Shown: positions 1 to 64,000 of the stretch, in pieces | Position numbering within the stretch: the first letter of the stretch is position 1 | How the letters are laid out: the number at the start of each line of letters is the position of its first letter | DNA from: Shinella zoogloeoides | GTDB lineage: Bacteria; Pseudomonadota; Alphaproteobacteria; Rhizobiales; Rhizobiaceae | Direction: 5' to 3' | DNA: 64,000 nt | Assembly: GCF_030733845.1 (NCBI RefSeq) | Contig: NZ_CP132311.1 | Span: 124,001 to 188,000 of the forward strand | Notes under the pieces: generated by a model | Told to the model about the DNA's origin: nothing | The model's database searches: none | Seen by the model: only the letters and a program-made list of their open reading frames with translations | Program-made: the position numbers and the translations under genes

Positions 1-84
1 GCTCGACCCTAGACGGCGTCCGCGCCGCCTTCACGGAATCCTTTCAGTCCATTTTTTCCTTGACCGAACCTCAGGGGTGTCTTC

Positions 85-522
85 GTGCGCTCATTTTCCG
101 ACTGCCAGTCCATCATCAAGGCCGCGACCGTCTCCGCCTACGAGGCCGTCGGCGGCGTCACCGCGGCGGCCGACATGCTCGGCGTGCGTTCCTCGACCCT
201 TACCAAATATGCCTCGCCCGGCGAGGAATGGCAGGCGAGCTTCATCCGGCTCGACCTTGCCGTCCGGCTCGACCGGCAGAGCGCGCATCCGTTTTTGCTG
301 ACTGCGATGGACCGGCTGGTAAAGGCGGAGCGGCCGACGGGGTTCGGCAGCGTCACGGCGAGCGCCATCCTGAAACTGGATGGCGTGCTCGACGACGTGG
401 TGCGCGAGGTCGCGCGCGCGATCGAGGGCGACGACCATATCGACGCGGCCGAACGCGTCGCCATCCGCAGCAAGATCGTCGCCGCCAAGCAGATCCTTGC
501 ACAGCTCGACGCGGTGCTGTGA
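85..522 (+). CDS. Small phage regulatory protein, HTH-like
   Basis: 145 aa from a GTG start with AGGGG about 8 bases upstream. Residues about 15-40 (an alanine-rich stretch ending in LGVRSSTLTKYAS) look like a helix-turn-helix of the type found in phage CII-like or Mu-like regulatory proteins. The C-terminal half is charged and helical, with no enzyme motif. It opens an operon of four genes in which each stop overlaps the next start, ending in a methyltransferase. A role in early gene control is suggested by position and fold only; I do not recognise the exact family. Confidence 0.55.
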   Translation: MRSFSDCQSIIKAATVSAYEAVGGVTAAADMLGVRSSTLTKYASPGEEWQASFIRLDLAVRLDRQSAHPFLLTAMDRLVKAERPTGFGSVTASAILKLDGVLDDVVREVARAIEGDDHIDAAERVAIRSKIVAAKQILAQLDAVL

Positions 523-734
523 TGGCGGCGTACGACTATTCCGATTCCGAAGAGACCATTCGCCGGATCGAGGCCGTCCTGCCGGAAGAGGACCTCAAGG
601 CCCTTTCCGTCCTGCTCACCGCCTCCGCCATCAAGGCGGTCGATAGCGGCGTGTCCGACACGCGCGCTGTTTCCGGGCTGATCGCCTCGCTCGCCACCGT
701 CCGCAACCAGTTGAAGAGACCGGGGAACCACTGA
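522..734 (+). CDS. Hypothetical small phage protein
   Basis: 70 aa, acidic N-terminus (MAAYDYSDSEETIRR) followed by two predicted helices. The ATG overlaps the TGA of the preceding gene, so it is probably translationally coupled. No family recognised. Its only visible context is the overlapping early operon 85-2367. Confidence 0.55.
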   Translation: MAAYDYSDSEETIRRIEAVLPEEDLKALSVLLTASAIKAVDSGVSDTRAVSGLIASLATVRNQLKRPGNH

Positions 735-943
735 TGATGGTCATCGAGAAGCTTTCCGACGCGGCCCGCAAGGTCGTCCGCGACGCTCACGCCGACCCCC
801 AGGGCGTCGTCCTCGGGTGCGGCGTTCGCTTCCGCGAGGCCTGCGCCGCCGGATATTTGGTGCCGGTGCGCGGCGCCATTGACCGATGGCACATCACCGT
901 CAAGGGGCGGGAATACTGCCTCAGGCTGATGAGGGCGCACTGA
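734..943 (+). CDS. Hypothetical small phage protein, winged-helix-like C-terminus
   Basis: 69 aa. The start overlaps the stop of the previous gene and the stop overlaps the next start. The last 25 residues (IDRWHITVKGREYCLRLM) have the look of the wing and final helix of a small winged-helix protein. No firm family assignment. Part of the coupled early operon. Confidence 0.55.
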   Translation: MMVIEKLSDAARKVVRDAHADPQGVVLGCGVRFREACAAGYLVPVRGAIDRWHITVKGREYCLRLMRAH

Positions 944-2367
944 TGGCCCTCAGTCCAGACCAGACCAGGATCCTCACCGCCGCCCTCGTGGGCGGCTCTT
1001 TCCATTCGCAGGAACAGCGCGACCTCATCAAATGCCGCGCGCTGAATTCGAAAGGGTATCTGCGCCGCGACCCGCAGGACGGTTGCCTGTGGTATCCGAC
1101 CGATCTTGCCGGCGCGTTGAGCCTCGTTCCTGCCGACCTCCATGGCGCCGAACCGGAGAAGCCCGCCGGCGGGCCGCCGGCGCGACTGCCGCATCATCCT
1201 CTGGCGGCGCTCTTCCCGATGTTCGCCGAGGACGAACTGCAGCGCCTGGCGGACGACATCGCGGCGCGCGGACAGGAGGAGCCTGTCTGGCTGCTCGACG
1301 GCCATATTCTCGACGGTCGAAACCGCGAGGCGGCCTGCGCGCTCATCGGAATCGACGCATGGACGAAGGACTACGAGGGCAAGGATCCGCTCGGCTTCGT
1401 CCTGTCGCTCAACCTGCACCGGCGGCATCTTTCCGAAAGCCAGCGGGCGATGGTGGCGGCGCGCATCGTCGATTGGGAACGCGGTATCAACCAGACGACA
1501 GCCGGGGATGCAAATTTGCACGCCCGCGAGGCCGGTCGTCGCCTCTCGATTTCCGAGCGAGCCGTAAAGGCGGCCAAGCGCGTGCGCGACCATGGCATCG
1601 AGCAGCTTTCCGACGCGATCCGCGACGGTCGGCTGTCGGTCAATGCCGGCGAGGCCATCAGCTTCCTTGAGCGCGAGGCACAGGAGGAGGTGCTCCGCCT
1701 CGAGGAAAAGCAGATCGTTCAGCGCGCGAAGGAGATCCGCGAGAAACGGGCGAAACTCCGCCACGCCGTGCGCCTCACCCACATGGCGCATGTGGTCGAT
1801 CGCGGTCAGCCGACGGTCGGGCGCGTCGAGACGAAATACCCGGTCATCTATGCCGACCCGCCCTGGCAGTTCGGCGTGCGCAGCGAGGTGACGGGCCGCG
1901 AGAAGAGCGCCGAGAACCATTATCCCACCATGCCGACGGACGATATCTGCGCGCTGTTCGATGAGATCGGCGATCCGGCCAAGCGCGACGCCGTGCTCTT
2001 CCTCTGGGCCAGCAACCCCATGCTGCCGGACGCGTTTCGCGTCATGGCGGCGTGGGGTTTCTCCTACGTCCACCATTGGATCTGGGACAAGGAGATCGCC
2101 GGCACGGGCTATTGGGGCCGCGATCGGCACGAACTCCTGCTGATCGGCAAGCGGGGACAACCCGTCGCGCCGCTGCCCGGCACCCAGCCGGAAACCATCC
2201 ACCGCGAACGCAAGGGGCGCCACAGCGCCAAACCGGACTGGTTCGCCGAACAGATCGAACGCCTCTACCCGGACATGCCGCGGCTGGAGCTGTTCTGCCG
2301 CGCGCCACGCCCTGGCTGGCACGCATGGGGTTATGAGGCGGCGACGCCGGAAAGCGAGACGGTATGA
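943..2367 (+). CDS. ParB-like domain fused to MT-A70 adenine methyltransferase
   Basis: 474 aa from the ATG that overlaps the previous stop; a longer reading from 886 would run back into the preceding gene. The first 65 residues look winged-helix-like. Residues about 85-180 are a ParB/sulfiredoxin-type domain (LLDGHILDGRNREAAC), followed by a basic helical linker. From about residue 295 comes an MT-A70 domain with the catalytic motif DPPW at residues 305-308 and the ending WHAWGYEA typical of phage versions. By family it should transfer a methyl group from S-adenosylmethionine to N6 of adenine in DNA. The ParB part probably gives DNA binding. It closes the early operon and may protect phage DNA from restriction or alter host methylation. 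Confidence 0.88.
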   Translation: MALSPDQTRILTAALVGGSFHSQEQRDLIKCRALNSKGYLRRDPQDGCLWYPTDLAGALSLVPADLHGAEPEKPAGGPPARLPHHPLAALFPMFAEDELQRLADDIAARGQEEPVWLLDGHILDGRNREAACALIGIDAWTKDYEGKDPLGFVLSLNLHRRHLSESQRAMVAARIVDWERGINQTTAGDANLHAREAGRRLSISERAVKAAKRVRDHGIEQLSDAIRDGRLSVNAGEAISFLEREAQEEVLRLEEKQIVQRAKEIREKRAKLRHAVRLTHMAHVVDRGQPTVGRVETKYPVIYADPPWQFGVRSEVTGREKSAENHYPTMPTDDICALFDEIGDPAKRDAVLFLWASNPMLPDAFRVMAAWGFSYVHHWIWDKEIAGTGYWGRDRHELLLIGKRGQPVAPLPGTQPETIHRERKGRHSAKPDWFAEQIERLYPDMPRLELFCRAPRPGWHAWGYEAATPESETV

Positions 2368-2423
2368 GCGCGGACGTGCTTCTTGTCAGTCACTCCGCGA
2401 GTGCATGCAAATTGTCGCGCGGA

Positions 2424-3686
2424 TCAGCTCTTGCCGATTGCCTTGTCCAGCAGCTCGGTGAAATTCGGCGGATCCACGCTATCCGAATTATGGCCCGGCG
2501 TCGGGCGGAACAGCGCGTTCAGGATAAGGGCGCGGTCCTCCCGCACGGCTGCCTGCCGGCCAATCAGATGGAAATAGGTGTCCATCATCGTGTGCCGCTG
2601 CCGGGCGTCTTCCATAAGGGCAAGGGAGTGCAGATTGAAGCGGACGAGGAGCCGGACAATCCAAAAATAGAGTGCCAGTGGAACGGTTATGATGACCAAC
2701 CGGCTGACAGCGGAGACGGTTTGCTGCACGGTGGATGCATTGGCGGGGAGATCCGCTGTGGCGACGTCTCCGATGTGCTTGAGCGCGCTCAACACGGTAT
2801 CGAGATTGAACAGTGCGAGGCCGGGCAGAACCAAAAGAAAAATCGCGATCAGGCCTGCGGATATCCAGAAGGCCCGGTTGCTGGTTTTTGCACGCGCGTC
2901 CCACAGGCGCTTGACGGACAGGGTTCCGAGATTTTCGTCTATCTTGGCGGCGAGCGCTTCCGTCTCCTTGGCTTGCTTCTCGACAGCATCAGCCCGGTCC
3001 TCCCAACCCTTCGCCCGCTCATCAAGGCTCGCCATGACCGCCCGCATTTTCTCTCTCGTCACGTTCAGATCGCTGAGAGCTTTCTGGTTCTCGGTTTGCG
3101 ATTGTATAACATTATCCTTGGACGCGCTGACCTGTGCTTCGATCCGTCCAGCTGCATTTTCTACCAGGGGTATTTGCGCCTCTACGCGCTTTGTGAAGTC
3201 CTTCATCACCTCATCCATGCCGCTCCGACAGAAAGCCTTCATCTCCTCGATGGCGTGTTCCGAACGCGCTTCTATTTCCGCAAATGTGCGCAAGGACGTG
3301 TAGCTACCGATCTCCGCCGCTACGGTGAGCGGCGTGGCGGCGCTAATGCTGTTGAGCTGCTGGACGGTCATTTCGCATATAATGCCAGCGAGAACAGCAA
3401 CGATATCCTCGATACCCGCCATATCCATCCAGGAGTCGAGTGCTGTGACTTCAGGAGCCATCAAGGGCGGCGGCCCCTTTATTCGAGGAGGGTTTGGGCC
3501 TTCCCCGATCACGGCGCGAAATACGACGGTTGCGAAGCTATCAAGTTCAACGCGCGATTCCTCCGGAAGTCTCGCGAGAGCCGCCGCAACGGACCTTCTC
3601 AAGTGAGCTTTATCAGTCAGACTTTGCTCGGGGCGAACCGACGTGGAAATCCCCTTGTTGATGACCTTAAACGTCTCGTAGTTCAC
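2424..3686 (-). CDS. Membrane-anchored coiled-coil protein (DUF6161-like)
   Basis: 420 aa on the strand opposite to the rest of the early region, convergent with the methyltransferase and divergent from the replication initiator. The N-terminal 150 residues appear globular. Residues about 150-255 are strongly heptad-like and charged (coiled coil). Two hydrophobic segments follow (around FWISAGLIAIFLLVLPGLALF and LVIITVPLALYFWIVRLLV), then a cytosolic C-terminal tail of about 80 residues. The architecture fits the uncharacterised DUF6161 group; I cannot confirm that without a search. A separately transcribed membrane protein inside a prophage early region is typical of lysogeny-expressed morons such as superinfection exclusion genes. 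That function is inference. Confidence 0.7.
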   Translation of the reverse strand: MNYETFKVINKGISTSVRPEQSLTDKAHLRRSVAAALARLPEESRVELDSFATVVFRAVIGEGPNPPRIKGPPPLMAPEVTALDSWMDMAGIEDIVAVLAGIICEMTVQQLNSISAATPLTVAAEIGSYTSLRTFAEIEARSEHAIEEMKAFCRSGMDEVMKDFTKRVEAQIPLVENAAGRIEAQVSASKDNVIQSQTENQKALSDLNVTREKMRAVMASLDERAKGWEDRADAVEKQAKETEALAAKIDENLGTLSVKRLWDARAKTSNRAFWISAGLIAIFLLVLPGLALFNLDTVLSALKHIGDVATADLPANASTVQQTVSAVSRLVIITVPLALYFWIVRLLVRFNLHSLALMEDARQRHTMMDTYFHLIGRQAAVREDRALILNALFRPTPGHNSDSVDPPNFTELLDKAIGKS

Positions 3687-3814
3687 GGCGAGCCCCCGCT
3701 CTTACAGCTTCAGAATTGGCGGCACCCTGCCCACTACGGCGTGAAAAAACAATCTCCGCGTGCGCCGAGTGCCTTTGTATTTGTGCGGAATTCACATGTT
3801 CAGGTGGCTGTGCA

Positions 3815-5059
3815 ATGAGCCACGATGCCACCAACTGGGCAATCAAGCAGCGCGGTATCAAGCCGGCCCTCAAGGTCGTGCTGTGGAACCTGTGCGACCG
3901 CTACCATCCCGACAACGGGTGCTTTCCCAGCCAGGATACGCTGGCAGCGGATTGCGAGGTGCCGCGCTCGACGCTCAACGTCTACCTGAAGGAACTTGAA
4001 GATATGGGTCTCATCGTGCGCGAGCAGCGCCGCGAGAAGGGATCGAACCGGATGGACCGCACGCGCTACCGCTTCCCGTTCGAACCTGATTTTCCGGCGA
4101 AAACCGAGGAAAAGCCGGGTCCAGATTCTGGACACGGCCCCGTGTCCAGAAATCGGCCCGAGCCGAGTCCAGAAAACGGCAAAAGCCATGTCCAGAATCT
4201 GGACAGTAACCCTGTAAGGGAACCAGTAAAGGGAACCAGTAAGGAGAGAGAGGGCGGGCGCGATAGGCAGGAAGGCAAGCAGGAGGCGCAGACGGAAGTG
4301 CATGCCGAAACGCCGGCGTCGATCGAGCGGGCGTTCTGGCGGTTGGTGAAGAATTGGCCGGACTTTGATGGCATGCCCAAAGAGCCGGCGAAGGGTCCGT
4401 GGTTGACCTTGACGCAGGCGGAACGCAGCGAGGCATTGGCCCAGCTGCCTGCGTGGCTTGCGGCTCTGAAGCGGCAGAAAAAGAGCCATGTTCCCGCACC
4501 ATCGACGTATCTTCGCGAAAAGCTCTGGCAGGATATCCCGATATCTCTCGATCAGCAGGCCGGGGCGAAGACGGCCGTGACAAAGCTCGCCGCGCCCTAC
4601 GGCAAGCTCTGGATGGCCGAGCGTATCGCAGATCTTCTGCGTAAGCCGTATGGCGTGATCGGCGGTCTGACAACATTCGAGAAGCGTCAGGTTCAGCTGA
4701 ACCAGAAAACAGCGGACGAGCTTTACAGGGAGAAAATCCGCCGTAGCGGCTGGACGCTGGTGAACACCATGCATGAGCGCGCTGCGGACATGAAGGGGTA
4801 TCCGTGCCGACCGGAACTGATGCCGTTGGCTGAGAGCTTCCGGCCGGCGCATCGCGACGGAGACCTCTATGCGGCTTGGCGCCGCGAGCACGAGCGCCGG
4901 GGCTGGCCGTTCATAGACAATACGCGACCGCCGGAATGGGTGCATTTCCCACCTGTTCCGGATGGATGGGAGGCGGACCCAGACGCGGCGGTCTGGTCGG
5001 CATTGGAAGAATTTGCGGCACAGGTGCGAGAGGTACGGGGCGATGAACATGCAGCATGA
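3815..5059 (+). CDS. Phage replication initiator, lambda O-like, N-terminal HTH
   Basis: 414 aa from the ATG at 3815. The first 90 residues form a winged HTH of the HTH_36 type seen in phage and plasmid replication initiators (SQDTLAADCEVPRSTLNVYL as recognition region). A low-complexity proline/serine-rich linker (residues about 95-155) is encoded by DNA carrying four copies of GTCCAGA at 23-25 bp spacing. The C-terminal domain (about 165-414) is helical and has no helicase motifs, so it probably recruits host replication proteins. Presence of iterons inside the gene mirrors lambda O. The protein should bind the iterons and start DNA replication of the prophage. Confidence 0.75.
   Translation: MSHDATNWAIKQRGIKPALKVVLWNLCDRYHPDNGCFPSQDTLAADCEVPRSTLNVYLKELEDMGLIVREQRREKGSNRMDRTRYRFPFEPDFPAKTEEKPGPDSGHGPVSRNRPEPSPENGKSHVQNLDSNPVREPVKGTSKEREGGRDRQEGKQEAQTEVHAETPASIERAFWRLVKNWPDFDGMPKEPAKGPWLTLTQAERSEALAQLPAWLAALKRQKKSHVPAPSTYLREKLWQDIPISLDQQAGAKTAVTKLAAPYGKLWMAERIADLLRKPYGVIGGLTTFEKRQVQLNQKTADELYREKIRRSGWTLVNTMHERAADMKGYPCRPELMPLAESFRPAHRDGDLYAAWRREHERRGWPFIDNTRPPEWVHFPPVPDGWEADPDAAVWSALEEFAAQVREVRGDEHAA
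4119..4242 (+). repeat. Iteron array, candidate phage replication origin
   Basis: Four copies of GTCCAGA start at 4119, 4144, 4167 and 4190, that is every 23-25 bp or about two helical turns. The first and last are extended to near-perfect palindromes GTCCAGAWTCTGGAC (4119-4133 and 4190-4204). They are followed by two tandem 13-bp-spaced copies of GGGAACCAGTAA (4218-4229 and 4231-4242) and a purine-rich tract to about 4290. All lie in the linker-coding part of the initiator gene, as in lambda ori within O. Confidence 0.7.
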
Positions 5060-5702
5060 CGGTCTTATCGGACAACCGATAGCGAAACGTTCCGGCGAGC
5101 GCTTCGCCGATCGCATGCGTCGTATCAGCGAAGCGAGGCTCGATGAGGGTGCTCTTGCCACCATCAATTGCCGAATCAGCGCAGGGAAAGTGCCGTGGTT
5201 TGCGATTCGAGTAAGGACCGGCCGCGAGCAGGCTGTGGAAAACGCGCTTGGAGCGATGGATATCGCGACCCTTGTGCCGATGCGTCGGGGGCCGGATTTG
5301 CGTCGTCGCGGGCGCATTATCGTCGGTTCCATGATGCCCGTGATCCACGGCTATGTGCTCGCCCAGATGCTTCCGATCTCGGACTATTTGTCCGGATTCC
5401 TGGGCATCGAGCACGTCATTGACATCCTCGGCGGATGCGATCGACAGGTGCGTCTGTCCGACAAGGAAGTGTGGCGCTTCAACGGATTGGCAGAGGCGGG
5501 CGTATATGACTGGGAGCGTCCGGTGGACATCACCCTAGTCCAGGGCGAGCCGGTCTTCATCGTGGCCGGCCCCTTTGCAGGCCAGAAGGCGATTGTCGTC
5601 ACACCGAACCGCAAGGGGCGTGGTGATGTTGTGGTCGCGATCGCGTTCATGGGAGGCGATGTGCCTGCCTCCGTGCCGCTTGCGCTTATCAGGAAAATGT
5701 GA
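5043..5702 (+). CDS. NusG-family transcription antiterminator (phage-encoded)
   Basis: 219 aa from the ATG at 5043, overlapping the initiator gene by 17 bp. After an N-terminal extension of about 45 residues comes an NGN-like domain beginning PWFAIRVRTGREQAVENAL, with VIHGYVLAQM further on. The C-terminus holds a KOW-like motif (GEPVFIVAGPFAGQKAIVV). NusG paralogues bind RNA polymerase and make it resistant to terminators. Its place as the last early gene directly before the long late operon fits an antiterminator of late transcription. A strongly folded RNA lies just downstream and is a candidate recruitment site. Confidence 0.85.
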   Translation: MNMQHDGLIGQPIAKRSGERFADRMRRISEARLDEGALATINCRISAGKVPWFAIRVRTGREQAVENALGAMDIATLVPMRRGPDLRRRGRIIVGSMMPVIHGYVLAQMLPISDYLSGFLGIEHVIDILGGCDRQVRLSDKEVWRFNGLAEAGVYDWERPVDITLVQGEPVFIVAGPFAGQKAIVVTPNRKGRGDVVVAIAFMGGDVPASVPLALIRKM

Positions 5703-5742
5703 GAGTCATCTTGTACTGGATGAGCTGATGATCCTGAAGTGA

Positions 5743-5828
5743 GCCTCTGAGAACGCCTAGCACGCGGGGAGCAATCCCGAGGTCGGTACACCGGTCAGCC
5801 CCAACCCTGACAGCCTCACGCGAGAGGC
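5743..5828 (+). ncRNA. Candidate structured RNA downstream of the NusG-like gene
   Basis: Hand-folded helices, all Watson-Crick: 5743-5748 with 5823-5828 (GCCTCT/AGAGGC); 5763-5766 with 5819-5822 (CGCG/CGCG), stacked on the first helix on the 3' side; 5767-5770 with 5775-5778 closed by a GCAA tetraloop of the GNRA class; 5779-5782 with 5814-5817 (GAGG/CCTC); inside it 5784-5786 with 5791-5793 (loop TACA) and 5794-5798 with 5807-5811 (GTCAG/CTGAC). No ORF covers it in sense. It lies in the leader of the late operon, between the antiterminator and the first late gene. I know no named family for it. Function as an antitermination (put/nut or LoaP-type) element is inference. Confidence 0.5.
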
Positions 5829-5871
5829 ATCGATTCAGGGCCAGTGCGACAGCTATGCTCAGATGAAACAC

Positions 5872-5891
5872 AGGCGGCCGAGAGGTCGCCT
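5872..5891 (+). promoter_or_regulatory. GNRA hairpin overlapping the ribosome binding site
   Basis: An 8-bp stem (5872-5879 with 5884-5891, one G-U pair) is capped by a GAGA tetraloop. The loop and the first stem bases form GAGAGG, the only Shine-Dalgarno-like sequence before the start codon at 5897. The stem is followed by TTTCAC. It could modulate translation of the first late gene or form a weak terminator. Confidence 0.4.
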
Positions 5892-5896
5892 TTCAC

Positions 5897-6445
5897 ATGT
5901 CTACGGATATGGCGACCGAACTTCACTTCGACGCATCCGAATTCGATATCCTCGGCAGAGCGATTGCGCGGCTGCCGGGCGATATCAAGACCAAAGCCTT
6001 CGCGCGGGCGATGAGCCGCATGCGTGACATGGCGCGCACGCGCATCGTTCGCCGGTCGAGCGAGCGCACCGACATTCCGGTCGGCATGGTGCGCGCGCTT
6101 ACGACCGCGTACCTCAATGCGGGCGGGCATTCGATCGAAATGGTCATGCGGTCGGGATGGGTGCCGCTTGCCAAGCTCGGTGCGCGCCAGACCTCGACAG
6201 GTGTCAGTGTGCGCAATCGCGGCTCCTATCGTTCGGCGTTCCTCGCCAACATGGCGAGCGGTCACCGCGGGGTGATGATCAGGGAGGGCGCGGCCCGCCT
6301 GCCGATCCGCGAACTCTTCGGCGCCAATCCGGCGCACGATGTCACGAACAATCCCGATGAGTTCCTTCCGGTGCTCGCTGAGGTCATCCAGGATCATCTC
6401 CTGCCTCGTGTCCTGCACGAGCTGGAACGCCTCCTTCCGGGCTGA
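5897..6445 (+). CDS. Phage minor tail protein Z-like (GPZ family)
   Basis: 182 aa. The sequence resembles the prophage minor tail protein Z family: a helical N-terminus containing KTKAFARAMSRMRDMARTR, a central conserved part RIVRRSSERTDIPVGMVR, and a C-terminal helical end. In lambda, gpZ acts at the tail terminus that joins the head. The location before the terminase genes is unusual, since it normally lies among the head-tail connector genes. ATG 5897 is chosen; ATG 5912 is an alternative, as neither has a free strong ribosome binding site. Confidence 0.65.
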   Translation: MSTDMATELHFDASEFDILGRAIARLPGDIKTKAFARAMSRMRDMARTRIVRRSSERTDIPVGMVRALTTAYLNAGGHSIEMVMRSGWVPLAKLGARQTSTGVSVRNRGSYRSAFLANMASGHRGVMIREGAARLPIRELFGANPAHDVTNNPDEFLPVLAEVIQDHLLPRVLHELERLLPG

Positions 6446-6607
6446 CCCTACCCCCCCCGATTCAGGGACCGTAGAATCTTCCGCCCCTCCCACGGGCCGG
6501 GGCGACCCCCGAAACCTGTCCGATTTTCCCACGGAATTATTGGGTTGACGGGGTTAACGCGGTTAACGCAGCGCGGTTGACGCGATCAACGGTTAATAGG
6601 TGGAGCC
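6446..6607 (+). other. Candidate packaging site (cos/pac) upstream of terminase
   Basis: This gap has no gene. It starts with a run of eight C residues (from about 6456) and a G/C-rich stretch with inverted repeats (GGGGCGACCCCCG around 6497). It ends with an array of GGTTRACG octamers. Packaging sites of lambda-like phages lie directly beside or inside the terminase small subunit gene, which begins at 6608 with ribosome binding site AGGTGGAG. The assignment as cos or pac rests on position and repeats only. Confidence 0.45.
6543..6596 (+). repeat. GGTTRACG repeat array
   Basis: Copies of GGTTRACG begin at 6543, 6552, 6561 and 6575; a truncated copy (GGTTAA) is at 6591 and an inverted one (GATCAAC) at 6584-6590. 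The first three are spaced 9 bp apart. The array ends just before the terminase small subunit, whose N-terminal winged HTH is a good candidate to bind it, like the R sites of lambda cosB. Confidence 0.6.
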
Positions 6608-7204
6608 ATGGCTGACGAAACGCTGGTCATGTGGTCGATCTCGCAGATTGCCGAACGCGACGGCGTCTCGAAGGCGGCGGTCTCCAAAGCGGCGAAGAAG
6701 CTGATCGAGGACAAGCCCGACACGCCGGTCGAGCGAGACGGCCAGGGCCGGGTGATGCTGATCTCGCTGGCGCATTATGACCATCATCGCCAGCGGTTCG
6801 TGAACCCGGCCAAGGCGACCGCGCCAATCCGCTCGATCACCTCGGCGATGTCGGCGACGGTAGAACCCGGTGAGACATTCGACGAGGCGCGGCGCCAGTC
6901 CGAATGGTTGAAGGTGGCGCGAGAGCGCATCCGGCATCAGGAGGAAGTCGGGCGGCTGCTTCGCCGTGACAAGGTCGAGGAAGCGCAGCGCGTAGCCGGC
7001 CGCGAGATTCAGAACATCATCCGCCGCCTGCAAAACAAGGCCGACGACGTTGCGATGGCGGTTTCCAAAGAGGGCGTCCACGGGGTCCGCGTCCTGCTTC
7101 GCCAGGTGGCATTCGAGATCGGCAACGAAATCGCAAGCCGCCTCGAGCTCGTCGCCGAGGCTGCCGACACGACCGACGAACTGATCGAGGACGAGGACGC
7201 GTGA
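6608..7204 (+). CDS. Terminase small subunit, Nu1-like
   Basis: 198 aa. The N-terminus is a winged HTH (SISQIAERDGVSKAAVSKAA) as in the Nu1/DNA-packaging family. The C-terminal half is helical and charged and should bind the large subunit. It recognises the packaging site and positions the large subunit for cutting. The repeat array immediately upstream is the likely target. A good AGGTGGAG site precedes the ATG, and the stop overlaps the GTG of the large subunit. Confidence 0.85.
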   Translation: MADETLVMWSISQIAERDGVSKAAVSKAAKKLIEDKPDTPVERDGQGRVMLISLAHYDHHRQRFVNPAKATAPIRSITSAMSATVEPGETFDEARRQSEWLKVARERIRHQEEVGRLLRRDKVEEAQRVAGREIQNIIRRLQNKADDVAMAVSKEGVHGVRVLLRQVAFEIGNEIASRLELVAEAADTTDELIEDEDA

Positions 7205-9168
7205 ACGCTCACCCTGGTGCGCTTGGTATCGTAGCACGAGCGCTGGCGGTCTCGATCCGGCCGACGCCGCCGATGCCGTTTCCGGCCTGGCTTGCGTCGA
7301 ACATCGTGCTGGTCGATGGCTCCCGCAAGGGCGAGTTCTGGTCCGCGGAGGATGCGCCGTACCTTCTGGAAATCGCGGAGTGCCTGAGCCAGGAGCACCC
7401 GTGCAATCTCGTGACAGTGCGCAAGGCGCAGCAGACCGGCGTTTCCATCCTTGCCCTGGCGTGGATGCTCTACATTGCGGAGATGTGCCCGGACAATGCG
7501 CTCTATGCGGCGCCGGGCATCGACCTTTTGCAGGACCTCAACAGCGGCAAGCTGCAGCCGCTGATCGATACATGGCAGGAGAAAACCGAAAAGCGCGTCA
7601 TCGACGCCACCGGCTCGACGACCTACACCAAGAAGGTAGGGCAGGACACCTTCATCTATCTCGGCAACGCCAACACGAAGAAGGATCTGTCGGGTAAGAC
7701 GGTCCGCTATGGCGTAAAGGACGAGGTGTCGAAGTGGGAATTCTTCCCGGACGGTTCGGATCCGGAGACGTTGTTCTTCGGCCGCTTCACGGCATTCCGC
7801 CGGCAGAAGACCTACAAGATCCTCGAGCTTTCGACGCCCGAACTCGACAGCGGCGATGCGCTCGGGGAAGGGCCCGGCCACTGCCGTATCGACAGATCCT
7901 TTCGTCGATCGGACCAGAGGTTCTGGCACATCAAATGCCCGGAATGCGCTTTCGAGCAGGTTCAATACGATCAGAACCTCGTCATCGACCGGGCTCATCC
8001 GCACCGCACGACGATGCGGTGCGTCCATTGCGGGCACCTCATCTCCGAAATGGAGCGCGTGACCTGCGTTCGCGCGGGTCGCTATATCCCGACGCTGGCC
8101 GGGCCTGATCGTCATCCGGGCTTTCATGTCGATGCGTTCATGTCGCTGATGATGTCCTATGAGGCGATTGCCGAGGACCGGATATCGTCGGAGGGCAAGG
8201 GCGAGTCCGGTGCGAAGGATTACAGCAACCTGGTGCTGGCGCTGGCCTACCAGATGAAGGGAAATGCGCCCGACCACGTTCGCCTGATGGAGCGGCGTGA
8301 AGACTACCAGCCGGAGACGATCCCCGCAGGCGGCCTCCTGTTCGTCGGAGGTGCGGACGTCCAGGGCCACGGTATTTACGTAGAACTCGTCGCATTCGGC
8401 CAGGATCGCCAGAGCTGGACCGTCGCGGCCGCGTACCTGCCGGGCGAAACCGACAATCCGCAGGCCGGCGCGTGGATTCTTCTCGACGAGTTCACGTCGC
8501 GCGAGTTTCCCGACGCCCATGGCGTCCTGCGCACGCTCGATGCGCTCGGGGTGGATTCGGGCTATCGTACCAACCAGGTGCTCGAATGGTGCCGACGTCG
8601 GCCGAACACCTATGCGGTCAAAGGCGAGCCCGGCCGGGGTCGTCCGGCGATCAGCCAGCCGCAGCGCAAGTCGGTGACGAAGAAGGGCAAGCGCAAACGG
8701 TACGGCTCGACGATGTCATGGCCGGTCGGCACCTGGTCGCTGAAGGCGGAGTTTTACGGCAACCTGCACAAGACCGGCCTGGCCGCCGGCGAGCCTTGCG
8801 ACCCACCGGGCTATTGCCACTTCCACAAGGAGCTCGGCGAGGAGTTCTTCCAGCAGATCACGGCCGAATATTTCGAGCAGAAGCTGATCCGCGGGAAACT
8901 GTTCGAGGAATGGAAGCCGCGCCGGGTGGATAACCACTGGCTCGATTGCCGCATCTACGCGATGGCCATGGCCGAGCACATTGGCCTTTCGCGCATGTCG
9001 CCCGCCGATTGGGCTCGGCTCCGCGCAGTGTACGAACCCGCCGTGGACGTCGATCTCCTGTCGTCGGCCCCAGAACGCATTGCCGCGGCTGCGCCCCTCG
9101 CTCCCGCCCCACCAGCGGAAAAGAAGCCCGCGCGCCGCAATGTGCAGTGGGCAGCCTACAGAAAGTAG
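7201..9168 (+). CDS. Terminase large subunit, GpA family
   Basis: 655 aa with GTG start overlapping the small-subunit stop. Residues 73-82 (VRKAQQTGVS) are the Walker A-like motif of GpA terminases, and the ATPase domain spans about residues 40-280. A zinc-ribbon-like pair of CxxC motifs (CPEC and CVHC, around 245-280) follows. The second half is the nuclease domain, ending in the typical DCRIYAMAMAEH motif. It powers DNA entry into the procapsid through the portal and cuts concatemers. Length matches lambda gpA (641 aa). Confidence 0.95.
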   Translation: MNAHPGALGIVARALAVSIRPTPPMPFPAWLASNIVLVDGSRKGEFWSAEDAPYLLEIAECLSQEHPCNLVTVRKAQQTGVSILALAWMLYIAEMCPDNALYAAPGIDLLQDLNSGKLQPLIDTWQEKTEKRVIDATGSTTYTKKVGQDTFIYLGNANTKKDLSGKTVRYGVKDEVSKWEFFPDGSDPETLFFGRFTAFRRQKTYKILELSTPELDSGDALGEGPGHCRIDRSFRRSDQRFWHIKCPECAFEQVQYDQNLVIDRAHPHRTTMRCVHCGHLISEMERVTCVRAGRYIPTLAGPDRHPGFHVDAFMSLMMSYEAIAEDRISSEGKGESGAKDYSNLVLALAYQMKGNAPDHVRLMERREDYQPETIPAGGLLFVGGADVQGHGIYVELVAFGQDRQSWTVAAAYLPGETDNPQAGAWILLDEFTSREFPDAHGVLRTLDALGVDSGYRTNQVLEWCRRRPNTYAVKGEPGRGRPAISQPQRKSVTKKGKRKRYGSTMSWPVGTWSLKAEFYGNLHKTGLAAGEPCDPPGYCHFHKELGEEFFQQITAEYFEQKLIRGKLFEEWKPRRVDNHWLDCRIYAMAMAEHIGLSRMSPADWARLRAVYEPAVDVDLLSSAPERIAAAAPLAPAPPAEKKPARRNVQWAAYRK

Positions 9169-9175
9169 CTCTGGA

Positions 9176-10831
9176 ATGGATACACCGAAGCCAAAGGTCA
9201 GGATCCCCGCCGGGCGATCCGTCGCGACATCGCTGGGTGCTCCGAAGCCAGCGGCTCGCCCGGCGGAGATGCGTTACCTCAATCGGGATCGCACCGGCGT
9301 CCTGTCCCTGCGTCACGCCGTTCGCCGGGACGGCCGGCACGACGTGCGGGAAGCGGCGTTGCGCGCGTCGGCACTGGCGTTCGACTTCATGCAGAATTCC
9401 GGCTGGATCGCCGGCGCATGCGACCAGATGATCGTCGACACGATCGGAACCGAGCTGAAGCTGAACGCCCGGCCGGATTTTGCCAAGCTCGGATATACCG
9501 ATCAGGAGCGGTCGGAATGGTGCAAGGTCGTCGAGGCGGAGTGGCGACGCTGGTCGTGGAATCCGCGTGAATGCGATCTCGCGGGCAAGGCGACGATCGC
9601 GGAAATGTGCGACGGCCTGATGCGGTACTATATCGGCGGCGGCGAGGGCTTCGGCGTCATCTCGTATTTCGACGAACGCATGCGCCGGGCCTATGGCGTC
9701 CAGACCGGTACGAAGGTCAACATCGTCGCGCCGCATCGCGTGCCGCATATCACCCGCGAATTCGAGGGTCTCGAAGGCGGCATCTTCCACGACGCGATCG
9801 GGCGCCCGACGCATTGCAGGTTCAAGCGCCGCGAAGGCGGCATGGATGTCGACCATGACCTTGCCTTCCTGTTGCCGAACGGGCTGGCGCAGGTCGTCCA
9901 TGTTCTCGACCGCGGGGACAATCCGGATAGTCCGCGCGGCATCTCCATCATGGCGCCCATCCTGAAGGTCATCGCGCAGAGCGACCAGTTGGCGGATGCG
10001 ACGCTCGCCACCGCTCTCCTGCAGACGATCTTTGCCGCCGTCATCAAGAGCCCGGAGCCGAGCGAAGAGGCCTTCCAGGCTATCCAGACGCTTGCCGATA
10101 CCGGCGTTGGCAAGGTCGAAGGGATCGACCAGCTTGCCCAGGATTTCATCGACGTGTGGGGCGCCCGGTTCGAAGCCCTCAAATCCGGCGGGATCAATCT
10201 CGCGGACACGGCGCGCATCGGTCATCTCGGGCCTGGGGAAGAGCTGGATTTCAAGACGGCGGGCACGCCCGGCGGAAACTACCTTCCGTTCAACAAGAAC
10301 CTCCAACGGGAAATGGCCCGTCGCCTGGGCGTGACAATCGAGAGCTTCTCGATGGATTTTACCGAGGCCAGCTATTCCTCGGTGCGCATGGCAACGGCGA
10401 CGATCCACCCGATCGCCACCCGCCGCCGCGAGCGTATTCCCGCTCCCTTCTGCCAGGCGGTTTACGAGGCGTTTCTCGACGAGAAGGTTGCTACGGGCGC
10501 CATCCCCTTCAAAGGTGGATACCGCGCCTTTGCCGCGAACCGCGACAAGGTCTGCTGGGCGGAATGGCAGGGCCCGGCAAAGCCGTCTGCCGATGACTAC
10601 AAAAGCGCCAATGCGGCGAAGGTGCGACTGGAAACCGGCGTTTCCTCGCTGGCGGACGAATGCGCCGAGTACGGTCGCGACTGGGAAGAGACCGCCGCGC
10701 AGCGCGAGCGCGAGCTGAAGGCGATTACCGGCATGGGCCTCCCCAATCCGTTCGAGCGTGTGCGCGGGGGTGGCGGTCCTGAGGGCGGCGCTGTCGAGGG
10801 CGATCGTGAGCCGGCGAGGACGAAGGCATGA
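9176..10831 (+). CDS. Portal protein, lambda gpB family
   Basis: 551 aa from ATG 9176, seven bases after the terminase stop. The sequence matches the lambda-family portal proteins: LRHAVRRDGRHDVREAALRAS at the N-terminus, the WIAGACDQMIVDTIGTELKLNA motif, and FNKNLQREMARRLGV before the C-terminal wing. It forms the dodecameric ring at one capsid vertex through which DNA enters and leaves. The stop overlaps the ATG of the gpW-like gene. Confidence 0.95.
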   Translation: MDTPKPKVRIPAGRSVATSLGAPKPAARPAEMRYLNRDRTGVLSLRHAVRRDGRHDVREAALRASALAFDFMQNSGWIAGACDQMIVDTIGTELKLNARPDFAKLGYTDQERSEWCKVVEAEWRRWSWNPRECDLAGKATIAEMCDGLMRYYIGGGEGFGVISYFDERMRRAYGVQTGTKVNIVAPHRVPHITREFEGLEGGIFHDAIGRPTHCRFKRREGGMDVDHDLAFLLPNGLAQVVHVLDRGDNPDSPRGISIMAPILKVIAQSDQLADATLATALLQTIFAAVIKSPEPSEEAFQAIQTLADTGVGKVEGIDQLAQDFIDVWGARFEALKSGGINLADTARIGHLGPGEELDFKTAGTPGGNYLPFNKNLQREMARRLGVTIESFSMDFTEASYSSVRMATATIHPIATRRRERIPAPFCQAVYEAFLDEKVATGAIPFKGGYRAFAANRDKVCWAEWQGPAKPSADDYKSANAAKVRLETGVSSLADECAEYGRDWEETAAQRERELKAITGMGLPNPFERVRGGGGPEGGAVEGDREPARTKA

Positions 10832-11130
10832 GCGAGCCCCTGCAGCCGAACATCGTCATCATCGCCGGTACGCCGGTCGATGTGAACGACCCCTGCGCAT
10901 TGTGCCGGGCACTCCAGGCCTATCGGGTACGTCTCGCAACAGGCGGCGTGGTCGAGGAAATCGAGATCCGCTCTCCCGTCACGACCCGCCGGACGCGATT
11001 TTCATCCGGGTCGAAGATGGCCGATCTCGACGCGATGATTGCCGATGCCAAGGCTGCCTGCGAGGCCAGCCTTGGTTCAACACCAAAGCGGACGCGCTAC
11101 GCGATCAGCGCCCGGTACCGCCCTTACTGA
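10828..11130 (+). CDS. gpW-like head-tail joining protein
   Basis: 100 aa, ATGA overlap with the portal gene. The centre and C-terminus (ALQAYRVRLATGGVVEEIEI and MADLDAMIADAKAACEA) resemble gpW-type connectors, which have an alpha-beta-alpha fold with the pattern LxxYxxLxTG. gpW seals packaged DNA and provides the platform for the next connector. Position directly after the portal supports this, although in lambda gpW precedes the portal. Confidence 0.7.
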   Translation: MSEPLQPNIVIIAGTPVDVNDPCALCRALQAYRVRLATGGVVEEIEIRSPVTTRRTRFSSGSKMADLDAMIADAKAACEASLGSTPKRTRYAISARYRPY

Positions 11131-11140
11131 GGATCACATC

Positions 11141-12184
11141 ATGGCTGCCATTCTTGAAGACGGAAAGCTTCGGCTCTCCGGCTATGTCGGCGACTACTAT
11201 TTTTCGGATGGCTTCACCTCGTCCGACGTCGTCGTTGCCCTCGCATCGATCGACGACGGTGATGACCTGACGGTCCATATCAATTCGGGTGGCGGCGTCG
11301 CAACGGAAGGCGCCGCCATCCATGCGCTGTTGTCGGCCCGCAAGGGTGTCACCGACGTCGTGATCGAGGGCATTGCGGCATCCGCTGCCTCGCTCATCGC
11401 AATGGCGGGCGCGACGGTCACCATGTCGGCCGGCGCGGTCATGATGATCCACGATCCGAGCGGATACACGTTCGGGACCAGCGACGACCATTCGAAGACG
11501 ATCGAAGGTCTCGAGGCGCTCGCGACGGCCTATGCGCGCGTCTATGCGCAGAAGTCGGGGAAGACCGCCGAGGAATGCCGCGAGATCATGAAGGATGAGC
11601 GCTGGCTCACGCCCGAGCAGGCCGTCGCGGAAGGTTTCGCGGACGAAACCACCGAGGCGAAGGCACTCGCTGTCGCGGCTTTCGACTATCGCCTCTATGC
11701 GCACGCGCCGAAGCGCCTGACCGCGCTTGCCGTGAAAAAGGATTGGTCCGCCGCCCCGGCTGACCGAAAGGCGGCGCCGTCCGCCGCTTCCACCCGTCAA
11801 CCACAGGAGACATCCATGACGGAAAAAACGAAGGCGGACGAAATGACCGCCGCCGTAGCCCAGGCAAAAGCCGATGCCGCTGCCCGGATCAAGGCAATCA
11901 TGACCTCTCCCGAGGCGAACGGCCGCGAACAGCAGGCCGAGCACCTGGCGTACGAAACCGACATGGCCGCCGATGCCGCCGTCAAGATTCTCGCCACGGC
12001 GCCGCAGGGAGCCGCCGCCGCGGACGAACCGGCCGCTGATGACGATACGCCGGATCCGAAGACCTACGAGGCCAGCCGCATCGCCGGCGCCGGCCTCGGC
12101 GGGAAGACCAAGACGCAACAGCCGCAGGCGAGCGGATCCCTCGTCGCCAACATGCGCAAACTACTCGGCAAGGAGGCCGTATAA
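11141..12184 (+). CDS. Head maturation protease, ClpP/S49-like, with C-terminal scaffold domain
   Basis: 347 aa. Residues 1-190 are a ClpP-like serine protease: HINSGGGVATEG substrate-binding loop, nucleophile Ser81 in IAASAAS, and His104 in MMIHDPSG. The remaining part, after a basic linker, is an alanine-rich, acidic helical domain like a scaffold. This matches lambda gpC, where the protease carries the scaffold Nu3 as its C-terminus. It should cut scaffold and portal during capsid maturation. An internal in-frame start at 11816 with a strong ribosome binding site would release the scaffold alone. Confidence 0.92.
   Translation: MAAILEDGKLRLSGYVGDYYFSDGFTSSDVVVALASIDDGDDLTVHINSGGGVATEGAAIHALLSARKGVTDVVIEGIAASAASLIAMAGATVTMSAGAVMMIHDPSGYTFGTSDDHSKTIEGLEALATAYARVYAQKSGKTAEECREIMKDERWLTPEQAVAEGFADETTEAKALAVAAFDYRLYAHAPKRLTALAVKKDWSAAPADRKAAPSAASTRQPQETSMTEKTKADEMTAAVAQAKADAAARIKAIMTSPEANGREQQAEHLAYETDMAADAAVKILATAPQGAAAADEPAADDDTPDPKTYEASRIAGAGLGGKTKTQQPQASGSLVANMRKLLGKEAV
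11816..12184 (+). CDS. Nested scaffold protein (internal start, Nu3-like)
   Basis: 122 aa, in frame with the protease gene. AGGAG at 11805-11809 is 6 bases before ATG 11816, a better ribosome binding site than many true starts in this window. The product (MTEKTKADEMTAAVAQ onward) is acidic, alanine-rich and helical, as expected for an assembly scaffold. Lambda Nu3 is made in exactly this way from inside gene C. The 1-bp overlap of the stop with the decoration gene is shared. Confidence 0.7.
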   Translation: MTEKTKADEMTAAVAQAKADAAARIKAIMTSPEANGREQQAEHLAYETDMAADAAVKILATAPQGAAAADEPAADDDTPDPKTYEASRIAGAGLGGKTKTQQPQASGSLVANMRKLLGKEAV

Positions 12185-12573
12185 TGCCCACGATCAATGA
12201 AGGCCGCTATGCCAGCGACTGGCTGAAGGCGGAAAGCCACACGTCCGGCTACTCGCGCGAGGAAGTGATCGTCGTCAGCGGCGCCGGCAAGCTCGTCTCC
12301 GGCACTGTCCTCGGCAAGATCACGGCATCGGGAAAGTACACGCCCGTCACCGTCGCTGCAGCAGACGGCTCGCAGAACGCCGCCGGCATTCTCCTCGACG
12401 CTGTCGATGCATCCACGGCGGACGTCTCGGCGGTGATCATCGCGCGCGACGCCATCGTCGTCCAGCAGGGCCTCGTCTATGGCGCCGACGTCAACACGGC
12501 GCCGGAGCGGCTCGCGGTGCAGAACGCGCTGCGTGCGCTCAATCCCCCCATCCTCGTACGCGAAGGAGCGTAA
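12184..12573 (+). CDS. Head decoration protein, lambda gpD family
   Basis: 129 aa. It has the gpD pattern of an N-terminal arm, a beta-rich body with GTVLGKITASGKY and AAGILLDAVDAS, and a C-terminal segment ending PPILVREGA. Trimers of this family bind the expanded capsid at threefold sites and stabilise it. Located between the protease/scaffold and the major capsid gene exactly as in lambda (C-Nu3-D-E). Confidence 0.93.
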   Translation: MPTINEGRYASDWLKAESHTSGYSREEVIVVSGAGKLVSGTVLGKITASGKYTPVTVAAADGSQNAAGILLDAVDASTADVSAVIIARDAIVVQQGLVYGADVNTAPERLAVQNALRALNPPILVREGA

Positions 12574-12576
12574 GCC

Positions 12577-13614
12577 ATGCTGAGCATCGTAGATATCTTC
12601 GGCAATGCCGCCTTCAGCTCCACATCGCTGACGCAGGCCATCAACATCGTGCCGAACGACTATGGCCGCATTCGCGATCTCGGGCTGTTCGCCAACGAGC
12701 CGATCCCGACCACGACGGTGGCGGTGCAGTTCGAAAACGGCACGCTCAACCTCCTGCCGACCCGCGAACGCGGCGCGCCGTCCTCGCTCGGCATGCCGGA
12801 AAAGCGGAACGCCAAGCAGTTTGCCTGCTTCCACATTCCGCACGACGATTTCGTGCGCGCCGACGACGTGCAGAACATCATCGCGCGCGTCGGGCAGGAG
12901 GGTGTCCTGGAATCAGTCGAGACGCTGGTCAACCGGAAACAGATCGTCATGCGGCGCAAGCATGCGATCACGCTGGAGCACATGCGCATGAGCGCCCTGC
13001 GCGGCGAGATCCTCGACAGCGACGGCTCCTCGCTGCTCAACCTGTTCACGTCCTTCGGCGTAACGCAGAAGGAGATCGACTTCGTGCTTGGGACGGCCAA
13101 CACGGATGTCGGCGCCAAGATCGACGAGGTCGTCGCTTACATGGAGGACAACCTCAAGGGCGAGGTGATGGACGGCGTGCATGTCCTCGCATCCCCGGAG
13201 TGGTTTGCCAAACTCGTCGGCCACGCCACCATCAAGGATGCCTGGAAATACTACGACGGCCTCTACAACGTCCTGCGCGAGAACGTCCGCAAGAAGTTCG
13301 TCCACCGCGGCGTCACCTTCGAGGAATACCGAGGCGCGGCGAACTTCCTCCAGGAAGACGGGACCTACGGCACGCGTCGCTTCATCCCGGCGAACGAAGC
13401 AATCGCCATCCCCATGGGCACGACGGACACCTTCACGACCTACTGGGGCCCGGCCGATTTCATCGACACGGTCAACACCCTCGGCGAGGAAATCTATGTC
13501 CGCCAGGCCGTCGATCCCGAGTTCCAGCGCTGGGTGAAAATCCACAGCCAGTCGAACCCGCTGCCGATGGTCAAGCGGCCGGCGCTTCTCGTGAAGCTCA
13601 CCACCAGCAACTGA
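12577..13614 (+). CDS. Major capsid protein, lambda gpE family
   Basis: 345 aa, close to lambda gpE (341 aa). Typical features are the N-terminal IVPNDYGRIRDLGLF, the RERGAPSS segment, GEILDSDGS, and the C-terminal WVKIHSQSNPLPMVKRPALLVKL. It forms the icosahedral shell with the HK97 fold. Three bases separate it from the decoration gene. Confidence 0.96.
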   Translation: MLSIVDIFGNAAFSSTSLTQAINIVPNDYGRIRDLGLFANEPIPTTTVAVQFENGTLNLLPTRERGAPSSLGMPEKRNAKQFACFHIPHDDFVRADDVQNIIARVGQEGVLESVETLVNRKQIVMRRKHAITLEHMRMSALRGEILDSDGSSLLNLFTSFGVTQKEIDFVLGTANTDVGAKIDEVVAYMEDNLKGEVMDGVHVLASPEWFAKLVGHATIKDAWKYYDGLYNVLRENVRKKFVHRGVTFEEYRGAANFLQEDGTYGTRRFIPANEAIAIPMGTTDTFTTYWGPADFIDTVNTLGEEIYVRQAVDPEFQRWVKIHSQSNPLPMVKRPALLVKLTTSN

Positions 13615-13624
13615 GGATAGCCCG

Positions 13625-13792
13625 ATGCAGGTACGCAACAAGACGACCGGCGAAGTGGAAACGCTTCGCCATGGACCCGCGACCGACGGGGTGACCGCCG
13701 GAACGCACGAGTTCGTCAACATCGAAGTCAATGGCGACGAACCGAAGACCGACAAGGCCACACCTTCGAAGCCGGCAAAGGCAGAGAAGTAG
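13625..13792 (+). CDS. Small lysine-rich phage protein downstream of capsid
   Basis: 55 aa (MQVRNKTTGEVETLRHG at the start, lysine/alanine-rich end). It begins 10 bases after the capsid stop and ends 2 bases before the next ATG, so it fills a slot in the tightly packed late operon. Lambda FI occupies this slot, but similarity cannot be judged at this length. Role unknown. Confidence 0.65.
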   Translation: MQVRNKTTGEVETLRHGPATDGVTAGTHEFVNIEVNGDEPKTDKATPSKPAKAEK

Positions 13793-13794
13793 CC

Positions 13795-14178
13795 ATGTCC
13801 TGGAAAGATGACCTCGCGACAACCGACAGCCTTGTCGCGGGGTATTTCGACACCGATTCCTGCAGGCTGGTGCCGCGTACCGGCGGCATCGGGGTCAACC
13901 ACGGGCGGCAGGACGACGCCAGCCGCGAGGCGTTCGATTTCCTTGGCTCGCTCGATGAGCAGCCGTCGGGCGACCTGATGGCGCGGCATCGATCCAGCGA
14001 TCCGGCTGCCGGCAAGGCCAACCCTTACTACGACGCCGTGCTGACGGCGCTCGTGACGGGTTGGCCCTGGCTGCCCCGGAGGGATGACCATGTCGTCGTT
14101 GGCGGCGTGACGTGGCGGATCATGGCGGATGCGACCGATGGCACCGCTCGCCGCGCCTGGTATATGAACAGGAACTGA
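13795..14178 (+). CDS. Probable head-tail connector protein
   Basis: 127 aa. The beginning (MSWKDDLATTDSLVAGYFDTDSC) and the C-terminal beta pattern (DHVVVGGVTWRIM) are typical of small phage head-tail attachment proteins of the lambda FII type. No catalytic motif. Position between capsid and tail genes supports a role at the neck. The assignment is by size, pattern and place rather than a firm match. Confidence 0.6.
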   Translation: MSWKDDLATTDSLVAGYFDTDSCRLVPRTGGIGVNHGRQDDASREAFDFLGSLDEQPSGDLMARHRSSDPAAGKANPYYDAVLTALVTGWPWLPRRDDHVVVGGVTWRIMADATDGTARRAWYMNRN

Positions 14179-14181
14179 CCG

Positions 14182-14889
14182 ATGCTCTTCGCAGAAGCCG
14201 CCCGGCTGGCCTTGATCGAGACCATCTGCCCGACGTCCGCGATCGTCACGGGCGAGGGTTTTCCGACGCTCGCGGGCGGGAGCATCTTTGACAGCCGGGC
14301 CGCGCGCGGCGCCGAGCTTGACGCATCGCGCGCGTTCACGCCGACGGTCGCGGTCTACACGGTCGAAAGCTCCGCCAATCTGCGCGGCCCGCTCTCTGAT
14401 GCGTCGGATCGCGAGGCGCGCGCCGTCCTCGACATCGTCACGGAATTGTCGGTGCTGGAGGGTGACGCGGACACGACGCCGCTTGCGGAGAACGATCCGC
14501 TTGCCCGGCTGGTGCTCGCCGCCCTGACATCCCAGGTGCGCTACCTGATCGAGCACGCACCTTCCGGGCGGTCATTCTTCCGGCGCTTCGTCAATTTGGT
14601 CGAGAGGATCGAAACGAAGACGCTTGTGGTGCCGGAGCTGGGCCTTCGCCTGCAGAGCCAGACGACGCGCGTTACGGTGCTTTGCGACGACGACGACTTC
14701 AACGTACCGGCCGGGGAGCTGCCGGAGCCGATCCGTTCTCTCCTGGTGGACCTTCCCGCAAATTCCTACGCGCGACAGCAGCTCCTTATCCTTGCGGCGG
14801 CGTTCGCGCCGCAGTCGCTTCCCGACCTCGAGGTCGCACGGTTCGAAACGAACCTTGGCGTTTCGGGCGAGGGCCTTCCGCAGAATTAA
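14182..14889 (+). CDS. Hypothetical tail-junction protein
   Basis: 235 aa with a mixed alpha/beta composition and no signal peptide or membrane segment. It stands where Mu-type and lambda-type phages encode tail terminator or tail completion proteins, just before the DUF2635 and sheath genes. I do not recognise the family. A terminator role would be consistent with position but is not shown by sequence. Confidence 0.6.
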   Translation: MLFAEAARLALIETICPTSAIVTGEGFPTLAGGSIFDSRAARGAELDASRAFTPTVAVYTVESSANLRGPLSDASDREARAVLDIVTELSVLEGDADTTPLAENDPLARLVLAALTSQVRYLIEHAPSGRSFFRRFVNLVERIETKTLVVPELGLRLQSQTTRVTVLCDDDDFNVPAGELPEPIRSLLVDLPANSYARQQLLILAAAFAPQSLPDLEVARFETNLGVSGEGLPQN

Positions 14890-14904
14890 GCAAAGGACAT
14901 CGCC

Positions 14905-15096
14905 ATGAAAGACCTTTATCGGCCGGCCGACGGTCGGCGCGTCATGCTGCCTGGTGGCAACGAAGACTGGCCGGTCAGCGGCCTGCCTGCCGATTTCTCC
15001 AATCCCTATGTCGCGCGGCTCGTCCGTGACGGCGATCTCGTCAAAGTCCCCCACACCCCCCGCAAGGGCAAGAAACCCGCAGGAGACGACGCATGA
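14905..15096 (+). CDS. DUF2635 protein, Mu-like
   Basis: 63 aa. The pattern KDLYRPADGRRVMLPGG at the start and VARLVRDGDLVKV later is the DUF2635 signature of small proteins encoded right before the sheath gene in Mu-like phages. The C-terminal end is lysine-rich. The stop overlaps the sheath start by 4 bases, indicating coupling. Function unknown. Confidence 0.85.
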   Translation: MKDLYRPADGRRVMLPGGNEDWPVSGLPADFSNPYVARLVRDGDLVKVPHTPRKGKKPAGDDA

Positions 15097-16595
15097 CCAG
15101 CAATATCCCGGGCAACCTGACGGCCCCGATCCTCGCCTTCGACGTCACCTCCGGCGGGCAGTTCGAAAACGAGAGCCGCGTGATCCTCATCGGCCACGGC
15201 CTTGCCGCGGCGGCGCTCGCCGCCGGCTCCATTGCCGCGTGTTCCTCCGCCATGGATGCGCGCATCCTCGCCGGCGCGGGTTCCATGCTCGAGGGCATGT
15301 TCCTCACGGCCCGCCGCAATGCGCCCGCGCAGGAAATCTGGCTTGCCAATGTCGCCGATACCGGAACGGCGGAGGTGCGCACCATCACCTGCGCCGCGCC
15401 GCCGGCAACCGGTGGCCAGGGCATTCTGTCGATCGCCGGCCGCACCTTCTCGATCGAGATCGCGGCAGGCGCCACGGCGGCGAACGTGGCCTCCGCCCTC
15501 GTCGTTGCGATCAACGGGTTCTACGACCGCCTCACGAAACAGTCGCTGCCCTATACCGCCGCCATCGACGGGGGCGACCCTGCCGTCGTCGAGGTCACCG
15601 CCCGGCACAAAGGCACCTACGCCGCCGCGCACGATTTCCATATCCCGGTTTCCGATGGCAACAACGCCTTCACCGGCCGGCTGACCTTCGCGACGGCAAC
15701 GGCCGGCGCCGGCCTCCCGGATCTCGCACCGGTGCTCGCCGCCATGGGGGACGATCCCTTCGAGACGATGATCTCGGCCTTCGGCGACGCCGACAATCTC
15801 ACGAAGGTGGCCGGCTTCCTCAGCAATACGTCCGGCCGCTGGTCCTATGCCCAGCAGCTCTACGGGCACTTCTTCTATACGCGGTCGGGAACGACGTCCG
15901 ACCTGACCACGGCCGGCCTTGCGCGGGATGACTGGCACATGACCCTCATTCCGCGCTTCGCGGCCGGTGGCAATGCCGAGCCGGATTACGAATTCCTCGC
16001 CGGCGTGGTGGCGCGCGTCGCGCCCTGGCTCGGCGGCGGATCGAACGGCGACGTCTCGCGCAACCAGACCGGCCTTGTCGTGGAGGGCATCACTGCGCCG
16101 CGGGACCGCGCCTATTGGCCCGAATATGCGACGCGCGATGCTTTCCTGAAAAACGGAGTTTCGACGTGGAAGGTCTCGCGCACGGGCGAGGTCATGATCG
16201 ACAAGCTCATCACCCAGCAGCAGACCACGAACGGTGCGCCCGACACGACCTTCCGCGATGTCCAGCGACCCTACCAGCTGATGTATGCGCTGAAGAAGTT
16301 CCGGGCCGATCTCGCCGCCGAACACTCGAACAAGGCGCTTTCCGCGGACAATCCCGACAACCTCGACGCCATCACCACCGTCAAGGAGATCAAGGCGACG
16401 CTGGTGCACAGCTATCTGGAAATGTCCGGCGTGCTGGAAAACGCCAACGCCGTGATCGACGCGCTCACCGTCGTGCGGGATCTGGCAAACCCCAACCGCG
16501 TCAACATCCACCTGCCGCTCGATTTCGTGAACCCGCTCGACATCTTCGCGGGCCTCGCCGTCGCCAACAGCCAGATCAACACCGTCGCCGCCTGA
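15093..16595 (+). CDS. Contractile tail sheath protein, Mu gpL-like
   Basis: 500 aa, matching Mu gpL (495 aa). Conserved parts are the N-terminal domain with LIGHGLAAAALAAGS, the central FGDADNLTKVAGFLSNTSG, and the C-terminal part with ITTVKEIKATLVHSYLEMS and NPNRVNIHLPLDFVNPL. It forms the sheath around the tail tube that contracts during DNA injection. With the tube gene it shows the phage is a myovirus. Confidence 0.95.
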   Translation: MTSNIPGNLTAPILAFDVTSGGQFENESRVILIGHGLAAAALAAGSIAACSSAMDARILAGAGSMLEGMFLTARRNAPAQEIWLANVADTGTAEVRTITCAAPPATGGQGILSIAGRTFSIEIAAGATAANVASALVVAINGFYDRLTKQSLPYTAAIDGGDPAVVEVTARHKGTYAAAHDFHIPVSDGNNAFTGRLTFATATAGAGLPDLAPVLAAMGDDPFETMISAFGDADNLTKVAGFLSNTSGRWSYAQQLYGHFFYTRSGTTSDLTTAGLARDDWHMTLIPRFAAGGNAEPDYEFLAGVVARVAPWLGGGSNGDVSRNQTGLVVEGITAPRDRAYWPEYATRDAFLKNGVSTWKVSRTGEVMIDKLITQQQTTNGAPDTTFRDVQRPYQLMYALKKFRADLAAEHSNKALSADNPDNLDAITTVKEIKATLVHSYLEMSGVLENANAVIDALTVVRDLANPNRVNIHLPLDFVNPLDIFAGLAVANSQINTVAA

Positions 16596-16622
16596 GCGGC
16601 GCCAGCACAAGGAACCTGAAAC

Positions 16623-16997
16623 ATGGGCAAGAAAGACTTTGGCGGCGTCATTCGCATGCGGCTTTCCACCGGTGAACTGATCCCGCTGCGCGGCACGCTC
16701 TCCATGAACACGGCCGGGATTTCCGCCGAGGCGATCACCAACCAGGACGGCACAGTCGACCGCTCGATGACGCCGCAGGCCCGGCGCGCTGAGTTCAGCT
16801 TCGCCGATCGCGGCCTCGACCATGACAAGCTGATGCAGTCGGACCGGTTCAACGTGACCTTCATCGAGGACAGCACCGGCGTGACGCACTACTTCAGCCG
16901 TGCGTTCGTCGTCGGGGATCCCGCGAAGAACAGGATCAATGGCGAAGTCACCGGCATCTCCATCGCCGCCGAGGCGTACCGGAAGACGGAGGACTGA
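16623..16997 (+). CDS. Tail tube protein, Mu gpM-like
   Basis: 124 aa, standard size for Mu-type tubes. It begins MGKKDFGGVIRMRLSTGE and ends GEVTGISIAAEAY, typical of this family. It builds the inner tube that carries DNA. Located between sheath and tail-assembly chaperone as in Mu. Confidence 0.92.
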   Translation: MGKKDFGGVIRMRLSTGELIPLRGTLSMNTAGISAEAITNQDGTVDRSMTPQARRAEFSFADRGLDHDKLMQSDRFNVTFIEDSTGVTHYFSRAFVVGDPAKNRINGEVTGISIAAEAYRKTED

Positions 16998-17000
16998 GCC

Positions 17001-17357
17001 GTGGCACGAACTACCGTCCCGCTTTCCCGGTCCTACGATGGCCATGACGGGAAGTTCTCGTCGATCGAATTGCGCGAGCCGACCTACAAGGAAATCTATA
17101 TCGACGGTCTCGGTGAGCCGCAGCAATGGCAGCCGGGCACCAACGGACAACCGATCCTCATTACCCTGCCCGACGTCATCAACGAGTATGTCGAGCGCCT
17201 CGCGGTCAACCCGACAGCCGAGAACCTTGCCCAGCTCAATGCGAAGGACAGTCGCACCCTGGCACGGGCGGTGATCGGTTTTTTTCAGGATGCGCCGGCG
17301 CCGACGAACTCGCCGACCTCCTCGTCTTCCGTTTCGGCTGGGACGCAGGACGAATAG
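17001..17357 (+). CDS. Tail assembly chaperone, short form (Mu gp41-like)
   Basis: 118 aa from a GTG start. The N-terminal 90 residues (beta-rich, with FSSIELREPTYKEI) match Mu gp41-type tail assembly proteins. The tail after residue 95 (APAPTNSPTSSSS) is low-complexity and ends soon, as usual for the unshifted product of a chaperone gene. A run of seven T residues at 17279-17285 allows a -1 shift into a conserved-looking second frame. Confidence 0.85.
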   Translation: MARTTVPLSRSYDGHDGKFSSIELREPTYKEIYIDGLGEPQQWQPGTNGQPILITLPDVINEYVERLAVNPTAENLAQLNAKDSRTLARAVIGFFQDAPAPTNSPTSSSSVSAGTQDE

Positions 17358-17428
17358 AGGTCATGTCGCTGCGACAGATTCACTACTGGTTTGATCGGCT
17401 CGTTCGGATGAAGGAGCGCCAATCGTGA
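17001..17428 (+). CDS. Tail assembly chaperone, -1 frameshift product
   Basis: Slippage by -1 on codons TTT TTT at 17280-17285 (slippery stretch GGTTTTTTTCAG) joins the first 95 residues to 47 residues read from 17285 to the TGA at 17426-17428, giving 142 aa. The extension contains DELADLLVFRFGWDAG and RQIHYWFDRLVRMKE, which look like a real helical domain, unlike the low-complexity unshifted tail. Such G/GT fusions chaperone the tape measure protein, encoded next. The GTG of the tape measure overlaps this stop. Confidence 0.75.
17279..17285 (+). promoter_or_regulatory. Slippery heptamer for programmed -1 frameshift
   Basis: Seven consecutive T residues read as TTT TTT in the chaperone frame, so both tRNAs can re-pair after a -1 shift. 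It is placed exactly where the overlapping -1 frame takes over and continues to the tape measure start. Confidence 0.75.
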
Positions 17429-19377
17429 CACGCGAAGTCGAGGCACGCCTCAGGATATCCGCCGTCGACGGCTCCGGACGCGTCCTGCAGCAGTTTGCCG
17501 GCCGTCTCCAGCAGGTCAACCGGCAGGCTGCCGCGCTGAACGCGCAGCAAGGCAGGCTTGGCCGGACGACGGCGTCCACCATGACGATCATGTCGCGCTA
17601 TCTGGCGCCGGCGGCCGTCGGTGCGTTCACAGCCGGCGCTGTCAAGGACTTCGCCGCGGTCGAGCGCCAGATGACGCGTATCGGCATCACGGCTGGCGCC
17701 AGCGCCAACGAAACGGAAGAGGCGTTCCGCCGGATGCAGATGGTCTCGAAGGAGATCGCGCTTCCGTTGGAGAGTGCGATTGACGCCGTCGATACACTGG
17801 TGTCCGCGGGGCTTTCCCTTAAAGAGGCCATGGACTTCCTGCCGTCCGTGCTTGCAACGGCACAGGCTTCGGGTTCTGCCACACAAGATATCGCCAACAC
17901 CGCCGTGAAGGCGGCATCCGCGTTGAAAATCGAGGCTGGCGAGATGCAGCGTGCCTTCGACATCATGGTTGCGGGCGGCAAGGCGGGCCAGTTCGAACTC
18001 AAGGATATGGCAACCTACATTCCGGAGCTTGCCAACTCTTTCGCTTCCCTCGGCTATACGGGCGAGGAAGGGTTGCGTCAGCTGATCGCAATGTTGCAGA
18101 CCATCCGCGAAGACACCGGCTCGGCCTCCGCTGCAGCGACGCAGGCGCAGAACATATTCGGCAAGATGTTCACCGAGGACACGGCCAAAAAGTTCGGCAA
18201 GTTCGGCATCGACCTTCGGCGTGAACTCGAAGCGGCAAAGAAGAATGGGGAAGATGCAGTTTCCGCTTTCGTCCGGCTGTCGAAAGAAGCCATCGACGGA
18301 GACCTGTCCAAGCTGCCTTTGCTCTTCACCGATCAGGAATTCCGTCTCGGGATGCAGTCTCTGATCACCAGTGCTGACAGCTACAAGAAGTTCATTGATG
18401 CCGTAAACTCTGCTGAGGTTGACGGAACCGTGCAACGTGATCTCAAGCGTGTCACGGACGATACGCAGGCCAGCATCGACAAGCTGTCGGCAAGCTGGGA
18501 CGAACTGATGAAGCGGTTCGGGCAGAAGGCGGCGACGGTCGTGACGCCGGCGATCGATGCGATCGTCTCCGCAACGGACCGGCAGGGCGCGATCGACCGC
18601 GCCTTGAAGAACCGCGGCATGGGATATCTCGAAAGCCAGTGGCACCAGGTCGGCCTTAGCCAGCGCGACCAGGACCTGCTTGCCATCGAGGGCGGGTTCA
18701 AGGATGCCGAGCTCCGGCGGAAGTACGAATTCGGCCCGTCGTTGCTGCAAGGCTGGAAGCCGGAGAAGGAGTTCCCGGGCGGCGGAACGGATGCGAAACC
18801 TATTCCCCGTGCTCGCCCGACGACAATCGCCGGGAAATCCGGACGGGACCAGATGGCCGCGTTCATGCTCGCCCGGCGATCCGAGATCGATTACATCAAC
18901 AGCCGCGGCACGGACTGGTCTCATCCCTCGGCGCCTGCGGAGTTCGCAGGGTCCGCCGTAGGCTATACGCCTCGAAAGGCCACGTTCGTCTCCGGTGTTG
19001 GAAAAACCGCGACGCAATCCTATGCCGCGCGCCACGCCGGCATGGAGCCCTGGACGCCGACGCGGGTGCTCGACGGCATCAAGAGCCTGTTCAGCCCGGA
19101 AGAGGCCGAGCCCGTCGGCGAGGCTTTGGCGCAAGCGGCCATCTCGAAACTCAGTTCGGATGCCGGGTCGGTGGGTACGGAACTGGGAAGTGTCGTGCGC
19201 GACGCGATGATGGCCATGGCGCCGCAGATCGGCACGGCCATGGCGCAGGCATTCGCCGCGACCGCCAGCCAGGTCAAGCTCGGTGTCAACGTTGCGGGCA
19301 TCTCCGGTAAGGTCAATGCCGATACCGGACGCTCGATGCCGACGAGCGCCGGTCTGCCGGTTACGGCAGGCCGCTAG
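17425..19377 (+). CDS. Tail tape measure protein
   Basis: 650 aa from GTG, 4-base overlap with the frameshift product. The N-terminal 60 residues are coiled-coil-like (RLQQVNRQAAALNAQQGRL). Then comes the TP901/PhageMin_Tail domain (about 90-350) with FAAVERQMTRIGITAGAS and KDMATYIPELANSFASLG. The C-terminal part is rich in alanine and glycine. By family it sets tail length and helps DNA ejection. At 650 residues the tail should be rather short for a myovirus. Confidence 0.93.
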   Translation: MTREVEARLRISAVDGSGRVLQQFAGRLQQVNRQAAALNAQQGRLGRTTASTMTIMSRYLAPAAVGAFTAGAVKDFAAVERQMTRIGITAGASANETEEAFRRMQMVSKEIALPLESAIDAVDTLVSAGLSLKEAMDFLPSVLATAQASGSATQDIANTAVKAASALKIEAGEMQRAFDIMVAGGKAGQFELKDMATYIPELANSFASLGYTGEEGLRQLIAMLQTIREDTGSASAAATQAQNIFGKMFTEDTAKKFGKFGIDLRRELEAAKKNGEDAVSAFVRLSKEAIDGDLSKLPLLFTDQEFRLGMQSLITSADSYKKFIDAVNSAEVDGTVQRDLKRVTDDTQASIDKLSASWDELMKRFGQKAATVVTPAIDAIVSATDRQGAIDRALKNRGMGYLESQWHQVGLSQRDQDLLAIEGGFKDAELRRKYEFGPSLLQGWKPEKEFPGGGTDAKPIPRARPTTIAGKSGRDQMAAFMLARRSEIDYINSRGTDWSHPSAPAEFAGSAVGYTPRKATFVSGVGKTATQSYAARHAGMEPWTPTRVLDGIKSLFSPEEAEPVGEALAQAAISKLSSDAGSVGTELGSVVRDAMMAMAPQIGTAMAQAFAATASQVKLGVNVAGISGKVNADTGRSMPTSAGLPVTAGR

Positions 19378-19388
19378 GAGGATCCATC

Positions 19389-19847
19389 ATGCGTGACTGG
19401 ACAAAGACCCTTCGCCGGGCGAGCTTCCGCGGCGTCTCGTTCTGGGTCGAGGCGGAAGACCTCGCCGGCGGCAAGCGTCTCGCCCGGCATGAATATGCCG
19501 GCGGGCGGACCACCTATCTCGAGGAGATGGGACTGGCCACCCCGGATTTCTCGGTCACCGCCTATCTTGTCGGCGACGACAGCGACGCACGGGCGATCCT
19601 CCTCACGCAAGCTGCCCAGACGCCCGGCCCCGGCCGGCTCGTTCTGCCGATGGACCGGGGCCAGATGGCTTATGTCGAGGGCTTTCGCCGCTCGCGGTCG
19701 CGCGATCGCGCCGGGTACATCGCCTTCGACTTTACGGCAATCCCGCTCTCCACCTCGGGCGGTTCGATGCTCGGCGTCGCCGACATGACGACGGCGGTCC
19801 TTTCCAACCTGTCCGGCGCGTCCGCCGGCTTCGGAGGTTTTTTCTGA
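19389..19847 (+). CDS. Mu gpN-like DNA circularisation protein, N-terminal part
   Basis: 152 aa. It begins MRDWTKTLRRASFRGVSFWVEAEDLAGGKR, the signature of the DNA_circ_N family (first 20 residues are decisive), including the ARHEYAGG and YLEEMG segments. In Mu, gpN is about 490 aa; here the reading frame ends after the N-terminal domain and the next gene starts on its last base. The family acts in the tail baseplate region and was once thought to circularise DNA. Confidence 0.85.
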   Translation: MRDWTKTLRRASFRGVSFWVEAEDLAGGKRLARHEYAGGRTTYLEEMGLATPDFSVTAYLVGDDSDARAILLTQAAQTPGPGRLVLPMDRGQMAYVEGFRRSRSRDRAGYIAFDFTAIPLSTSGGSMLGVADMTTAVLSNLSGASAGFGGFF

Positions 19848-20470
19848 TGGCCGCCGATCGTGGTGCAATTGCCGCCTGGCTGTCCGGGCTCGCCGGCATG
19901 CTCGTGACGGACGCTCTCGATGCGGTTGATCTGGCGAACCGTCTTTCGGATGCGACGGCTCTGGAGGGGCAGGCGTTCGCCGCGGAAGCGCTGGCGATTA
20001 TGCGCGTCATCGCCGAAAGCGTTGCCTCGCCGTCGGCGTTCGATATCCTTGCCGTGCCATCGTTCACGGACGCGGACACGTCGGCCGCCGCCATGGTGCT
20101 TGGTACCTTCGGGCTGTGCGTTGCCGCGCCCCGTATCGCATGGGCATCACGCCCTCAGGCCAGGGCCGCGCGCGTGCGGATCGTCGGTCATGGCGAGGCC
20201 GCCCTTGGCGTCGTCTCCAGGGCCGGCGGCGCGGCGGTCGATCTTTACCGATACCTTTCGCGTCTCATCGAGATCGCCGTCCTCATCGTATCCGAGCAGG
20301 CCGCGAATGCCGTGCCGATCGTCCGCGTCGAGACCGGCGTCTCGCTGCCGTCATCGGTCCTGGCGTACCAGCTATACGGCGACGCGGCGCGTGCGCAGTC
20401 CCTGGTCGACATCGCGCGGAGCGCAACGCCGATGATCATGCCCATCGCTTTCGAAGCGCTGGAGAGCTGA
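19847..20470 (+). CDS. Tail protein, probable C-terminal half of a split gpN
   Basis: 207 aa, alanine-rich and mostly helical, with start on the stop of the N-terminal gpN gene. Together the two make 359 aa, shorter than Mu gpN. The C-terminal end (YQLYGDAARAQSLVDIAR) matches the usual gpN ending where a residue pattern YxRxGDAxxADxLxxRN occurs. Interpreted as a natural split of gpN rather than a mutation, because the two frames are joined with a standard ATG overlap. Confidence 0.65.
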   Translation: MAADRGAIAAWLSGLAGMLVTDALDAVDLANRLSDATALEGQAFAAEALAIMRVIAESVASPSAFDILAVPSFTDADTSAAAMVLGTFGLCVAAPRIAWASRPQARAARVRIVGHGEAALGVVSRAGGAAVDLYRYLSRLIEIAVLIVSEQAANAVPIVRVETGVSLPSSVLAYQLYGDAARAQSLVDIARSATPMIMPIAFEALES

Positions 20471-20471
20471 C

Positions 20472-21542
20472 ATGCTGCCGATCAGCAGCCGGCCGCTCGA
20501 AACCGTGGTCGTCGACGGGCTCCCGCCTGTTCTTTCGATCGAGATCAGCATCTCGGCGGAAGAGGCTGCCCGGACGGCGAGTGGAACATTCGTGATCTCC
20601 GGTCCGGGCGTTCCCGTCATGCCGGGCCTGCCGACGCGCATCACGGCCAACGGAACGGTGCTTCTCACCGGATATGTGCGTGATGTCGACACGGGCTACG
20701 GAGAGGCGGACCGGACGCTCGGGTGCAGCTTCGTTTCGCGCACCATCGATCTGATCGAGACGTCGGCGGATCACCCGTCCGGCGAGATCCTCAACAAGAA
20801 TCTCCTTGCCATTGCGAAGGAGCTGGACAGCACGGGAGTCGGCATCGAGAGCGACGGTTCCAGCTTTCCCCCGGAGCCGCGGCACAAGCTCATCGAGGGC
20901 GAGAGTGCCTTCTCCTCGATCGAGCGGCGCGCCCGGGGTCGCGGCGTCCTGATCCACGACACGGAAAAGGGTCGCCTGAAACTCTCGACCAAACCTGGCG
21001 GCATCCACGCCGGCACCCTGAAGCGCGGCGTCAATATCCTGCCGGGCGCCCGGGCAAGCTTTACCGAAGCGGGGCGCTATTCGGATATCAAGGTGCGCGG
21101 GCAGCAGACAAGCGGAACGCAAAAGCAGCACCTTCGCGGCGAGACGAAAGTTGCCGACAGCGGTGTGTCGCGAAAACGGGTCCTGATCCTACCGCACGAG
21201 GGCGAGGCGACGATCGACCGGATGCGCACGCGCGCAATCTGGCAGGCGCGCCGGGCCGCCGGAAACAGCGTCACGGCCAGCATTCCCACGACCGGCTGGC
21301 GCGACGCCGCCGGCAGGATATGGGCGCCAAACTGGCTGGTGCAGGTCGAAGACGACTTTCTCGGCATCTCGGGGCTCATGATCATCAAGAGCGTGCGGCT
21401 CTCCCAGGCCGGCGATGACAAGACGTTCGCGACGCTGTCGCTTGCCGATCCGCGCTCCCTTGGCGGTGAAAACCCTCGGGGAAAGACCTCGGACAGCTAT
21501 GCCGCGCCTGGCGTGATCTCGGCGGAGTATGAAGACGAATGA
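20472..21542 (+). CDS. Baseplate hub protein, Mu gpP-like
   Basis: 356 aa, close to Mu gpP (379 aa). Typical segments are the N-terminal beta domain, TGYVRDVDTGYGEADRTL in the second domain, and GQQTSGTQKQ followed by the long C-terminal beta domain. It forms the hub at the tube end, related to gp27 of T4 and phage P2 gpD. Overlaps the spike gene by 4 bases. Confidence 0.9.
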   Translation: MLPISSRPLETVVVDGLPPVLSIEISISAEEAARTASGTFVISGPGVPVMPGLPTRITANGTVLLTGYVRDVDTGYGEADRTLGCSFVSRTIDLIETSADHPSGEILNKNLLAIAKELDSTGVGIESDGSSFPPEPRHKLIEGESAFSSIERRARGRGVLIHDTEKGRLKLSTKPGGIHAGTLKRGVNILPGARASFTEAGRYSDIKVRGQQTSGTQKQHLRGETKVADSGVSRKRVLILPHEGEATIDRMRTRAIWQARRAAGNSVTASIPTTGWRDAAGRIWAPNWLVQVEDDFLGISGLMIIKSVRLSQAGDDKTFATLSLADPRSLGGENPRGKTSDSYAAPGVISAEYEDE

Positions 21543-21958
21543 GGCGGATCGAACTGGATGGGCGGGTCGTCGAGCGTGGCGGACAGCAATTCGTCTCCGG
21601 GCGTGGGGCTAAGGCAGACGCGTGGACCGAAATCCACCGCATTGAACCGCATGGCTTCGCCTCGTCTCCGATCAAGGGCGGGCAGGGCCTCCTGCTGCCG
21701 ATGCCGGGCAACCCGGACATGGCTTACGTCCTTGGCGGGGAGAATCCGGGACACCGCCCGGCTGGCCTGCCCGCTGGCGGCACGGCACTTTACGATTCAC
21801 ATGGCAACATCATCAGCCTTGTCGGCAGCAAGGTGAGGTTTGTCGCGCCGCTCTTCGAGTTCGTCGGCAAAGTTAGCATCGACGGCAGCATCGAGATGAC
21901 GGGCGGGATCACCGCGGCCGGCTCGATCGTCGACGGCGACGGGAACAACGGGGCATAG
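21539..21958 (+). CDS. Baseplate spike protein, Mu gp45-like
   Basis: 139 aa. It begins MRRIELDGRVVERGGQQF, then KADAWTEIHRIEPHGFASSP, with an OB-like fold followed by short beta repeats (GKVSIDGSIEMTGGITAAGS) typical of a trimeric piercing spike. The spike at the tip of the tube pierces the outer membrane. Order hub-spike-gp46-gp47-gp48 is the Mu order. Confidence 0.88.
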   Translation: MRRIELDGRVVERGGQQFVSGRGAKADAWTEIHRIEPHGFASSPIKGGQGLLLPMPGNPDMAYVLGGENPGHRPAGLPAGGTALYDSHGNIISLVGSKVRFVAPLFEFVGKVSIDGSIEMTGGITAAGSIVDGDGNNGA

Positions 21959-21980
21959 CGCCCCTCGGGAACCCCCTTTC

Positions 21981-22517
21981 ATGATCCGCATCATACCGCT
22001 CGACGAAAGCGTCGAACCCTATCGCGCGCCCGATCTCGGGTGGGACGGCCTTGTCGGCGATCTCATCCTCAACCGCTTCGACCATCCCTCGGCGCCGGGA
22101 GACCTTCGTAGCGAGCAGGGCCTTGCGACGCAGGTGTTGATCCACCTGATGACCGATCGCCGGGTCGAGGAGAGCGAGCTCCGCGAAGGCGAGGACAATC
22201 GCGGCTGGCTCGGCGACAGCTTCGACCAGATGGACGGTGAGGGGCCGCTCGGTTCGCGCCTCTGGCTGCTGATGCGGCAGGCGATCTACGAGGGCATCGA
22301 GATCGATGTCGAAGACTACGTGCGCGAGGCCCTCGAGCCTCTGATCGACCAGGGCGCGGTGGCATCGGTCGGCGTCGCCGTCTCGGCCGATCGCGCGCAA
22401 AGCCGCGTGGACTACACGGTGACGCTGGCAGGCCGCGACGGCGCCCGCGTCTACGAACAGAAATTCGAACTTCTCTGGAGGCAGATCAATGGCGTGGTCC
22501 ATCCGCTCGCTGGCTGA
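21981..22517 (+). CDS. Baseplate protein, Mu gp46-like (gp25-type)
   Basis: 178 aa with the GP46 family pattern: DLGWDGLVGDLILNRF, then LATQVLIHLMTDRRVEESEL and GWLGDSF, ending in a beta hairpin. It belongs to the gp25-like wedge proteins that nucleate the sheath. Ends inside the start of the gp47 gene (29 bp overlap). Confidence 0.92.
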   Translation: MIRIIPLDESVEPYRAPDLGWDGLVGDLILNRFDHPSAPGDLRSEQGLATQVLIHLMTDRRVEESELREGEDNRGWLGDSFDQMDGEGPLGSRLWLLMRQAIYEGIEIDVEDYVREALEPLIDQGAVASVGVAVSADRAQSRVDYTVTLAGRDGARVYEQKFELLWRQINGVVHPLAG

Positions 22518-23568
22518 GGCGTCGCAGGCAATCCGCGGCGCGTTCCGGCAACACCTGCCGGGAACGGACACCGCGCTGAAAAACAACTTCGTGACGGTCG
22601 TTGCGAAGGTGCTTGCCGGCCTTTCGCATGAATTCGAGCTGCGCATGGCCTATATTGCGCGGCAGCTGTTCGCCCGCACGGCGTCGCTATCCTTTCTCGT
22701 GCTGCATGGCGCCGATGTCGGCATCCACCGCAAGGCGGCATCGGCGGCTACCGGCGCCATCGACGGGACGGGCCAGCCGAACGCGATCTATCCCGCCGGC
22801 ATCCGGTTCGTGTCGGGCAGCTCGACATATCTGTCGATCTCGCCCGGGCAGGCGAATTCCATCGGCGCGGTGCGTATCGTCGTTGTTGCCGAGAGCAGGG
22901 GAGCCGACACCAACCGCGAGGCGGGCGGCCTTCTGACGCTCTCGGATCCGGGGCTTTATCCGACGCTTGGCGGGAGTTTCGTCGTCGCGCCTGGCGGCCT
23001 TGGCGGCGGCGCCGATGTCGAGGACGTCGAGGATCTGCGGGCGCGCATCCTGTTCCGCAAGGCAAACCCGCCGGGGGCGGGCAAGCTCACGGACTACGAG
23101 CGCATCGTCCGGGACGTTCCCGGCGTGCTGAAGGCCTGGGCCTATCGCAACAACCTGACGCCATCCTTCATTGTCGTCTATTTCCTGTTCGATGGCCGCC
23201 CGAACCGCATCCCGACCGAGGGTGACAAACTCGTCGTGCAGGCGGCGGTCGATGCGCAGCGTCTCATCCGTGTCAACGACAGCGTGGTGGAGGCGCCGAC
23301 GCCGGAGCCGTTGAATCCGATCATTGCGAACCTCCGTCCGGATACGGCCGAGGTGCGTGCGAAAATCGCGGCGGCGATCGGCGATGTGCTTTACGAGCGC
23401 GCCCGGCCGGGCATCGAAGGCGATATGTTCTGGCTCTCGCGCAGCTGGATTGCCGAGGCCGTCTCCCGGGTTGCCGGTGAAGACAGCCACGAGCTGGAAT
23501 GGCCCCTGAACGATCTGCCGTACACGAATGGGCGCTATCCCGTTCTCGGCACGATCAGCTTCGTTTGA
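22489..23568 (+). CDS. Baseplate wedge protein J, Mu gp47-like
   Basis: 359 aa, equal to Mu gp47 in length. It shows the Baseplate_J pattern: a helical N-terminus, GTGQPNAIYPAGIRFVSGSS, DLRARILFRKANPPGAG, and DVPGVLKAWAY. A good GGAGG site precedes the ATG inside the gp46 gene. It forms the wedge that links hub and fibres. Confidence 0.95.
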   Translation: MAWSIRSLAEASQAIRGAFRQHLPGTDTALKNNFVTVVAKVLAGLSHEFELRMAYIARQLFARTASLSFLVLHGADVGIHRKAASAATGAIDGTGQPNAIYPAGIRFVSGSSTYLSISPGQANSIGAVRIVVVAESRGADTNREAGGLLTLSDPGLYPTLGGSFVVAPGGLGGGADVEDVEDLRARILFRKANPPGAGKLTDYERIVRDVPGVLKAWAYRNNLTPSFIVVYFLFDGRPNRIPTEGDKLVVQAAVDAQRLIRVNDSVVEAPTPEPLNPIIANLRPDTAEVRAKIAAAIGDVLYERARPGIEGDMFWLSRSWIAEAVSRVAGEDSHELEWPLNDLPYTNGRYPVLGTISFV

Positions 23569-23586
23569 CGATCGCGCGGTGAAACC

Positions 23587-24402
23587 ATGAGTGCGCGCGA
23601 AAGCCACCAGCATACGCAAACGCTGCTCTACGAAGAGCAGACATGGCCGGTCGTCGCCATTCCCGGCGACGGCCTTTCCGCCCCCACGAATGACGGGCTG
23701 ATTTCCGCGGCGCTCTCGTTCTGGCCGGTCGGCGCGGCTTGGGGCACACCCGACGGGCAGGCGCTGTCGCTCCGCTCCGTTCTCGCTCGCTTCACGCGGG
23801 CACTCGTTGCGCCGTTCGAATGGCTCTATGCGCGGGCCTGGCGCCTCGCGCTGGAATCGAGCGTGCAGACGGTCGGCGAAACGCTCGACGAATGGGAGGT
23901 GGAATACGGCCTTCCGGAGCGGTGCTTTCCCGGGGAGCAATCGACCTCGCAGCGGATGAGTTCCCTTCGGCGCAGGGTGAGCGCCGTCCCGCTTTCACAT
24001 CCTGAGGATTTCATCCGGGTGGCGGCCGAGTTCGGCTTCCCGATCGAGATCGAGGAACCCTGCATCTTCGAGTGCGGCTATTCGAATTGCGGCGGCGCGC
24101 ATGAGACGGGGGCCGCGCGCGAAGAAGCCTTCATCGTCGTGCGCGTTCTCAGCGCCTCGGAAAGCTATTTCGAGTGCGGCACATCGGAGTGCGGTTTCGA
24201 CCGGCTCTACGACCTCATCGGTACCGAGCAGATCGTCTGCTTCCTGCGCGAGCACTTGCCGGGCTGGGTCATCGCCCATCCGACGACGGCCGCCGGCCTC
24301 GGCTTCATCCTGACCACCACCGAAAGCGATTTCCAGAATTACATCCTCGTGGTCACGCACGAGGACGCTCTCGACTACATCCTCACCGGAGACCTGAACT
24401 AA
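23587..24402 (+). CDS. Tail protein, Mu gp48-like (YmfQ/DUF2313)
   Basis: 271 aa. The LLPxGxAW-type motif appears as FWPVGAAWGTPDGQ, followed by the conserved WRLALESSVQTVGETLDEWE and YGLPERCF. Cysteine pairs (FECGYSNCGG and FECGTSECGFD) lie in two similar segments and may be metal or disulfide sites. This family attaches the fibres to the baseplate. Stop overlaps the fibre gene by 1 base. Confidence 0.9.
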   Translation: MSARESHQHTQTLLYEEQTWPVVAIPGDGLSAPTNDGLISAALSFWPVGAAWGTPDGQALSLRSVLARFTRALVAPFEWLYARAWRLALESSVQTVGETLDEWEVEYGLPERCFPGEQSTSQRMSSLRRRVSAVPLSHPEDFIRVAAEFGFPIEIEEPCIFECGYSNCGGAHETGAAREEAFIVVRVLSASESYFECGTSECGFDRLYDLIGTEQIVCFLREHLPGWVIAHPTTAAGLGFILTTTESDFQNYILVVTHEDALDYILTGDLN

Positions 24403-27380
24403 TGGCAGAGACGATCGTACCGCTCGAGCGCCAGCGCAAACTGGTGGACGTTGCCGCCCGCGTGCGCGAGCAGCTGGGCCTTCAGAACGCAGCCCTGATG
24501 CAGGCCAGCGAACTGCGGGACCGTTCCACCCATACCGGCCTGCAGGCGATGTCGACGATCACCGGCCTCGTCGACCTCCTTGCGTCGAAGGCCTCGACAG
24601 AGTCCGTTGCTGCGGCCATTGCAGATCTGGTGAACAGCTCGCCGGCTGCGCTGGACACGTTGCAGGAACTGGCCGCGGCGCTCGGCAACGACCCGAACTT
24701 TGCGGCGACGGTTTCGGCCGCGCTCGGCAACAGGCTCAGGGTCGATGCCGCGCAGGCGCTGTCCGGTGCCCAGAAGAACCAGGCGGCGGCGAACATCGGC
24801 ATCGCGCCCGGAGCGACGGCCAATGCGACGGACGCAGACTTGCGCGCCCGTGCCTCGCATACCGGCGAACAGGCCATGTCCACGGTCACGGGCCTCGTTG
24901 CGGCGCTTGCCTCGAAGGCGACGCCGGCCGACATCGCTGTCGCAATTGCAGGCCTTGTCGACAGCGCGCCAGGAGCGCTCGACACGCTGAAGGAATTCGC
25001 CGATGCGCTCGGCAATGATCCGAACTTCGCGGCGACGATTTCGACGGCGCTGGGGAACCGGCTGCGGGTCGATGCTGCGCAGGCCCTCACGACCGGGCAG
25101 AAGAACCAAGCGGCGGCGAACCTCGGCATTGCGCCGGGCGCGACCGCGAACGACACGGACGCGAACCTCAAGAGCCGTGCGAACCACACGGGTACTCAGG
25201 GAGTGGACACCATCTCCGGCATCGGGGAGTGGGTGGAGGACCGGGTGGCGGGTCTGCTAGAGGCGGGCCCCAACATTACCCTGGACTACGACGACGTAGC
25301 GGGCAGGCTGACCATCGGGGCAACCGGCGACCTCAACACGACGGCAGAGAGCACCACGTTTGTACCGGCTGGTGGTCTAACCTCCACTAACGTGCAGGGT
25401 GCTCTTTCGGAACTTGGCAGTTTTAAGCTCAACGAGATGTCGGGAGCCGTACAGTCTGGAGAAGACCTGAACGACCTCAAAGACAACCTGCGTATGGTTA
25501 TTGCGCCTACAGGAGTACTGAACCATCCGGAGCCTGGGTCTTACATGTGGCTCGACTCCTGGTTTGACGGAAATTCCTGCACGCAGTACGCACGCGGGGT
25601 GTATCATAATTCGGAATACAGACGATATGGTAACGCTACTACGAACTACTGGGAACCGTGGACTCAGTTGACCAATCAAGGCGGTCACGACCCTACCTCC
25701 GTTAACCGGGGAGGGGATGCCATGTATGGTGATCTACTCATTGCTAAGGACTACCCGAATCTACTCCTGCGGGCGCTTAACCCAGCTAATCCGGCAGTAG
25801 TCACTTTCCGTAGGGATGACGATACGACCTCGGGTGTTCTGGTTGCTCAGCGAGATGGTAACCTTCAGTACGGGGTGTATGGCCCAGATGGTGCTTGGCG
25901 CGGAACTCCCTTCGAGATCGATACCGGTAACTTGGCGTTTACGACGCCTACAGGGTTTAAGTGGATCAGGTCTGTTAACCTGCCCTATGGCACCGATCTG
26001 GACACCGTCACTCAGGGTGGAACGTACTTCGTACAGACCACTACCAACGCTCCCAATCAGGCGAACTTCGAGGCGTTCTTGCGCGTCGAAAGCGCATATG
26101 GGACGGACTCTCTCGTTACTCAAGAATACCACATGCCGTACAATGCTAACTACTCTGGCAGACCCGCCAAGTGGGTGCGTCGTAGGCACAGTGGTTTCTG
26201 GGGGGCGTGGTATCCAGAAGGTGGCTGGATTACTCCTGAGCATTTCAGTGCTGCTGGTGACGGTAGTGCAGATGACACTCTGGCTGTAGCTGCTGCGCTG
26301 CGGTTCCCCGCCCCGGTACTGCTCGCCGGTCTATACCGCCTGACGGGTCCTGTGCACTTCGGCGTTGGCTACAACAGTGAGCCGCTGCCGAACGTGCTTA
26401 TACAGGGCAAAGGCCAGCGTGCCTTCTATCTGGCAACTGCAGATGCGGGGCTGGTGTTCCACACCGGGGAGGCGCAGGTCATCGGTGGGCGAGCTAGCAT
26501 TACCGCTAGGGACTTCGTAGGTATCTGCGGAGTTAGCAACCACACCACGGCGCTCCTTAAGGTGGAGGGCGGCCTAGGATCGGGTTCTACTGAGAAGACG
26601 TTTGACATCAGGAACGTGCACTCCTTCGGGGACGCTCATGACGCTGCACCGCTCTATGGCATCCACCTTCACAACGGGCGCAACGGCGTCATTGATGGAA
26701 CGGTGCACCAGGGCAAGCGCAATGGGGTTCCCGGATCGATGGAGGGTGCAGCCGTCTACCTTACTGGTGGGGAAGACCCGGTGGGCATCAACATAACCAA
26801 CTGGAAGGCTTATTTCTGCCAGGCGGGGGTCAATATCCAAGACACTCATGAGGGCATCGAGGTCAGCAGCGGCGAGGCCGTGATGGTCGACTATGGCGTC
26901 CTTGCCGATCTTGACGAGACGGTCCCCTCCGGAAACGACGAGGGCAAGCCGCTCCTCAAGGTGGTGAACAACCATTTCAACGTGCACCGCTACGGCGTAT
27001 TCATGAACGATGTCCGGGACTTCAACATCACGAACAACGACTTCCTGTTCCAAGGTTCGGGCGCCAAGATCGGCATCTGGGTAAATGCCCGGTCCACCGC
27101 AACCCTCTATGGCGAGATCAGCGGAAACAAGTTCGATGGGTCCAACTCGACGGGATCGGTAACCGGGATCTGGTGCCAGGGATTTTCGGGTGGCGGCACG
27201 CTCGGGACGCACGTCGGCCTCAATCGCTATGTACTTCTCAGCTACGGCCTTTATCTCGGCGACCATGCGCGCGGCGTGACCTATCACGGCGCCAGCATCT
27301 ACGCGGCCGTCGGCACGACGGTCTACGCCTCGGGGTCCAGCTCCGGCATTCTCCGCTACGGCGTTCCTGCCGCCGTTTGA
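24402..27380 (+). CDS. Tail fibre with repeats and a right-handed beta-helix (depolymerase-like) domain
   Basis: 992 aa from ATG 24402; a longer frame from 24174 only reads through the previous gene. The N-terminus attaches to the baseplate. Residues 41-258 are two 109-aa repeats (TLQELAAALGNDPNFAATV type) and a third begins. Residues about 270-610 are mosaic beta domains with different codon use. From GDGSADDTLAVAAAL (about 620) a pectate-lyase-like beta-helix runs to the end, with many N-rich turns (NITNNDFLFQGSG). Such domains bind or cut surface polysaccharide. This is the main receptor-binding candidate. Confidence 0.85.
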   Translation: MAETIVPLERQRKLVDVAARVREQLGLQNAALMQASELRDRSTHTGLQAMSTITGLVDLLASKASTESVAAAIADLVNSSPAALDTLQELAAALGNDPNFAATVSAALGNRLRVDAAQALSGAQKNQAAANIGIAPGATANATDADLRARASHTGEQAMSTVTGLVAALASKATPADIAVAIAGLVDSAPGALDTLKEFADALGNDPNFAATISTALGNRLRVDAAQALTTGQKNQAAANLGIAPGATANDTDANLKSRANHTGTQGVDTISGIGEWVEDRVAGLLEAGPNITLDYDDVAGRLTIGATGDLNTTAESTTFVPAGGLTSTNVQGALSELGSFKLNEMSGAVQSGEDLNDLKDNLRMVIAPTGVLNHPEPGSYMWLDSWFDGNSCTQYARGVYHNSEYRRYGNATTNYWEPWTQLTNQGGHDPTSVNRGGDAMYGDLLIAKDYPNLLLRALNPANPAVVTFRRDDDTTSGVLVAQRDGNLQYGVYGPDGAWRGTPFEIDTGNLAFTTPTGFKWIRSVNLPYGTDLDTVTQGGTYFVQTTTNAPNQANFEAFLRVESAYGTDSLVTQEYHMPYNANYSGRPAKWVRRRHSGFWGAWYPEGGWITPEHFSAAGDGSADDTLAVAAALRFPAPVLLAGLYRLTGPVHFGVGYNSEPLPNVLIQGKGQRAFYLATADAGLVFHTGEAQVIGGRASITARDFVGICGVSNHTTALLKVEGGLGSGSTEKTFDIRNVHSFGDAHDAAPLYGIHLHNGRNGVIDGTVHQGKRNGVPGSMEGAAVYLTGGEDPVGINITNWKAYFCQAGVNIQDTHEGIEVSSGEAVMVDYGVLADLDETVPSGNDEGKPLLKVVNNHFNVHRYGVFMNDVRDFNITNNDFLFQGSGAKIGIWVNARSTATLYGEISGNKFDGSNSTGSVTGIWCQGFSGGGTLGTHVGLNRYVLLSYGLYLGDHARGVTYHGASIYAAVGTTVYASGSSSGILRYGVPAAV
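24522..25175 (+). repeat. Two 327-bp tandem repeats in the tail fibre gene
   Basis: The unit starting at 24522 recurs at 24849 with a strict period of 327 bp (109 codons), and a third copy begins at 25176 before diverging. Each codes a helix-rich segment followed by HTG. The copies differ at many third positions, so the duplication is old. Confidence 0.85.
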
Positions 27381-27445
27381 ACGGCGGGCAGGCCCTTCAG
27401 CCCGTCACGACGGCTCCCTTCTCCTGACATTCAAGAGGTATCGAC

Positions 27446-28360
27446 ATGCAATACGTCCCACCGCTGGGCGAAGCCAACCCCAATGCGTCCTATAAGGACA
27501 GGAATACCGCCGCGGGCCAGCCCGGATCGCGCGTGCCGGCGCCGGCGATCGAGCACGCCATGCGCGAGATCGTCGCCGTGATCGTGGATGCTGGTCTGAC
27601 GCCGACAGGTGAAGACCTGACACAGCTTCTTCAGGCGATCGACCTGAAGATTTCGGCGATCACCGGGGAGGGCGACGGGGCGCTCTATGTGCTAATGGAG
27701 GCCCTGCGCTCGCGCAATCCGATCTTTCCTGAGGTCGTCAGCGCCGATGGTTCTTTCAATCTCTCGACGCCGGCGCTTGGCACGGTGCGGATCCCGCCCG
27801 GCATCCAGATCGTCCACCGGGGGTGTTTCAGCGACACCACGGTGCAGCAGGATCTTTCGACCGTTCCGAACAAGACCTATCACCTGCGCAAGAACTGGTC
27901 GACCGGCTGGAGCCTAAAGGATGTCGCGGACGCGACTTACAATCCGTCGGCGCTTCCTGAGGGGCACGCCACCTTCGACACCAGCTATGACGACATGATA
28001 ACGCACCGCATCGTGACCAATGCGTCGAACGTCGCGACCATCACCAACCTCAAGAACAAGGACCGGCTGGCGATCCATGCGGGCGTAACCGGCACGAACT
28101 TCGTCGAGGCAAACGGTGGGAATTCGCGCGCGGATTTCCTGCTCGAACTCAATTGGGCCCGCACGCCGAAGACGCGCAGCTACAGCATGACGGGCGTGGC
28201 GGCCACGGACGGCCTGGTCGATGACCGGGACATCGTGCTCTACTCCAGCTACCCGGGTGTGCAGGCCGCAGAGATCCCCGCAACGCGCTACCGGATCGCC
28301 TACACCATGCTCTATGACTACACCTACACGCTGACGGCCGCGATGAACGCGCAGGCTTGA
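27446..28360 (+). CDS. Second tail fibre or receptor-binding protein
   Basis: 304 aa. The N-terminal 70 residues (MQYVPPLGEANPNASYKDRN, then PAPAIEHAMREI and TQLLQAIDLKI) form the anchoring domain seen at the beginning of many rhizobial phage fibres. The remainder is beta-rich with no enzyme motif. It follows the large fibre and is the last structural gene before the sugar cassette. A chaperone for the fibre is less likely because of the fibre-type N-terminus. Confidence 0.65.
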   Translation: MQYVPPLGEANPNASYKDRNTAAGQPGSRVPAPAIEHAMREIVAVIVDAGLTPTGEDLTQLLQAIDLKISAITGEGDGALYVLMEALRSRNPIFPEVVSADGSFNLSTPALGTVRIPPGIQIVHRGCFSDTTVQQDLSTVPNKTYHLRKNWSTGWSLKDVADATYNPSALPEGHATFDTSYDDMITHRIVTNASNVATITNLKNKDRLAIHAGVTGTNFVEANGGNSRADFLLELNWARTPKTRSYSMTGVAATDGLVDDRDIVLYSSYPGVQAAEIPATRYRIAYTMLYDYTYTLTAAMNAQA

Positions 28361-28438
28361 CCTGTTCACTTATTCACAATCAGATTGTAGGTATCCGTGA
28401 AGAGGTAATAGTCCGCCAATCTGGCGCTTTTACGCCAT

Positions 28439-29980
28439 TCAACCAATCTTGTAGTTTGTACTGACAACAGTCTTCTGTTCCATCAAAGGCTCGCGCATAA
28501 GTACTTCCATGGCTGGAATCCCCAGCAGCTGCTGCATGAACACGCGATGATGGCCATCGATATTGAGGGCCGAGAAGGATTCGCCTGACAGCTTTTTGAA
28601 GGTTAGCGCGCCTTCGCCAGGGCGGATGGTGGGCGGCGCAACGAGATGACCATTTCCGCTCAGGATGTTGGTAATGTCCTGATACTTGTGCTCGATCTTC
28701 TGGAGGAGAAGGAACTCGTCATCGACAAGGTACTTGAGGTTCTGATCGAGACGCCCCTCTTTGATGGCCTGTCTAAATTCGTGAGCAAAGACATTGCCAG
28801 CCGTCAGGTTCCCGGTCGTTGAGAACTCGTGGTAACCCGCCATGAAGAGTTCGAAATAGGAGGTTCCGAGGCCCTGAATGGTCGGTTTCTTATCCGTAAC
28901 TTTTTTGGCGACGTCCGCGGCGTGTCCTGCGAATGCCTCGACCGTCGTCTTCCCGTGACGTGTAAAATAGTCATGGTCGAAATACATATCGGTCGTCACT
29001 TGATGCAGTTTGAGCGTTCGAGCCAACCGCGCTGCTGTTTTTGCGAACACCATGAAGCAGCGGCTTTTCCGCATGTCGCGTTTCTCATCGTAGCCAACGA
29101 CCCGAAAATATGGGAAGTACTTCGACATTGGCTTAGTGTACATCTCGAGGCCATGGTCGAGGGTATGGGTTTCAAAGACGACTACATCTGCGATGTCCGC
29201 GATTTTATCGAGAAGGTGTGCGGTGTATACCCACACTGCAAACGTCATCACGATGTCATACTTCATGCCCTCGTAGAGAGCCCTGTCGGTTGCGTCGCCT
29301 TGGAACAGCGAGACGCGGGTCATGCCTGTTGCGGCATTGATCATGCGTCCGGTCTCAACAAAGAGCGGATCATATTCGTAGCCGTCCACCAAGGCTGCGC
29401 CCCGCTTTCGGGCAAGTCTCGACATTTCGCCGGTGTTGGCGCCGATATCTAACGCGGTTTTGCCGGCGAAATCCACATGATCAAGGAAGAGATTTCTGTG
29501 GGGGCGTCCACCTTGGGTGGCAATGAGATCGAGGTCAACTGATTGGTAACCATTGCCCGTCTTGATGCCGTCCTTTGACGAGATACTCGTATACTCGTGT
29601 CGCATCGCTGTGACGATTTCCTGCACATAGCGATCCTTAAATGACGGTACGGTGGGGGCTGACTTCTCAGGTGCCGGGGACACAAGATCGCCGAGAGGGT
29701 AGGCAACATTGAGAGCGTCGTTATAAAGATAGACAGAAAGCGGCCACGTCTTGGACGACAAACAGTCCGGAAGCTTCATGTCGAAGTCTACCGACGTCGT
29801 GTTTTCGGCAAAAACGAATCGCCGTGCGGCGTCGACAATAATGAGTGCGTTGCCTTCAACCGGGCCTTCGACCCTGCCCTTCACTCGCAGACTGTTGCCG
29901 CTGTGACTGATCTGGACATTGCCAACCGGGTTCCAGCTATTGCGAAAGTCGACGTTGTTGGGATCGATGAAGAGAGACAA
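28439..29980 (-). CDS. SAM-dependent methyltransferase with N-terminal beta domain
   Basis: 513 aa, opposite to the phage genes. Residues 1-100 look like a beta sandwich. Residues about 170-300 are a class I methyltransferase: motif I ALDIGANTGEMSRLA, an acidic loop GYEYDPLF, and GDATDRALYE. The C-terminal end has LNIDGHHRVFMQQLLGIP, similar to the DGHHR motif of ParB/sulfiredoxin-like folds. The combination suggests methylation of a sugar or surface compound; the substrate is not visible. It is the first gene of a lower-G+C cassette inserted between fibres and lysis genes. Confidence 0.75.
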   Translation of the reverse strand: MSLFIDPNNVDFRNSWNPVGNVQISHSGNSLRVKGRVEGPVEGNALIIVDAARRFVFAENTTSVDFDMKLPDCLSSKTWPLSVYLYNDALNVAYPLGDLVSPAPEKSAPTVPSFKDRYVQEIVTAMRHEYTSISSKDGIKTGNGYQSVDLDLIATQGGRPHRNLFLDHVDFAGKTALDIGANTGEMSRLARKRGAALVDGYEYDPLFVETGRMINAATGMTRVSLFQGDATDRALYEGMKYDIVMTFAVWVYTAHLLDKIADIADVVVFETHTLDHGLEMYTKPMSKYFPYFRVVGYDEKRDMRKSRCFMVFAKTAARLARTLKLHQVTTDMYFDHDYFTRHGKTTVEAFAGHAADVAKKVTDKKPTIQGLGTSYFELFMAGYHEFSTTGNLTAGNVFAHEFRQAIKEGRLDQNLKYLVDDEFLLLQKIEHKYQDITNILSGNGHLVAPPTIRPGEGALTFKKLSGESFSALNIDGHHRVFMQQLLGIPAMEVLMREPLMEQKTVVSTNYKIG

Positions 29981-30209
29981 CGGTTATTCCTCGTTTACCA
30001 GTTCTAACTGCGACGGCATCGTCGTACACGACTGCGCATCACTGAGTGAGGTTGCGGACGAACAGTCGCCAATCTCACGATAGGGTTTTATGAAAGTTCT
30101 GTGACAGCCTTTCCGTCGCGATGTCAATACCAGACCCGGTGGTTGGCGGCCCCGCCCCGGACTCTGGCACCTCCCGATCCCGCCGAACGGCTTGCTATAG
30201 AAGTATCTA

Positions 30210-31124
30210 CTAAATCGCTGCGTAAACGCTGAGCATATAGTCCGTAACTTCGGCGACGACGCAGTCTTTGACATGGACATTGTCATCTTCGTAAGCGGAC
30301 ACGCCCCCCATTTTGACCATTTCATAGCTAGGAAAATAATCGACAATAGGGAATGTTTCCGAAATGGACTGCGCCGCACAGCGGAGAACCGACTTCGAAT
30401 ACTCATTCGCGATGACGGCGTCTTGGCCGGTGAACGTAGACCCAATTGGGACAGGTGACACAGTAAGGATTACCTTCAGCCCGGCATCCGAAAGCGCCTG
30501 CATCGCGCCCTCGAGTAACGGCATGACGGTCTCGATTCTCATTGGCCCAAATTTAAACCTGTTGGGTTCTGCTGCCATTACTGGCTGCGGCGGCATCTGG
30601 TTCAGATACAAGCCCGTCGCCTGGTCAAACCACGCTTCCACGAAACCAAGGGTGACGATTACCACCGCCGATTCCTTTAAGCTCGAATAGACTGTGTCAA
30701 CTTCCCTTCTTCGCTCCAGCGCCCGCTCTAAAGTAACCGGATAGCCACCCGGCAGAGAAAGATCGAGATATCCTCCTTTTGATGGTACGATGGTTTCGCT
30801 AGGTAGCGAATTCCCGTTCAATGCAAATAGTATGCGCTGTGACATAGTGCCTGGATTATATTCATTCAGCAGCGCGTTCGACGGGGCTGGCGTCTCTTCG
30901 GTCGGCGTCGTGAAGCGGAGTGTTGGAACGTCGAAGCCTTTCAATTTCCGTTCGATATTTCGAGCAAAGCATGAGCCGATGGTAAAAATCCGGGTATTTG
31001 GTTCCAATGTGAAGCGGGGTTTTATGACGGGATACCGTTCGCGGCGGTCACCTCTCGAAGGGTACTTGGCGCAGGCAATACCCATGCGACGCGCAGCGAG
31101 CGCTTCCTCCCATCCGATTTTCAT
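30210..31124 (-). CDS. GSCFA-domain protein
   Basis: 304 aa from ATG 31124, which has GGAG 10 bases upstream on its strand; a GTG at 31172 is a poorer option. Residues 50-56 GSCFARN are the family signature, with catalytic-type Ser51. The second half holds LTVSPVPIGSTF and DDNVHVKD, as in SGNH/GSCFA acyl-esterase-like folds. Proteins of this kind occur in polysaccharide gene clusters and may add or remove acyl groups. The 230 bp between this gene and the methyltransferase hold no gene that I can support. Confidence 0.8.
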   Translation of the reverse strand: MKIGWEEALAARRMGIACAKYPSRGDRRERYPVIKPRFTLEPNTRIFTIGSCFARNIERKLKGFDVPTLRFTTPTEETPAPSNALLNEYNPGTMSQRILFALNGNSLPSETIVPSKGGYLDLSLPGGYPVTLERALERRREVDTVYSSLKESAVVIVTLGFVEAWFDQATGLYLNQMPPQPVMAAEPNRFKFGPMRIETVMPLLEGAMQALSDAGLKVILTVSPVPIGSTFTGQDAVIANEYSKSVLRCAAQSISETFPIVDYFPSYEMVKMGGVSAYEDDNVHVKDCVVAEVTDYMLSVYAAI

Positions 31125-31314
31125 GTAGTTTACGCTCCGATCTGAACTGCGTTTATATTCGAGATCCAGCACTAGTGACCCGATTACGATCGCGCAAGTC
31201 AGCGCCGACTGGGCCTTGCGTCAGGTAGGGTGCGGCACCGTCACTCGTCGCATCGAATTGACAAACCCGGAGACTTGCTGGAGTTTCGCGGCTACGAACC
31301 AGATGGAAGTGACA

Positions 31315-32028
31315 ATGCACGACACCGCAATGCAGATTGGCAAGAAGTTCTTCGAAATATACCGGCGACCCGAATGGAAAATGGTTATCGACTGTGGTGC
31401 GATGGATATCAACGGAAGCCTGCGAAAGGCGTGCCCTGAAGATATCGTTTATCTTGGACTGGACATCGAGTTTGGAAAATCGGTCGATATCAAAGTCAAT
31501 ATTGGTGATCCGCTTCCGATCCGAGACGATTTTGCTGACTGCGTTGTGTCGTCGTCTCAAATGGAGCACGATGACTTCTTCTGGATGACGTTTCTTGAAT
31601 ATGTGCGCGTCGTGAAGCCAGGCGGCCACATCTACATCAGCGCGCCATCTAACGGATACTATCACAGGTATCCAAACGACAATTGGCGGTTCTATCCTGA
31701 TTGCGGCCATGTGTTGGTGCGGTGGGCCAAGAAGAATGGCTTACAGGTTGAGTTGGTGGAATCCTTCATTGCGGATCGCAAGAAGGACGTGTGGAACGAT
31801 TTCACTGCGGTCTTTGTGAAGGGTGAGGGCGCGCGGCCTGAGCGATTCATCGCAGACGAAATTCCGTCCAGAAATGTTTGGAAACTTGGCGCGAGTGAGC
31901 CGGAAAAGGTTTTTAAACATTCTGAGGACCTCGATCTTATTTACGCGGCGCGTGATCAAGCGGCGGCGGCGGAGAAGGCGCTGAAAGACACAACTCCAGC
32001 GCTTTCCGTCACAGGCCCAGCTTCCTAA
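31315..32028 (+). CDS. Class I methyltransferase, small
   Basis: 237 aa from ATG 31315, preceded by GGAAG; upstream in-frame codons lack a better site. It has a degenerate motif I (VIDCGAMDINGSLR), an acidic end of strand 2 (LGLDIEFG), then DPLPIRDDFADCVVSSSQMEH and VKPGGHIYISAP, the usual motif pattern of methyltransferase 11-type enzymes. Divergent from the GSCFA gene, sharing a promoter region of about 190 bp. Substrate unknown, likely sugar or lipid in this context. Confidence 0.8.
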   Translation: MHDTAMQIGKKFFEIYRRPEWKMVIDCGAMDINGSLRKACPEDIVYLGLDIEFGKSVDIKVNIGDPLPIRDDFADCVVSSSQMEHDDFFWMTFLEYVRVVKPGGHIYISAPSNGYYHRYPNDNWRFYPDCGHVLVRWAKKNGLQVELVESFIADRKKDVWNDFTAVFVKGEGARPERFIADEIPSRNVWKLGASEPEKVFKHSEDLDLIYAARDQAAAAEKALKDTTPALSVTGPAS

Positions 32029-32084
32029 GTCCTGGGTTCTAGGCGTCTCTCCAGCCGAAGCAGCGGCGCCTCGGCTGGAAAAGT

Positions 32085-34685
32085 CTAGGTAGGCATTGTC
32101 TCGTCGGCGCTCATAGCTCTGCGCGAGATAACATCAGCGTAGAGCTGCTCGTACGCGCTTGCGACCTGCCGGATATCGTATCGCTCGCCTATGTTTCTGG
32201 ATATGAGGCTGCACTTGTTACGAAGGTCTACATCAAGGAGCGAGATAATCGCCCCTTCCAACTGAGAGATAAATGTTGCGTCGTCTTCCAGATTGGGAAG
32301 GAGAATTCCTGCCCGGTTATCATCGCTCGTTATCATTGCTCCAATTTCGCCAATTGCCGTAGCGACAATGGGTTTCCCGGCCTGCATGGCTTGTATTAGG
32401 CCCAACGGGAAGGACTCGCCGACAAATCGCGTGGCCAGCACGACAACATCCGATATTTCATAAATGTCTCGTATGTCGTTCCGATAGCCTAGGAGCCTTA
32501 CATTGCTGGGAACGCCTTGCTGGACGAGATCGTCATAGACCGGGCCCGTACCGCATAGAATGAGGCAGAGTGGCGCAGAGGTCGCCTGCTGAGCGGCTTC
32601 GAGAGCTGCTATGGTTTCTCTCCAGCCTTTTTCTTCAATAGCCCTGGATGCAATGACAAACACAATTGCATCGTCGGAGATGTCTAGGTCGGCGCGGCTC
32701 ACGCCACGCTTCGCCCGTGCTTCCGGCACACCATTCGGGATGTGGCGCAGAACGTCGCTGGAAAGCGGAATACCGTCGAGGTGCTTCAGGTTCTTCTGCG
32801 TCAGATATACCCAGCAGTCGACACCGCGGATCATTGTCATCAGGTCCCGGTCGGAAATCGATGCGCTGTCGTAAGAGCCATGAAGGGTAACAACGTAGGG
32901 ATGCCGCTGCCGTGCCCGCTGCAGAAGATAGTACTCGATACCGAGGTAATGGGAATGGACTATGTCGATGGATGCGCTTTCGAGGAAGGCGTCGACGCCA
33001 AATTCGAGGGCATCCTGAATGTCGTAGACGCTCACGCGGCTGTCCAGCTCCTCCCTTACCTTCGAAGCATGGTGATCAACACGGATCGCCAAGAACGAAA
33101 CGAGGAACCCCCTCGAGACCAACTCGTTAGCTAGATATACGGGAAAGAGCTCTCCTCCCCCGAGCTCGAAGCCTAGGACACCCATTAAAATGTGGGTCTT
33201 CGTTCTCTTGGTGGACAATACCTCGGAAACATTGAACGCACCGGGGAGCGAGAAGCCATCGATCTGATCACTGAATCGGTCGAATTGTTCCTCGCAGCGC
33301 TTGTATAGTCGGAGCGTGTTGAGATCGTCGCTGCCCCAATACTCCCGTATCGTTCTCCCGATACGAGCGTGTTCGACGTAGTAGTGCTCAGAAACGAAAC
33401 TCTTGACGGACGTGTTCCCACCGTGCTGCCTAAAATAGGAAACCGCGCTTGGCGCGTAGTGTATTTTACCGCCACGCGAAAGGATCAGATAGAGGTACCA
33501 ATCGCCCAGGATCTTGTACGACATCGCCTCTTTCCATTCGGAAGGAGTGATGACTTGATGCCGGAACACGCAGCCGCCGACGTTGGGAATTATATTGGTA
33601 TTACCGAAGGCAGTTTGGAACAGCTTTGCGGCTGGAATAGAAAAGCTCTCAGCCCAAGCGCCCGGCATGGATTGCTCTCGATAACCGTCCAAGCCTTGCT
33701 GTACCGCGCCACTACGATCAGCAAACTGGATACGCCCAAAGCTTACCATTACGCTTTCGTCAGCGAAGCCTTGAATGACTTCTTCCAGAAATGTCGGCTC
33801 GCAAAAATCGTCGCTCTCGCATATCCACACCAGGTTGCCGTTTGCCGCCTCAATGCCCCGACGCCACTGCGAAAAAATGGAGCCACTATTTCGCTCGTTA
33901 AGGATAGTTGTGATCAGTTCAGGATGCGTTGATCGGAACTTCTCAATTACCGCTCGACTGTCATCGGTTGAGCAGTCATCCAGGATGATGATTTCGAGGT
34001 TCTGATAGGTCTGATTCAGAATGGAATTCAAGCGCTCTTCAAGAAAGGGAGCATGATTGTAGTTCGGTACGATAGCAGTTACTTTTAAGGATACCGTTTT
34101 GCTTTTGACCTTCTGCCGGAATGGAAGAGGTGAGCGTCCCTCGCCTCTTCCGTGCTCAACAAAATGCTGAAGTGGATTCATGCCTGAATGGGCAATGTCA
34201 ACATACATTGCCAAATAATGCGCCGTATTAAATAGGTTTGAAGGGTTTCTGTGCTCCTTCCAGCCGTGGTTCATGTAGTGAAAGAATGGATCAAGATCCG
34301 AGTTCGCAATATCTTGATAGTTTTTCTTATAATATTCCGCATCGAAATATGGGGTGTATTCTTCCTCATTATAAGTGTGCTGAGGAACGTAGGTTTCATC
34401 GGTGCCATTTTTTACTGAGTTTGATTTCTTTCCGCTCCGTATAAAATGTGTTAGAGGGTCAATGCGCTCGTTTACAAGGTGCGGATGCCTTTTAAGATAT
34501 TCGCTTGTAGAGAAATGGGAGGAGGGGTCTCTTCCTTCCTGCCAGCCAAACGTAAGATAATGTTTTAAGGGGTCGTGTCCGCTGTCGCGCACATCGTGAT
34601 TCTTTTCAAGATAGAATGTTTCATCGAATAGAACAGCATACTTTTCGCGCCGAATGCGCCAAAAGAAATTTTTGATGTTTCTCAT
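32085..34685 (-). CDS. Double glycosyltransferase (GT2 + GT4) with N-terminal DPxxHY repeats
   Basis: 866 aa. The first 190 residues carry four units of a motif like FDxxFYLxxxxDVxxSGxDPLxHYLxxGWxEGRxPS, common at the N-terminus of glycan-synthesis enzymes. Residues about 205-430 are a GT2 domain (VTAIVPNYNHAPFLEERL, LDDCSTDDSRA, ESDDF as the DxD-like site). Residues about 520-850 are a GT4 domain (NGVPEARAK, VIASRAIEEKGW, and FPLGLIQAMQAGKPIVAT with its acidic residue in GESF). It should add two different sugars to a growing glycan on the cytosolic side. It is notably low in G+C compared with phage and chromosome. Confidence 0.9.
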   Translation of the reverse strand: MRNIKNFFWRIRREKYAVLFDETFYLEKNHDVRDSGHDPLKHYLTFGWQEGRDPSSHFSTSEYLKRHPHLVNERIDPLTHFIRSGKKSNSVKNGTDETYVPQHTYNEEEYTPYFDAEYYKKNYQDIANSDLDPFFHYMNHGWKEHRNPSNLFNTAHYLAMYVDIAHSGMNPLQHFVEHGRGEGRSPLPFRQKVKSKTVSLKVTAIVPNYNHAPFLEERLNSILNQTYQNLEIIILDDCSTDDSRAVIEKFRSTHPELITTILNERNSGSIFSQWRRGIEAANGNLVWICESDDFCEPTFLEEVIQGFADESVMVSFGRIQFADRSGAVQQGLDGYREQSMPGAWAESFSIPAAKLFQTAFGNTNIIPNVGGCVFRHQVITPSEWKEAMSYKILGDWYLYLILSRGGKIHYAPSAVSYFRQHGGNTSVKSFVSEHYYVEHARIGRTIREYWGSDDLNTLRLYKRCEEQFDRFSDQIDGFSLPGAFNVSEVLSTKRTKTHILMGVLGFELGGGELFPVYLANELVSRGFLVSFLAIRVDHHASKVREELDSRVSVYDIQDALEFGVDAFLESASIDIVHSHYLGIEYYLLQRARQRHPYVVTLHGSYDSASISDRDLMTMIRGVDCWVYLTQKNLKHLDGIPLSSDVLRHIPNGVPEARAKRGVSRADLDISDDAIVFVIASRAIEEKGWRETIAALEAAQQATSAPLCLILCGTGPVYDDLVQQGVPSNVRLLGYRNDIRDIYEISDVVVLATRFVGESFPLGLIQAMQAGKPIVATAIGEIGAMITSDDNRAGILLPNLEDDATFISQLEGAIISLLDVDLRNKCSLISRNIGERYDIRQVASAYEQLYADVISRRAMSADETMPT

Positions 34686-34872
34686 GTCTCGTCCAGAAAT
34701 ACTTGCAAACAGGGCACAGGTTATATCGGCGATTCCTGTGTATTAATTGTGTCACACCGTGGCTGCAGAATGGGGCGGCGAAGGATTCCTTGTCAACTAC
34801 TGCGATGCGGGTTTGGACGCAAGGCGCCCGTGGGTTGGCTGGGTTATCCTCCACTTCGAAAGCAGGATTAAA

Positions 34873-35973
34873 ATGTTCAAAAAGCCGTACGTTGCAGGAA
34901 TAGACGGCGACGCTGTCGTCCAGAAGAAAATCGCGCTTCAGGCGCTCCTACAGGATTTCGGAAACAACACCGGTAACATCATGTTTTCCGAATCCCTTTA
35001 TCGCAATCTCGACAATGCTGTTCGAGGAACCTTCAACTTTACCGCAGACGACGTCGAGGATTGCGACGTTATCGTTCTGGCGGCTGCCAACTGGATGAAC
35101 CCTTACTCCGACTTCGGGGATTTGGCCGCCAAAATTGAGGCGTGCGGGTTACCTTGTGTTATTGTGGGGATCGGAGCTCAAAGCGGCGTCGACAAGAGGC
35201 TCCCAAATATCCATCCGGGAACCATGCGGTTGATCGAATACGCGGGAGCCACGTCCGGCTTGATCTCTACGCGTGGCGGTTTTTCGTCGCATGTGCTTAA
35301 CCATCACGGGATCAAAAACTGTCTCGCTACTGGCTGTCCATCGCTTCTGCTTAACGGCGCGAAAGCAATGGTCAGGGAAGCGCCGGCGAGTCTGACGACC
35401 GCCGATATTATGGTTCATTCGACACGGCATCTGTGGAACCAAGCCGATGCTTTTCAGGGAAAGCTATACCGTTGGGCGATGGAAGACGGTTGCGATATTC
35501 TACTCCAGTCCGAGCTAGCTGACATGTACTATGCGCTCGGGCGGACGAACAACGACGAGATTTTGTCACGCGCAAAGGTCGTGCTCGAAGCGGTTTACGG
35601 TCAGCCGATAGAAGCAGTTGCGGAGTACCTCAAGACTCATGGCAAGGTGCCATTCGCGATGCCGCAATGGGAGTCTTTTCTCAAGGCGAAAAAATTCTGC
35701 ATCGGCACGCGCCTTCATGGGACTGTTGCGGCACTTCTTGCCGGAACGCCTGCTGTTCTAGTCACTCACGATTCGCGGACTGTCGAGACGGCCGAGGCAA
35801 TGAGCATCCCGACGGTCTCAGCGTCGCAGATCGGCGAGCATTTTCACCCTTCGGCGTATGTGAACCAAGCGGCAATCGCCGCGTATCTCAGCGGATATGA
35901 GCGATATCGCCGCAACTTCATGACGTTCTTTCATGTGAATGGACTTCAGACCTCAAAGTACTTTGACCACTAA
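34873..35973 (+). CDS. Polysaccharide pyruvyl transferase-like protein
   Basis: 366 aa from ATG 34873 with AGGA 6 bases upstream. It has PCVIVGIGAQSGVD, LISTRGGFSSHVLNHHGI, and near the end FCIGTRLHGTVAALLAGTPA, the core pattern of polysaccharide pyruvyl transferase (CsaB/WcaK) proteins. Such enzymes add ketal-linked pyruvate to sugars, or act as related sugar transferases. Divergent from the double glycosyltransferase gene. Confidence 0.85.
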   Translation: MFKKPYVAGIDGDAVVQKKIALQALLQDFGNNTGNIMFSESLYRNLDNAVRGTFNFTADDVEDCDVIVLAAANWMNPYSDFGDLAAKIEACGLPCVIVGIGAQSGVDKRLPNIHPGTMRLIEYAGATSGLISTRGGFSSHVLNHHGIKNCLATGCPSLLLNGAKAMVREAPASLTTADIMVHSTRHLWNQADAFQGKLYRWAMEDGCDILLQSELADMYYALGRTNNDEILSRAKVVLEAVYGQPIEAVAEYLKTHGKVPFAMPQWESFLKAKKFCIGTRLHGTVAALLAGTPAVLVTHDSRTVETAEAMSIPTVSASQIGEHFHPSAYVNQAAIAAYLSGYERYRRNFMTFFHVNGLQTSKYFDH

Positions 35974-36070
35974 TGTCCATCCAATGGGTTGCTGAAGCTT
36001 GTGATTGTTAGAGGTTGCAGTGGGATCAACTGTCAGCGGCCGATCGCCGTGCGTCGCCCTGCATACAAGC

Positions 36071-36865
36071 CTAGCTCTCTAGTAGGAGACGGCGCGTCAG
36101 CCGCTCTACGAGCAAGCCCAGGAAAAGACAGGTGATTGCGTAGAACAGAACATAGGGCTTATCGAGATGTCTAGATGCGTATCCTGGATAATAGGCGGAA
36201 CGAACCCATTCAACCACCTGAAAAACAGGATTGAATGAGAGGTAATAGGTTGCTTCATCAGGGAGCCTGCTTGGCACAAACATCACTCCCGAAAGGAGAT
36301 ACAATACGATCAGAAACAGCGCCCAGATCGTGACGAAAAATTTCACGGCCATACACGCAATCCCGACGAGATATCCGGCGCCAATCGCGAGAATAAGGAC
36401 TGACAAATAGCCGAAAACGGCTTCGAAGATGTCCGCCGGTATCGGATCCTCTCCACGAATGAGAAAGATCGAAAAAAGAAGCACCAAGGTCAGAAAAGCG
36501 CCAATGACTTCGAGTAGAGCGCGAGCTGTCATTACGTCCAGGATCGTCACTACAGGAAATGATAGCATGTTTCGGTTCGATAGCACCGACAACGCCATTC
36601 CTCGTGAAACGTACATGAATGTCAGCGTTGGCAGCAATCCGGTCGCGAAAAAGACGGGAAGGCTCTCCCCGTATGGAGTCTGGCGGCCCATGACTGAGTA
36701 AATGGTCAATAGGATCAACATGTGAACCAGCGGCCACACGGGGACCAGTAGGAAGCCTAGGCCGTGGTTGAAGAAGCGGCTCCTCATGTCTCGGAGCATA
36801 ACGGCGACCATAACATTTCTCTTCTCTTGAAGAGCGTGGTGGATAGGATTGGTCTTCGTTGACAT
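36071..36865 (-). CDS. ABC-2 type polysaccharide export permease (KpsM/RkpT-like)
   Basis: 264 aa with six hydrophobic segments (for example FLLVPVWPLVHMLILLTIYSV and LIVLYLLSGVMFVPSRLPD). The pattern FNHGLGFLLVPVWP near the N-terminus and NPVFQVVEWVRSAYYPGY near the end match capsule and O-antigen exporter permeases. In such systems the permease pairs with a separate ATPase; none is encoded here, so a host ATPase would be needed. It ends the sugar cassette. Confidence 0.85.
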   Translation of the reverse strand: MSTKTNPIHHALQEKRNVMVAVMLRDMRSRFFNHGLGFLLVPVWPLVHMLILLTIYSVMGRQTPYGESLPVFFATGLLPTLTFMYVSRGMALSVLSNRNMLSFPVVTILDVMTARALLEVIGAFLTLVLLFSIFLIRGEDPIPADIFEAVFGYLSVLILAIGAGYLVGIACMAVKFFVTIWALFLIVLYLLSGVMFVPSRLPDEATYYLSFNPVFQVVEWVRSAYYPGYASRHLDKPYVLFYAITCLFLGLLVERLTRRLLLES

Positions 36866-36926
36866 GCGTCAGCTCCTGCTCGTTGGCGACGAATAGGTCA
36901 GGCGGGCATTTTTGTCGAGGCTGCAC

Positions 36927-37202
36927 ATGATCCCACGCATCAATCATATCCTGGTCGCACTTTATCGGGCGGGTGGGAGAGGCGTTGATGAACGCCGCCT
37001 TGCGTGGAGCGAGGAGCATTACCCGGCCGTCAACGAGGCGATGCAGCTTGGCCTGGTGGAGCGCAGAACGAGTTTGCGAAAGTCGACATTCTCGCTCACC
37101 AGGCAAGGCTATCGCGAAATCGGACAAAAGCCTCCGGGCGTCACGCCCTATGAGGCGTTTAGAACTGCCGTCTCCTTATTCTTCTTTGGCCCTTCTCGAT
37201 AG
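36927..37202 (+). CDS. Small winged-helix-like protein
   Basis: 91 aa from ATG 36927; a TTG at 36912 is less likely. The core (INHILVALYRAGGRGV ... LGLVERRTSLRKSTFSLTRQGYREI) has the three-helix and wing pattern of MarR/PadR-like small winged-helix proteins. It is back on the phage strand, just before the lysis genes, so it may belong to the original phage. Regulatory role uncertain. Confidence 0.5.
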   Translation: MIPRINHILVALYRAGGRGVDERRLAWSEEHYPAVNEAMQLGLVERRTSLRKSTFSLTRQGYREIGQKPPGVTPYEAFRTAVSLFFFGPSR

Positions 37203-37285
37203 CAGGACGTGACGGGCCTTCGTAATCCGCACCGCGCGTGAGCTCACGCGCGGCGCTCCTGCTTGTCCAAAGGAACGAGAACCCA

Positions 37286-38272
37286 ATGATCACCGCAGCA
37301 CATGTGCGCGCGGCCGCGAAGGCGCGCGTGAACGACAGCAACCTCAACTCCGTCATGACGGCGCTCGATCGCCACGGCGCGGCGGCCGGGCTCGATCTGC
37401 CGCACCGTGCCGTGCACTTCCTCGCGCAGCTGATGCACGAGAGCGGGTCGTTCCGCTTCGATCGCGAGATATGGGGCCCGACGCCGGCGCAGAAGCGGTA
37501 TGACACGCGCACCGATCTCGGCAATACGCCGGCGGCGGATGGCGATGGCTTCAAGAACCGGGGGCGCGGCCCGATCCAGGTGACGGGCGGCTATAACATC
37601 CGGGCGTTCCATGCCTGGTGCGTCGCCAAGGGGATGAACCCGCCGGATTTTGTCAGCAACCCTGATCTCATCAACACCGATCCGTGGGAGGGGCTTTCGG
37701 CGATCTGGTACTGGGATGAGGGCAATCCCGACCGCCGCAGCCTCAACCGCTATGCCGACCGGAACGATCCGGAAATGATCACCCGGCGCATCAATGGCGG
37801 ATTGAACGGCTATCCCGATCGTCTGGACTGCTACACCCGCCTGGGGGTGGTTGTGCTCGGTTACCGCCCCGATGATCTGCGCGGCTTTCAGGGGGCGGCG
37901 CGCGCGGCGGGCAAATATTCCGGCGCGCTCGATGGCCTCGACGGCCCGCAGACCCGCGCGGCGATCCATCTCATGCTTGTGGATCTGGCGCCGGGCAAGG
38001 TGCGGGCGGTGAAGGCCTCGCCGGTGACGGAAGAGAAGCCGGTAGCCGTCATGCCGCAAAGCATTGATGCACCGTGGTGGCAATCGAAGGAAATCCTCGG
38101 GCCGGCCGCAGGTGGCGGGGCGGCGACCACGCTGACGGCGCTTGGCTCGATCCCCTGGCAGAACCTGCTTCTGATCCTCGTCGCCTTCGGCGCTGTCGCC
38201 GGCTTCCTCTACTGGCGCAAGCGCATCGACGCGCGAGATGTGCGCAGCCGGGCGTCCGAGGTTGAGGCATGA
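37286..38272 (+). CDS. Endolysin, GH19-like, with peptidoglycan-binding part and C-terminal membrane anchor
   Basis: 328 aa from ATG 37286. The GH19-like domain spans about residues 1-190: LMHESGSFRFDREIWG with the likely catalytic Glu52, and GFKNRGRGPIQVTGGYNI. A peptidoglycan-binding-like segment follows (GALDGLDGPQTRAAIHLML, about 205-230). Near the C-terminus lies a hydrophobic span (NLLLILVAFGAVAGFLYW) and a charged tail. A C-terminal membrane segment is uncommon for endolysins and could hold it at the membrane before lysis. Followed with a 4-base overlap by the spanin pair. Confidence 0.88.
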   Translation: MITAAHVRAAAKARVNDSNLNSVMTALDRHGAAAGLDLPHRAVHFLAQLMHESGSFRFDREIWGPTPAQKRYDTRTDLGNTPAADGDGFKNRGRGPIQVTGGYNIRAFHAWCVAKGMNPPDFVSNPDLINTDPWEGLSAIWYWDEGNPDRRSLNRYADRNDPEMITRRINGGLNGYPDRLDCYTRLGVVVLGYRPDDLRGFQGAARAAGKYSGALDGLDGPQTRAAIHLMLVDLAPGKVRAVKASPVTEEKPVAVMPQSIDAPWWQSKEILGPAAGGGAATTLTALGSIPWQNLLLILVAFGAVAGFLYWRKRIDARDVRSRASEVEA

Positions 38273-38511
38273 TCCCCTGGCCGAAGATCCTCATGGGCGC
38301 CGCCATCGCCGGCGCCCTTATCTGGCTCTATGCCGAAATCCGCGACCAGGGCGCTCGGTCCGCCACCTCGAAAATCGAAAGGCAGAACAATGAAGCACGC
38401 AACGCGGCTGACGATGCTCGCAGCGCTTATGACCGTTGCCTTGATGGCGGCGGGCTGTGGAATTTCGGGGCCGGTCGATGTGACAGGTCTTCGCCGCGTC
38501 GCGGGGACTGA
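38269..38511 (+). CDS. Inner-membrane spanin subunit (Rz-like)
   Basis: 80 aa. An N-terminal membrane segment (ILMGAAIAGALIWLYAEI) is followed by a charged helical stretch suited to a coiled coil in the periplasm (SKIERQNNEARNAADDARSAYD). An o-spanin gene is embedded in the +1 frame from 38390. Position behind the endolysin is classical. Spanins fuse inner and outer membranes in the last step of lysis. Confidence 0.8.
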   Translation: MIPWPKILMGAAIAGALIWLYAEIRDQGARSATSKIERQNNEARNAADDARSAYDRCLDGGGLWNFGAGRCDRSSPRRGD

Positions 38512-38635
38512 TCTAATTGGCGCCCGCGGGGAAACTCCGGCTGATCAGCGGAAGATCGACCGAACGGTCGTCGGCTTGTGCGCCGGCAAGGTGTGGACCG
38601 CTGAAGAGTGCCGTCAGCATGGAGATAAACAATGA
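38390..38635 (+). CDS. Outer-membrane spanin lipoprotein (Rz1-like), overlapping
   Basis: 81 aa in the +1 frame relative to the i-spanin, starting inside that gene and extending beyond it. A signal peptide of 22 residues ends in a lipobox (LMAAGC, Cys23). The mature lipoprotein would have 59 residues. The frame-overlapping arrangement is the hallmark of Rz/Rz1 pairs. A longer in-frame start at 38330 would put a basic stretch before the signal peptide and is rejected. Confidence 0.85.
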   Translation: MKHATRLTMLAALMTVALMAAGCGISGPVDVTGLRRVAGTDLIGARGETPADQRKIDRTVVGLCAGKVWTAEECRQHGDKQ

Positions 38636-38985
38636 GCCCATCAGACTTCGACCCGCGCATGCATCAGCAAATGGGGGAGGTGCTTGCCGAGATCCGGAAC
38701 CTGCGCGATGCTTTCCGGCAAGCCGAACTCAAGTCCGACACGAGCCGGGCCGCTATGCACTCTCGCATGGATCAGCTCGTAGACCGCATCGGAAAGGTCG
38801 AGGGCGGCGTCGCAGCCGTCCAGGAGGACGTGACCGAGATGAGGCCTGTCACGGACGAGGTAAAGCGCTGGAAACTCATGGGTATGGGCGCGCTGGCCGT
38901 CACGGGTCTTGCTGCTATGGCGTTGGGGGTTACCTTCAGCGAAGCGTTGAAGCGCATCGGCATGGTGATCATTGGCAAAGGCTAA
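38632..38985 (+). CDS. DUF1515-type protein with C-terminal membrane segment
   Basis: 117 aa. A helical, coiled-coil-like part (HQQMGEVLAEIRNLRDAFRQ and RMDQLVDRIGKVEGGVAAVQ) is followed by PVTDEVKRWKLMGMGALAV and a single membrane segment. This is the DUF1515 pattern known from rhizobial prophages. As it is the only other membrane protein in the lysis block, a holin or lysis-control role is plausible but not shown. Confidence 0.8.
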   Translation: MSPSDFDPRMHQQMGEVLAEIRNLRDAFRQAELKSDTSRAAMHSRMDQLVDRIGKVEGGVAAVQEDVTEMRPVTDEVKRWKLMGMGALAVTGLAAMALGVTFSEALKRIGMVIIGKG

Positions 38986-39105
38986 CCGGGAAATCCTTCA
39001 GCGGATCGAAGAGGGGCAGCGCTGAGGGATTGAGCGGCGGTAGATTGAGAACGCCCGCGGCAAGACGGGCGTCTGCACAACAAGGCTTCGTTCACGCTTG
39101 GGCAT

Positions 39106-39486
39106 TCACCATGAGTTTACGCCCACCATCTCCTTGCCGTTGTACACCTCGACCTTGTTGGGCGCGACGAGGCGCCAGCGCTCGCAGACCTCCTTGCCGT
39201 CATCGAGGCCTTCCCAGGTTCGGCAGAACCTGTTTCCTTCGATCCGCCATTTCCCCTTGATCACGATCTTGTCGCCGCTGTCTGGCTGAGCGGACCCGTT
39301 GCCCGTTCCATCTGCGGCCAGGGCAAGAGTTCCCGTATACCCCTGACCTTTCCCGCCGAGCTGCAAGGTCTTTCCGCCTTCCAGCAATGTCTTGAGTTCG
39401 GCTTCCTTCATGTCTTTCCCCGCCGCATATGCGGACGAAGCGGTAAGTCCCAAAAGCAGCATTGTCGGCAAAAGTAGATTTCGCAT
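39106..39486 (-). CDS. Small secreted protein of unknown function
   Basis: 126 aa with a clear signal peptide (MRNLLLPTMLLLGLTASSAYA, cut after AYA by the usual rule; shown here in 21 residues only as MRNLL...SSAYA). The mature part is beta-rich with two cysteines (RFCRTWEG and EVCERWRLV) likely to form a disulfide, and resembles small periplasmic DUF995-like proteins. A strong AGGAGGA site precedes the start, and TTGACT at 39533-39538 on its strand could be the -35 box. Separately transcribed cargo. Confidence 0.7.
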   Translation of the reverse strand: MRNLLLPTMLLLGLTASSAYAAGKDMKEAELKTLLEGGKTLQLGGKGQGYTGTLALAADGTGNGSAQPDSGDKIVIKGKWRIEGNRFCRTWEGLDDGKEVCERWRLVAPNKVEVYNGKEMVGVNSW

Positions 39487-39546
39487 GGCAATCCTCCTCT
39501 AAACAACTTCATGTTGAATTAGCTTTTTGGAAAGTCAAGCGGCACG

Positions 39547-39572
39547 AAAAAGCCCGCCGGTGAGGGCGGGCT
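39547..39572 (-). terminator. Rho-independent terminator of the three-gene module
   Basis: An 8-bp perfect stem (39551-39558 with 39565-39572, AGCCCGCC/GGCGGGCT) with a 6-base loop is followed on the minus strand by five T residues (39547-39551 read in reverse). It lies 24 bp beyond the end of the module at 39596-41041 and before the secreted protein gene's start region. Confidence 0.85.
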
Positions 39573-39595
39573 ATCAATTCGAGGAGGCTGGCGGT

Positions 39596-40363
39596 TTACG
39601 CTGCTATGCGCTCCAACTCTCGCCAGTCGGCCGTTGCGTCTATGAGGCGAGCCGTTCTATTGAGGATCAAGAGCTGATCCGAACCGAAGAACTGTTTGCC
39701 CTTCAGAACCGCGACCGTTCTGGGCGCTTCTGCTAGGCGCCGGATATCGTCCAATTTCATGTAAGCAGATGATACTGAGATGGGTGAAGGGGATACGGCT
39801 TCAACTGCGATATCAGCGCTCTCTGTGTGGACCAGCGCATCCACCGTCCAGCTGTGCGTGGACGCGCCAGAAATTGTTGCGTCAGCTGAAACTCTCTTGG
39901 CCCCGAAAACATCAACAAGCCGGTCGATAATTGATGTTTTGAGGTCGAAATCTAGCTTTCTAGCCAACCGGTCTGCAGTAACTTGTACGGCACGCCGTGC
40001 TGCATCGGCAATAATTGCAATGACCCCAGGCAGGTTCTCGATCCGGGCGTCTGCTTCGAATATTTCGAAATTATTGAATCTCAGCCCAGCATCCTCTGCT
40101 ATATGCCTTGCCGCGCGACGGAATATCTCGCTCGCCCCCATCATATCAGCTTCGCTGTACGCCGCGCCATCATCTGAAACGAGGCAGCGATCTCCATTAA
40201 AGGAAACCAAGATACTGACATGCGCTCCGGAAGGGAAAAGTACGGGCGTTGTTACGACGGTTCCGCGCGCAAGGCGTTTAGCGCGTACAAGCTCGCTTGC
40301 GATCCGGTCAACAAAGTTGCCGGGAGTCAATGGCTCGTTCATAAACCCAACTGCAGCGACCAT
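39596..40363 (-). CDS. Uncharacterised protein, DUF1828-like N-terminus
   Basis: 255 aa. The N-terminal 90 residues (ASELVRAKRLARGTVVTTP ... CLVSDDGAAYSEADMMG) have the pattern of DUF1828-type domains, which carry a VSDDGxxxxxL motif. The C-terminal part (IIDRLVDVFGAKRVSADATI ... HTWTVDALV-like and AVLKGKQFFGSDQLLI) resembles the DUF1829-type partner, with a possible nuclease-like beta-alpha core. Last gene of a tightly overlapping trio with its own terminator. Function unknown; cargo of the defence or toxin kind is inference. Confidence 0.6.
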   Translation of the reverse strand: MVAAVGFMNEPLTPGNFVDRIASELVRAKRLARGTVVTTPVLFPSGAHVSILVSFNGDRCLVSDDGAAYSEADMMGASEIFRRAARHIAEDAGLRFNNFEIFEADARIENLPGVIAIIADAARRAVQVTADRLARKLDFDLKTSIIDRLVDVFGAKRVSADATISGASTHSWTVDALVHTESADIAVEAVSPSPISVSSAYMKLDDIRRLAEAPRTVAVLKGKQFFGSDQLLILNRTARLIDATADWRELERIAA

Positions 40364-40866
40364 GGTGGAACCGGTATTTCTGAGGCGTTGTCAAGCTTGA
40401 ATGTAACACGAACATACGAGAGAAGTTCGTTAAAATCTGGGGGCTCCGGGTCAATTTTCTTGACGATCGGGAGATTATTTTTCTGCATGGTCTCAAGGCC
40501 TAAGTCGGCGTTTTCAGGAAAGTCGTGTACGCTCGTGTAGGCTGTCAGGCCCCGTAAGCCTGGAGGGCCGATTTTGTTGGTGTGCGGCTGCCGTGGCCGC
40601 CAGTCGATGCGAGCGATGCGAAAGTCAGTGCCATCGATGTCGATAGCAAGCTGGAAAGTGACACGGGCATCCGGTTCGTCTGTCCACGCTGTGCCGATGA
40701 TTGAAACGCCGGTTAGACCGCTTGGTTGTCCGCAGTCGCAAACGATCGGCACCCGCAGGATGCGTTCCCGTTGACGGTCTTGCTTCCACCCGATTGGCGG
40801 CAATGCGACTTTGTTGGCCTCATATGCTGCCTGCATTAGTTGCAGGACGCGCGTCTCATTGCTCAA
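40339..40866 (-). CDS. Uncharacterised protein, middle gene of overlapping trio
   Basis: 175 aa from a TTG start at 40866 with GAGGGG about 8 bases upstream; it overlaps the preceding gene by 11 bp and the following one by 25 bp. Next in-frame ATG is at 40836 without a good site. It has two cysteines (VCDCGQPS), a beta-rich middle (VTFQLAIDIDGTDFRIARIDWRP) and an acidic end. No family recognised. Overlaps on both sides imply co-translation and perhaps a complex with its neighbours. Confidence 0.6.
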   Translation of the reverse strand: MSNETRVLQLMQAAYEANKVALPPIGWKQDRQRERILRVPIVCDCGQPSGLTGVSIIGTAWTDEPDARVTFQLAIDIDGTDFRIARIDWRPRQPHTNKIGPPGLRGLTAYTSVHDFPENADLGLETMQKNNLPIVKKIDPEPPDFNELLSYVRVTFKLDNASEIPVPPWSLQLGL

Positions 40867-41041
40867 GTGGCGCGCCCCTCACGTTTCCGAACCCTGCTTT
40901 AGGTAAAACCTCGATCAACTCCCGCTTGCCCTGCTCGTCAAGGACTCCGAGCCGTCGCAAGTAGAAAACGAGTGCCGCCGTGATCGATGATGTCGACAGC
41001 GCGACAGCCCCTGCGGATAGGATAGCTGGATCGTGGCTCAT
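40856..41041 (-). CDS. Small membrane protein, first gene of overlapping trio
   Basis: 61 aa from ATG 41041, with GAGGGG 7 bases upstream; a longer start at 41086 lacks a site. One membrane segment (ILSAGAVALSTSSITAALVFYL) is followed by a short positively charged turn and a helix (DEQGKRELIEVLPKAGF). The stop lies inside the next gene. Position suggests that it anchors or modulates the products downstream. Confidence 0.55.
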   Translation of the reverse strand: MSHDPAILSAGAVALSTSSITAALVFYLRRLGVLDEQGKRELIEVLPKAGFGNVRGAPLEQ

Positions 41042-41228
41042 TGAGTTTCCCCTCGCGCGCACGATAGCGCGATTCACAGTCGGCACAAGAGTTTACGCTC
41101 GCTCCGCCTACCATCGACAATTGATAAAATGCCCGTCGTTTCCTTCAGGGTTCGTCCAACGTCGGATGTTACCAACGCGTGTAGACGATCATGTAATGCT
41201 GTTTTGGGTTATACAGCGGAGTGGGGCG

Positions 41229-41549
41229 ATGGAAGGTCGATCGATCATCGAGATCGCAACGAAGCCTCAGGAGCAAGGCATCCCTTGGGACTGGTTCATC
41301 GCAATAGTCGCTGCGGCCGCGGCCGGCTGGGCGGTTCATTTTGCGCTCAACGAGTTCTTCCGACCAAGGTCAGCGCCCTCATCGAAATCGCCTACCGAGA
41401 GCCGCTTCCGAAATGTTTTCGCCATGATGGATGAAGGCCGGCGCCAATCCCTGATCCGGTACAACATGGAAAAGTATGAGTGCGGCCGCGAGGAAGCCAT
41501 GCGGCTGGCCATGGACGAACGAACCCGCGATGCTGATAGGTGGAATTGA
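41229..41549 (+). CDS. Small protein with one membrane segment
   Basis: 106 aa from ATG 41229 with GGAG 7 bases upstream. A membrane segment (WFIAIVAAAAAGWAVHFAL) follows an N-terminal tail of about 20 residues. The soluble C-terminus (FAMMDEGRRQSLIRYNMEKYECGREEAMRLAMDER) is helical. Last phage-region gene before the rhamnose operon, divergent from the trio. The roughly 150 bp that follow contain a short GCGG/CCGC hairpin with TTTT near 41562-41580 and no gene. Confidence 0.5.
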   Translation: MEGRSIIEIATKPQEQGIPWDWFIAIVAAAAAGWAVHFALNEFFRPRSAPSSKSPTESRFRNVFAMMDEGRRQSLIRYNMEKYECGREEAMRLAMDERTRDADRWN

Positions 41550-41706
41550 CACAGCGGGAGGCGGCTCGCCGCGCTTTTCATTCGCCCGTTAGGCCTCTCG
41601 CTCGTTGGCAGGGACGGTCCTGATCGCCACCCTCAATCTCGGCAAGGATGTAAATTGAGGTTACGTGGCGATAAAAATCCCAACCGCATTCCCAATTAAC
41701 CTGCCA

Positions 41707-42249
41707 TCAGAACGTCTCGGCGTCGCGGAAGCGGCTGGCCGCGCCATCCTTGGCCGACAATTGCGGCTCGCCGGACGTCGGCCACTGAATGTTTAGATCC
41801 GGGTCGTTCCACAGGATCGAGCGTTCGAAAGCGGGGTTGTAGTAGTCGGTGGTCTTGTAGAGGAATTCGGCGGTTTCGCTGAGGACGACGAAGCCGTGGG
41901 CAAAGCCCTCGGGCACCCAGAGCTGCTTCTTGTTCTCTGCGCTCAAGTGCACGCCGACCCATCGCCCGAAGGTCGGGGAAGCGCGGCGGATATCGACCGC
42001 CACGTCAAACACTTCGCCCTCGACCACGCGCACCAGCTTCCCCTGCGCCTGCTCTATCTGGTAGTGCAGGCCGCGCAGCACGTTGCGGGCGGATTTCGAA
42101 TGGTTGTCCTGCACGAACTCGCGATCGAGGCCGGTCGCCTCCTTGAAGGCGCGGGCATTGAAGCTCTCGAAGAAGAAGCCGCGCTCGTCGCCGAACACCT
42201 TCGGCTCGAGAATGACGACCTCGGGAATGGCTGTCGCTGTGGCCTGCAT
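41707..42249 (-). CDS. rfbC: dTDP-4-dehydrorhamnose 3,5-epimerase
   Basis: 180 aa, typical for RfbC/RmlC. The cupin core has FFFESFNARAFKEATG, DNHSKSARNVLRGLHYQ with the catalytic His, KLVRVVEGEVFDVAVDIRR, and LWVPEGFAHGFVVLSE. It converts dTDP-4-dehydro-6-deoxyglucose to the L-lyxo isomer, the third step of dTDP-L-rhamnose synthesis. Last gene of the four-gene operon; its start overlaps the rfbA stop. Confidence 0.97.
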   Translation of the reverse strand: MQATATAIPEVVILEPKVFGDERGFFFESFNARAFKEATGLDREFVQDNHSKSARNVLRGLHYQIEQAQGKLVRVVEGEVFDVAVDIRRASPTFGRWVGVHLSAENKKQLWVPEGFAHGFVVLSETAEFLYKTTDYYNPAFERSILWNDPDLNIQWPTSGEPQLSAKDGAASRFRDAETF

Positions 42250-43130
42250 CAGTATATCGTTTCCTTCAGGATGTTTTGCAGATAACGGCCATAGCCGCTC
42301 TTGATGAGCGGCGCGGCGAGTTCCTCGAGCTGCGCAGCATCAATCCAGCCGGCGCGGTAGGCGATTTCCTCCGGGCAGGCGACGCGCAGGCCTTGGCGCT
42401 TCTCGATGGTGGCGATGTATTGGCCGGCTTCCAGCAACGAGTCGTGCGTGCCCGTATCCAGCCAGGCATAGCCGCGTCCCATGATCTCGACGCGAAGCTG
42501 GCCCTGTGACAGATAGCGGCTGTTGACGTCGGTGATTTCCAGCTCGCCGCGCGGCGAGGGCTTGATCCCGGCAGCAATGTCGCACACCTGCCCGTCGTAG
42601 AAATAGAGCCCAGTGACGGCATAGTTCGACTTCGGCTGTTCCGGCTTTTCTTCGATGGACAGCGCCTTCTGGTTCCGGTCGAAATCCACCACGCCATAGC
42701 GCTCCGGATCGGTCACATGATAGGCGAACACGGTCGCGCCGCTCTCAGCGCCTGCCGCATTGTGCAGCAGCTTCTGGAAATCGTGGCCGTAGAAGATGTT
42801 GTCGCCGAGGACCAGCGCGCTCGGCTGGCCGCCGATGAAATCACGCCCCAGGATAAAGGCCTGCGCCAGTCCGTCGGGGCTTGGCTGCACGCAATAGGTC
42901 AGGCTGATGCCCCATTGGCTGCCGTCGCCGAGAAGCGCCTGGAAGCGCGGCGTATCCTGCGGGGTGGAGATGACCAGGATCTCGCGAATGCCTGCCAGCA
43001 TCAGCGTCGTCAGCGGATAGTAGATCATCGGCTTGTCGTAGACGGGCAGAAGCTGCTTCGACATGGCGAGCGTCGCCGGATGAAGTCGTGTGCCGGAGCC
43101 TCCGGCCAGAATGATACCCTTGCGTTGCAT
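42249..43130 (-). CDS. rfbA: Glucose-1-phosphate thymidylyltransferase
   Basis: 293 aa. The N-terminal nucleotidyltransferase motif [21 protein letters not shown] is followed by [21 protein letters not shown] and [13 protein letters not shown], all classical for RmlA. It joins glucose-1-phosphate and dTTP to dTDP-glucose, the first step. It begins 2 bases after the rfbD stop on the same strand. Confidence 0.97.
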
Positions 43131-43131
43131 C

Positions 43132-44022
43132 TCAGCTCCGAATGATCTGCTGGAGGACGTGATCGAGGCCCGACTGCCAGTGCGGCAGGGTCAGTCCGAA
43201 GGTTTGCTGAAGTTTTGCCGTGTCGAGCCGCGAATTGGCCGGGCGGCGGGCTGGCGTCGGATAATCTTCCGTGGAAATCGGCAGGATCGCGTCGGCGGCG
43301 ACCCGCACCGGCCTGCCGGCACGCCGGGCGGCCTCGATGACATAGCAGGCATAGGCATGCCAGTTGGTCTCGCCGCCTGCGGCAAGATGGTAGATATCGT
43401 CCGCGGCGCCGTCGCCATCTCTGACAGCCTGCCGGATGGCATGCGCCGTGACGTCGGCGATCAGCGCGGCGGAGGTCGGGGCGCCGACCTGATCGGCAAC
43501 GACCTTCAACTCGTCACGCTCTGCCGCAAGGCGCAGCATGGTCTTGGCGAAGTTCGCGCCATGCGCGCCGAATACCCAGCTCGTGCGGAAGACGAGATAC
43601 CGGGCACCGCTGACCGACAGAGCCTTCTCGCCGGCGAGCTTGCTTTGTCCATAGACGCCCTGCGGGCCGGTCATGGCATCCTCGGCATACCGGCCGGTGG
43701 CGGTACCGTCGAAAACGTAGTCCGTCGAATAGTGCACCACCAGCGCGCGGCGCCGCGCCGCCTCCGCGCCGATGATGCCGGGGGCGTGCGCATTGACCGC
43801 ATGGGCGCGTTCCGCCTCGCCCTCGGCCCGGTCCACGGCCGTATAGGCGGCGGGATTGACGATGACGTCCGGCTCGGCCCTGCGGATGGCCTCGCGCAGG
43901 GATGTCTCGCTTTCAAGGTCGCACTCGGAGCGGTCGACGGCGATGAGCTCGCCGAGCGGCGCGAGCGCGCGCTGCAGCTCGAACCCAACCTGTCCGTTCT
44001 TGCCCGTCAGCAGGATCCGCAT
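43132..44022 (-). CDS. rfbD: dTDP-4-dehydrorhamnose reductase
   Basis: 296 aa. Nucleotide-binding motif [14 protein letters not shown] at the N-terminus, [16 protein letters not shown], and the catalytic [10 protein letters not shown] (Tyr and Lys). It reduces the epimerised intermediate to dTDP-L-rhamnose, the last step. Three bases separate it from rfbB. Confidence 0.96.
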
Positions 44023-44025
44023 GGC

Positions 44026-45087
44026 TCAGCGCCCGTATTGCTGGCCGAGCCAGTTCTGGTAGGCGCCGCTGGTCACATTCTCCACCCAGTCCTGATTATC
44101 GAGATACCAGCGGACCGTCTTGGTGATGCCGGTCTCGAAGGTCTCCGCCGGTTTCCAGCCGAGTTCGCGCTCGGTCTTGCCGGCGTCGATGGCGTAGCGC
44201 CGGTCATGCCCCGGCCGATCCTTCACGAAGGTGATCTGGCTGGCATAGGACAGACCGTCGGCGCGTGGCTGCAGGTCGTCGAGGATCGCGCAGAGGACGT
44301 GCACGACGTCGAGATTGGCCTTCTCGTTCCAGCCGCCGATATTGTAGGTCTCGCCGACCTTGCCCGCCTCGAGCACGCGACGGATCGCGGAGCAATGGTC
44401 CTTCACATACAGCCAGTCGCGTACCTGCTGGCCGTCGCCGTAGATCGGCAAGGGCTGGCCGGCCAGCGCGTTGCGAATGCACAGCGGAATGAGCTTTTCC
44501 GGAAAATGGTAGGGGCCATAGTTGTTGGAGCAGTTGGTGGTCAGCACCGGCAGGCCATAGGTATGGTGATAGGCGCGCACCAGATGATCGGACGCCGCCT
44601 TGCTGGCCGAATAGGGACTGTTCGGCTCGTACCGGTTGGTTTCTGCGAAAGGACTATCCTCCTTCTCCAGCGAGCCATAGACCTCGTCGGTCGAGACGTG
44701 CAGGAAGCGGAATTCCCGCTTGCGATCCTCGGCAAGCTCATTCCAGTAGGCCCGCACGGCATCGAGCAGGCGGAACGTGCCGACGATGTTCGTCTCGATG
44801 AAGGCCGCCGGGCCATGGATCGATCGGTCGACATGCGATTCGGCCGCGAAGTTGACGATCGCACGCGGCGCATGCTCCGTCAGCAGGGCGCCGATCGCAT
44901 CGGCATCGCCTATGTCCGCACGCACGAAGACATGCCGGGCGTTCCCCGCAAGACTCTTCAGATTTTCCGGATTGCCCGCATAGGTAAGCTTGTCGATGTT
45001 GACGACGGTCTCGTCCGAGGCCCCGACCCAGTCCAGAACAAAGTTGCTGCCGATAAAACCCGCACCGCCCGTTACGAAGATCGTCAT
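44026..45087 (-). CDS. rfbB: dTDP-glucose 4,6-dehydratase
   Basis: 353 aa from ATG 45087 with AAGGAA just upstream; a GTG at 45105 is less likely. It has [11 protein letters not shown] for [25 protein letters not shown], and [14 protein letters not shown] with catalytic Tyr and Lys. It makes dTDP-4-dehydro-6-deoxyglucose. First gene of the operon rfbB-rfbD-rfbA-rfbC. The 215 bp upstream are A+T-rich and probably hold the promoter; they end at the tRNA fragment. Confidence 0.97.
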
Positions 45088-45302
45088 GTTCCTTGGCTCT
45101 CGCACTCTAAAAGTTGCGATTGAGGTAGCATAGACGATGCAGAAGGCTCAATAAGAATAAGGGCGTTTTATCGTGATGTCTGCGATCTTCTCAATTACCA
45201 GTAGAAAACTTAGTTTTACAATTCGCCGCTAAGCCATTGATATTGCGTCCGATGATTGGCGGAATTTTACAGCCATGCTCTTGATCATGCGGCGTAACCA
45301 CT

Positions 45303-45349
45303 AGCTTCCCAAGCTGAACGCGCGGGTTCGATTCCCGCTACCCGCTCCA
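45303..45349 (+). other. tRNA-Gly(CCC) 3' half, candidate attachment site (attR)
   Basis: The sequence gives half of the anticodon arm (AGCTTCCCAAGCT, anticodon CCC), variable region, T arm (GCGGGTTCGATTCCCGC), the 3' acceptor strand ACCCGCT and an encoded CCA. The D arm and 5' acceptor strand GCGGGT are absent upstream, so no functional tRNA can form. A 3' tRNA piece without 5' half is the usual product of site-specific integration at a tRNA gene. Its direction places the element and the intact tRNA to the left. Confidence 0.8.
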
Positions 45350-45527
45350 ATCTTCGTTGTCGAGCGCCACTGGTGGTACGGATCATGTCTGTCGGCCTTG
45401 CCCACTGTTCGGGCGCTTGTCGCCACGCCGTCGCAAACTAAGGCGAACTTGCCGAAGCTCTCCTATTTCTTTATTTCAAGCCAAGGCATCCGTAGGCATC
45501 CCCCAATTGCCTCATGGAGATCGTGTG

Positions 45528-46320
45528 ATGACGAAAGCACTTGTCACGGGGCGACGCATGCTCCCGAACGCGCGGTCGCGACCACGCTCGCAAAAGAAGG
45601 GTCGGAGGTGCATGCGCTCGGGCACGATCGCATCACGCTTGACGAGATGCGCGTCGAGCACGGGATCGTGCCTCTGGCAATGGATCTGACGGATCGTGAA
45701 TATGTCCGCGCCGTTGCAGAAGGATTGGAGCCTGACGTCCTCGTCCATGTGGCACTTCGCTGGTTTGAGAAGCCCCGCTTTCTGGAGCTTGCGGAAGCCG
45801 GCATCGACATGACGCTTGAGGTTAACCTGTCCGCCACGTTGCATGACACGCGCGCTGTCCTGCCCTCTATGATCGATAGAGGCCGCGGGGAGCTCGCCAT
45901 GTTCTCCCAAGATAATAGTGACGCGGAAAGCGCAGTCGAACCGGCGGCCGTGGCAGCCATCGACGGCTTTGTGTGCGCGCTTGCCGACAAGACCCAGGGC
46001 AGCAGTGTTTTCGTTCACCGCCTCTCAGCGGGAAAGCCGGCTTTCAAGCAGTTGGGCTCCCGGGTTCTTGCGCAGTTGTCGGCTGCGTCAGCGAAATCGT
46101 GCCCGGCCGCGGCCGGACGGACTTCTATCGCACCTCGATCGCCGGCAACTAGGCGCAAGCCGTGCTCTATGACGGCTATCGTCCGATCCAGCCGGAACAT
46201 ACTGCCCCATCGTCAACGATGTCATAGCGCTCCCGGTTATGTTGATGTCGCCCGCGTCGAGGTCTTTCCGATCGACCAGGCGACGGGCGGGAGAACCATG
46301 TGAAGTTCGGGACGGAATAA
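45528..46320 (+). pseudogene. Degraded short-chain dehydrogenase/reductase
   Basis: An SDR-like start MTKALVTG (45528) changes frame near 45550, continuing as ATHAPERAVATTLAKEGSEV in another frame through LVHVALRWFEKPRF and ATLHDTRAVLPSMID to about 46120. A third frame carries DFYRTSIAGN followed by a stop, then AQAVLYDGYRPIQPE, and the SDR-type ending VEVFPIDQATGGRT is again in another frame. At least two frameshifts and one stop therefore break the gene. Homologues of this kind use NAD(P) to reduce carbonyl compounds. It borders the attachment site, a region often subject to decay. Confidence 0.75.
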
Positions 46321-46341
46321 CGGCCTGCCGGGAGGAGAGCC

Positions 46342-46539
46342 ATGGAAGACGAGACTGACAAGGCAGGGAACCGGCAACGGCCGGATCTCGTCCGCGACTA
46401 TCGCCCTGTCGCAATCCATTCCGTGCTCGCCGCCCATGCGATGATGCCGAAATCTCGGTCGGAAGCGGCGCCCGAGCCTGCATCGCCCGAAATGGACTTT
46501 GTTCTGCCGGCCGGCTTCCGCAACTCTTCGGAGGATTGA
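46342..46539 (+). CDS. Small hypothetical protein
   Basis: 65 aa with an excellent ribosome binding site (GGGAGGAG, 46330-46336) close to the ATG. The sequence is hydrophilic, with no signal or membrane segment (MEDETDKAGNRQRPDLVRDY at the start). No family recognised. It lies directly after the pseudogene and could be a remnant too. Confidence 0.4.
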   Translation: MEDETDKAGNRQRPDLVRDYRPVAIHSVLAAHAMMPKSRSEAAPEPASPEMDFVLPAGFRNSSED

Positions 46540-46938
46540 GGTTTGCTCGCTTCATCGGCACCGGCTCGATCACCGAGGCGGCCCTCACCGGCATTCTGGC
46601 CCGCGAGGGGCCGGGATGTTCGCCGAATTCCGCGGCAACCGTGGTCTCGACGCCCTGACGCAGGTGCTGGACGACGTCTTGCGCCGAGTGCGCTCCAGAT
46701 AGTTCGTGCGTCCTTCGGTGCGCAATCCCCGCTGCGCCCGAGTTGAAACGTCGGCAGCCCAGCCGAAAACCGACCGTCCGGGCAGGGACTGAAACCCAAA
46801 ATAAAAACGTTTATATTTCTTCTTGAAAACGTTTATATTCCTTGTTACCGTTGCTCTCAGGATGGAGGAGGGGCCCCGTCCGTGGGATTTGTCGTGCGTT
46901 CGTCGAAAGTGGCGGCGGCGATCGTTGAGGAGGAAGAG
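46540..46938 (+). other. Intergenic region with operator-like repeats
   Basis: About 400 bp without a convincing gene. The first 150 bp read like a broken coding sequence in two frames (GTGSITEAALTGILAREG, then FRGNRGLDALTQVLDDVLRR), but no intact ORF is present. The second part holds the AAAACGTTTATATT repeats and then the ribosome binding site GAGGAGGAAG of the binding protein gene. Confidence 0.5.
46804..46839 (+). promoter_or_regulatory. Paired operator-like repeats (LacI-type centre)
   Basis: The 14-base sequence AAAACGTTTATATT occurs at 46804-46817 and 46826-46839, 22 bp apart (two helical turns). The core AAACGTTT is palindromic with a central CG, as in operators of LacI-family regulators. 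It lies about 100 bp before the start of the binding protein gene in an A+T-rich stretch likely to hold the promoter. Confidence 0.6.
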
Positions 46939-47685
46939 ATGAGGAAATTCGTTGCAACATTCGCGTTTGCCGTCCTTGCGGCCGGCGGCGTCCATGCCGC
47001 CGATCTTGGCGGCAAGCTCCTGAAGGTCGGGTCCGACACGACCTCGCCGCCGATGGAAAGCATCGACCCGGCGTCCGGCCAGATCGTCGGCTTCGACGTC
47101 GATGTGGTCAATGCCATCTGCGCCAAGATCAACTGCCAGGCCGAATTCGTGACGACCGGCTGGGACGGTATCTTCGTCGCGCTCGACCAGGGCAATTTCG
47201 ATCTCGTGGCCTCCGGCGTCTCGATCACCGAGGAACGCAAGAAGGCGATGGATTTTTCCGATCCCTACATCGTCAACAGCCAGGCCGTGCTGACGCGCGC
47301 CGAGGACCAGGGCATCACGCTCGAAAAATTCAAGGCCGAGGGCCGCAAGCTCTCCGCCCAGGCCAACACGACGGACGCGCAGGTCGCCGAAGGCGTGGTC
47401 GGCAAGGAAAACGTCGCCGCCTATGACAGTTTCAGCGCCGCCATCATCGCGCTGAAGAACAAGGATGTCGACGGCGTGGTGATCAACGGCGCCAACGCCG
47501 CCGCCTATGAGCGCGAATTCGCCGGCGAACTCGTCGCTTCCATCAAGGACCTCGAATCCGATCCGCTCGGCCTCGTCTTCCGCAAGGGCGACGAGAACGT
47601 CGCCGCCTTCAACGAAGGCCTGAAGGCGATCAAGGACGACGGCACGCTCGACCAGCTCGTCGCCAAATACTGGGGCCTCAAGTAA
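46939..47685 (+). CDS. Amino-acid ABC transporter, periplasmic binding protein
   Basis: 248 aa from ATG 46939, with GAGGAGGAAG upstream. A signal peptide (about 20 residues, FAFAVLAAGGVHA) precedes a family-3 solute-binding domain: KVGSDTTSPPMESIDP, GFDVDVVNAICAKI, FDLVASGVSITEERKKAMDFSDPY. It catches a polar amino acid or amine in the periplasm and delivers it to the permease. A strong hairpin terminator follows, probably reducing expression of the downstream permease relative to this protein. Confidence 0.93.
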   Translation: MRKFVATFAFAVLAAGGVHAADLGGKLLKVGSDTTSPPMESIDPASGQIVGFDVDVVNAICAKINCQAEFVTTGWDGIFVALDQGNFDLVASGVSITEERKKAMDFSDPYIVNSQAVLTRAEDQGITLEKFKAEGRKLSAQANTTDAQVAEGVVGKENVAAYDSFSAAIIALKNKDVDGVVINGANAAAYEREFAGELVASIKDLESDPLGLVFRKGDENVAAFNEGLKAIKDDGTLDQLVAKYWGLK

Positions 47686-47695
47686 ACAGGCCCTT

Positions 47696-47731
47696 GCCGG
47701 AAGCGCCCCATACGGCGCTTCCGGCCCTTTT
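47696..47731 (+). terminator. Hairpin terminator between binding protein and permease
   Basis: A perfect 12-bp stem (47696-47707 with 47714-47725, GCCGGAAGCGCC and its complement) with a 6-base loop is followed by CC and four T residues. It lies in the 66-bp gap between two genes of one operon, where partial termination is common in uptake systems. Confidence 0.8.
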
Positions 47732-47751
47732 CCATCCCGCCGGAGGCCGGA

Positions 47752-49407
47752 ATGTCGTTCGTCAGAAGCGTGAGGCCCAGCAATCTGGTGATCCTCGCCG
47801 CGCTGCCTTTCATCGTCTACCTGTTCGCCTCCTCGGGCGACTATCAGCGCTCGCTGCGCGCCATCCTCGGCATCGAGCAGGGTTCGGGCGCCTTCGTGCC
47901 GGGTTTCCTGCTGCTTGTCGTCGCCTTTTCCGCCGGCCTTGCCGTTCTCGTCCTGTCGCGGGCAAAGCCGGCGCGGCCGCGCATGACCCTCGCCGCCGGT
48001 CTTGCCGGCCTGCTTGCCACGGCCATTCTCGTCGCCGGTGATCTGGTTCATCCCTTCAGCGCTTCCGTGGTGGCGAACGGCGTCGATCCGTTCAAGTCCG
48101 ACCTCGTCGTCAAGGGCGTCACGCCGCGCCAGCTGACGGAGGCGGCCGATCTCATGGTGCGCGGCGTCGAGGCCTGGCTCTGGCCGGCCTATGCCGTGTC
48201 GTTGCTCGCCGGCCTCGGCCTGCTTTTCATCGGCAGCCGCGCGCCCGTTCCCGCCGAAAGCCTTGCCCACCGGGCGGGCGCCTGGCTCACCGGCCTCGTC
48301 AATGGCGCGGGCCTCGTCTTCGTCGTGCTTTTCGCTCATCTCGCCTTCGCTTCCGGGCTTGCCACGACCATCCGTGCGGCCATCGCCGCCTATATTCTCG
48401 CGGCCGTTCTCGGCCTTGTCTGGGTCGGACTGCTGAAGCTGCGCTATACGCGCGGGAGCCTGCTGTTCTTTGCCGGCATGATGGTCGTCTTCGCCGCGCT
48501 TTCCGCCTGGTTCCTGCTGCAGCCGCGCGACGGCTACGTGCTGGCCGGCACGCTGGAAGGCAAGGTCGGCATCGTCACCAACACGCCCTCGGGCCTGATC
48601 AGCGCCGTGCGCTTCGGCCAGTATGAGGGCGGCCCGGCGAACGAGACGCCGGTGCGTACCTTCGTCACGCCCGAGCAGGCCATCGAGGCCGTCGGCCGGA
48701 AAGAGGATGTCAGCGGCGCGCTGCTGCCGGCCGCTTCCGTCCCTGCCAACTGGCCGCGCCTCTGGCAGGTCGAGGCGCTGAACGATCGCGACCGCGCGGC
48801 CGGCATCACCTTCGCCGTCATCGCCATCGCCGTCGGCCTTCTCACCTTCGGCGGCTTCCTGCATCGCCGCCATCCGCTGTCGGTGGGCTCGGAATTCATC
48901 GTCGATACCATTCGCGGCATCCCCATGCTGGTCATCGTGCTCTATGTCGGCCTGCCGCTCTCCGGCGCCCTCAAGGATGCGACGGCCGGCGTGTTTGATC
49001 CGCCGAACCTCGTGCGCGGCATCGTGGCTATGGCGATCGCCTATTCGGCCTATCTCGCCGAAATCTTCCGCTCCGGCATCAACGCCATTCCCGCCGGGCA
49101 GATCGAGGCGGCGGGCAGCCTCGGGCTCAACCGCTGGCAGACGGCGCGGCTCGTCATCCTTCCGCAAGCCTTCCGCATCGTCATTCCGCCGCTCGGCAAC
49201 GAGCTGATCGCCATCCTCAAGGACACCTCGCTGCTGTCGATCCTGTCGATCCGCGACATCACCCAGCGCATGCGCGAGTTCCAGTCGGCGAGCTTCCTGC
49301 CGTTCGCACCCTACAATTCGGCGGCCATCCTCTACATCCTGCTGACGCTCGCCGCCGCCAGCCTCATCAGCCTGATCGAGAAGAAATATGACGTCAAACA
49401 CCGCTGA
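47752..49407 (+). CDS. Amino-acid ABC transporter permease, large fused form
   Basis: 551 aa. The first 350 residues contain about seven hydrophobic segments and a periplasmic-like region (SALRFGQYEGGPANE-type around 290). The last 190 residues are a standard HisMQ permease: FIVDTIRGIPMLVIVLYVGLP and the EAA loop EIFRSGINAIPAGQIEAAGSLGL. It moves the substrate through the inner membrane. The usual permease has about 220 residues, so the N-terminal half is an extension. No ATPase gene is near. Confidence 0.9.
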   Translation: MSFVRSVRPSNLVILAALPFIVYLFASSGDYQRSLRAILGIEQGSGAFVPGFLLLVVAFSAGLAVLVLSRAKPARPRMTLAAGLAGLLATAILVAGDLVHPFSASVVANGVDPFKSDLVVKGVTPRQLTEAADLMVRGVEAWLWPAYAVSLLAGLGLLFIGSRAPVPAESLAHRAGAWLTGLVNGAGLVFVVLFAHLAFASGLATTIRAAIAAYILAAVLGLVWVGLLKLRYTRGSLLFFAGMMVVFAALSAWFLLQPRDGYVLAGTLEGKVGIVTNTPSGLISAVRFGQYEGGPANETPVRTFVTPEQAIEAVGRKEDVSGALLPAASVPANWPRLWQVEALNDRDRAAGITFAVIAIAVGLLTFGGFLHRRHPLSVGSEFIVDTIRGIPMLVIVLYVGLPLSGALKDATAGVFDPPNLVRGIVAMAIAYSAYLAEIFRSGINAIPAGQIEAAGSLGLNRWQTARLVILPQAFRIVIPPLGNELIAILKDTSLLSILSIRDITQRMREFQSASFLPFAPYNSAAILYILLTLAAASLISLIEKKYDVKHR

Positions 49408-50059
49408 GACAGGAACCGTGCTCGTCACAGGCGCCGCGCGCGGGCTCGGCCGGGCCCTCGCCGATCTCTATGCGGCCGCCGGCTCGCGTGTCATCGCCTG
49501 CCAGCGGCCGGGCGCGGGCGAGCCGCTCGACGTGTCGGATGCGGGTTCCATCGCGGCGCTCGGCCAACGGCTGGAAGGCCGGCCGATCGACATCGTCATC
49601 AACAATGCCGCGATCCGCGGCGATACCGGCGGCCTCGCCTCGCTCGAAGCGGACGGCTTCCTCGAGGTCATGCGCATCAACGCGCTGGCCCCGCTGCTCA
49701 TCGCCCGGGCGCTGCGGCCCAACCTGCTTGCGGGACGCCGCAAGGTGCTGGTCAATATCAGCAGCCGCGCCGGCTCTCTGGCGGAAGGCACGATAGACGA
49801 CGAGGACGGCGACTACGCCTATCGCTGCTCCAAGGCCGCGCTGAACATGGCGACGGTCAAGCTCGCGCAGGATTTCCGCCGCGACGGCATCGCGGTCATC
49901 TCGCTGCATCCCGGCTGGGTGCGCACCGACATGGGCGGCGCGCAGGCGACTATCGACGTGGCGCAAAGCGCGGCGGGCCTGAAGGCGTTGATCGACGCAA
50001 CGACAATGGCCGAGACCGGAAGCTTCCGCGCCTATGACGGCCGAACGGTGGCATGGTGA
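49388..50059 (+). CDS. Short-chain dehydrogenase/reductase (SDR)
   Basis: 223 aa, overlapping the permease by 20 bp. It has the NAD(P) motif TGAARGLGRAL, DIVINNAAIRGDTG, the catalytic Ser in VNISSRAGS and the YRCSK pair (Tyr and Lys), and HPGWVRTDMGG near the end. Shape and length match CsgA-like/carbonyl reductase SDRs. As part of the uptake operon it may reduce or oxidise the imported compound or its product. Overlaps the next gene by 7 bp. Confidence 0.93.
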   Translation: MTSNTAETGTVLVTGAARGLGRALADLYAAAGSRVIACQRPGAGEPLDVSDAGSIAALGQRLEGRPIDIVINNAAIRGDTGGLASLEADGFLEVMRINALAPLLIARALRPNLLAGRRKVLVNISSRAGSLAEGTIDDEDGDYAYRCSKAALNMATVKLAQDFRRDGIAVISLHPGWVRTDMGGAQATIDVAQSAAGLKALIDATTMAETGSFRAYDGRTVAW

Positions 50060-53000
50060 GGGCGGCGGCGATGATCGGAACGATGGAACGGCAGGAGGAA
50101 ATCGCGGCGATCGAGCGGCTGTTGCTCGACCGCTACGGCATTGCCGGCACGATCACGCCTCTGCCCGGCGAGCACGACCTCAACTATCGCGTCGAGACGG
50201 CGGATGGTGCGCGCTATCTCCTGAAGCTGCATGCGCCCGGCGATGCGGACGACCTCGCCATGCAGGTCGCCGTGCTCGATCATCTTGCCGAGGCCGCGCC
50301 GCATCTTCCGCTCTCCCGCGCCCTGCCGGACAGGACGGGCGCCCGGACGGCCGATGCCGACATCCACGGCCCGCGCACCGCGCGGCTGCTGACCTGGCTG
50401 CCGGGCGACGTCTGGTCGCGCGCGGCCGTGCGCGATGCGCGGAGCGTCGCCACGCTCGGCCGGCTGCTCGGCGCGCTCGATCGCAGCCTGGAGGGCTTTG
50501 CCCATCCCGGCGCGAAGCGTCTCTATGCCTGGGATATCGGCCGGGCGGACATGCACCGGGAGAGCCTCCGTTTCATCGACGATGCCGAAAAGCAGGCGGC
50601 GGTGGCATCCATTCTGGACCGCTTCGCGACCGAGGTGTTGCCGCGGCTGGAGGCCTGCCCGCGGCAGGTCATCCACAACGATGCCAACGACTACAATGTG
50701 TTGCTCGATAGTGAAGGGCATGTCAGCGGCCTGCTCGATTTCGGCGACATGGTGGAGACGTTCCGTGTCGTTGAGATCGCGGTCGCCGGCGCCTATGCGT
50801 TGATCGGCACGTCCGACCCCGTCGAAACGATCGGCCGCCTCGCCGCCGCTTACCATGCCGTCAACCCGATCGGCGAGGCGGAGGCGGAACTGCTCTTCGA
50901 CCTCGTCTGCACGCGCTATGCCGTCAGCATCTGTATGGCAGCCCGGCAGATCCGCGACAATCCCGACAACACCTATCTTCTGGTCAGTCAGGAGGATGTC
51001 TGGCGCGAGCTCCGCCGCCTGCAGCGGGAAAATCGCCCCCTTGCCATCGCCCGCATCCGTGATGCCTGCGGCTTCGCGCCGATTCCGCATGCGCCCCGCG
51101 TCGAGCGCTGGCTGGAGCGCAACGCCCACGATTTCGCCGCCGTTATCCGTCCGGGCCTCGTCAGACCAAAGGTGCTCTCTCTCGACCTGACGGCATCGGG
51201 GCCGGATGCGGCCGCCTGGGCATCCCTGGATGCGGACGGCGCCGAGCGGCTCATCGAAGCGCGCGTGATGGAAGCCGGGGCGGATTTCGCCATCGGCCTC
51301 TATGGCGAGGACCGCGCCGTCTACAAGGGCGATGCCTTCGAGACCGGCCCGACCGGCGCGCGCCGTACGGTGCATCTTGGCATCGATCTCTTTGCGCCCG
51401 CCGGCGAGCCGGTGCATGCTCCCTTCGCCGGCAAGGTCGCCTTCATCCATGACGATGCCGTCGCCTTCGGCTTCGGCCCGACGGTCCTTCTCGAACATCG
51501 CACCGATGAGGGCGATGTCTTCTGGACGCTCTATGGGCATCTCTCCCGCCAAGGCGTCCAGAAGCTCTCTTTGGGGCAGGCCATCGCCAGGGACGAGGCC
51601 TTCGCCGCCTTCGGCACGGCTGCGGAGAACGGCAACTGGTCGCCCCACCTGCATTTCCAGGTCGTCACCGACCATCTCGGGCTGGAAGGCCGCATGCATG
51701 GCGTCGGCGTGCGCGATCAATGGCAGGTCTGGCAGGCGGTCAGTCCGGACCCGAGCGTCGTCTTCGGCTTTGCGACGCCCGCTTCGGTCATCGTCGCGCG
51801 CGACAAGGATTTCCTGGTGCGCGAGCGCCATCGCCGCATCGGCCGCTCGCTCTCCGTCGCCTATTCCGCCGCGCCGCTGAAGATCGTCGGCGGGGAGGGC
51901 GCCCACCTCATCGATGAAGAGGGCAACCGCTGGCTCGACATGGTCAACAATGTCTGCCACGTCGGCCATTGCCATCCCCGCGTCGTCCGGGCGGCGCAGG
52001 CGCAGATGGCTCGGCTCAACACCAATTCGCGCTACCTGCACGATTCGCTGGTGGAATATTCCCGCCGCCTCGCCGCGCTCTTTCCCGATCCGCTCAATGT
52101 CTGCTTCTTCGTCAATTCGGGCAGCGAGGCGAATGACCTCGCCATCCGCCTTGCGCGTGCCTATACCGGCAACCGCGATATCGTCACGGTCGACCATGCC
52201 TATCACGGGCACCTGTCGAGCCTGATCGACGTCAGCCCTTACAAGTTCGCCGGCAAGGGCGGCGACGGCTGCCCGCCGCATGTGCGCGTCGCCGAAATGC
52301 CGGATCTCTATCGCGGCCGCTTCCGCTATGGCGATACCCATGCTGGAAAAAAATACGCCGAGGACGTGCGCCGGCAGGTCGAGGCGCTGGCCGCGGAGGG
52401 CCGCCGCCCGGCGCTGTTCTTCAGCGAGGGTATCCTCGGCACCGGCGGCCAGCTCACCTTGCCGGAGAACTACCTGAAGGAAGCCTATGCCCATGTTCGC
52501 GCGGCAGGCGGCCTCTGCCTTGCGGACGAGGTGCAGGTCGGCTTCGGCCGCGTTGGCAGCCATATGTGGGCGCACGAGCTGCAGGGCGTCGTCCCTGATA
52601 TCGTCACCATGGGCAAGCCGATCGGCAACGGCCACCCCATGGCAGCCGTCGTCACCACGGAAGCGATTGCCGCCGCCTTCGCCAACGGCATGGAATATTT
52701 CAACACCTTCGGCGGCAATCCCGTCTCCGCCGAGATCGGCCTTGCCGTGCTCGACGTCATCAGGGACGAGCGGCTGATGCACCATTGCAGGGTGGTCGGC
52801 GACCGGCTGATGGACGGCGCCCGGGCGCTCGCAGAACGCCACGCGATCATCGGCGACGTGCGCGGCCACGGCCTGTTCAACGGCATCGAGCTGGTGCGCG
52901 ACCGGGAGACGCTGGAGCCGGCGGCGGCGGAGCTCGATTTCGTCATCGCCGAGATGAAACGCAGGCATCGTATCCTGCTCTCCAGTGAGGGTCCGCACCA

Positions 53001-53100
53001 CAATGTGCTGAAGGTGAAACCCCCCGCACCCTTCAGCGCCGATGACTGCGACCGCTTCCTCGCCGCCCTCGACGAAACCCTCGGCGCGCTCGCGCGCTGA
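50053..53100 (+). CDS. Trifunctional fusion: APH-type kinase, M23 peptidase-like domain, class III aminotransferase
   Basis: 1015 aa. Residues about 20-330: aminoglycoside phosphotransferase/hydroxylysine kinase-like fold with catalytic HNDAND (Asp210) and the later LDFGD. Residues about 420-560: M23-type domain, with zinc ligands in HLGID (His441, Asp445) and HLH (His532, His534). Residues about 590-1015: PLP-dependent class III aminotransferase with MGKPIGNG (Lys855). In animals, hydroxylysine kinase and a class III phospho-lyase act in sequence on 5-hydroxylysine; the analogous pair is fused here. Together with the transporter, breakdown of an imported hydroxylated amine or amino acid is likely. 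The job of the M23 part is unclear. Confidence 0.9.
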   Translation: MVRAAAMIGTMERQEEIAAIERLLLDRYGIAGTITPLPGEHDLNYRVETADGARYLLKLHAPGDADDLAMQVAVLDHLAEAAPHLPLSRALPDRTGARTADADIHGPRTARLLTWLPGDVWSRAAVRDARSVATLGRLLGALDRSLEGFAHPGAKRLYAWDIGRADMHRESLRFIDDAEKQAAVASILDRFATEVLPRLEACPRQVIHNDANDYNVLLDSEGHVSGLLDFGDMVETFRVVEIAVAGAYALIGTSDPVETIGRLAAAYHAVNPIGEAEAELLFDLVCTRYAVSICMAARQIRDNPDNTYLLVSQEDVWRELRRLQRENRPLAIARIRDACGFAPIPHAPRVERWLERNAHDFAAVIRPGLVRPKVLSLDLTASGPDAAAWASLDADGAERLIEARVMEAGADFAIGLYGEDRAVYKGDAFETGPTGARRTVHLGIDLFAPAGEPVHAPFAGKVAFIHDDAVAFGFGPTVLLEHRTDEGDVFWTLYGHLSRQGVQKLSLGQAIARDEAFAAFGTAAENGNWSPHLHFQVVTDHLGLEGRMHGVGVRDQWQVWQAVSPDPSVVFGFATPASVIVARDKDFLVRERHRRIGRSLSVAYSAAPLKIVGGEGAHLIDEEGNRWLDMVNNVCHVGHCHPRVVRAAQAQMARLNTNSRYLHDSLVEYSRRLAALFPDPLNVCFFVNSGSEANDLAIRLARAYTGNRDIVTVDHAYHGHLSSLIDVSPYKFAGKGGDGCPPHVRVAEMPDLYRGRFRYGDTHAGKKYAEDVRRQVEALAAEGRRPALFFSEGILGTGGQLTLPENYLKEAYAHVRAAGGLCLADEVQVGFGRVGSHMWAHELQGVVPDIVTMGKPIGNGHPMAAVVTTEAIAAAFANGMEYFNTFGGNPVSAEIGLAVLDVIRDERLMHHCRVVGDRLMDGARALAERHAIIGDVRGHGLFNGIELVRDRETLEPAAAELDFVIAEMKRRHRILLSSEGPHHNVLKVKPPAPFSADDCDRFLAALDETLGALAR

Positions 53101-53238
53101 GGTACACCGCTCCCCAAGGGGTTTGCAATCGTGACGAAAGCGGCGCTCCAAAAGGCGCCGTGAATGACAAGGACAGTACTAGTGCACAAGCCGCTCGCCA
53201 GACAGAACCGCTTCGACGCCAGCCGGCAGGAGGCCGGC

Positions 53239-55197
53239 ATGCTGGAGCTTGGCGTGTGCTATTATCCCGAGCAGTGGCCGCGCGAGAAATGGGACGAGGA
53301 TGCCCGCCGCATGGTCGAGCTCGGCCTTGCCTGGGTGCGCATCGGCGAGTTCGCCTGGTCGCATATCGAGCCGCAATCCGGCGTCTTCCATTGGGAATGG
53401 CTGGACGAGGCGATCGAGGTGCTCGGCTGCGCCGGCCTCAAGGTCATCCTCGGCACGCCGACGGCCGCGCCGCCGAAATGGCTGGTCGACCGCTATCCCG
53501 ATATCCTGCCGGTCGATGCGAAGGGCACCGTGCGCAAGTTCGGCGCGCGCCGGCACTATTGCTTCTCCAGCCGCCGCTACCGCATCGAGGCCGCCCGCAT
53601 CACCGAGGCCATGGCGCGCCGCTACGGCGAAAACCCCTTCGTGCATGCCTGGCAGACCGACAACGAATACGGCGACCACGATACGATCCACAGCTATTCC
53701 GACGAGGCGAAGCTCGCCTTCCGCGCATGGCTCGCCGCGCGCTACGGCACCATCGACGAGATGAACCGCGCCTGGGGCACGCAGTTCTGGAGCATGCACT
53801 ACAACAGCTTCGACGAGGTGGACCTGCCCAACAACCTCGTGGAAGAGCCGACTCCGACCCATCTCGTCGATTATTTCCGCTTCTCCTCCGACCAGGTGAG
53901 GAGCTTCAACAGGGCGCAGGTCGATCTCATCCGCCGGCATTCGCCGGGCCGTCCGGTCACGCACAATTTCATGTCGCAGAACACCGACTTCGATCACTAC
54001 AAGGTCGGCGAGGACATCGATATCGCTTCCTGGGACGTCTACCCGATGGGCGGCCTCATCAACGGGCGGCTCAGCTCCGAGGAGAAGGCGCGCTACCTGC
54101 GCGTCGGCGACCCGGACCAGACGGCCTTCAACCACGACCTCTACCGCGCCGTCGGCCGCGGCCGGGTCTGGGTGATGGAGCAGCAGCCGGGGCCGGTCAA
54201 CTGGGCCGCGCACAACCAGTCGCCCGCCGACGGCATGGTGCGCCTGTGGACGTGGCTGGCCTATGCGCACGGCGTCGACATGGTCTCCTACTTCCGCTGG
54301 CGCCAGGCGCCCTTCGCGCAAGAGCAGTTCCATGCCGGCCTGCTGCTGCCGAACAGCGAGGTGGACCAGGGCTATCTGGAAGTCGCGCAGGTGGCCGAGG
54401 AAATAGCGCGCCTTCCTGCCGGCGAGGTCAGGCAAAAGGCCTCGGTCGCCATCCTGCTCGATTATGAATCCCGTTTCGCCACCCGCGCCCTGCCGCAGGG
54501 CCGCGGCTATGCGGCATCCGCCATCGCGCTCGACTGGTACGCGGCGGTCGCCCGCCTCGGCGTGGACGTGGATTTCATCGGCCAGCATTCCGACCTTTCG
54601 GGCTACAAGCTGGTGCTGGCGCCCGATCTCGTCATCCCCGATGCGGATTTCATCGCCCGGCTGAAGGCCTCCGGGGCAAAGGCGCTGTTCGGCCCGCGCA
54701 GCGGCAGCAAGACGCGCGACATGCACATTCCTGCCGACCTGCCGCCCGGCCCGCTTGCCGCGCTCCTGGATTTCCGCGTGACGCGCGTCGAATCGCTGCC
54801 GGAATTCCACAGCGAGCCCGCGCTCTACGGCAATGCGAGCCACGCCGTCACCGGCTGGCGCGAGCTCATCCGCACCAGCGAAACGGTTCTGGCGACCTTC
54901 GAGGGCGAGCACCGCACCGGTTCCCCGGCGGTGATCGGCAACGACAAGGCGCGTTATGTCGGCACGCTGCCGCGCGGTGAGTTCCTCTCGATGCTGGTGG
55001 GCGATACGCTCGGCTGGGCCGGCGTCGCCAGCCTTCCCGATCTCGGCGACCTGCGCCTCGCCCGCCGCGGCCGGCTGCACTTCGCCTTCAACTACGCCAG
55101 CATCCCGGCGACCGTGCCGGCCGCTACGAGTGCCGCGTTCCTCGTCGGCAGCCGCGCGCTTGGTCCGGTCGATGTGGCGATCTGGACGGAAGATTGA
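53239..55197 (+). CDS. Beta-galactosidase, GH42 family
   Basis: 652 aa from ATG 53239 with AGGAGG 5 bases upstream; the frame is open from 53164 but that start is weaker. The GH42 signature is complete: GVCYYPEQWP at the N-terminus, acid/base Glu143 in TDNEYG, nucleophile Glu314 in VMEQQPG, then a trimerisation domain and a C-terminal beta domain. It hydrolyses beta-galactosides, often plant-derived oligosaccharides. No signal peptide, so cytosolic. No sugar transporter is adjacent. Confidence 0.95.
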   Translation: MLELGVCYYPEQWPREKWDEDARRMVELGLAWVRIGEFAWSHIEPQSGVFHWEWLDEAIEVLGCAGLKVILGTPTAAPPKWLVDRYPDILPVDAKGTVRKFGARRHYCFSSRRYRIEAARITEAMARRYGENPFVHAWQTDNEYGDHDTIHSYSDEAKLAFRAWLAARYGTIDEMNRAWGTQFWSMHYNSFDEVDLPNNLVEEPTPTHLVDYFRFSSDQVRSFNRAQVDLIRRHSPGRPVTHNFMSQNTDFDHYKVGEDIDIASWDVYPMGGLINGRLSSEEKARYLRVGDPDQTAFNHDLYRAVGRGRVWVMEQQPGPVNWAAHNQSPADGMVRLWTWLAYAHGVDMVSYFRWRQAPFAQEQFHAGLLLPNSEVDQGYLEVAQVAEEIARLPAGEVRQKASVAILLDYESRFATRALPQGRGYAASAIALDWYAAVARLGVDVDFIGQHSDLSGYKLVLAPDLVIPDADFIARLKASGAKALFGPRSGSKTRDMHIPADLPPGPLAALLDFRVTRVESLPEFHSEPALYGNASHAVTGWRELIRTSETVLATFEGEHRTGSPAVIGNDKARYVGTLPRGEFLSMLVGDTLGWAGVASLPDLGDLRLARRGRLHFAFNYASIPATVPAATSAAFLVGSRALGPVDVAIWTED

Positions 55198-55224
55198 CGA
55201 AACCCGAGTCGGGCGCCGGAGCTC

Positions 55225-57180
55225 TCATCCGGTGCCGGGCGCCGCTGCGGGGCCTTCCTGCGTCTTCGCCGGGCGATGGGCCGTCTTGTTCCAGAAGAAC
55301 GGATTGGAGCGCAATTCGCGCACGGCGCGCCAGGCGGCCTGCGAGATCAGCAGCCAGTAGACGGGCGTCAGCGCCCAGCGCGATCCGACCGTCCGCCGCT
55401 CCTCCCGCGTCATGCCGATGCGCCCGAGCGCGATGAAGACCGCGTAGCTTCCGGCAATGTTGAGGGCATCGAGCGTGAACAGGGTGAGATCGAGCAGCCC
55501 GACGGTCGCGTTCTCCAGCGCGACGAGGCGCCAGACGATGACGCCGAGATAGGCGAGAATGAGCGGATGGGCGAGCGAGGAGAGGATGAGCCCGCCGACC
55601 AGCACCTGGAAGACCAGGCTCGGCCCGAGCCCCATTTCCCTGACGAGTTGCGAGGGCCGGCGCATCAGCACCAGCCAGGTCTGCAGCCATCCCTTGAACC
55701 AACGCGTGCGCTGGCCGAGCCAGGCGCGGATTTCGGTCGGCGCCTCCTCGTAGGTCGGCCGGCTGATCACCCCGCAGCGGTAGCCGAGCCGGTAGAGCCT
55801 GAGGCCGAGGTCGGCATCCTCGGTGACGTTGAACGGATCCCACCCGCCCACGTCCTGCAGCACGCGCGTGCGGAAATGGTTGGACGTGCCGCCGAGCGGC
55901 ATCGGCATGCGGGCGGCGGCCAGCCGCGGCAGCAGCACCCGGAAGAGGCCGGCATATTCGACCGCGAAGAGCGCGCTGATCCAGCTTTCCCGCGCATTGG
56001 TGATGATGAGCGGAGCCTGGAGGCAGGCGATATGCGCCGGCCCGGCCGCAAAGGTCCGCCACGCTTCCTCGAGCTGCATCGGGTCGATCCGGTCTTCCGC
56101 ATCGTAGATCACCAGGAATTCGCCCCGTGCCGCGCCGAGCGCATAGGTCAGGGCCCTCGGCTTGGTGCGCGGCCGGCCGGGCGGCACCGTGACGATCTCG
56201 AATTGCGGGCCGAGGGCGGCTGCGGCCAATGCGTCGAGCGTCTCCCGGTCGTCGGCCTCGCAGATCAGCTTGATGTCGAGGCAGGCCGCCGGCCATTGCA
56301 GCCGGTTCAGCGTAGCGACGAGCTGCGGCACGACCGCCGCCTCCCGGTAGAGAGCGACGAAGACGGAATAGACCGGCCGCCGGCCGAGGAGGGGCGCGGG
56401 CCGCGTGCGGAATTTCTCCCGCCATTTGGCCAGCAACGCCATCACGCGGATGATGACGGTGGCGAAGAAGAACAGCCCGAGCACGATGTGAAGCAGCAGC
56501 AGCACGGCGATCGGCTGTATGGCCAGCAGCATGACGAGAAGCGTGAGGGCCATGCCGATATAGAAACCCTGCCGCCCCCACAGGGTGATGCGGGCGCTGG
56601 CTTCGGGCGTGGCGCTGAACAGCCGGTCGACGGTCTCGCGAAGCCGGCGCCCGCTGCCCGCCTGCCAGACCGCCGCACGCACGGCGACGGGCGTGGTCGA
56701 GACCATCATTGTGCGCAGCGACGGAGAGAAGCGCAGCCGTTCCTGCAGATAGTCCAGCCGGGCCGCGCTGGGGACGATGGCCGTGATCGGTGCGCGGGTA
56801 CGCTGGCGCAGCCGGACGACGGTCGGCTCTACGAGTTGGCTGTCGGCGCCAGGAAGATCCTCCACCTCGTTCGGATCCAGCTTGCGCAGGAAGGGCAAGC
56901 CGAGAATTTCCGCAAGCGCTTCGTAGTAGATGTCCGGCGCAACCATGCCGCTTGCGATGAGTTCCGCTTCCAGCGTCGTGCCGTGCTGGCCGGCGCGCAC
57001 CAGCATTGTGGAGATGAGCGTTTTCGAGAGGCCGAGCCGGCGGAAGAGCTGGGCTTCCGCCATGAGAGGCGCCGGCACATGCCGGTCTTCCGAGGGCGGC
57101 GCCTGCCGCGCCGGCGCAATGCCGATTGCGGTGGCGAAAGCGATGTCGTCGGGATATTCTGCCAGTCGCATGCAGCCCAT
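55225..57180 (-). CDS. Membrane-bound glycosyltransferase family 2 with MshE-N-like domain
   Basis: 651 aa from ATG 57180. Residues about 60-160 form an MshEN/GspE-N-like domain (LIASGMVAPDIYYEALAEILG), known to bind c-di-GMP in other proteins. Two membrane segments follow, then the GT2 domain (VYSVFVALYREAAVVPQLV; ED in YDAEDRID; EDADLGLRLYRLGY; QRTRWFKGW as the QxxRW motif) and three more membrane segments. The QxxRW motif marks a processive synthase exporting a polysaccharide. Divergent from the binding protein at 57230. Product unknown. Confidence 0.88.
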   Translation of the reverse strand: MGCMRLAEYPDDIAFATAIGIAPARQAPPSEDRHVPAPLMAEAQLFRRLGLSKTLISTMLVRAGQHGTTLEAELIASGMVAPDIYYEALAEILGLPFLRKLDPNEVEDLPGADSQLVEPTVVRLRQRTRAPITAIVPSAARLDYLQERLRFSPSLRTMMVSTTPVAVRAAVWQAGSGRRLRETVDRLFSATPEASARITLWGRQGFYIGMALTLLVMLLAIQPIAVLLLLHIVLGLFFFATVIIRVMALLAKWREKFRTRPAPLLGRRPVYSVFVALYREAAVVPQLVATLNRLQWPAACLDIKLICEADDRETLDALAAAALGPQFEIVTVPPGRPRTKPRALTYALGAARGEFLVIYDAEDRIDPMQLEEAWRTFAAGPAHIACLQAPLIITNARESWISALFAVEYAGLFRVLLPRLAAARMPMPLGGTSNHFRTRVLQDVGGWDPFNVTEDADLGLRLYRLGYRCGVISRPTYEEAPTEIRAWLGQRTRWFKGWLQTWLVLMRRPSQLVREMGLGPSLVFQVLVGGLILSSLAHPLILAYLGVIVWRLVALENATVGLLDLTLFTLDALNIAGSYAVFIALGRIGMTREERRTVGSRWALTPVYWLLISQAAWRAVRELRSNPFFWNKTAHRPAKTQEGPAAAPGTG

Positions 57181-57229
57181 CGCCGCCGTGTAAACGGCTG
57201 CGCCCCATTTAAACCCCAAGTTGATTGTA

Positions 57230-58111
57230 ATGTGGAAGAACAGAATTTCATCCCTTAAATCCCATGGGATTTTTGCGCTTTGCCTGCTGATGGCGACGGT
57301 AAATCCGCTATCCGCCGCCGCGCAGGAGCGGGCGCCGGTCGATCTGCCGATCCTCTTCGATACCCGAGAGCGCATCGCCCGGCCGGACCTTTCCGGCATC
57401 GTGCGGCTGCGCTTCCTGACGACCGTGGATTTCCCGCCGTTCAATTTCATCGACCAGACCGGCAAGCTTGCCGGCTTCCACGTCGATCTCGTGCGCGAGA
57501 TCTGCCGGGAACTGGCCTTGACGGAAAAGTGCCAGATCCAGGCCGTGACCTTCCCGGAGCTGGAAAAGGCGCTGGTCGACGGCAATGGCGAGGCGATCGC
57601 CGCTGGCGTCGCCGTCACGGCGGAGTTGCGCATGCGTTTTGCCTTCTCGCGCCCCTTCATGCGGCTGCCGGCGCGCTTTGCCGTCACGAAGAAGGCGGCG
57701 CCGGCCGGCGAGACGGCGGCGGCGCTCGATGGCAAGCGGGTGGGTGTCGTGGCGGCAAGCGCACACGAGGCTATGCTGAAGGCCTTTTTCCCGCGGGTGA
57801 CAGCCGAGGCTCTCCCGGATCGGGCGGCCCTGCTCGCGGCACTGAAGGATGGCAAGGTGGATGCCGCTTTCGGCGACGGCATGCAGCTCGCCTTCTGGAC
57901 GAACGGCACGGAATCGGCCGGCTGCTGCCGCCTGTTCGACGGCCCCTACGTTTCCGAGCGGTTCCTCGGCGAGGGATTGACGATCATGGTGCGCAAGCAG
58001 GACGAGGCCATTGCCGGCGCCATCGACCACGCGCTTCTGGCGCTTTCGCGCAGCGGCCGCCTGCAGGAAATCTACCTGCGCTACTTCCCCGTCAATCTGT
58101 ACGGCGGCTGA
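57230..58111 (+). CDS. Periplasmic amino-acid binding protein (family 3)
   Basis: 293 aa from ATG 57230; a TTG at 57221 is less likely. A signal peptide (FALCLLMATVNPLSAAA) is followed by a family-3 solute-binding domain: LTTVDFPPFNFIDQTGKLAGFHVDLVREIC and AAGVAVTAELRMRFAFSRPF. No transporter partner is adjacent, so it could deliver a ligand to a distant system or act as a sensor. Only about 50 bp separate it from the divergent glycosyltransferase. Confidence 0.85.
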   Translation: MWKNRISSLKSHGIFALCLLMATVNPLSAAAQERAPVDLPILFDTRERIARPDLSGIVRLRFLTTVDFPPFNFIDQTGKLAGFHVDLVREICRELALTEKCQIQAVTFPELEKALVDGNGEAIAAGVAVTAELRMRFAFSRPFMRLPARFAVTKKAAPAGETAAALDGKRVGVVAASAHEAMLKAFFPRVTAEALPDRAALLAALKDGKVDAAFGDGMQLAFWTNGTESAGCCRLFDGPYVSERFLGEGLTIMVRKQDEAIAGAIDHALLALSRSGRLQEIYLRYFPVNLYGG

Positions 58112-58116
58112 TATAG

Positions 58117-58132
58117 GTAAGTGGTTACTTAC
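58117..58132. promoter_or_regulatory. Perfect palindrome GTAAGT-N4-ACTTAC
   Basis: Six-base arms at 58117-58122 and 58127-58132 with a 4-base centre. It lies in the 17-bp gap between convergent genes and overlaps the stop of the S24-type regulator gene. The stem is too A+T-rich and lacks a T run for a normal terminator. Its length fits a repressor operator. Confidence 0.35.
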
Positions 58133-58791
58133 TGGCTCGCCCAGATGATGCGGGCGATCCAGTCGATTTCGTCGATATCGAAGTTGCGGTTCGGGTGTTC
58201 GGGGTTGAGCGAGACGAGCTCGATCGTACGCGGGCTCTGGCGGTGCAGCACCTTGGCCATGACCTCGCCTTCCCGCGTCTTGACGACGACCCTGTCGCCG
58301 CGGCGCACCTGTGCGCCGGGTTCCACGATCAGCACATCGCCGTCGCGGTAGAGCGGCAGCATGCTGTCGCCCTGCACTTCCAGCGCATAGACGCCGGCCT
58401 TGCGGTCCGGCGAGGCGGGGAATTCGACCACGTCCCAGCCCTGGCCCGCCGGAAAGCCGCCATCATCGAAGAAGCCCCCGGCGCCGGCCTGGGCGAAGCC
58501 GAGCAGGGGAATGGTGCCGGCCTGCGGTGGAAAGGCGCCCTGCGGCAGCGCGGCATCGCGCGCCGGGTCGGCCAGCGTGAAGAATTCGTCGATGGAGGCG
58601 CCCGTCGCGTCGAGCACCTTGGCGATCGATTCCGTCGAGGGCCAGCGCTGGCGGCCGTCGGCAGCCTGCCGTTTCGACTTGTTGAAGGACGTGGGATCGA
58701 GCCCGGCGCGGCGGGCAAGGCCGGACGGCGAGAGGCGGTAGCGCTCGGCGAGGGCGTCGATCGCCGCCCAGATCCGGTCGTGGGAAAACAT
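58129..58791 (-). CDS. HTH transcriptional regulator with S24 peptidase domain
   Basis: 220 aa from ATG 58791; the TTG at 58809 is poorer. The N-terminus is an XRE-like HTH (RYRLSPSGLARRAGLDPTSF). The C-terminal part is an S24/LexA-type domain with the nucleophile Ser in QGDSMLPLYRDGD and the Lys in VVVKTREGEVMAK. Such repressors may autocleave after DNA damage. No phage genes lie beside it and similar genes occur in rhizobial chromosomes, so it may be a host regulator. Confidence 0.85.
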   Translation of the reverse strand: MFSHDRIWAAIDALAERYRLSPSGLARRAGLDPTSFNKSKRQAADGRQRWPSTESIAKVLDATGASIDEFFTLADPARDAALPQGAFPPQAGTIPLLGFAQAGAGGFFDDGGFPAGQGWDVVEFPASPDRKAGVYALEVQGDSMLPLYRDGDVLIVEPGAQVRRGDRVVVKTREGEVMAKVLHRQSPRTIELVSLNPEHPNRNFDIDEIDWIARIIWASQ

Positions 58792-58884
58792 GCTGCGAAA
58801 CCCTGCCAAGGCGGCGGACGGCTCTTGCCGGTCCGATTGACCGGAAGCATATCGAAGGACGATTTCCGAGTAAAGAAAAAAGGA

Positions 58885-59790
58885 TTATATTCCTGTATCG
58901 TTCCGGCCGGCATTCTCCCGCGCTCGCCGGCGCGCCACGACGCTTTCGCGCCAGATGGTGAAGATGCCGGCGCCGACGACGATCGCCGAGCCGACGATGG
59001 TGTTGAGGTTCAGCGTCTCGCCGAAGACGCTGACGCCGATGATCGCCGCCAGCACGACCTGGAGATAGGTCAGCGGCTGCACCGCCGCCGCGTCGAGCAG
59101 GTCATAGGCGCGGATCAGGAAATAGTGGCTCGACATGCCGGTAATGCAGAGCAGGCCCATCCAGAGCCAGTCGCCGGGGGTGAGATTGGTCCAGAAGAAC
59201 GGGCCGACGAGCGAGATCGCCGCCGCCCCGGCGACGCCGATATAGAAGAAGCTGGTCGAGGCCGGATCGTCACGGCTGACGAGGCGCGTCACGATGACGT
59301 AGATCGCGAACATCAGTGCGCCGGCGAGCGGCAGGAGGACGCTCGCGTCGAAGGAACTGCCGGCCGGGTTGAGGACGATCAGCACGCCGCAGAGGCCGAC
59401 GCCGATCGCCGTCCATCGCCGCCAGCCGACCCGCTCGCCGAGAAGTGGCATGGAGAGAAGCGCCACGAAGATCGGCCCGGAGGACAGGATCGCCTGGGAA
59501 TGGGCAAGGCCCACCGTGCTGAACGCGGTGATGACGACGACGATCTGGAACGCGAGCAGCACGCCGCGCAGGATCTGGAGGAACGGCCGCTTCGCCGCCG
59601 CCGCCGCCCTCAGGCCGCCCGGGCTGCGCGCGCCCAGCACCATCGCGAAGGCGCCGAACGCCCAGAAGCGCAGCATGGCGATGAAGACAGGCGGATAGGC
59701 GCTGCCGAGATGTTTCGAAATGGCGTCCTGCAGGCTAAAGATCACGATCGCGAGCAGGGTGAAGGCGTAGCCGAGTCGTTTGGAATCCAT
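58885..59790 (-). CDS. EamA/DMT-family transporter
   Basis: 301 aa with ten hydrophobic segments forming two EamA repeats (FSLQDAISKHLGSAYPPVFI in the first, QPLTYLQVVLAAIIGVSVFGE in the second). DMT proteins export metabolites or take up small compounds; the substrate cannot be deduced. It lies upstream of the S24 regulator on the same strand, 94 bp away, and divergent from a second DMT gene. Confidence 0.9.
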   Translation of the reverse strand: MDSKRLGYAFTLLAIVIFSLQDAISKHLGSAYPPVFIAMLRFWAFGAFAMVLGARSPGGLRAAAAAKRPFLQILRGVLLAFQIVVVITAFSTVGLAHSQAILSSGPIFVALLSMPLLGERVGWRRWTAIGVGLCGVLIVLNPAGSSFDASVLLPLAGALMFAIYVIVTRLVSRDDPASTSFFYIGVAGAAAISLVGPFFWTNLTPGDWLWMGLLCITGMSSHYFLIRAYDLLDAAAVQPLTYLQVVLAAIIGVSVFGETLNLNTIVGSAIVVGAGIFTIWRESVVARRRARENAGRNDTGI

Positions 59791-59978
59791 GGTCCGCGCA
59801 TATACCCGTCCCGCCCTGCTTGCACGCCCAAACTTGCCCGCGGGCGGACATTTCGCGGCGGATGGGCACGCGCAGGAAAAATTTCCTTCACACCGTGATT
59901 TTCAGCCACTTTCGCGAAAACGCGGGGCGCGCTATCAAGGCAGGGCGCGGCCCTGTTCCGCGCGTCGAGGTTCCTTCC

Positions 59979-60860
59979 GTGCACAAGACCGTCACTTCCG
60001 GCATTCTGCTGACGTCCTTCGCCTATTTCCTGTTTTCGTTGCAGGATGCGTCGGTCAAATGGCTCGTTGTGGCCCTGCCGGTCTGGCAGATCCTCTTCGT
60101 GCGCAGCGTGACGATCTTTTCGCTCTGTCTCGTCGTCGGCGGGCGTCCGCTCCTGCGGGCCTCGCACCGGTCGCCGGTGCTGAAGCCGCTCTTCCTGCGC
60201 AACCTTTTGCTGCTTGCCGCCTGGCTCAGCTACTACAACGCCGCGCGTGATCTCGGCCTCGCGGAGCTGACGACGCTCTACTATGCCTCGCCGGTCGTCA
60301 TGACGATCCTTTCCGTGCCGATCCTCGGCGAGCAGGTGCCGGGCTACCGGTGGCTTGCCGTCGTCGTCGGCTTCATCGGCGTGGTCGTCGCCTGCGGCAT
60401 CGCGGCGAAAGGGCTCACGCTGTCGCTGCCCGTCTATCTCGCCCTGCAGGCCGCCGTCTTCTGGGCCATCGCGACGGTCCTCCTGCGCAAGACGGCGCTG
60501 CATGAGCGCACGCAGGTGCAGATGACCATTTCCAGCGGATTCTTCGTGTTCTTCACGGCGCTCGCCATGCCCTTCGTCTGGCAGCCGATCTCGCTCGTCG
60601 ATCTCGCGCTGATGGCGGGAACGGGTGTGATAGCGGGCATCGGTCAGTTCGCGATGTTCGAGGGCATGCGCCGCGCGCCCGTATCGGTCCTCGCCCCGTT
60701 CGAATATACCTCGCTCGTCTGGGCCTTCGCGCTCGGCTATCTCATCTGGAGCGACGTGCCCGGTTCGAATGTCTTCGTCGGCGCTGCGCTGATCTTTTCC
60801 GCCGGCATGATCATCATCGCCCGCGAGCGGTTCGACCGGCGCCTGCGCGTGCGGACATGA
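59979..60860 (+). CDS. EamA/DMT-family transporter, second copy
   Basis: 293 aa from GTG 59979, with GAGG 8 bases upstream; the upstream frame back to 59820 is basic and lacks the family pattern. Ten membrane segments, with LFSLQDASVKWLVVALPVWQ and PFEYTSLVWAFALGYLIWSD. It is a divergent paralogue of the protein encoded at 58885-59790. The two may share a regulator between 59790 and 59979. Confidence 0.88.
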   Translation: MHKTVTSGILLTSFAYFLFSLQDASVKWLVVALPVWQILFVRSVTIFSLCLVVGGRPLLRASHRSPVLKPLFLRNLLLLAAWLSYYNAARDLGLAELTTLYYASPVVMTILSVPILGEQVPGYRWLAVVVGFIGVVVACGIAAKGLTLSLPVYLALQAAVFWAIATVLLRKTALHERTQVQMTISSGFFVFFTALAMPFVWQPISLVDLALMAGTGVIAGIGQFAMFEGMRRAPVSVLAPFEYTSLVWAFALGYLIWSDVPGSNVFVGAALIFSAGMIIIARERFDRRLRVRT

Positions 60861-60975
60861 GGGTTAAGTTGCGAAGCAACCAAAAGAATCCCCGTTTTTT
60901 GACGTTCGTCAGTTGCGTGCTGGTTCCATGACGATATTGTCGCCGTCCGTAAGGCAGCTTTAACCGGGGGGCTGA

Positions 60976-62472
60976 ATGCCGATATCGAACGCCGCATTCG
61001 TGCGCTCGACCGTTATGCTATTGATCGGCGGAATGATCGCGCTGCTCGGCATCGTCGGCACGTCGCTCTGGCTCGTCCACAAGGTCGAGGGTTATTTCAC
61101 CGGCTATATCGAAGTGCGGGAAGTCCGCAGTGCGGCATCCGACCTCCTGTCCACGCTGAAGGACCTGGAAACGGGCCAGCGCGGTTTCGTCATCACCGGC
61201 GACGAGGCGTTCCGCGCGCCTTATGACGCGGCGCTTGCGGCCGTGGCCGAAAAACAGCAGCTCCTCAGCGAGAAGGCCGCGCGCTTCCCGAACTACGCAG
61301 CCCGCATGCCCGAGATCGAGCGGCTGGTGAAGGACAAGCTGCAGGAGCTCGCCGAAACGGTCGAAGCCGTCGAGGAGGGCCGGCAGGCCGAGGCGGTGGC
61401 ACAGGTCAAGACCGACCGTGGCCGCGTGATCATGGACCAGTTGCGCACCCAGCTCGGCGACATCATGGGCAATGCCGACAATCGCCTGCAGGAGGGCGTT
61501 ACCGATACGGTATGGTCCGCTGGCGCCCTGCAATGGACGACGGTGATCGGTGCGATTGCCATCATCGGCGTGCTCGGTGGCGCGGCCATGGTCGTCGCGC
61601 AATATACCCGCGACATCCTCGCCGCGCGCCGCGAGGTCGAGACGCTGAACGCCACACTGGAGAAGCGCGTGGACGAGCGGACGGAAGAGCTGATCCGCGC
61701 CAATCAGGAGGTCCAGCGTTTCGCCTATATCGTGACGCACGATCTGCGCGCCCCGCTCGTCAACATCATGGGCTTCACCAGCGAGCTGCAAGCCTCGCTC
61801 GCCGCCATCCAGGCCTATGTGCTGGCCGACGGCAAGGCGCCCAGCCCCGACGACATCCTGGAAGCCCGCCGAGCCGCGTCCGAGGACCTGCCGGAAGCGA
61901 TCGGCTTCATCCGCTCTTCGACGAAGAAGATGGACGGCCTCATCAACGCGATCCTGAAGATCTCGCGCGACGGGCGGCGGGAACTCAAGATCGAGCGCGT
62001 GGACATCAAGGCGCTGGTCGAGGCCGGCGCGGCCGCGGTCGGCCACCAGGTCGCCGAATCGGATGGCGTGATCACCATCGGCGACACCCTGCCGACCGTC
62101 ATTTCCGACCGGCTGTCGCTGGAGCAGGTGTTCGGCAACCTCTTCGACAATGCGATCAAGTACCAGGCGCCCGACCGGCCGCTGCGGGTTTCCGTCACCG
62201 CCCGCAACAGCGGCCGGGCCGGCTTCGTCATCGAATTCACCGACAACGGCCGCGGTATCGCGCCGGAAGACCATGAACGGGTCTTCGAACTCTTCCGCCG
62301 CTCGGGAACGCAGGACAAGCCCGGCGAAGGCATCGGTCTGGCGCATGTGCGTTCACTGATGCGCAATCTCGGCGGTGATATCGTCGTCAGATCCGAATTC
62401 GGGCAGGGGACGACCTTCGTGCTTCGTCTGCCGCCCGACCTCAGCAAGGTAGTAAGGAGTATGCAGGCATGA
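60976..62472 (+). CDS. Sensor histidine kinase with CHASE3-like domain
   Basis: 498 aa. A first membrane segment (residues about 13-35) and a second (about 188-210) frame a CHASE3-like periplasmic domain (LKDLETGQRGFVITGDEAF). Then come a coiled coil, the HisKA domain with His255 in THDLRAPL, and the HATPase domain (NLFDNAIKYQAPDRP, DNGRGIAPEDHERVF, GEGIGLAHV). It resembles bacteriophytochrome-like or Cph1-type kinases that pair with single-domain regulators. It overlaps the regulator gene by 4 bp. Confidence 0.93.
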   Translation: MPISNAAFVRSTVMLLIGGMIALLGIVGTSLWLVHKVEGYFTGYIEVREVRSAASDLLSTLKDLETGQRGFVITGDEAFRAPYDAALAAVAEKQQLLSEKAARFPNYAARMPEIERLVKDKLQELAETVEAVEEGRQAEAVAQVKTDRGRVIMDQLRTQLGDIMGNADNRLQEGVTDTVWSAGALQWTTVIGAIAIIGVLGGAAMVVAQYTRDILAARREVETLNATLEKRVDERTEELIRANQEVQRFAYIVTHDLRAPLVNIMGFTSELQASLAAIQAYVLADGKAPSPDDILEARRAASEDLPEAIGFIRSSTKKMDGLINAILKISRDGRRELKIERVDIKALVEAGAAAVGHQVAESDGVITIGDTLPTVISDRLSLEQVFGNLFDNAIKYQAPDRPLRVSVTARNSGRAGFVIEFTDNGRGIAPEDHERVFELFRRSGTQDKPGEGIGLAHVRSLMRNLGGDIVVRSEFGQGTTFVLRLPPDLSKVVRSMQA

Positions 62473-62915
62473 ACGGACTGGGCAAGGAAGTCACCATCGT
62501 CATGATCGAGGACGACGAGGGCCATGCGCGCCTCATCGAGAAGAACATCCGCCGCGCCGGCGTGCACAACGAGGTCGTGCCCTTCACCAACGGCACCGAC
62601 GCGCTCGATTTCGTGCTCGGCAAGGATCGTTCGGGCCTGGCGAGCGCCGGCCGGTTCCTGCTGATCCTGCTCGATCTCAACCTGCCGGACATGTCGGGCA
62701 TCGACATCCTGCAGAAGATCAAGTCCAACTCCCACACCAAGCGCCTGCCGGTCGTCATCCTCACGACGACGGACGACGAGCGGGAAATCCAGCGCTGCTA
62801 CGATCTCGGCGCCAACGTCTACATCACCAAGCCTGTCGAATATGAAAGCTTCGCCCATGCGATCCGCCAGCTTGGCCTGTTCTTTTCCGTGATCCAGATT
62901 CCCGAGACGCAATAA
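62469..62915 (+). CDS. Single-domain response regulator (Rcp1-like)
   Basis: 148 aa. The receiver domain contains [19 protein letters not shown], phospho-accepting Asp69 in [31 protein letters not shown] and Lys in [11 protein letters not shown]. No output domain, as in Rcp1. The likely partner is the kinase encoded immediately upstream, with overlapping genes. Confidence 0.94.
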
Positions 62916-62916
62916 A

Positions 62917-63972
62917 ATGAAGGAAGGCCCTGTCCGTATCCTCTATATCGACGACGATCCGATCCTCGCGCGGCTCGCCCAGCGCGCGCTCGGCCGTCTC
63001 GGCTACGAGGTGCTGCATGCCGAGGACGTGGAGCAGGGCCGCGAGCGCATCGCCGAGGGCGGCTTCGATGCCGTCGTGCTCGATCATTTCCTGCAGTCGG
63101 GAACGGGGCTTTCCCTGCTCAGGGAACTCGTCGATGCGCCCGGCGCCGTGCCGGTGGTCTATGTGACGGGCTCGAACGACGCGCAGGTCGCCGTCGAGGC
63201 GCTGAAGGCGGGGGCGGCCGACTATGTCATCAAGTCGGTCGGTGACGATTTCATGCCGCTGCTTGCCAATGCCCTTGGCCAGGCGCTGGAAAATGCCGCG
63301 CTGAAGAGGGCCAAGCTCAGGGCGGAGCTCGAAATCCGGCTCGCCAAGGAGCGTGCGGAAATCCTGCTGGCCGAGGTGAACCACCGCGTCGGCAATTCGC
63401 TGGCGCTCGCCGCCGCGCTCATCCGCCTGCAGATGTCGAGCGCCACCGACGACGCGGTCAAGGAGGCCCTGTCCGAAACGCAGGCGCGCATCACCGCCAT
63501 CGCCGGCATCCACCGCCGGCTCTACACCTCGGAAGACGTGCGCCATGTCGACATGGGCGCCTATCTCTCCACGCTCCTGTCCGAACTCGACACCTCGATG
63601 AAGGGGCACGGCCGCAACGTGCGCCTCAACCGCACGCTGGAGCCGCTGCATGTGCCGACCGACCGGGCCGTCTCGCTCGGCGTCATCGTGACGGAACTCG
63701 TCACCAACGCCTTCAAATACGCCTATGGCGAGGCGGGCGGCGAGGTGCGCGTCAGCTTCACCCGGCTCGACGCGGACAATGCCCTTCTCTTCGTCGAGGA
63801 CGATGGCATCGGCTGGCGGGGCGAAGGCCCCGTGCGCGGCACCGGCCTGGGCTCGAAGATCATCGGCGCCATGGCCTCAAGCCTCGGCACGAAGCTCGAC
63901 TATGCCGCCCGTGCCATCGGCACGCGCGCGGAGCTGCTGGTGCGCATGGCGGAGGCCTCGCGGCCGGCGTGA
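62917..63972 (+). CDS. Hybrid response regulator/histidine kinase (REC + HisKA_2)
   Basis: 351 aa. A receiver domain at residues 1-125 ([18 protein letters not shown]; Asp in [10 protein letters not shown]) is fused to a HisKA_2-type kinase: [20 protein letters not shown] with His156, [14 protein letters not shown] and [12 protein letters not shown]. This layout occurs in alphaproteobacterial light and stress signalling. It begins 2 bases after the response regulator stop, so the three genes form one phosphorelay operon. Confidence 0.93.
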
Positions 63973-64000
63973 CATTTCCTTCGGAACGGCAAAGGACCCG

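Follow-up and report, generated by a model that had tools for sequence, protein, structure and literature searches.

Why would a temperate phage carry surface-sugar genes between its tail fibre and its lysis genes, and which host glycan might they alter? The question arises from a 64-kb stretch of Shinella zoogloeoides DNA (the window), in which a sequence-only reading had described six genes of sugar-modification type, on alternating strands and low in G+C, between the fibre and lysis genes of a prophage. Coordinates, Pfam matches and base composition all agree with that description (Table 1). The six reading frames of this cassette (28439-36865) are open, in the strand order - - + - + -, with tail fibre ORFs on one side and a GH19-type endolysin/chitinase gene on the other. 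The G+C content of the cassette is 52.3%, compared with 63.0% in the left-hand part of the prophage and 63.7% in the lysis genes, and is the lowest of 459 prophage segments of equal size (8.4 kb).

The placement of the cassette inside a prophage was likewise borne out, since a 47-bp repeat of tRNA-Gly(CCC) encloses it. The repeat delimits a prophage of 54,242 bp (C2:115108-169349), whose right end is position 45349 of the window and whose left end lies outside it. In 10 of 20 congeners, the sequences that flank the prophage nearly abut the tRNA. The element is a myoprophage similar to Rhizobium phage vB_RleM_PPF1: the two have terminase, portal, sheath, tape measure and baseplate genes in common, arranged alike, whereas its decoration and capsid proteins match phage RR1-A and not PPF1 (E 1e-5). 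Terminase, sheath, tail and baseplate genes follow one order in all three phages; the annotations of PPF1 and RR1-A, however, show no comparable cassette in either, and no polysaccharide or capsule term was found in two papers in which the name PPF1 appears.

Table 1. Sugar genes and landmarks of the prophage (window positions unless a contig position is given)
Feature	Position	Strand	Evidence
Prophage part within window	1..45349	.	att repeat; structural gene order as in PPF1
attL copy	C2:115108-115154		outside window
Tail fibre ORFs, left of cassette	24174..28360	+	PHROGs tail fibre
MT1, 513-aa SAM methyltransferase	28439..29980	-	Pfam Methyltransf_25 2e-6
GSCFA-family protein	30210..31172	-	Pfam GSCFA 2e-41, 143 bits (cut-off 25)
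MT2, SAM methyltransferase	31216..32028	+	Pfam Methyltransf_11 3e-5, 24.8 bits (cut-off 21.2)
866-aa glycosyltransferase, N-terminal repeats	32085..34685	-	Pfam GT2 4e-27 + GT4-type 2e-18
Polysaccharide pyruvyl transferase-like protein	34747..35973	+	Pfam PS_pyruv_trans (PF04230) 2e-16
KpsM-type capsule export permease	36071..36865	-	Pfam ABC2_membrane 9e-7, 29.1 bits (cut-off 26.9)
Endolysin/chitinase (GH19-type), right of cassette	37238..38272	+	PHROGs chitinase 4e-134, endolysin 8e-48
rmlC	41707..42249	-	TIGR01221 276.9 bits (cut-off 155.75)
rmlA	42249..43130	-	TIGR01207 518.9 bits (cut-off 360.65)
rmlD	43132..44022	-	TIGR01214 324.1 bits (cut-off 224.05)
rmlB	44026..45105	-	TIGR01181 502.3 bits (cut-off 365.1)
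attR	45303..45349	+	47-bp copy of 3' end of tRNA-Gly(CCC)

The cassette is not the whole set. A complete rmlCADB operon for dTDP-L-rhamnose (41707-45105) lies beside attR, still inside the prophage; the count of six given earlier stands for the cassette and falls short for the set, from which this operon had been left out. Judged by composition and position, the sugar genes fall into two blocks, one foreign in composition between fibre and lysis genes and one host-like beside attR, about ten genes in all. By RmlB, the operon is the only one of its kind in the genome, where the next best RmlB match is 35%. An orthologous rmlCADB is found in the chromosomal capsule locus of a congener (G011), and the same locus in the genome studied here is without rml. 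The host-like G+C of the rml block (63.8%) and its identity of 84-91% to the congener's capsule copy would also fit an accretion, in which the phage carries the low-G+C cassette only and rmlCADB, either part of an older tRNA-Gly island or a group of relocated host capsule genes, is located between the phage and the outer att copy. Accretion is favoured as well by the loci compared, none of which has rml and in which genes 39106-41549, from lysis to rml, are also unmatched, and by a segment of the genome's own DNA (45350-46797) directly outside attR. However, no third att copy occurs in the window, allowing up to 18 mismatches in 47, and PPF1 too has accessory genes between its lysis genes and attP; we consider accretion doubtful. 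A phage record with a 78.5% rmlA match (OQ658368) was rejected as a precedent for phage-borne rml: its rml genes lie outside the phage and are flanking host DNA, because attL is located between rml and the integrase. This was the single record examined of 182 phage records with rmlA matches. No paper combining prophage, serotype conversion, rhamnose and rmlB was found in the literature.

The genes might instead be passive cargo, either foreign DNA that is unexpressed or decaying, or an artefact of assembly. Their alternating strands would be consistent with this, as would the promoter-like sites, which are not in excess in the cassette (4, compared with 7.2 in shuffles, using a consensus from another bacterial group). 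On the other hand, all ten frames of the cassette and rmlCADB are open, rmlABCD score above their equivalog cut-offs, the flanking phage genes keep the order of PPF1, the permease has relatives of 70-93% in other data, and the host contig measures 3.96 Mb. Cargo of this sort is very unlikely.

The enzymes of the cassette differ in how widely they are found. Full-length MT1 is absent from 393 other Rhizobiaceae genomes and gave no match in an alignment against viral contigs; its best relative is 57% identical. In an alignment of 12 sequences its N- and C-terminal extensions are conserved and a DGHHR motif near the C terminus is invariant. The predicted structure (mean pLDDT 76) matched methyltransferases in the best 50 PDB rows, with query TM-scores of at most 0.29; WbdD came first in this list, and a WbdD-like kinase-methyltransferase was rejected as the score was too low to support it. 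The GSCFA protein, for which we assume a role in polysaccharide modification from its gene context, has matches in 26 of 151 relatives, its own genome included (best other, 39%), and none in phage records, viral contigs or one scan of genome contigs. Two of the enzymes have counterparts in capsule loci. The 866-aa glycosyltransferase is 32% identical over 888 columns to a protein adjoining rml in the G011 capsule locus, and the pyruvyl transferase-like protein is 43% identical to the product of a gene adjoining KpsM in G151, a member of another Rhizobiaceae genus in which rml, repeat glycosyltransferase, pyruvyl transferase and KpsM belong to one capsule locus.

The last gene of the cassette would serve export. 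KpsM is the best NCBIfam model for the permease (87 bits, under the cut-off of 300), and the protein is 57% identical to the host KpsM. The genome has two KpsM permeases and one KpsT-type ATPase, the latter at 3.52 Mb, outside the prophage; neither KpsT nor KpsE was found within the prophage. Of the components of a capsule locus, KpsM and the type-specific genes (nucleotide-sugar pathway, glycosyltransferase and decoration) are present. By its gene content, the prophage set would work like part of a kps/rkp locus, not like a complete one.

The sequence-only reading had proposed an island that remodels capsule or O-antigen. Its genomic part holds, and the make-up of the set (KpsM, rml, repeat glycosyltransferase and pyruvyl transferase) favours a capsule dependent on an ABC transporter over O-antigen seroconversion of the gtr type. 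Modification of another glycan, LPS O-chain or EPS, with a permease that has its own or an unknown partner, is unlikely; none of the families concerned (methyltransferase, GSCFA, pyruvyl transferase) is specific to capsules, whereas the KpsM type of the permease, the capsule-locus counterparts in G011 and G151, and the single KpsT speak against it. Related prophages give evidence both ways on conversion. In at least 11 of 24, a likely surface-sugar gene, mostly one acyltransferase, stands at about this position, which favours it; in the other 13 none was identified, which counts against it. These acyltransferases are presumably of O-antigen type, which counts for another glycan. Surface acetyltransferases of phages are treated in a review (PMC9558356, available text).

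Like prophages with and without such genes could be compared, as the earlier reading had suggested. In a related prophage of the same genus (G005) the fibre gene is followed by lysozyme, and the cassette and rml proteins had no match in the stretch compared; because this prophage is without them, both appear dispensable for phage growth. Neither the same genes in all related chromosomes, with no phage genes around them, nor any sign in the assembled sequence of two misjoined loci was seen.

We favour, with moderate confidence, the view that a temperate PPF1-like myovirus of a Rhizobiaceae host carries cassette and rml as a module for lysogenic conversion, whose genes correspond to the type-specific half of a locus for a capsule (K antigen) dependent on an ABC transporter. 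Through its surface-sugar genes, the prophage probably alters the coat of its host, and the most likely purpose is exclusion of other phages. In this mechanism, the prophage rml would make dTDP-rhamnose, the glycosyltransferase would build or extend the polymer chain, and the methyltransferases, GSCFA protein and pyruvyl transferase would add decorations or a cap. Joined to the host KpsT and KpsE-like proteins, the phage KpsM would then export the changed polymer, and in the lysogen the receptor for this and other phages would be hidden or altered, resulting in superinfection exclusion. More tentatively, capsule conversion may occur by permease exchange through a KpsM of phage lineage: the substrate-side half (rhamnose, glycosyltransferase, decoration or capping, permease) would dock on the host's single KpsT/KpsE and divert export, and the strain's capsule would depend on the prophage for its rhamnose. 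In that event, a strain cured of the phage would make an altered capsule or none.

This suggests that a phage may bring a capsule locus's type-specific half and leave the export engine to its host. If so, the capsule type of Rhizobiaceae could shift by lysogeny, and predictions of the surface from capsule-locus typing alone would go wrong. With its two permeases, single ATPase and single rml operon, the genome is also a testable system in which to ask whether KpsM selects the polymer for export.

To our knowledge, phage surface conversions involve few genes each. Serotype-converting phages of the SfV type carry gtrABC or oac, and gtr consists of three genes near attP. The element described here resembles SfV as a temperate phage with a contractile tail (sheath 31% identical) whose late region ends with surface-sugar genes. 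It differs in that no cassette protein matches the GtrA or GtrC families (Pfam, PHROGs) and GtrB-like PHROGs match the GT2 domain only, so the genes do not form a gtrABC cluster. According to the available text of PMC9241936, PMC13228068 and PMC9676051, Acinetobacter baumannii prophages convert capsule with a phage Wzy, EpaAB or O-acetyltransferases. There too, prophage genes change a capsule specified by a chromosomal locus, and defence against related phages is proposed, but one or two genes act on a Wzy-dependent capsule, whereas here about ten genes include an export permease and the capsule, as predicted from genes, would be of the ABC-transporter-dependent type. A Shimia haliotis prophage carries rfbABCD and a glycogen-synthase gene, and is another alphaproteobacterial example of a prophage with the full operon for dTDP-rhamnose; the available text of PMC8224337 does not mention an export permease or capsule cassette. 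Rhizobial rkp/kps loci with second permeases, such as rkpT1/rkpT2, likewise place KpsM-type permeases alongside type-specific genes, on a symbiotic megaplasmid and not in a prophage, and in S. meliloti replacement of the region was accompanied by altered KPS and phage resistance (PMC5429615, available text). Capsule conversion by prophages is known, and so, in a different case, is an rml operon within a prophage; new here is a multigene set with its own KpsM.

The permease itself had no match in 50,697 phage records and, among viral contigs, matched L160 only (three scans). The L160 copy lies beside phage tail genes and falls in the same clade as the phage permease in our tree; it may be host flank because it is at the extreme end of its contig. 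The L071 permease was rejected as a member of the group, as it stands apart on a very long branch, and a single clade for the three phage-linked permeases was also rejected, as the tree does not group them together. Plasmid records with matches numbered 319, all below 60%. A search of 377 genomes of the order with the permease P0081 gave 3 genomes at E 1e-80, the best outside the genome studied here at 57%, and no close new copy. Solitary KpsM genes amid sugar genes were seen, too, in stretches where nothing matched a prophage protein. G016, uninformative on the rml question, uses the same tRNA with a 79% identical integrase; integrase, MT-A70 and a NusG-like gene, plus one 26% match, are the sole genes shared in the stretches compared.

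The sequence-only reading had described six surface-sugar genes on alternating strands with visibly lower G+C, and this description held. Open reading frames were called mechanically; all six are open, and they encode a methyltransferase (MT1), a GSCFA protein, a second methyltransferase, a GT2+GT4-type glycosyltransferase, a pyruvyl transferase and a KpsM-type ABC-2 permease, in the strand order - - + - + -. The cassette has 52.3% G+C compared to 63.0% in the prophage to its left, and is the G+C minimum among 459 same-length windows of the prophage; the corresponding values are 63.7% for the lysis genes, 65.1 and 66.4% for the two host flanks, and 59.8% for the host's own capsule locus. Promoter-like sites numbered 4 in the cassette versus 7.2 in shuffled sequences, with a consensus taken from another group of bacteria. 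Low-G+C ORFs (55.6%) also lie between the lysis genes and the rml operon, where ORFs 39106, 39596, 40339 and 40980 gave no match when scanned against Pfam.

Coordinates of the features discussed (window positions unless a contig or locus is named) and loci with genes in the corresponding slot
Feature	Location	Remark
tRNA-Gly(CCC)	C2:115081-115154	outside the window
Window	C2:124001-188000	part of the 5.18-Mb assembly
Whole prophage element	C2:115108-169349	54,242 bp
Low-G+C cassette	28439-36865	six genes
MT1	28439-29980	513 aa
Low-G+C ORFs, lysis-rml interval	39106-41549	
rmlCADB	41707-45105	dTDP-L-rhamnose operon
47-bp repeat (attR)	45303-45349	exact copy of the last 47 bases of tRNA-Gly(CCC)
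Right flank segment	45350-46797	includes a short-chain-dehydrogenase-like ORF
Left flank segment	L005 ~9980-11030	~1 kb with an FkbM methyltransferase gene, left of the tRNA
Own capsule locus	C2:3.515-3.524 Mb	
Capsule locus of congener G011		KpsE-KpsT-KpsE-GT-KpsM-GT-rmlCADB-repeat GT, then ybaK and trxA
Stretch of viral contig L160 with the lone permease	L160:1-3511	
Integrase and tRNA-Gly copies of congener G016	G016:C8:92459 and G016:C2:5457 (L137, L139)	
Slot acyltransferase	L058, L063, L067, L068, L069, L079, L149	
Slot methyltransferase	L066; L142	L142 at the cut-off
Slot GT92 and permease	L071	
Slot methyltransferase and GSCFA	L074	methyltransferase sub-threshold; GSCFA beyond lysozyme

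A tyrosine integrase adjoins the tRNA, and the window showed no further copy of the 47-bp repeat even when as many as 18 mismatches were allowed. The tRNA motif was found in 21 of 21 genus genomes examined; it is single-copy in 19 of the 20 others, and our genome and G016 have two copies each. The sheath protein is 65% identical to that of Rhizobium phage PPF1 and 56% to that of RR1-A, and the genes for terminase, portal, sheath, tape measure and baseplate are ordered alike in all three. PPF1 carries accessory genes, attP and integrase after the lysis genes, a layout similar to that of the prophage.

The same slot was compared across 24 relatives, prophages or viral contigs, in which the view reaches more than 6 kb past the baseplate gene (20 of 29 loci of one set and 4 of 10 of another). 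Left out were six copies of loci already counted and nine loci with a shorter view; among these nine, L065 shows a methyltransferase in the part covered. In the 24, every mechanical ORF of at least 190 aa located 1.4-8.5 kb downstream of the baseplate gene was scanned, 104 in total. The first 25 of the 36 families matched include Phage_lysozyme (8), Acyl_transf_3 (7), Methyltransf_11 (3), and one each of GSCFA, GT92 and polysaccharide deacetylase. A likely surface-sugar gene occupies the slot in at least 11 of the 24; none was identified in the other 13, with one Methyltransf_11 member and the deacetylase not assigned to a locus. Outside the 24, the prophage of congener G005 shows no such gene, and RR1-A has none in its annotation; judged by eye, G050 has an acyltransferase-like ORF, and G056 and G087 have none. 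On these counts, the place is often used in relatives for a single conversion-type gene.

No full-length MT1 was found in 393 other Rhizobiaceae genomes, with three candidates scored per genome. Matches occur in 56 of 394 genomes including our own, the others spanning at most ~134 residues, and the closest relative is 57% identical. A DGHHR motif in the C-terminal part is invariant in 12 of 12 aligned relatives; presumably it resembles ParB/sulfiredoxin-like motifs. The permease has seven relatives at 70-93% identity and no others above 62% among the best 120 of 207. In a tree of 37 permeases, one clade (support 97/93) unites the prophage copy with these seven, with P0092 and with the copy from L160, separate from the sampled capsule-locus permeases; our genome's capsule KpsM groups with that of G011. 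The KpsM of congener G018 shows no difference over 265 residues from P0106, whose source is given as Shinella yambaruensis, and the host genus is accordingly probably Shinella. The L160 permease, which has an identical counterpart attributed to Rhizobium sp. RAS22, stands alone beside a fibre-like ORF and a lambda-like tail module (judged by eye), at the extreme contig end with one flank in view. In the PPF1-like viral contig L071, the fibre-lysis interval holds a GT92-type transferase and a remote ABC-2 permease (26%) scoring slightly below its Pfam cut-off. In five genomes (G253, G412, G044, G453 and G219), KpsM lies among sugar-gene-like ORFs, and the stretches compared gave no match to KpsT, KpsE or prophage structural proteins, which argues against a phage-only trait. 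Judged by composition and relatives, the cassette originated outside the genus and its near relatives. Two 143-kb Shinella plasmids (NZ_OZ000537.1 and NZ_OZ012604.1) carry a permease relative at 57%.

The rml operon has a different profile. RmlB, RmlD, RmlA and RmlC all score above NCBIfam equivalog cut-offs, and the operon lies within the att boundaries, ~200 bp from attR; it could be an accreted island. In a genome-wide search with RmlB alone, the next best match in our genome was 35%. Ten of 21 genus genomes, our own included, have a match of at least 54% (best G011, 84%), and the remaining 11 reach 33-36% at best. The operon matches G011 at 82.3% over 3,405 bp, the match being confined to the operon, with protein identities of 84-91%. 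Our genome has the matching capsule locus in the same place; there, ybaK follows ~550 bp past the last glycosyltransferase, and rml and the repeat GT are absent. Other capsule genes are 71-98% identical between the two genomes, except the first methyltransferase (37%). Because the rml identities resemble these, the operon originates in the genus or near it.

With 150 of 187 candidates scored, the 5.18-Mb assembly yielded a single KpsT-type ATPase at a threshold of E 1e-30; at E 1e-3 it has two KpsM permeases. Neither KpsT nor KpsE was found in the prophage. A single locus of G151, from another Rhizobiaceae genus, reads KpsE, KpsT, KpsE, GT, rmlCBDA, repeat GT, pyruvyl transferase, KpsM; the distal half has counterparts in the prophage (pyruvyl transferase 43%, KpsM 57%) and the export half in the host. 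On the simplest reading, the phage permease and host ATPase would export a polymer together, the phage supplying its sugars and decorations, and the lysogen may benefit through superinfection exclusion. Capsule change by prophage genes is established in Acinetobacter baumannii (PMC9241936, PMC13228068, PMC9676051), and other papers report an rfbABCD-bearing prophage in Shimia haliotis (PMC8224337), review superinfection immunity from phage acetyltransferases (PMC9558356), and describe altered K-antigen and phage resistance in Sinorhizobium meliloti isolates in which the region around rkpT1/rkpT2 was replaced (PMC5429615). No description of a prophage with a KpsM permease plus glycan cassette was found among the open-access papers listed.

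Just outside the att sites, neither flank segment matched the tRNA-Gly loci of 20 congeners (1.5 kb each side), so both look like further segments particular to our genome, possibly what is left of other elements that inserted at this tRNA. For 10 of these 20 congeners, the homologue of window DNA from ~46797 starts within ~80-170 bp of the tRNA. G016 has an integrase of 79% identity beside the corresponding tRNA-Gly; its second tRNA copy is on another contig, and its element otherwise looks different.
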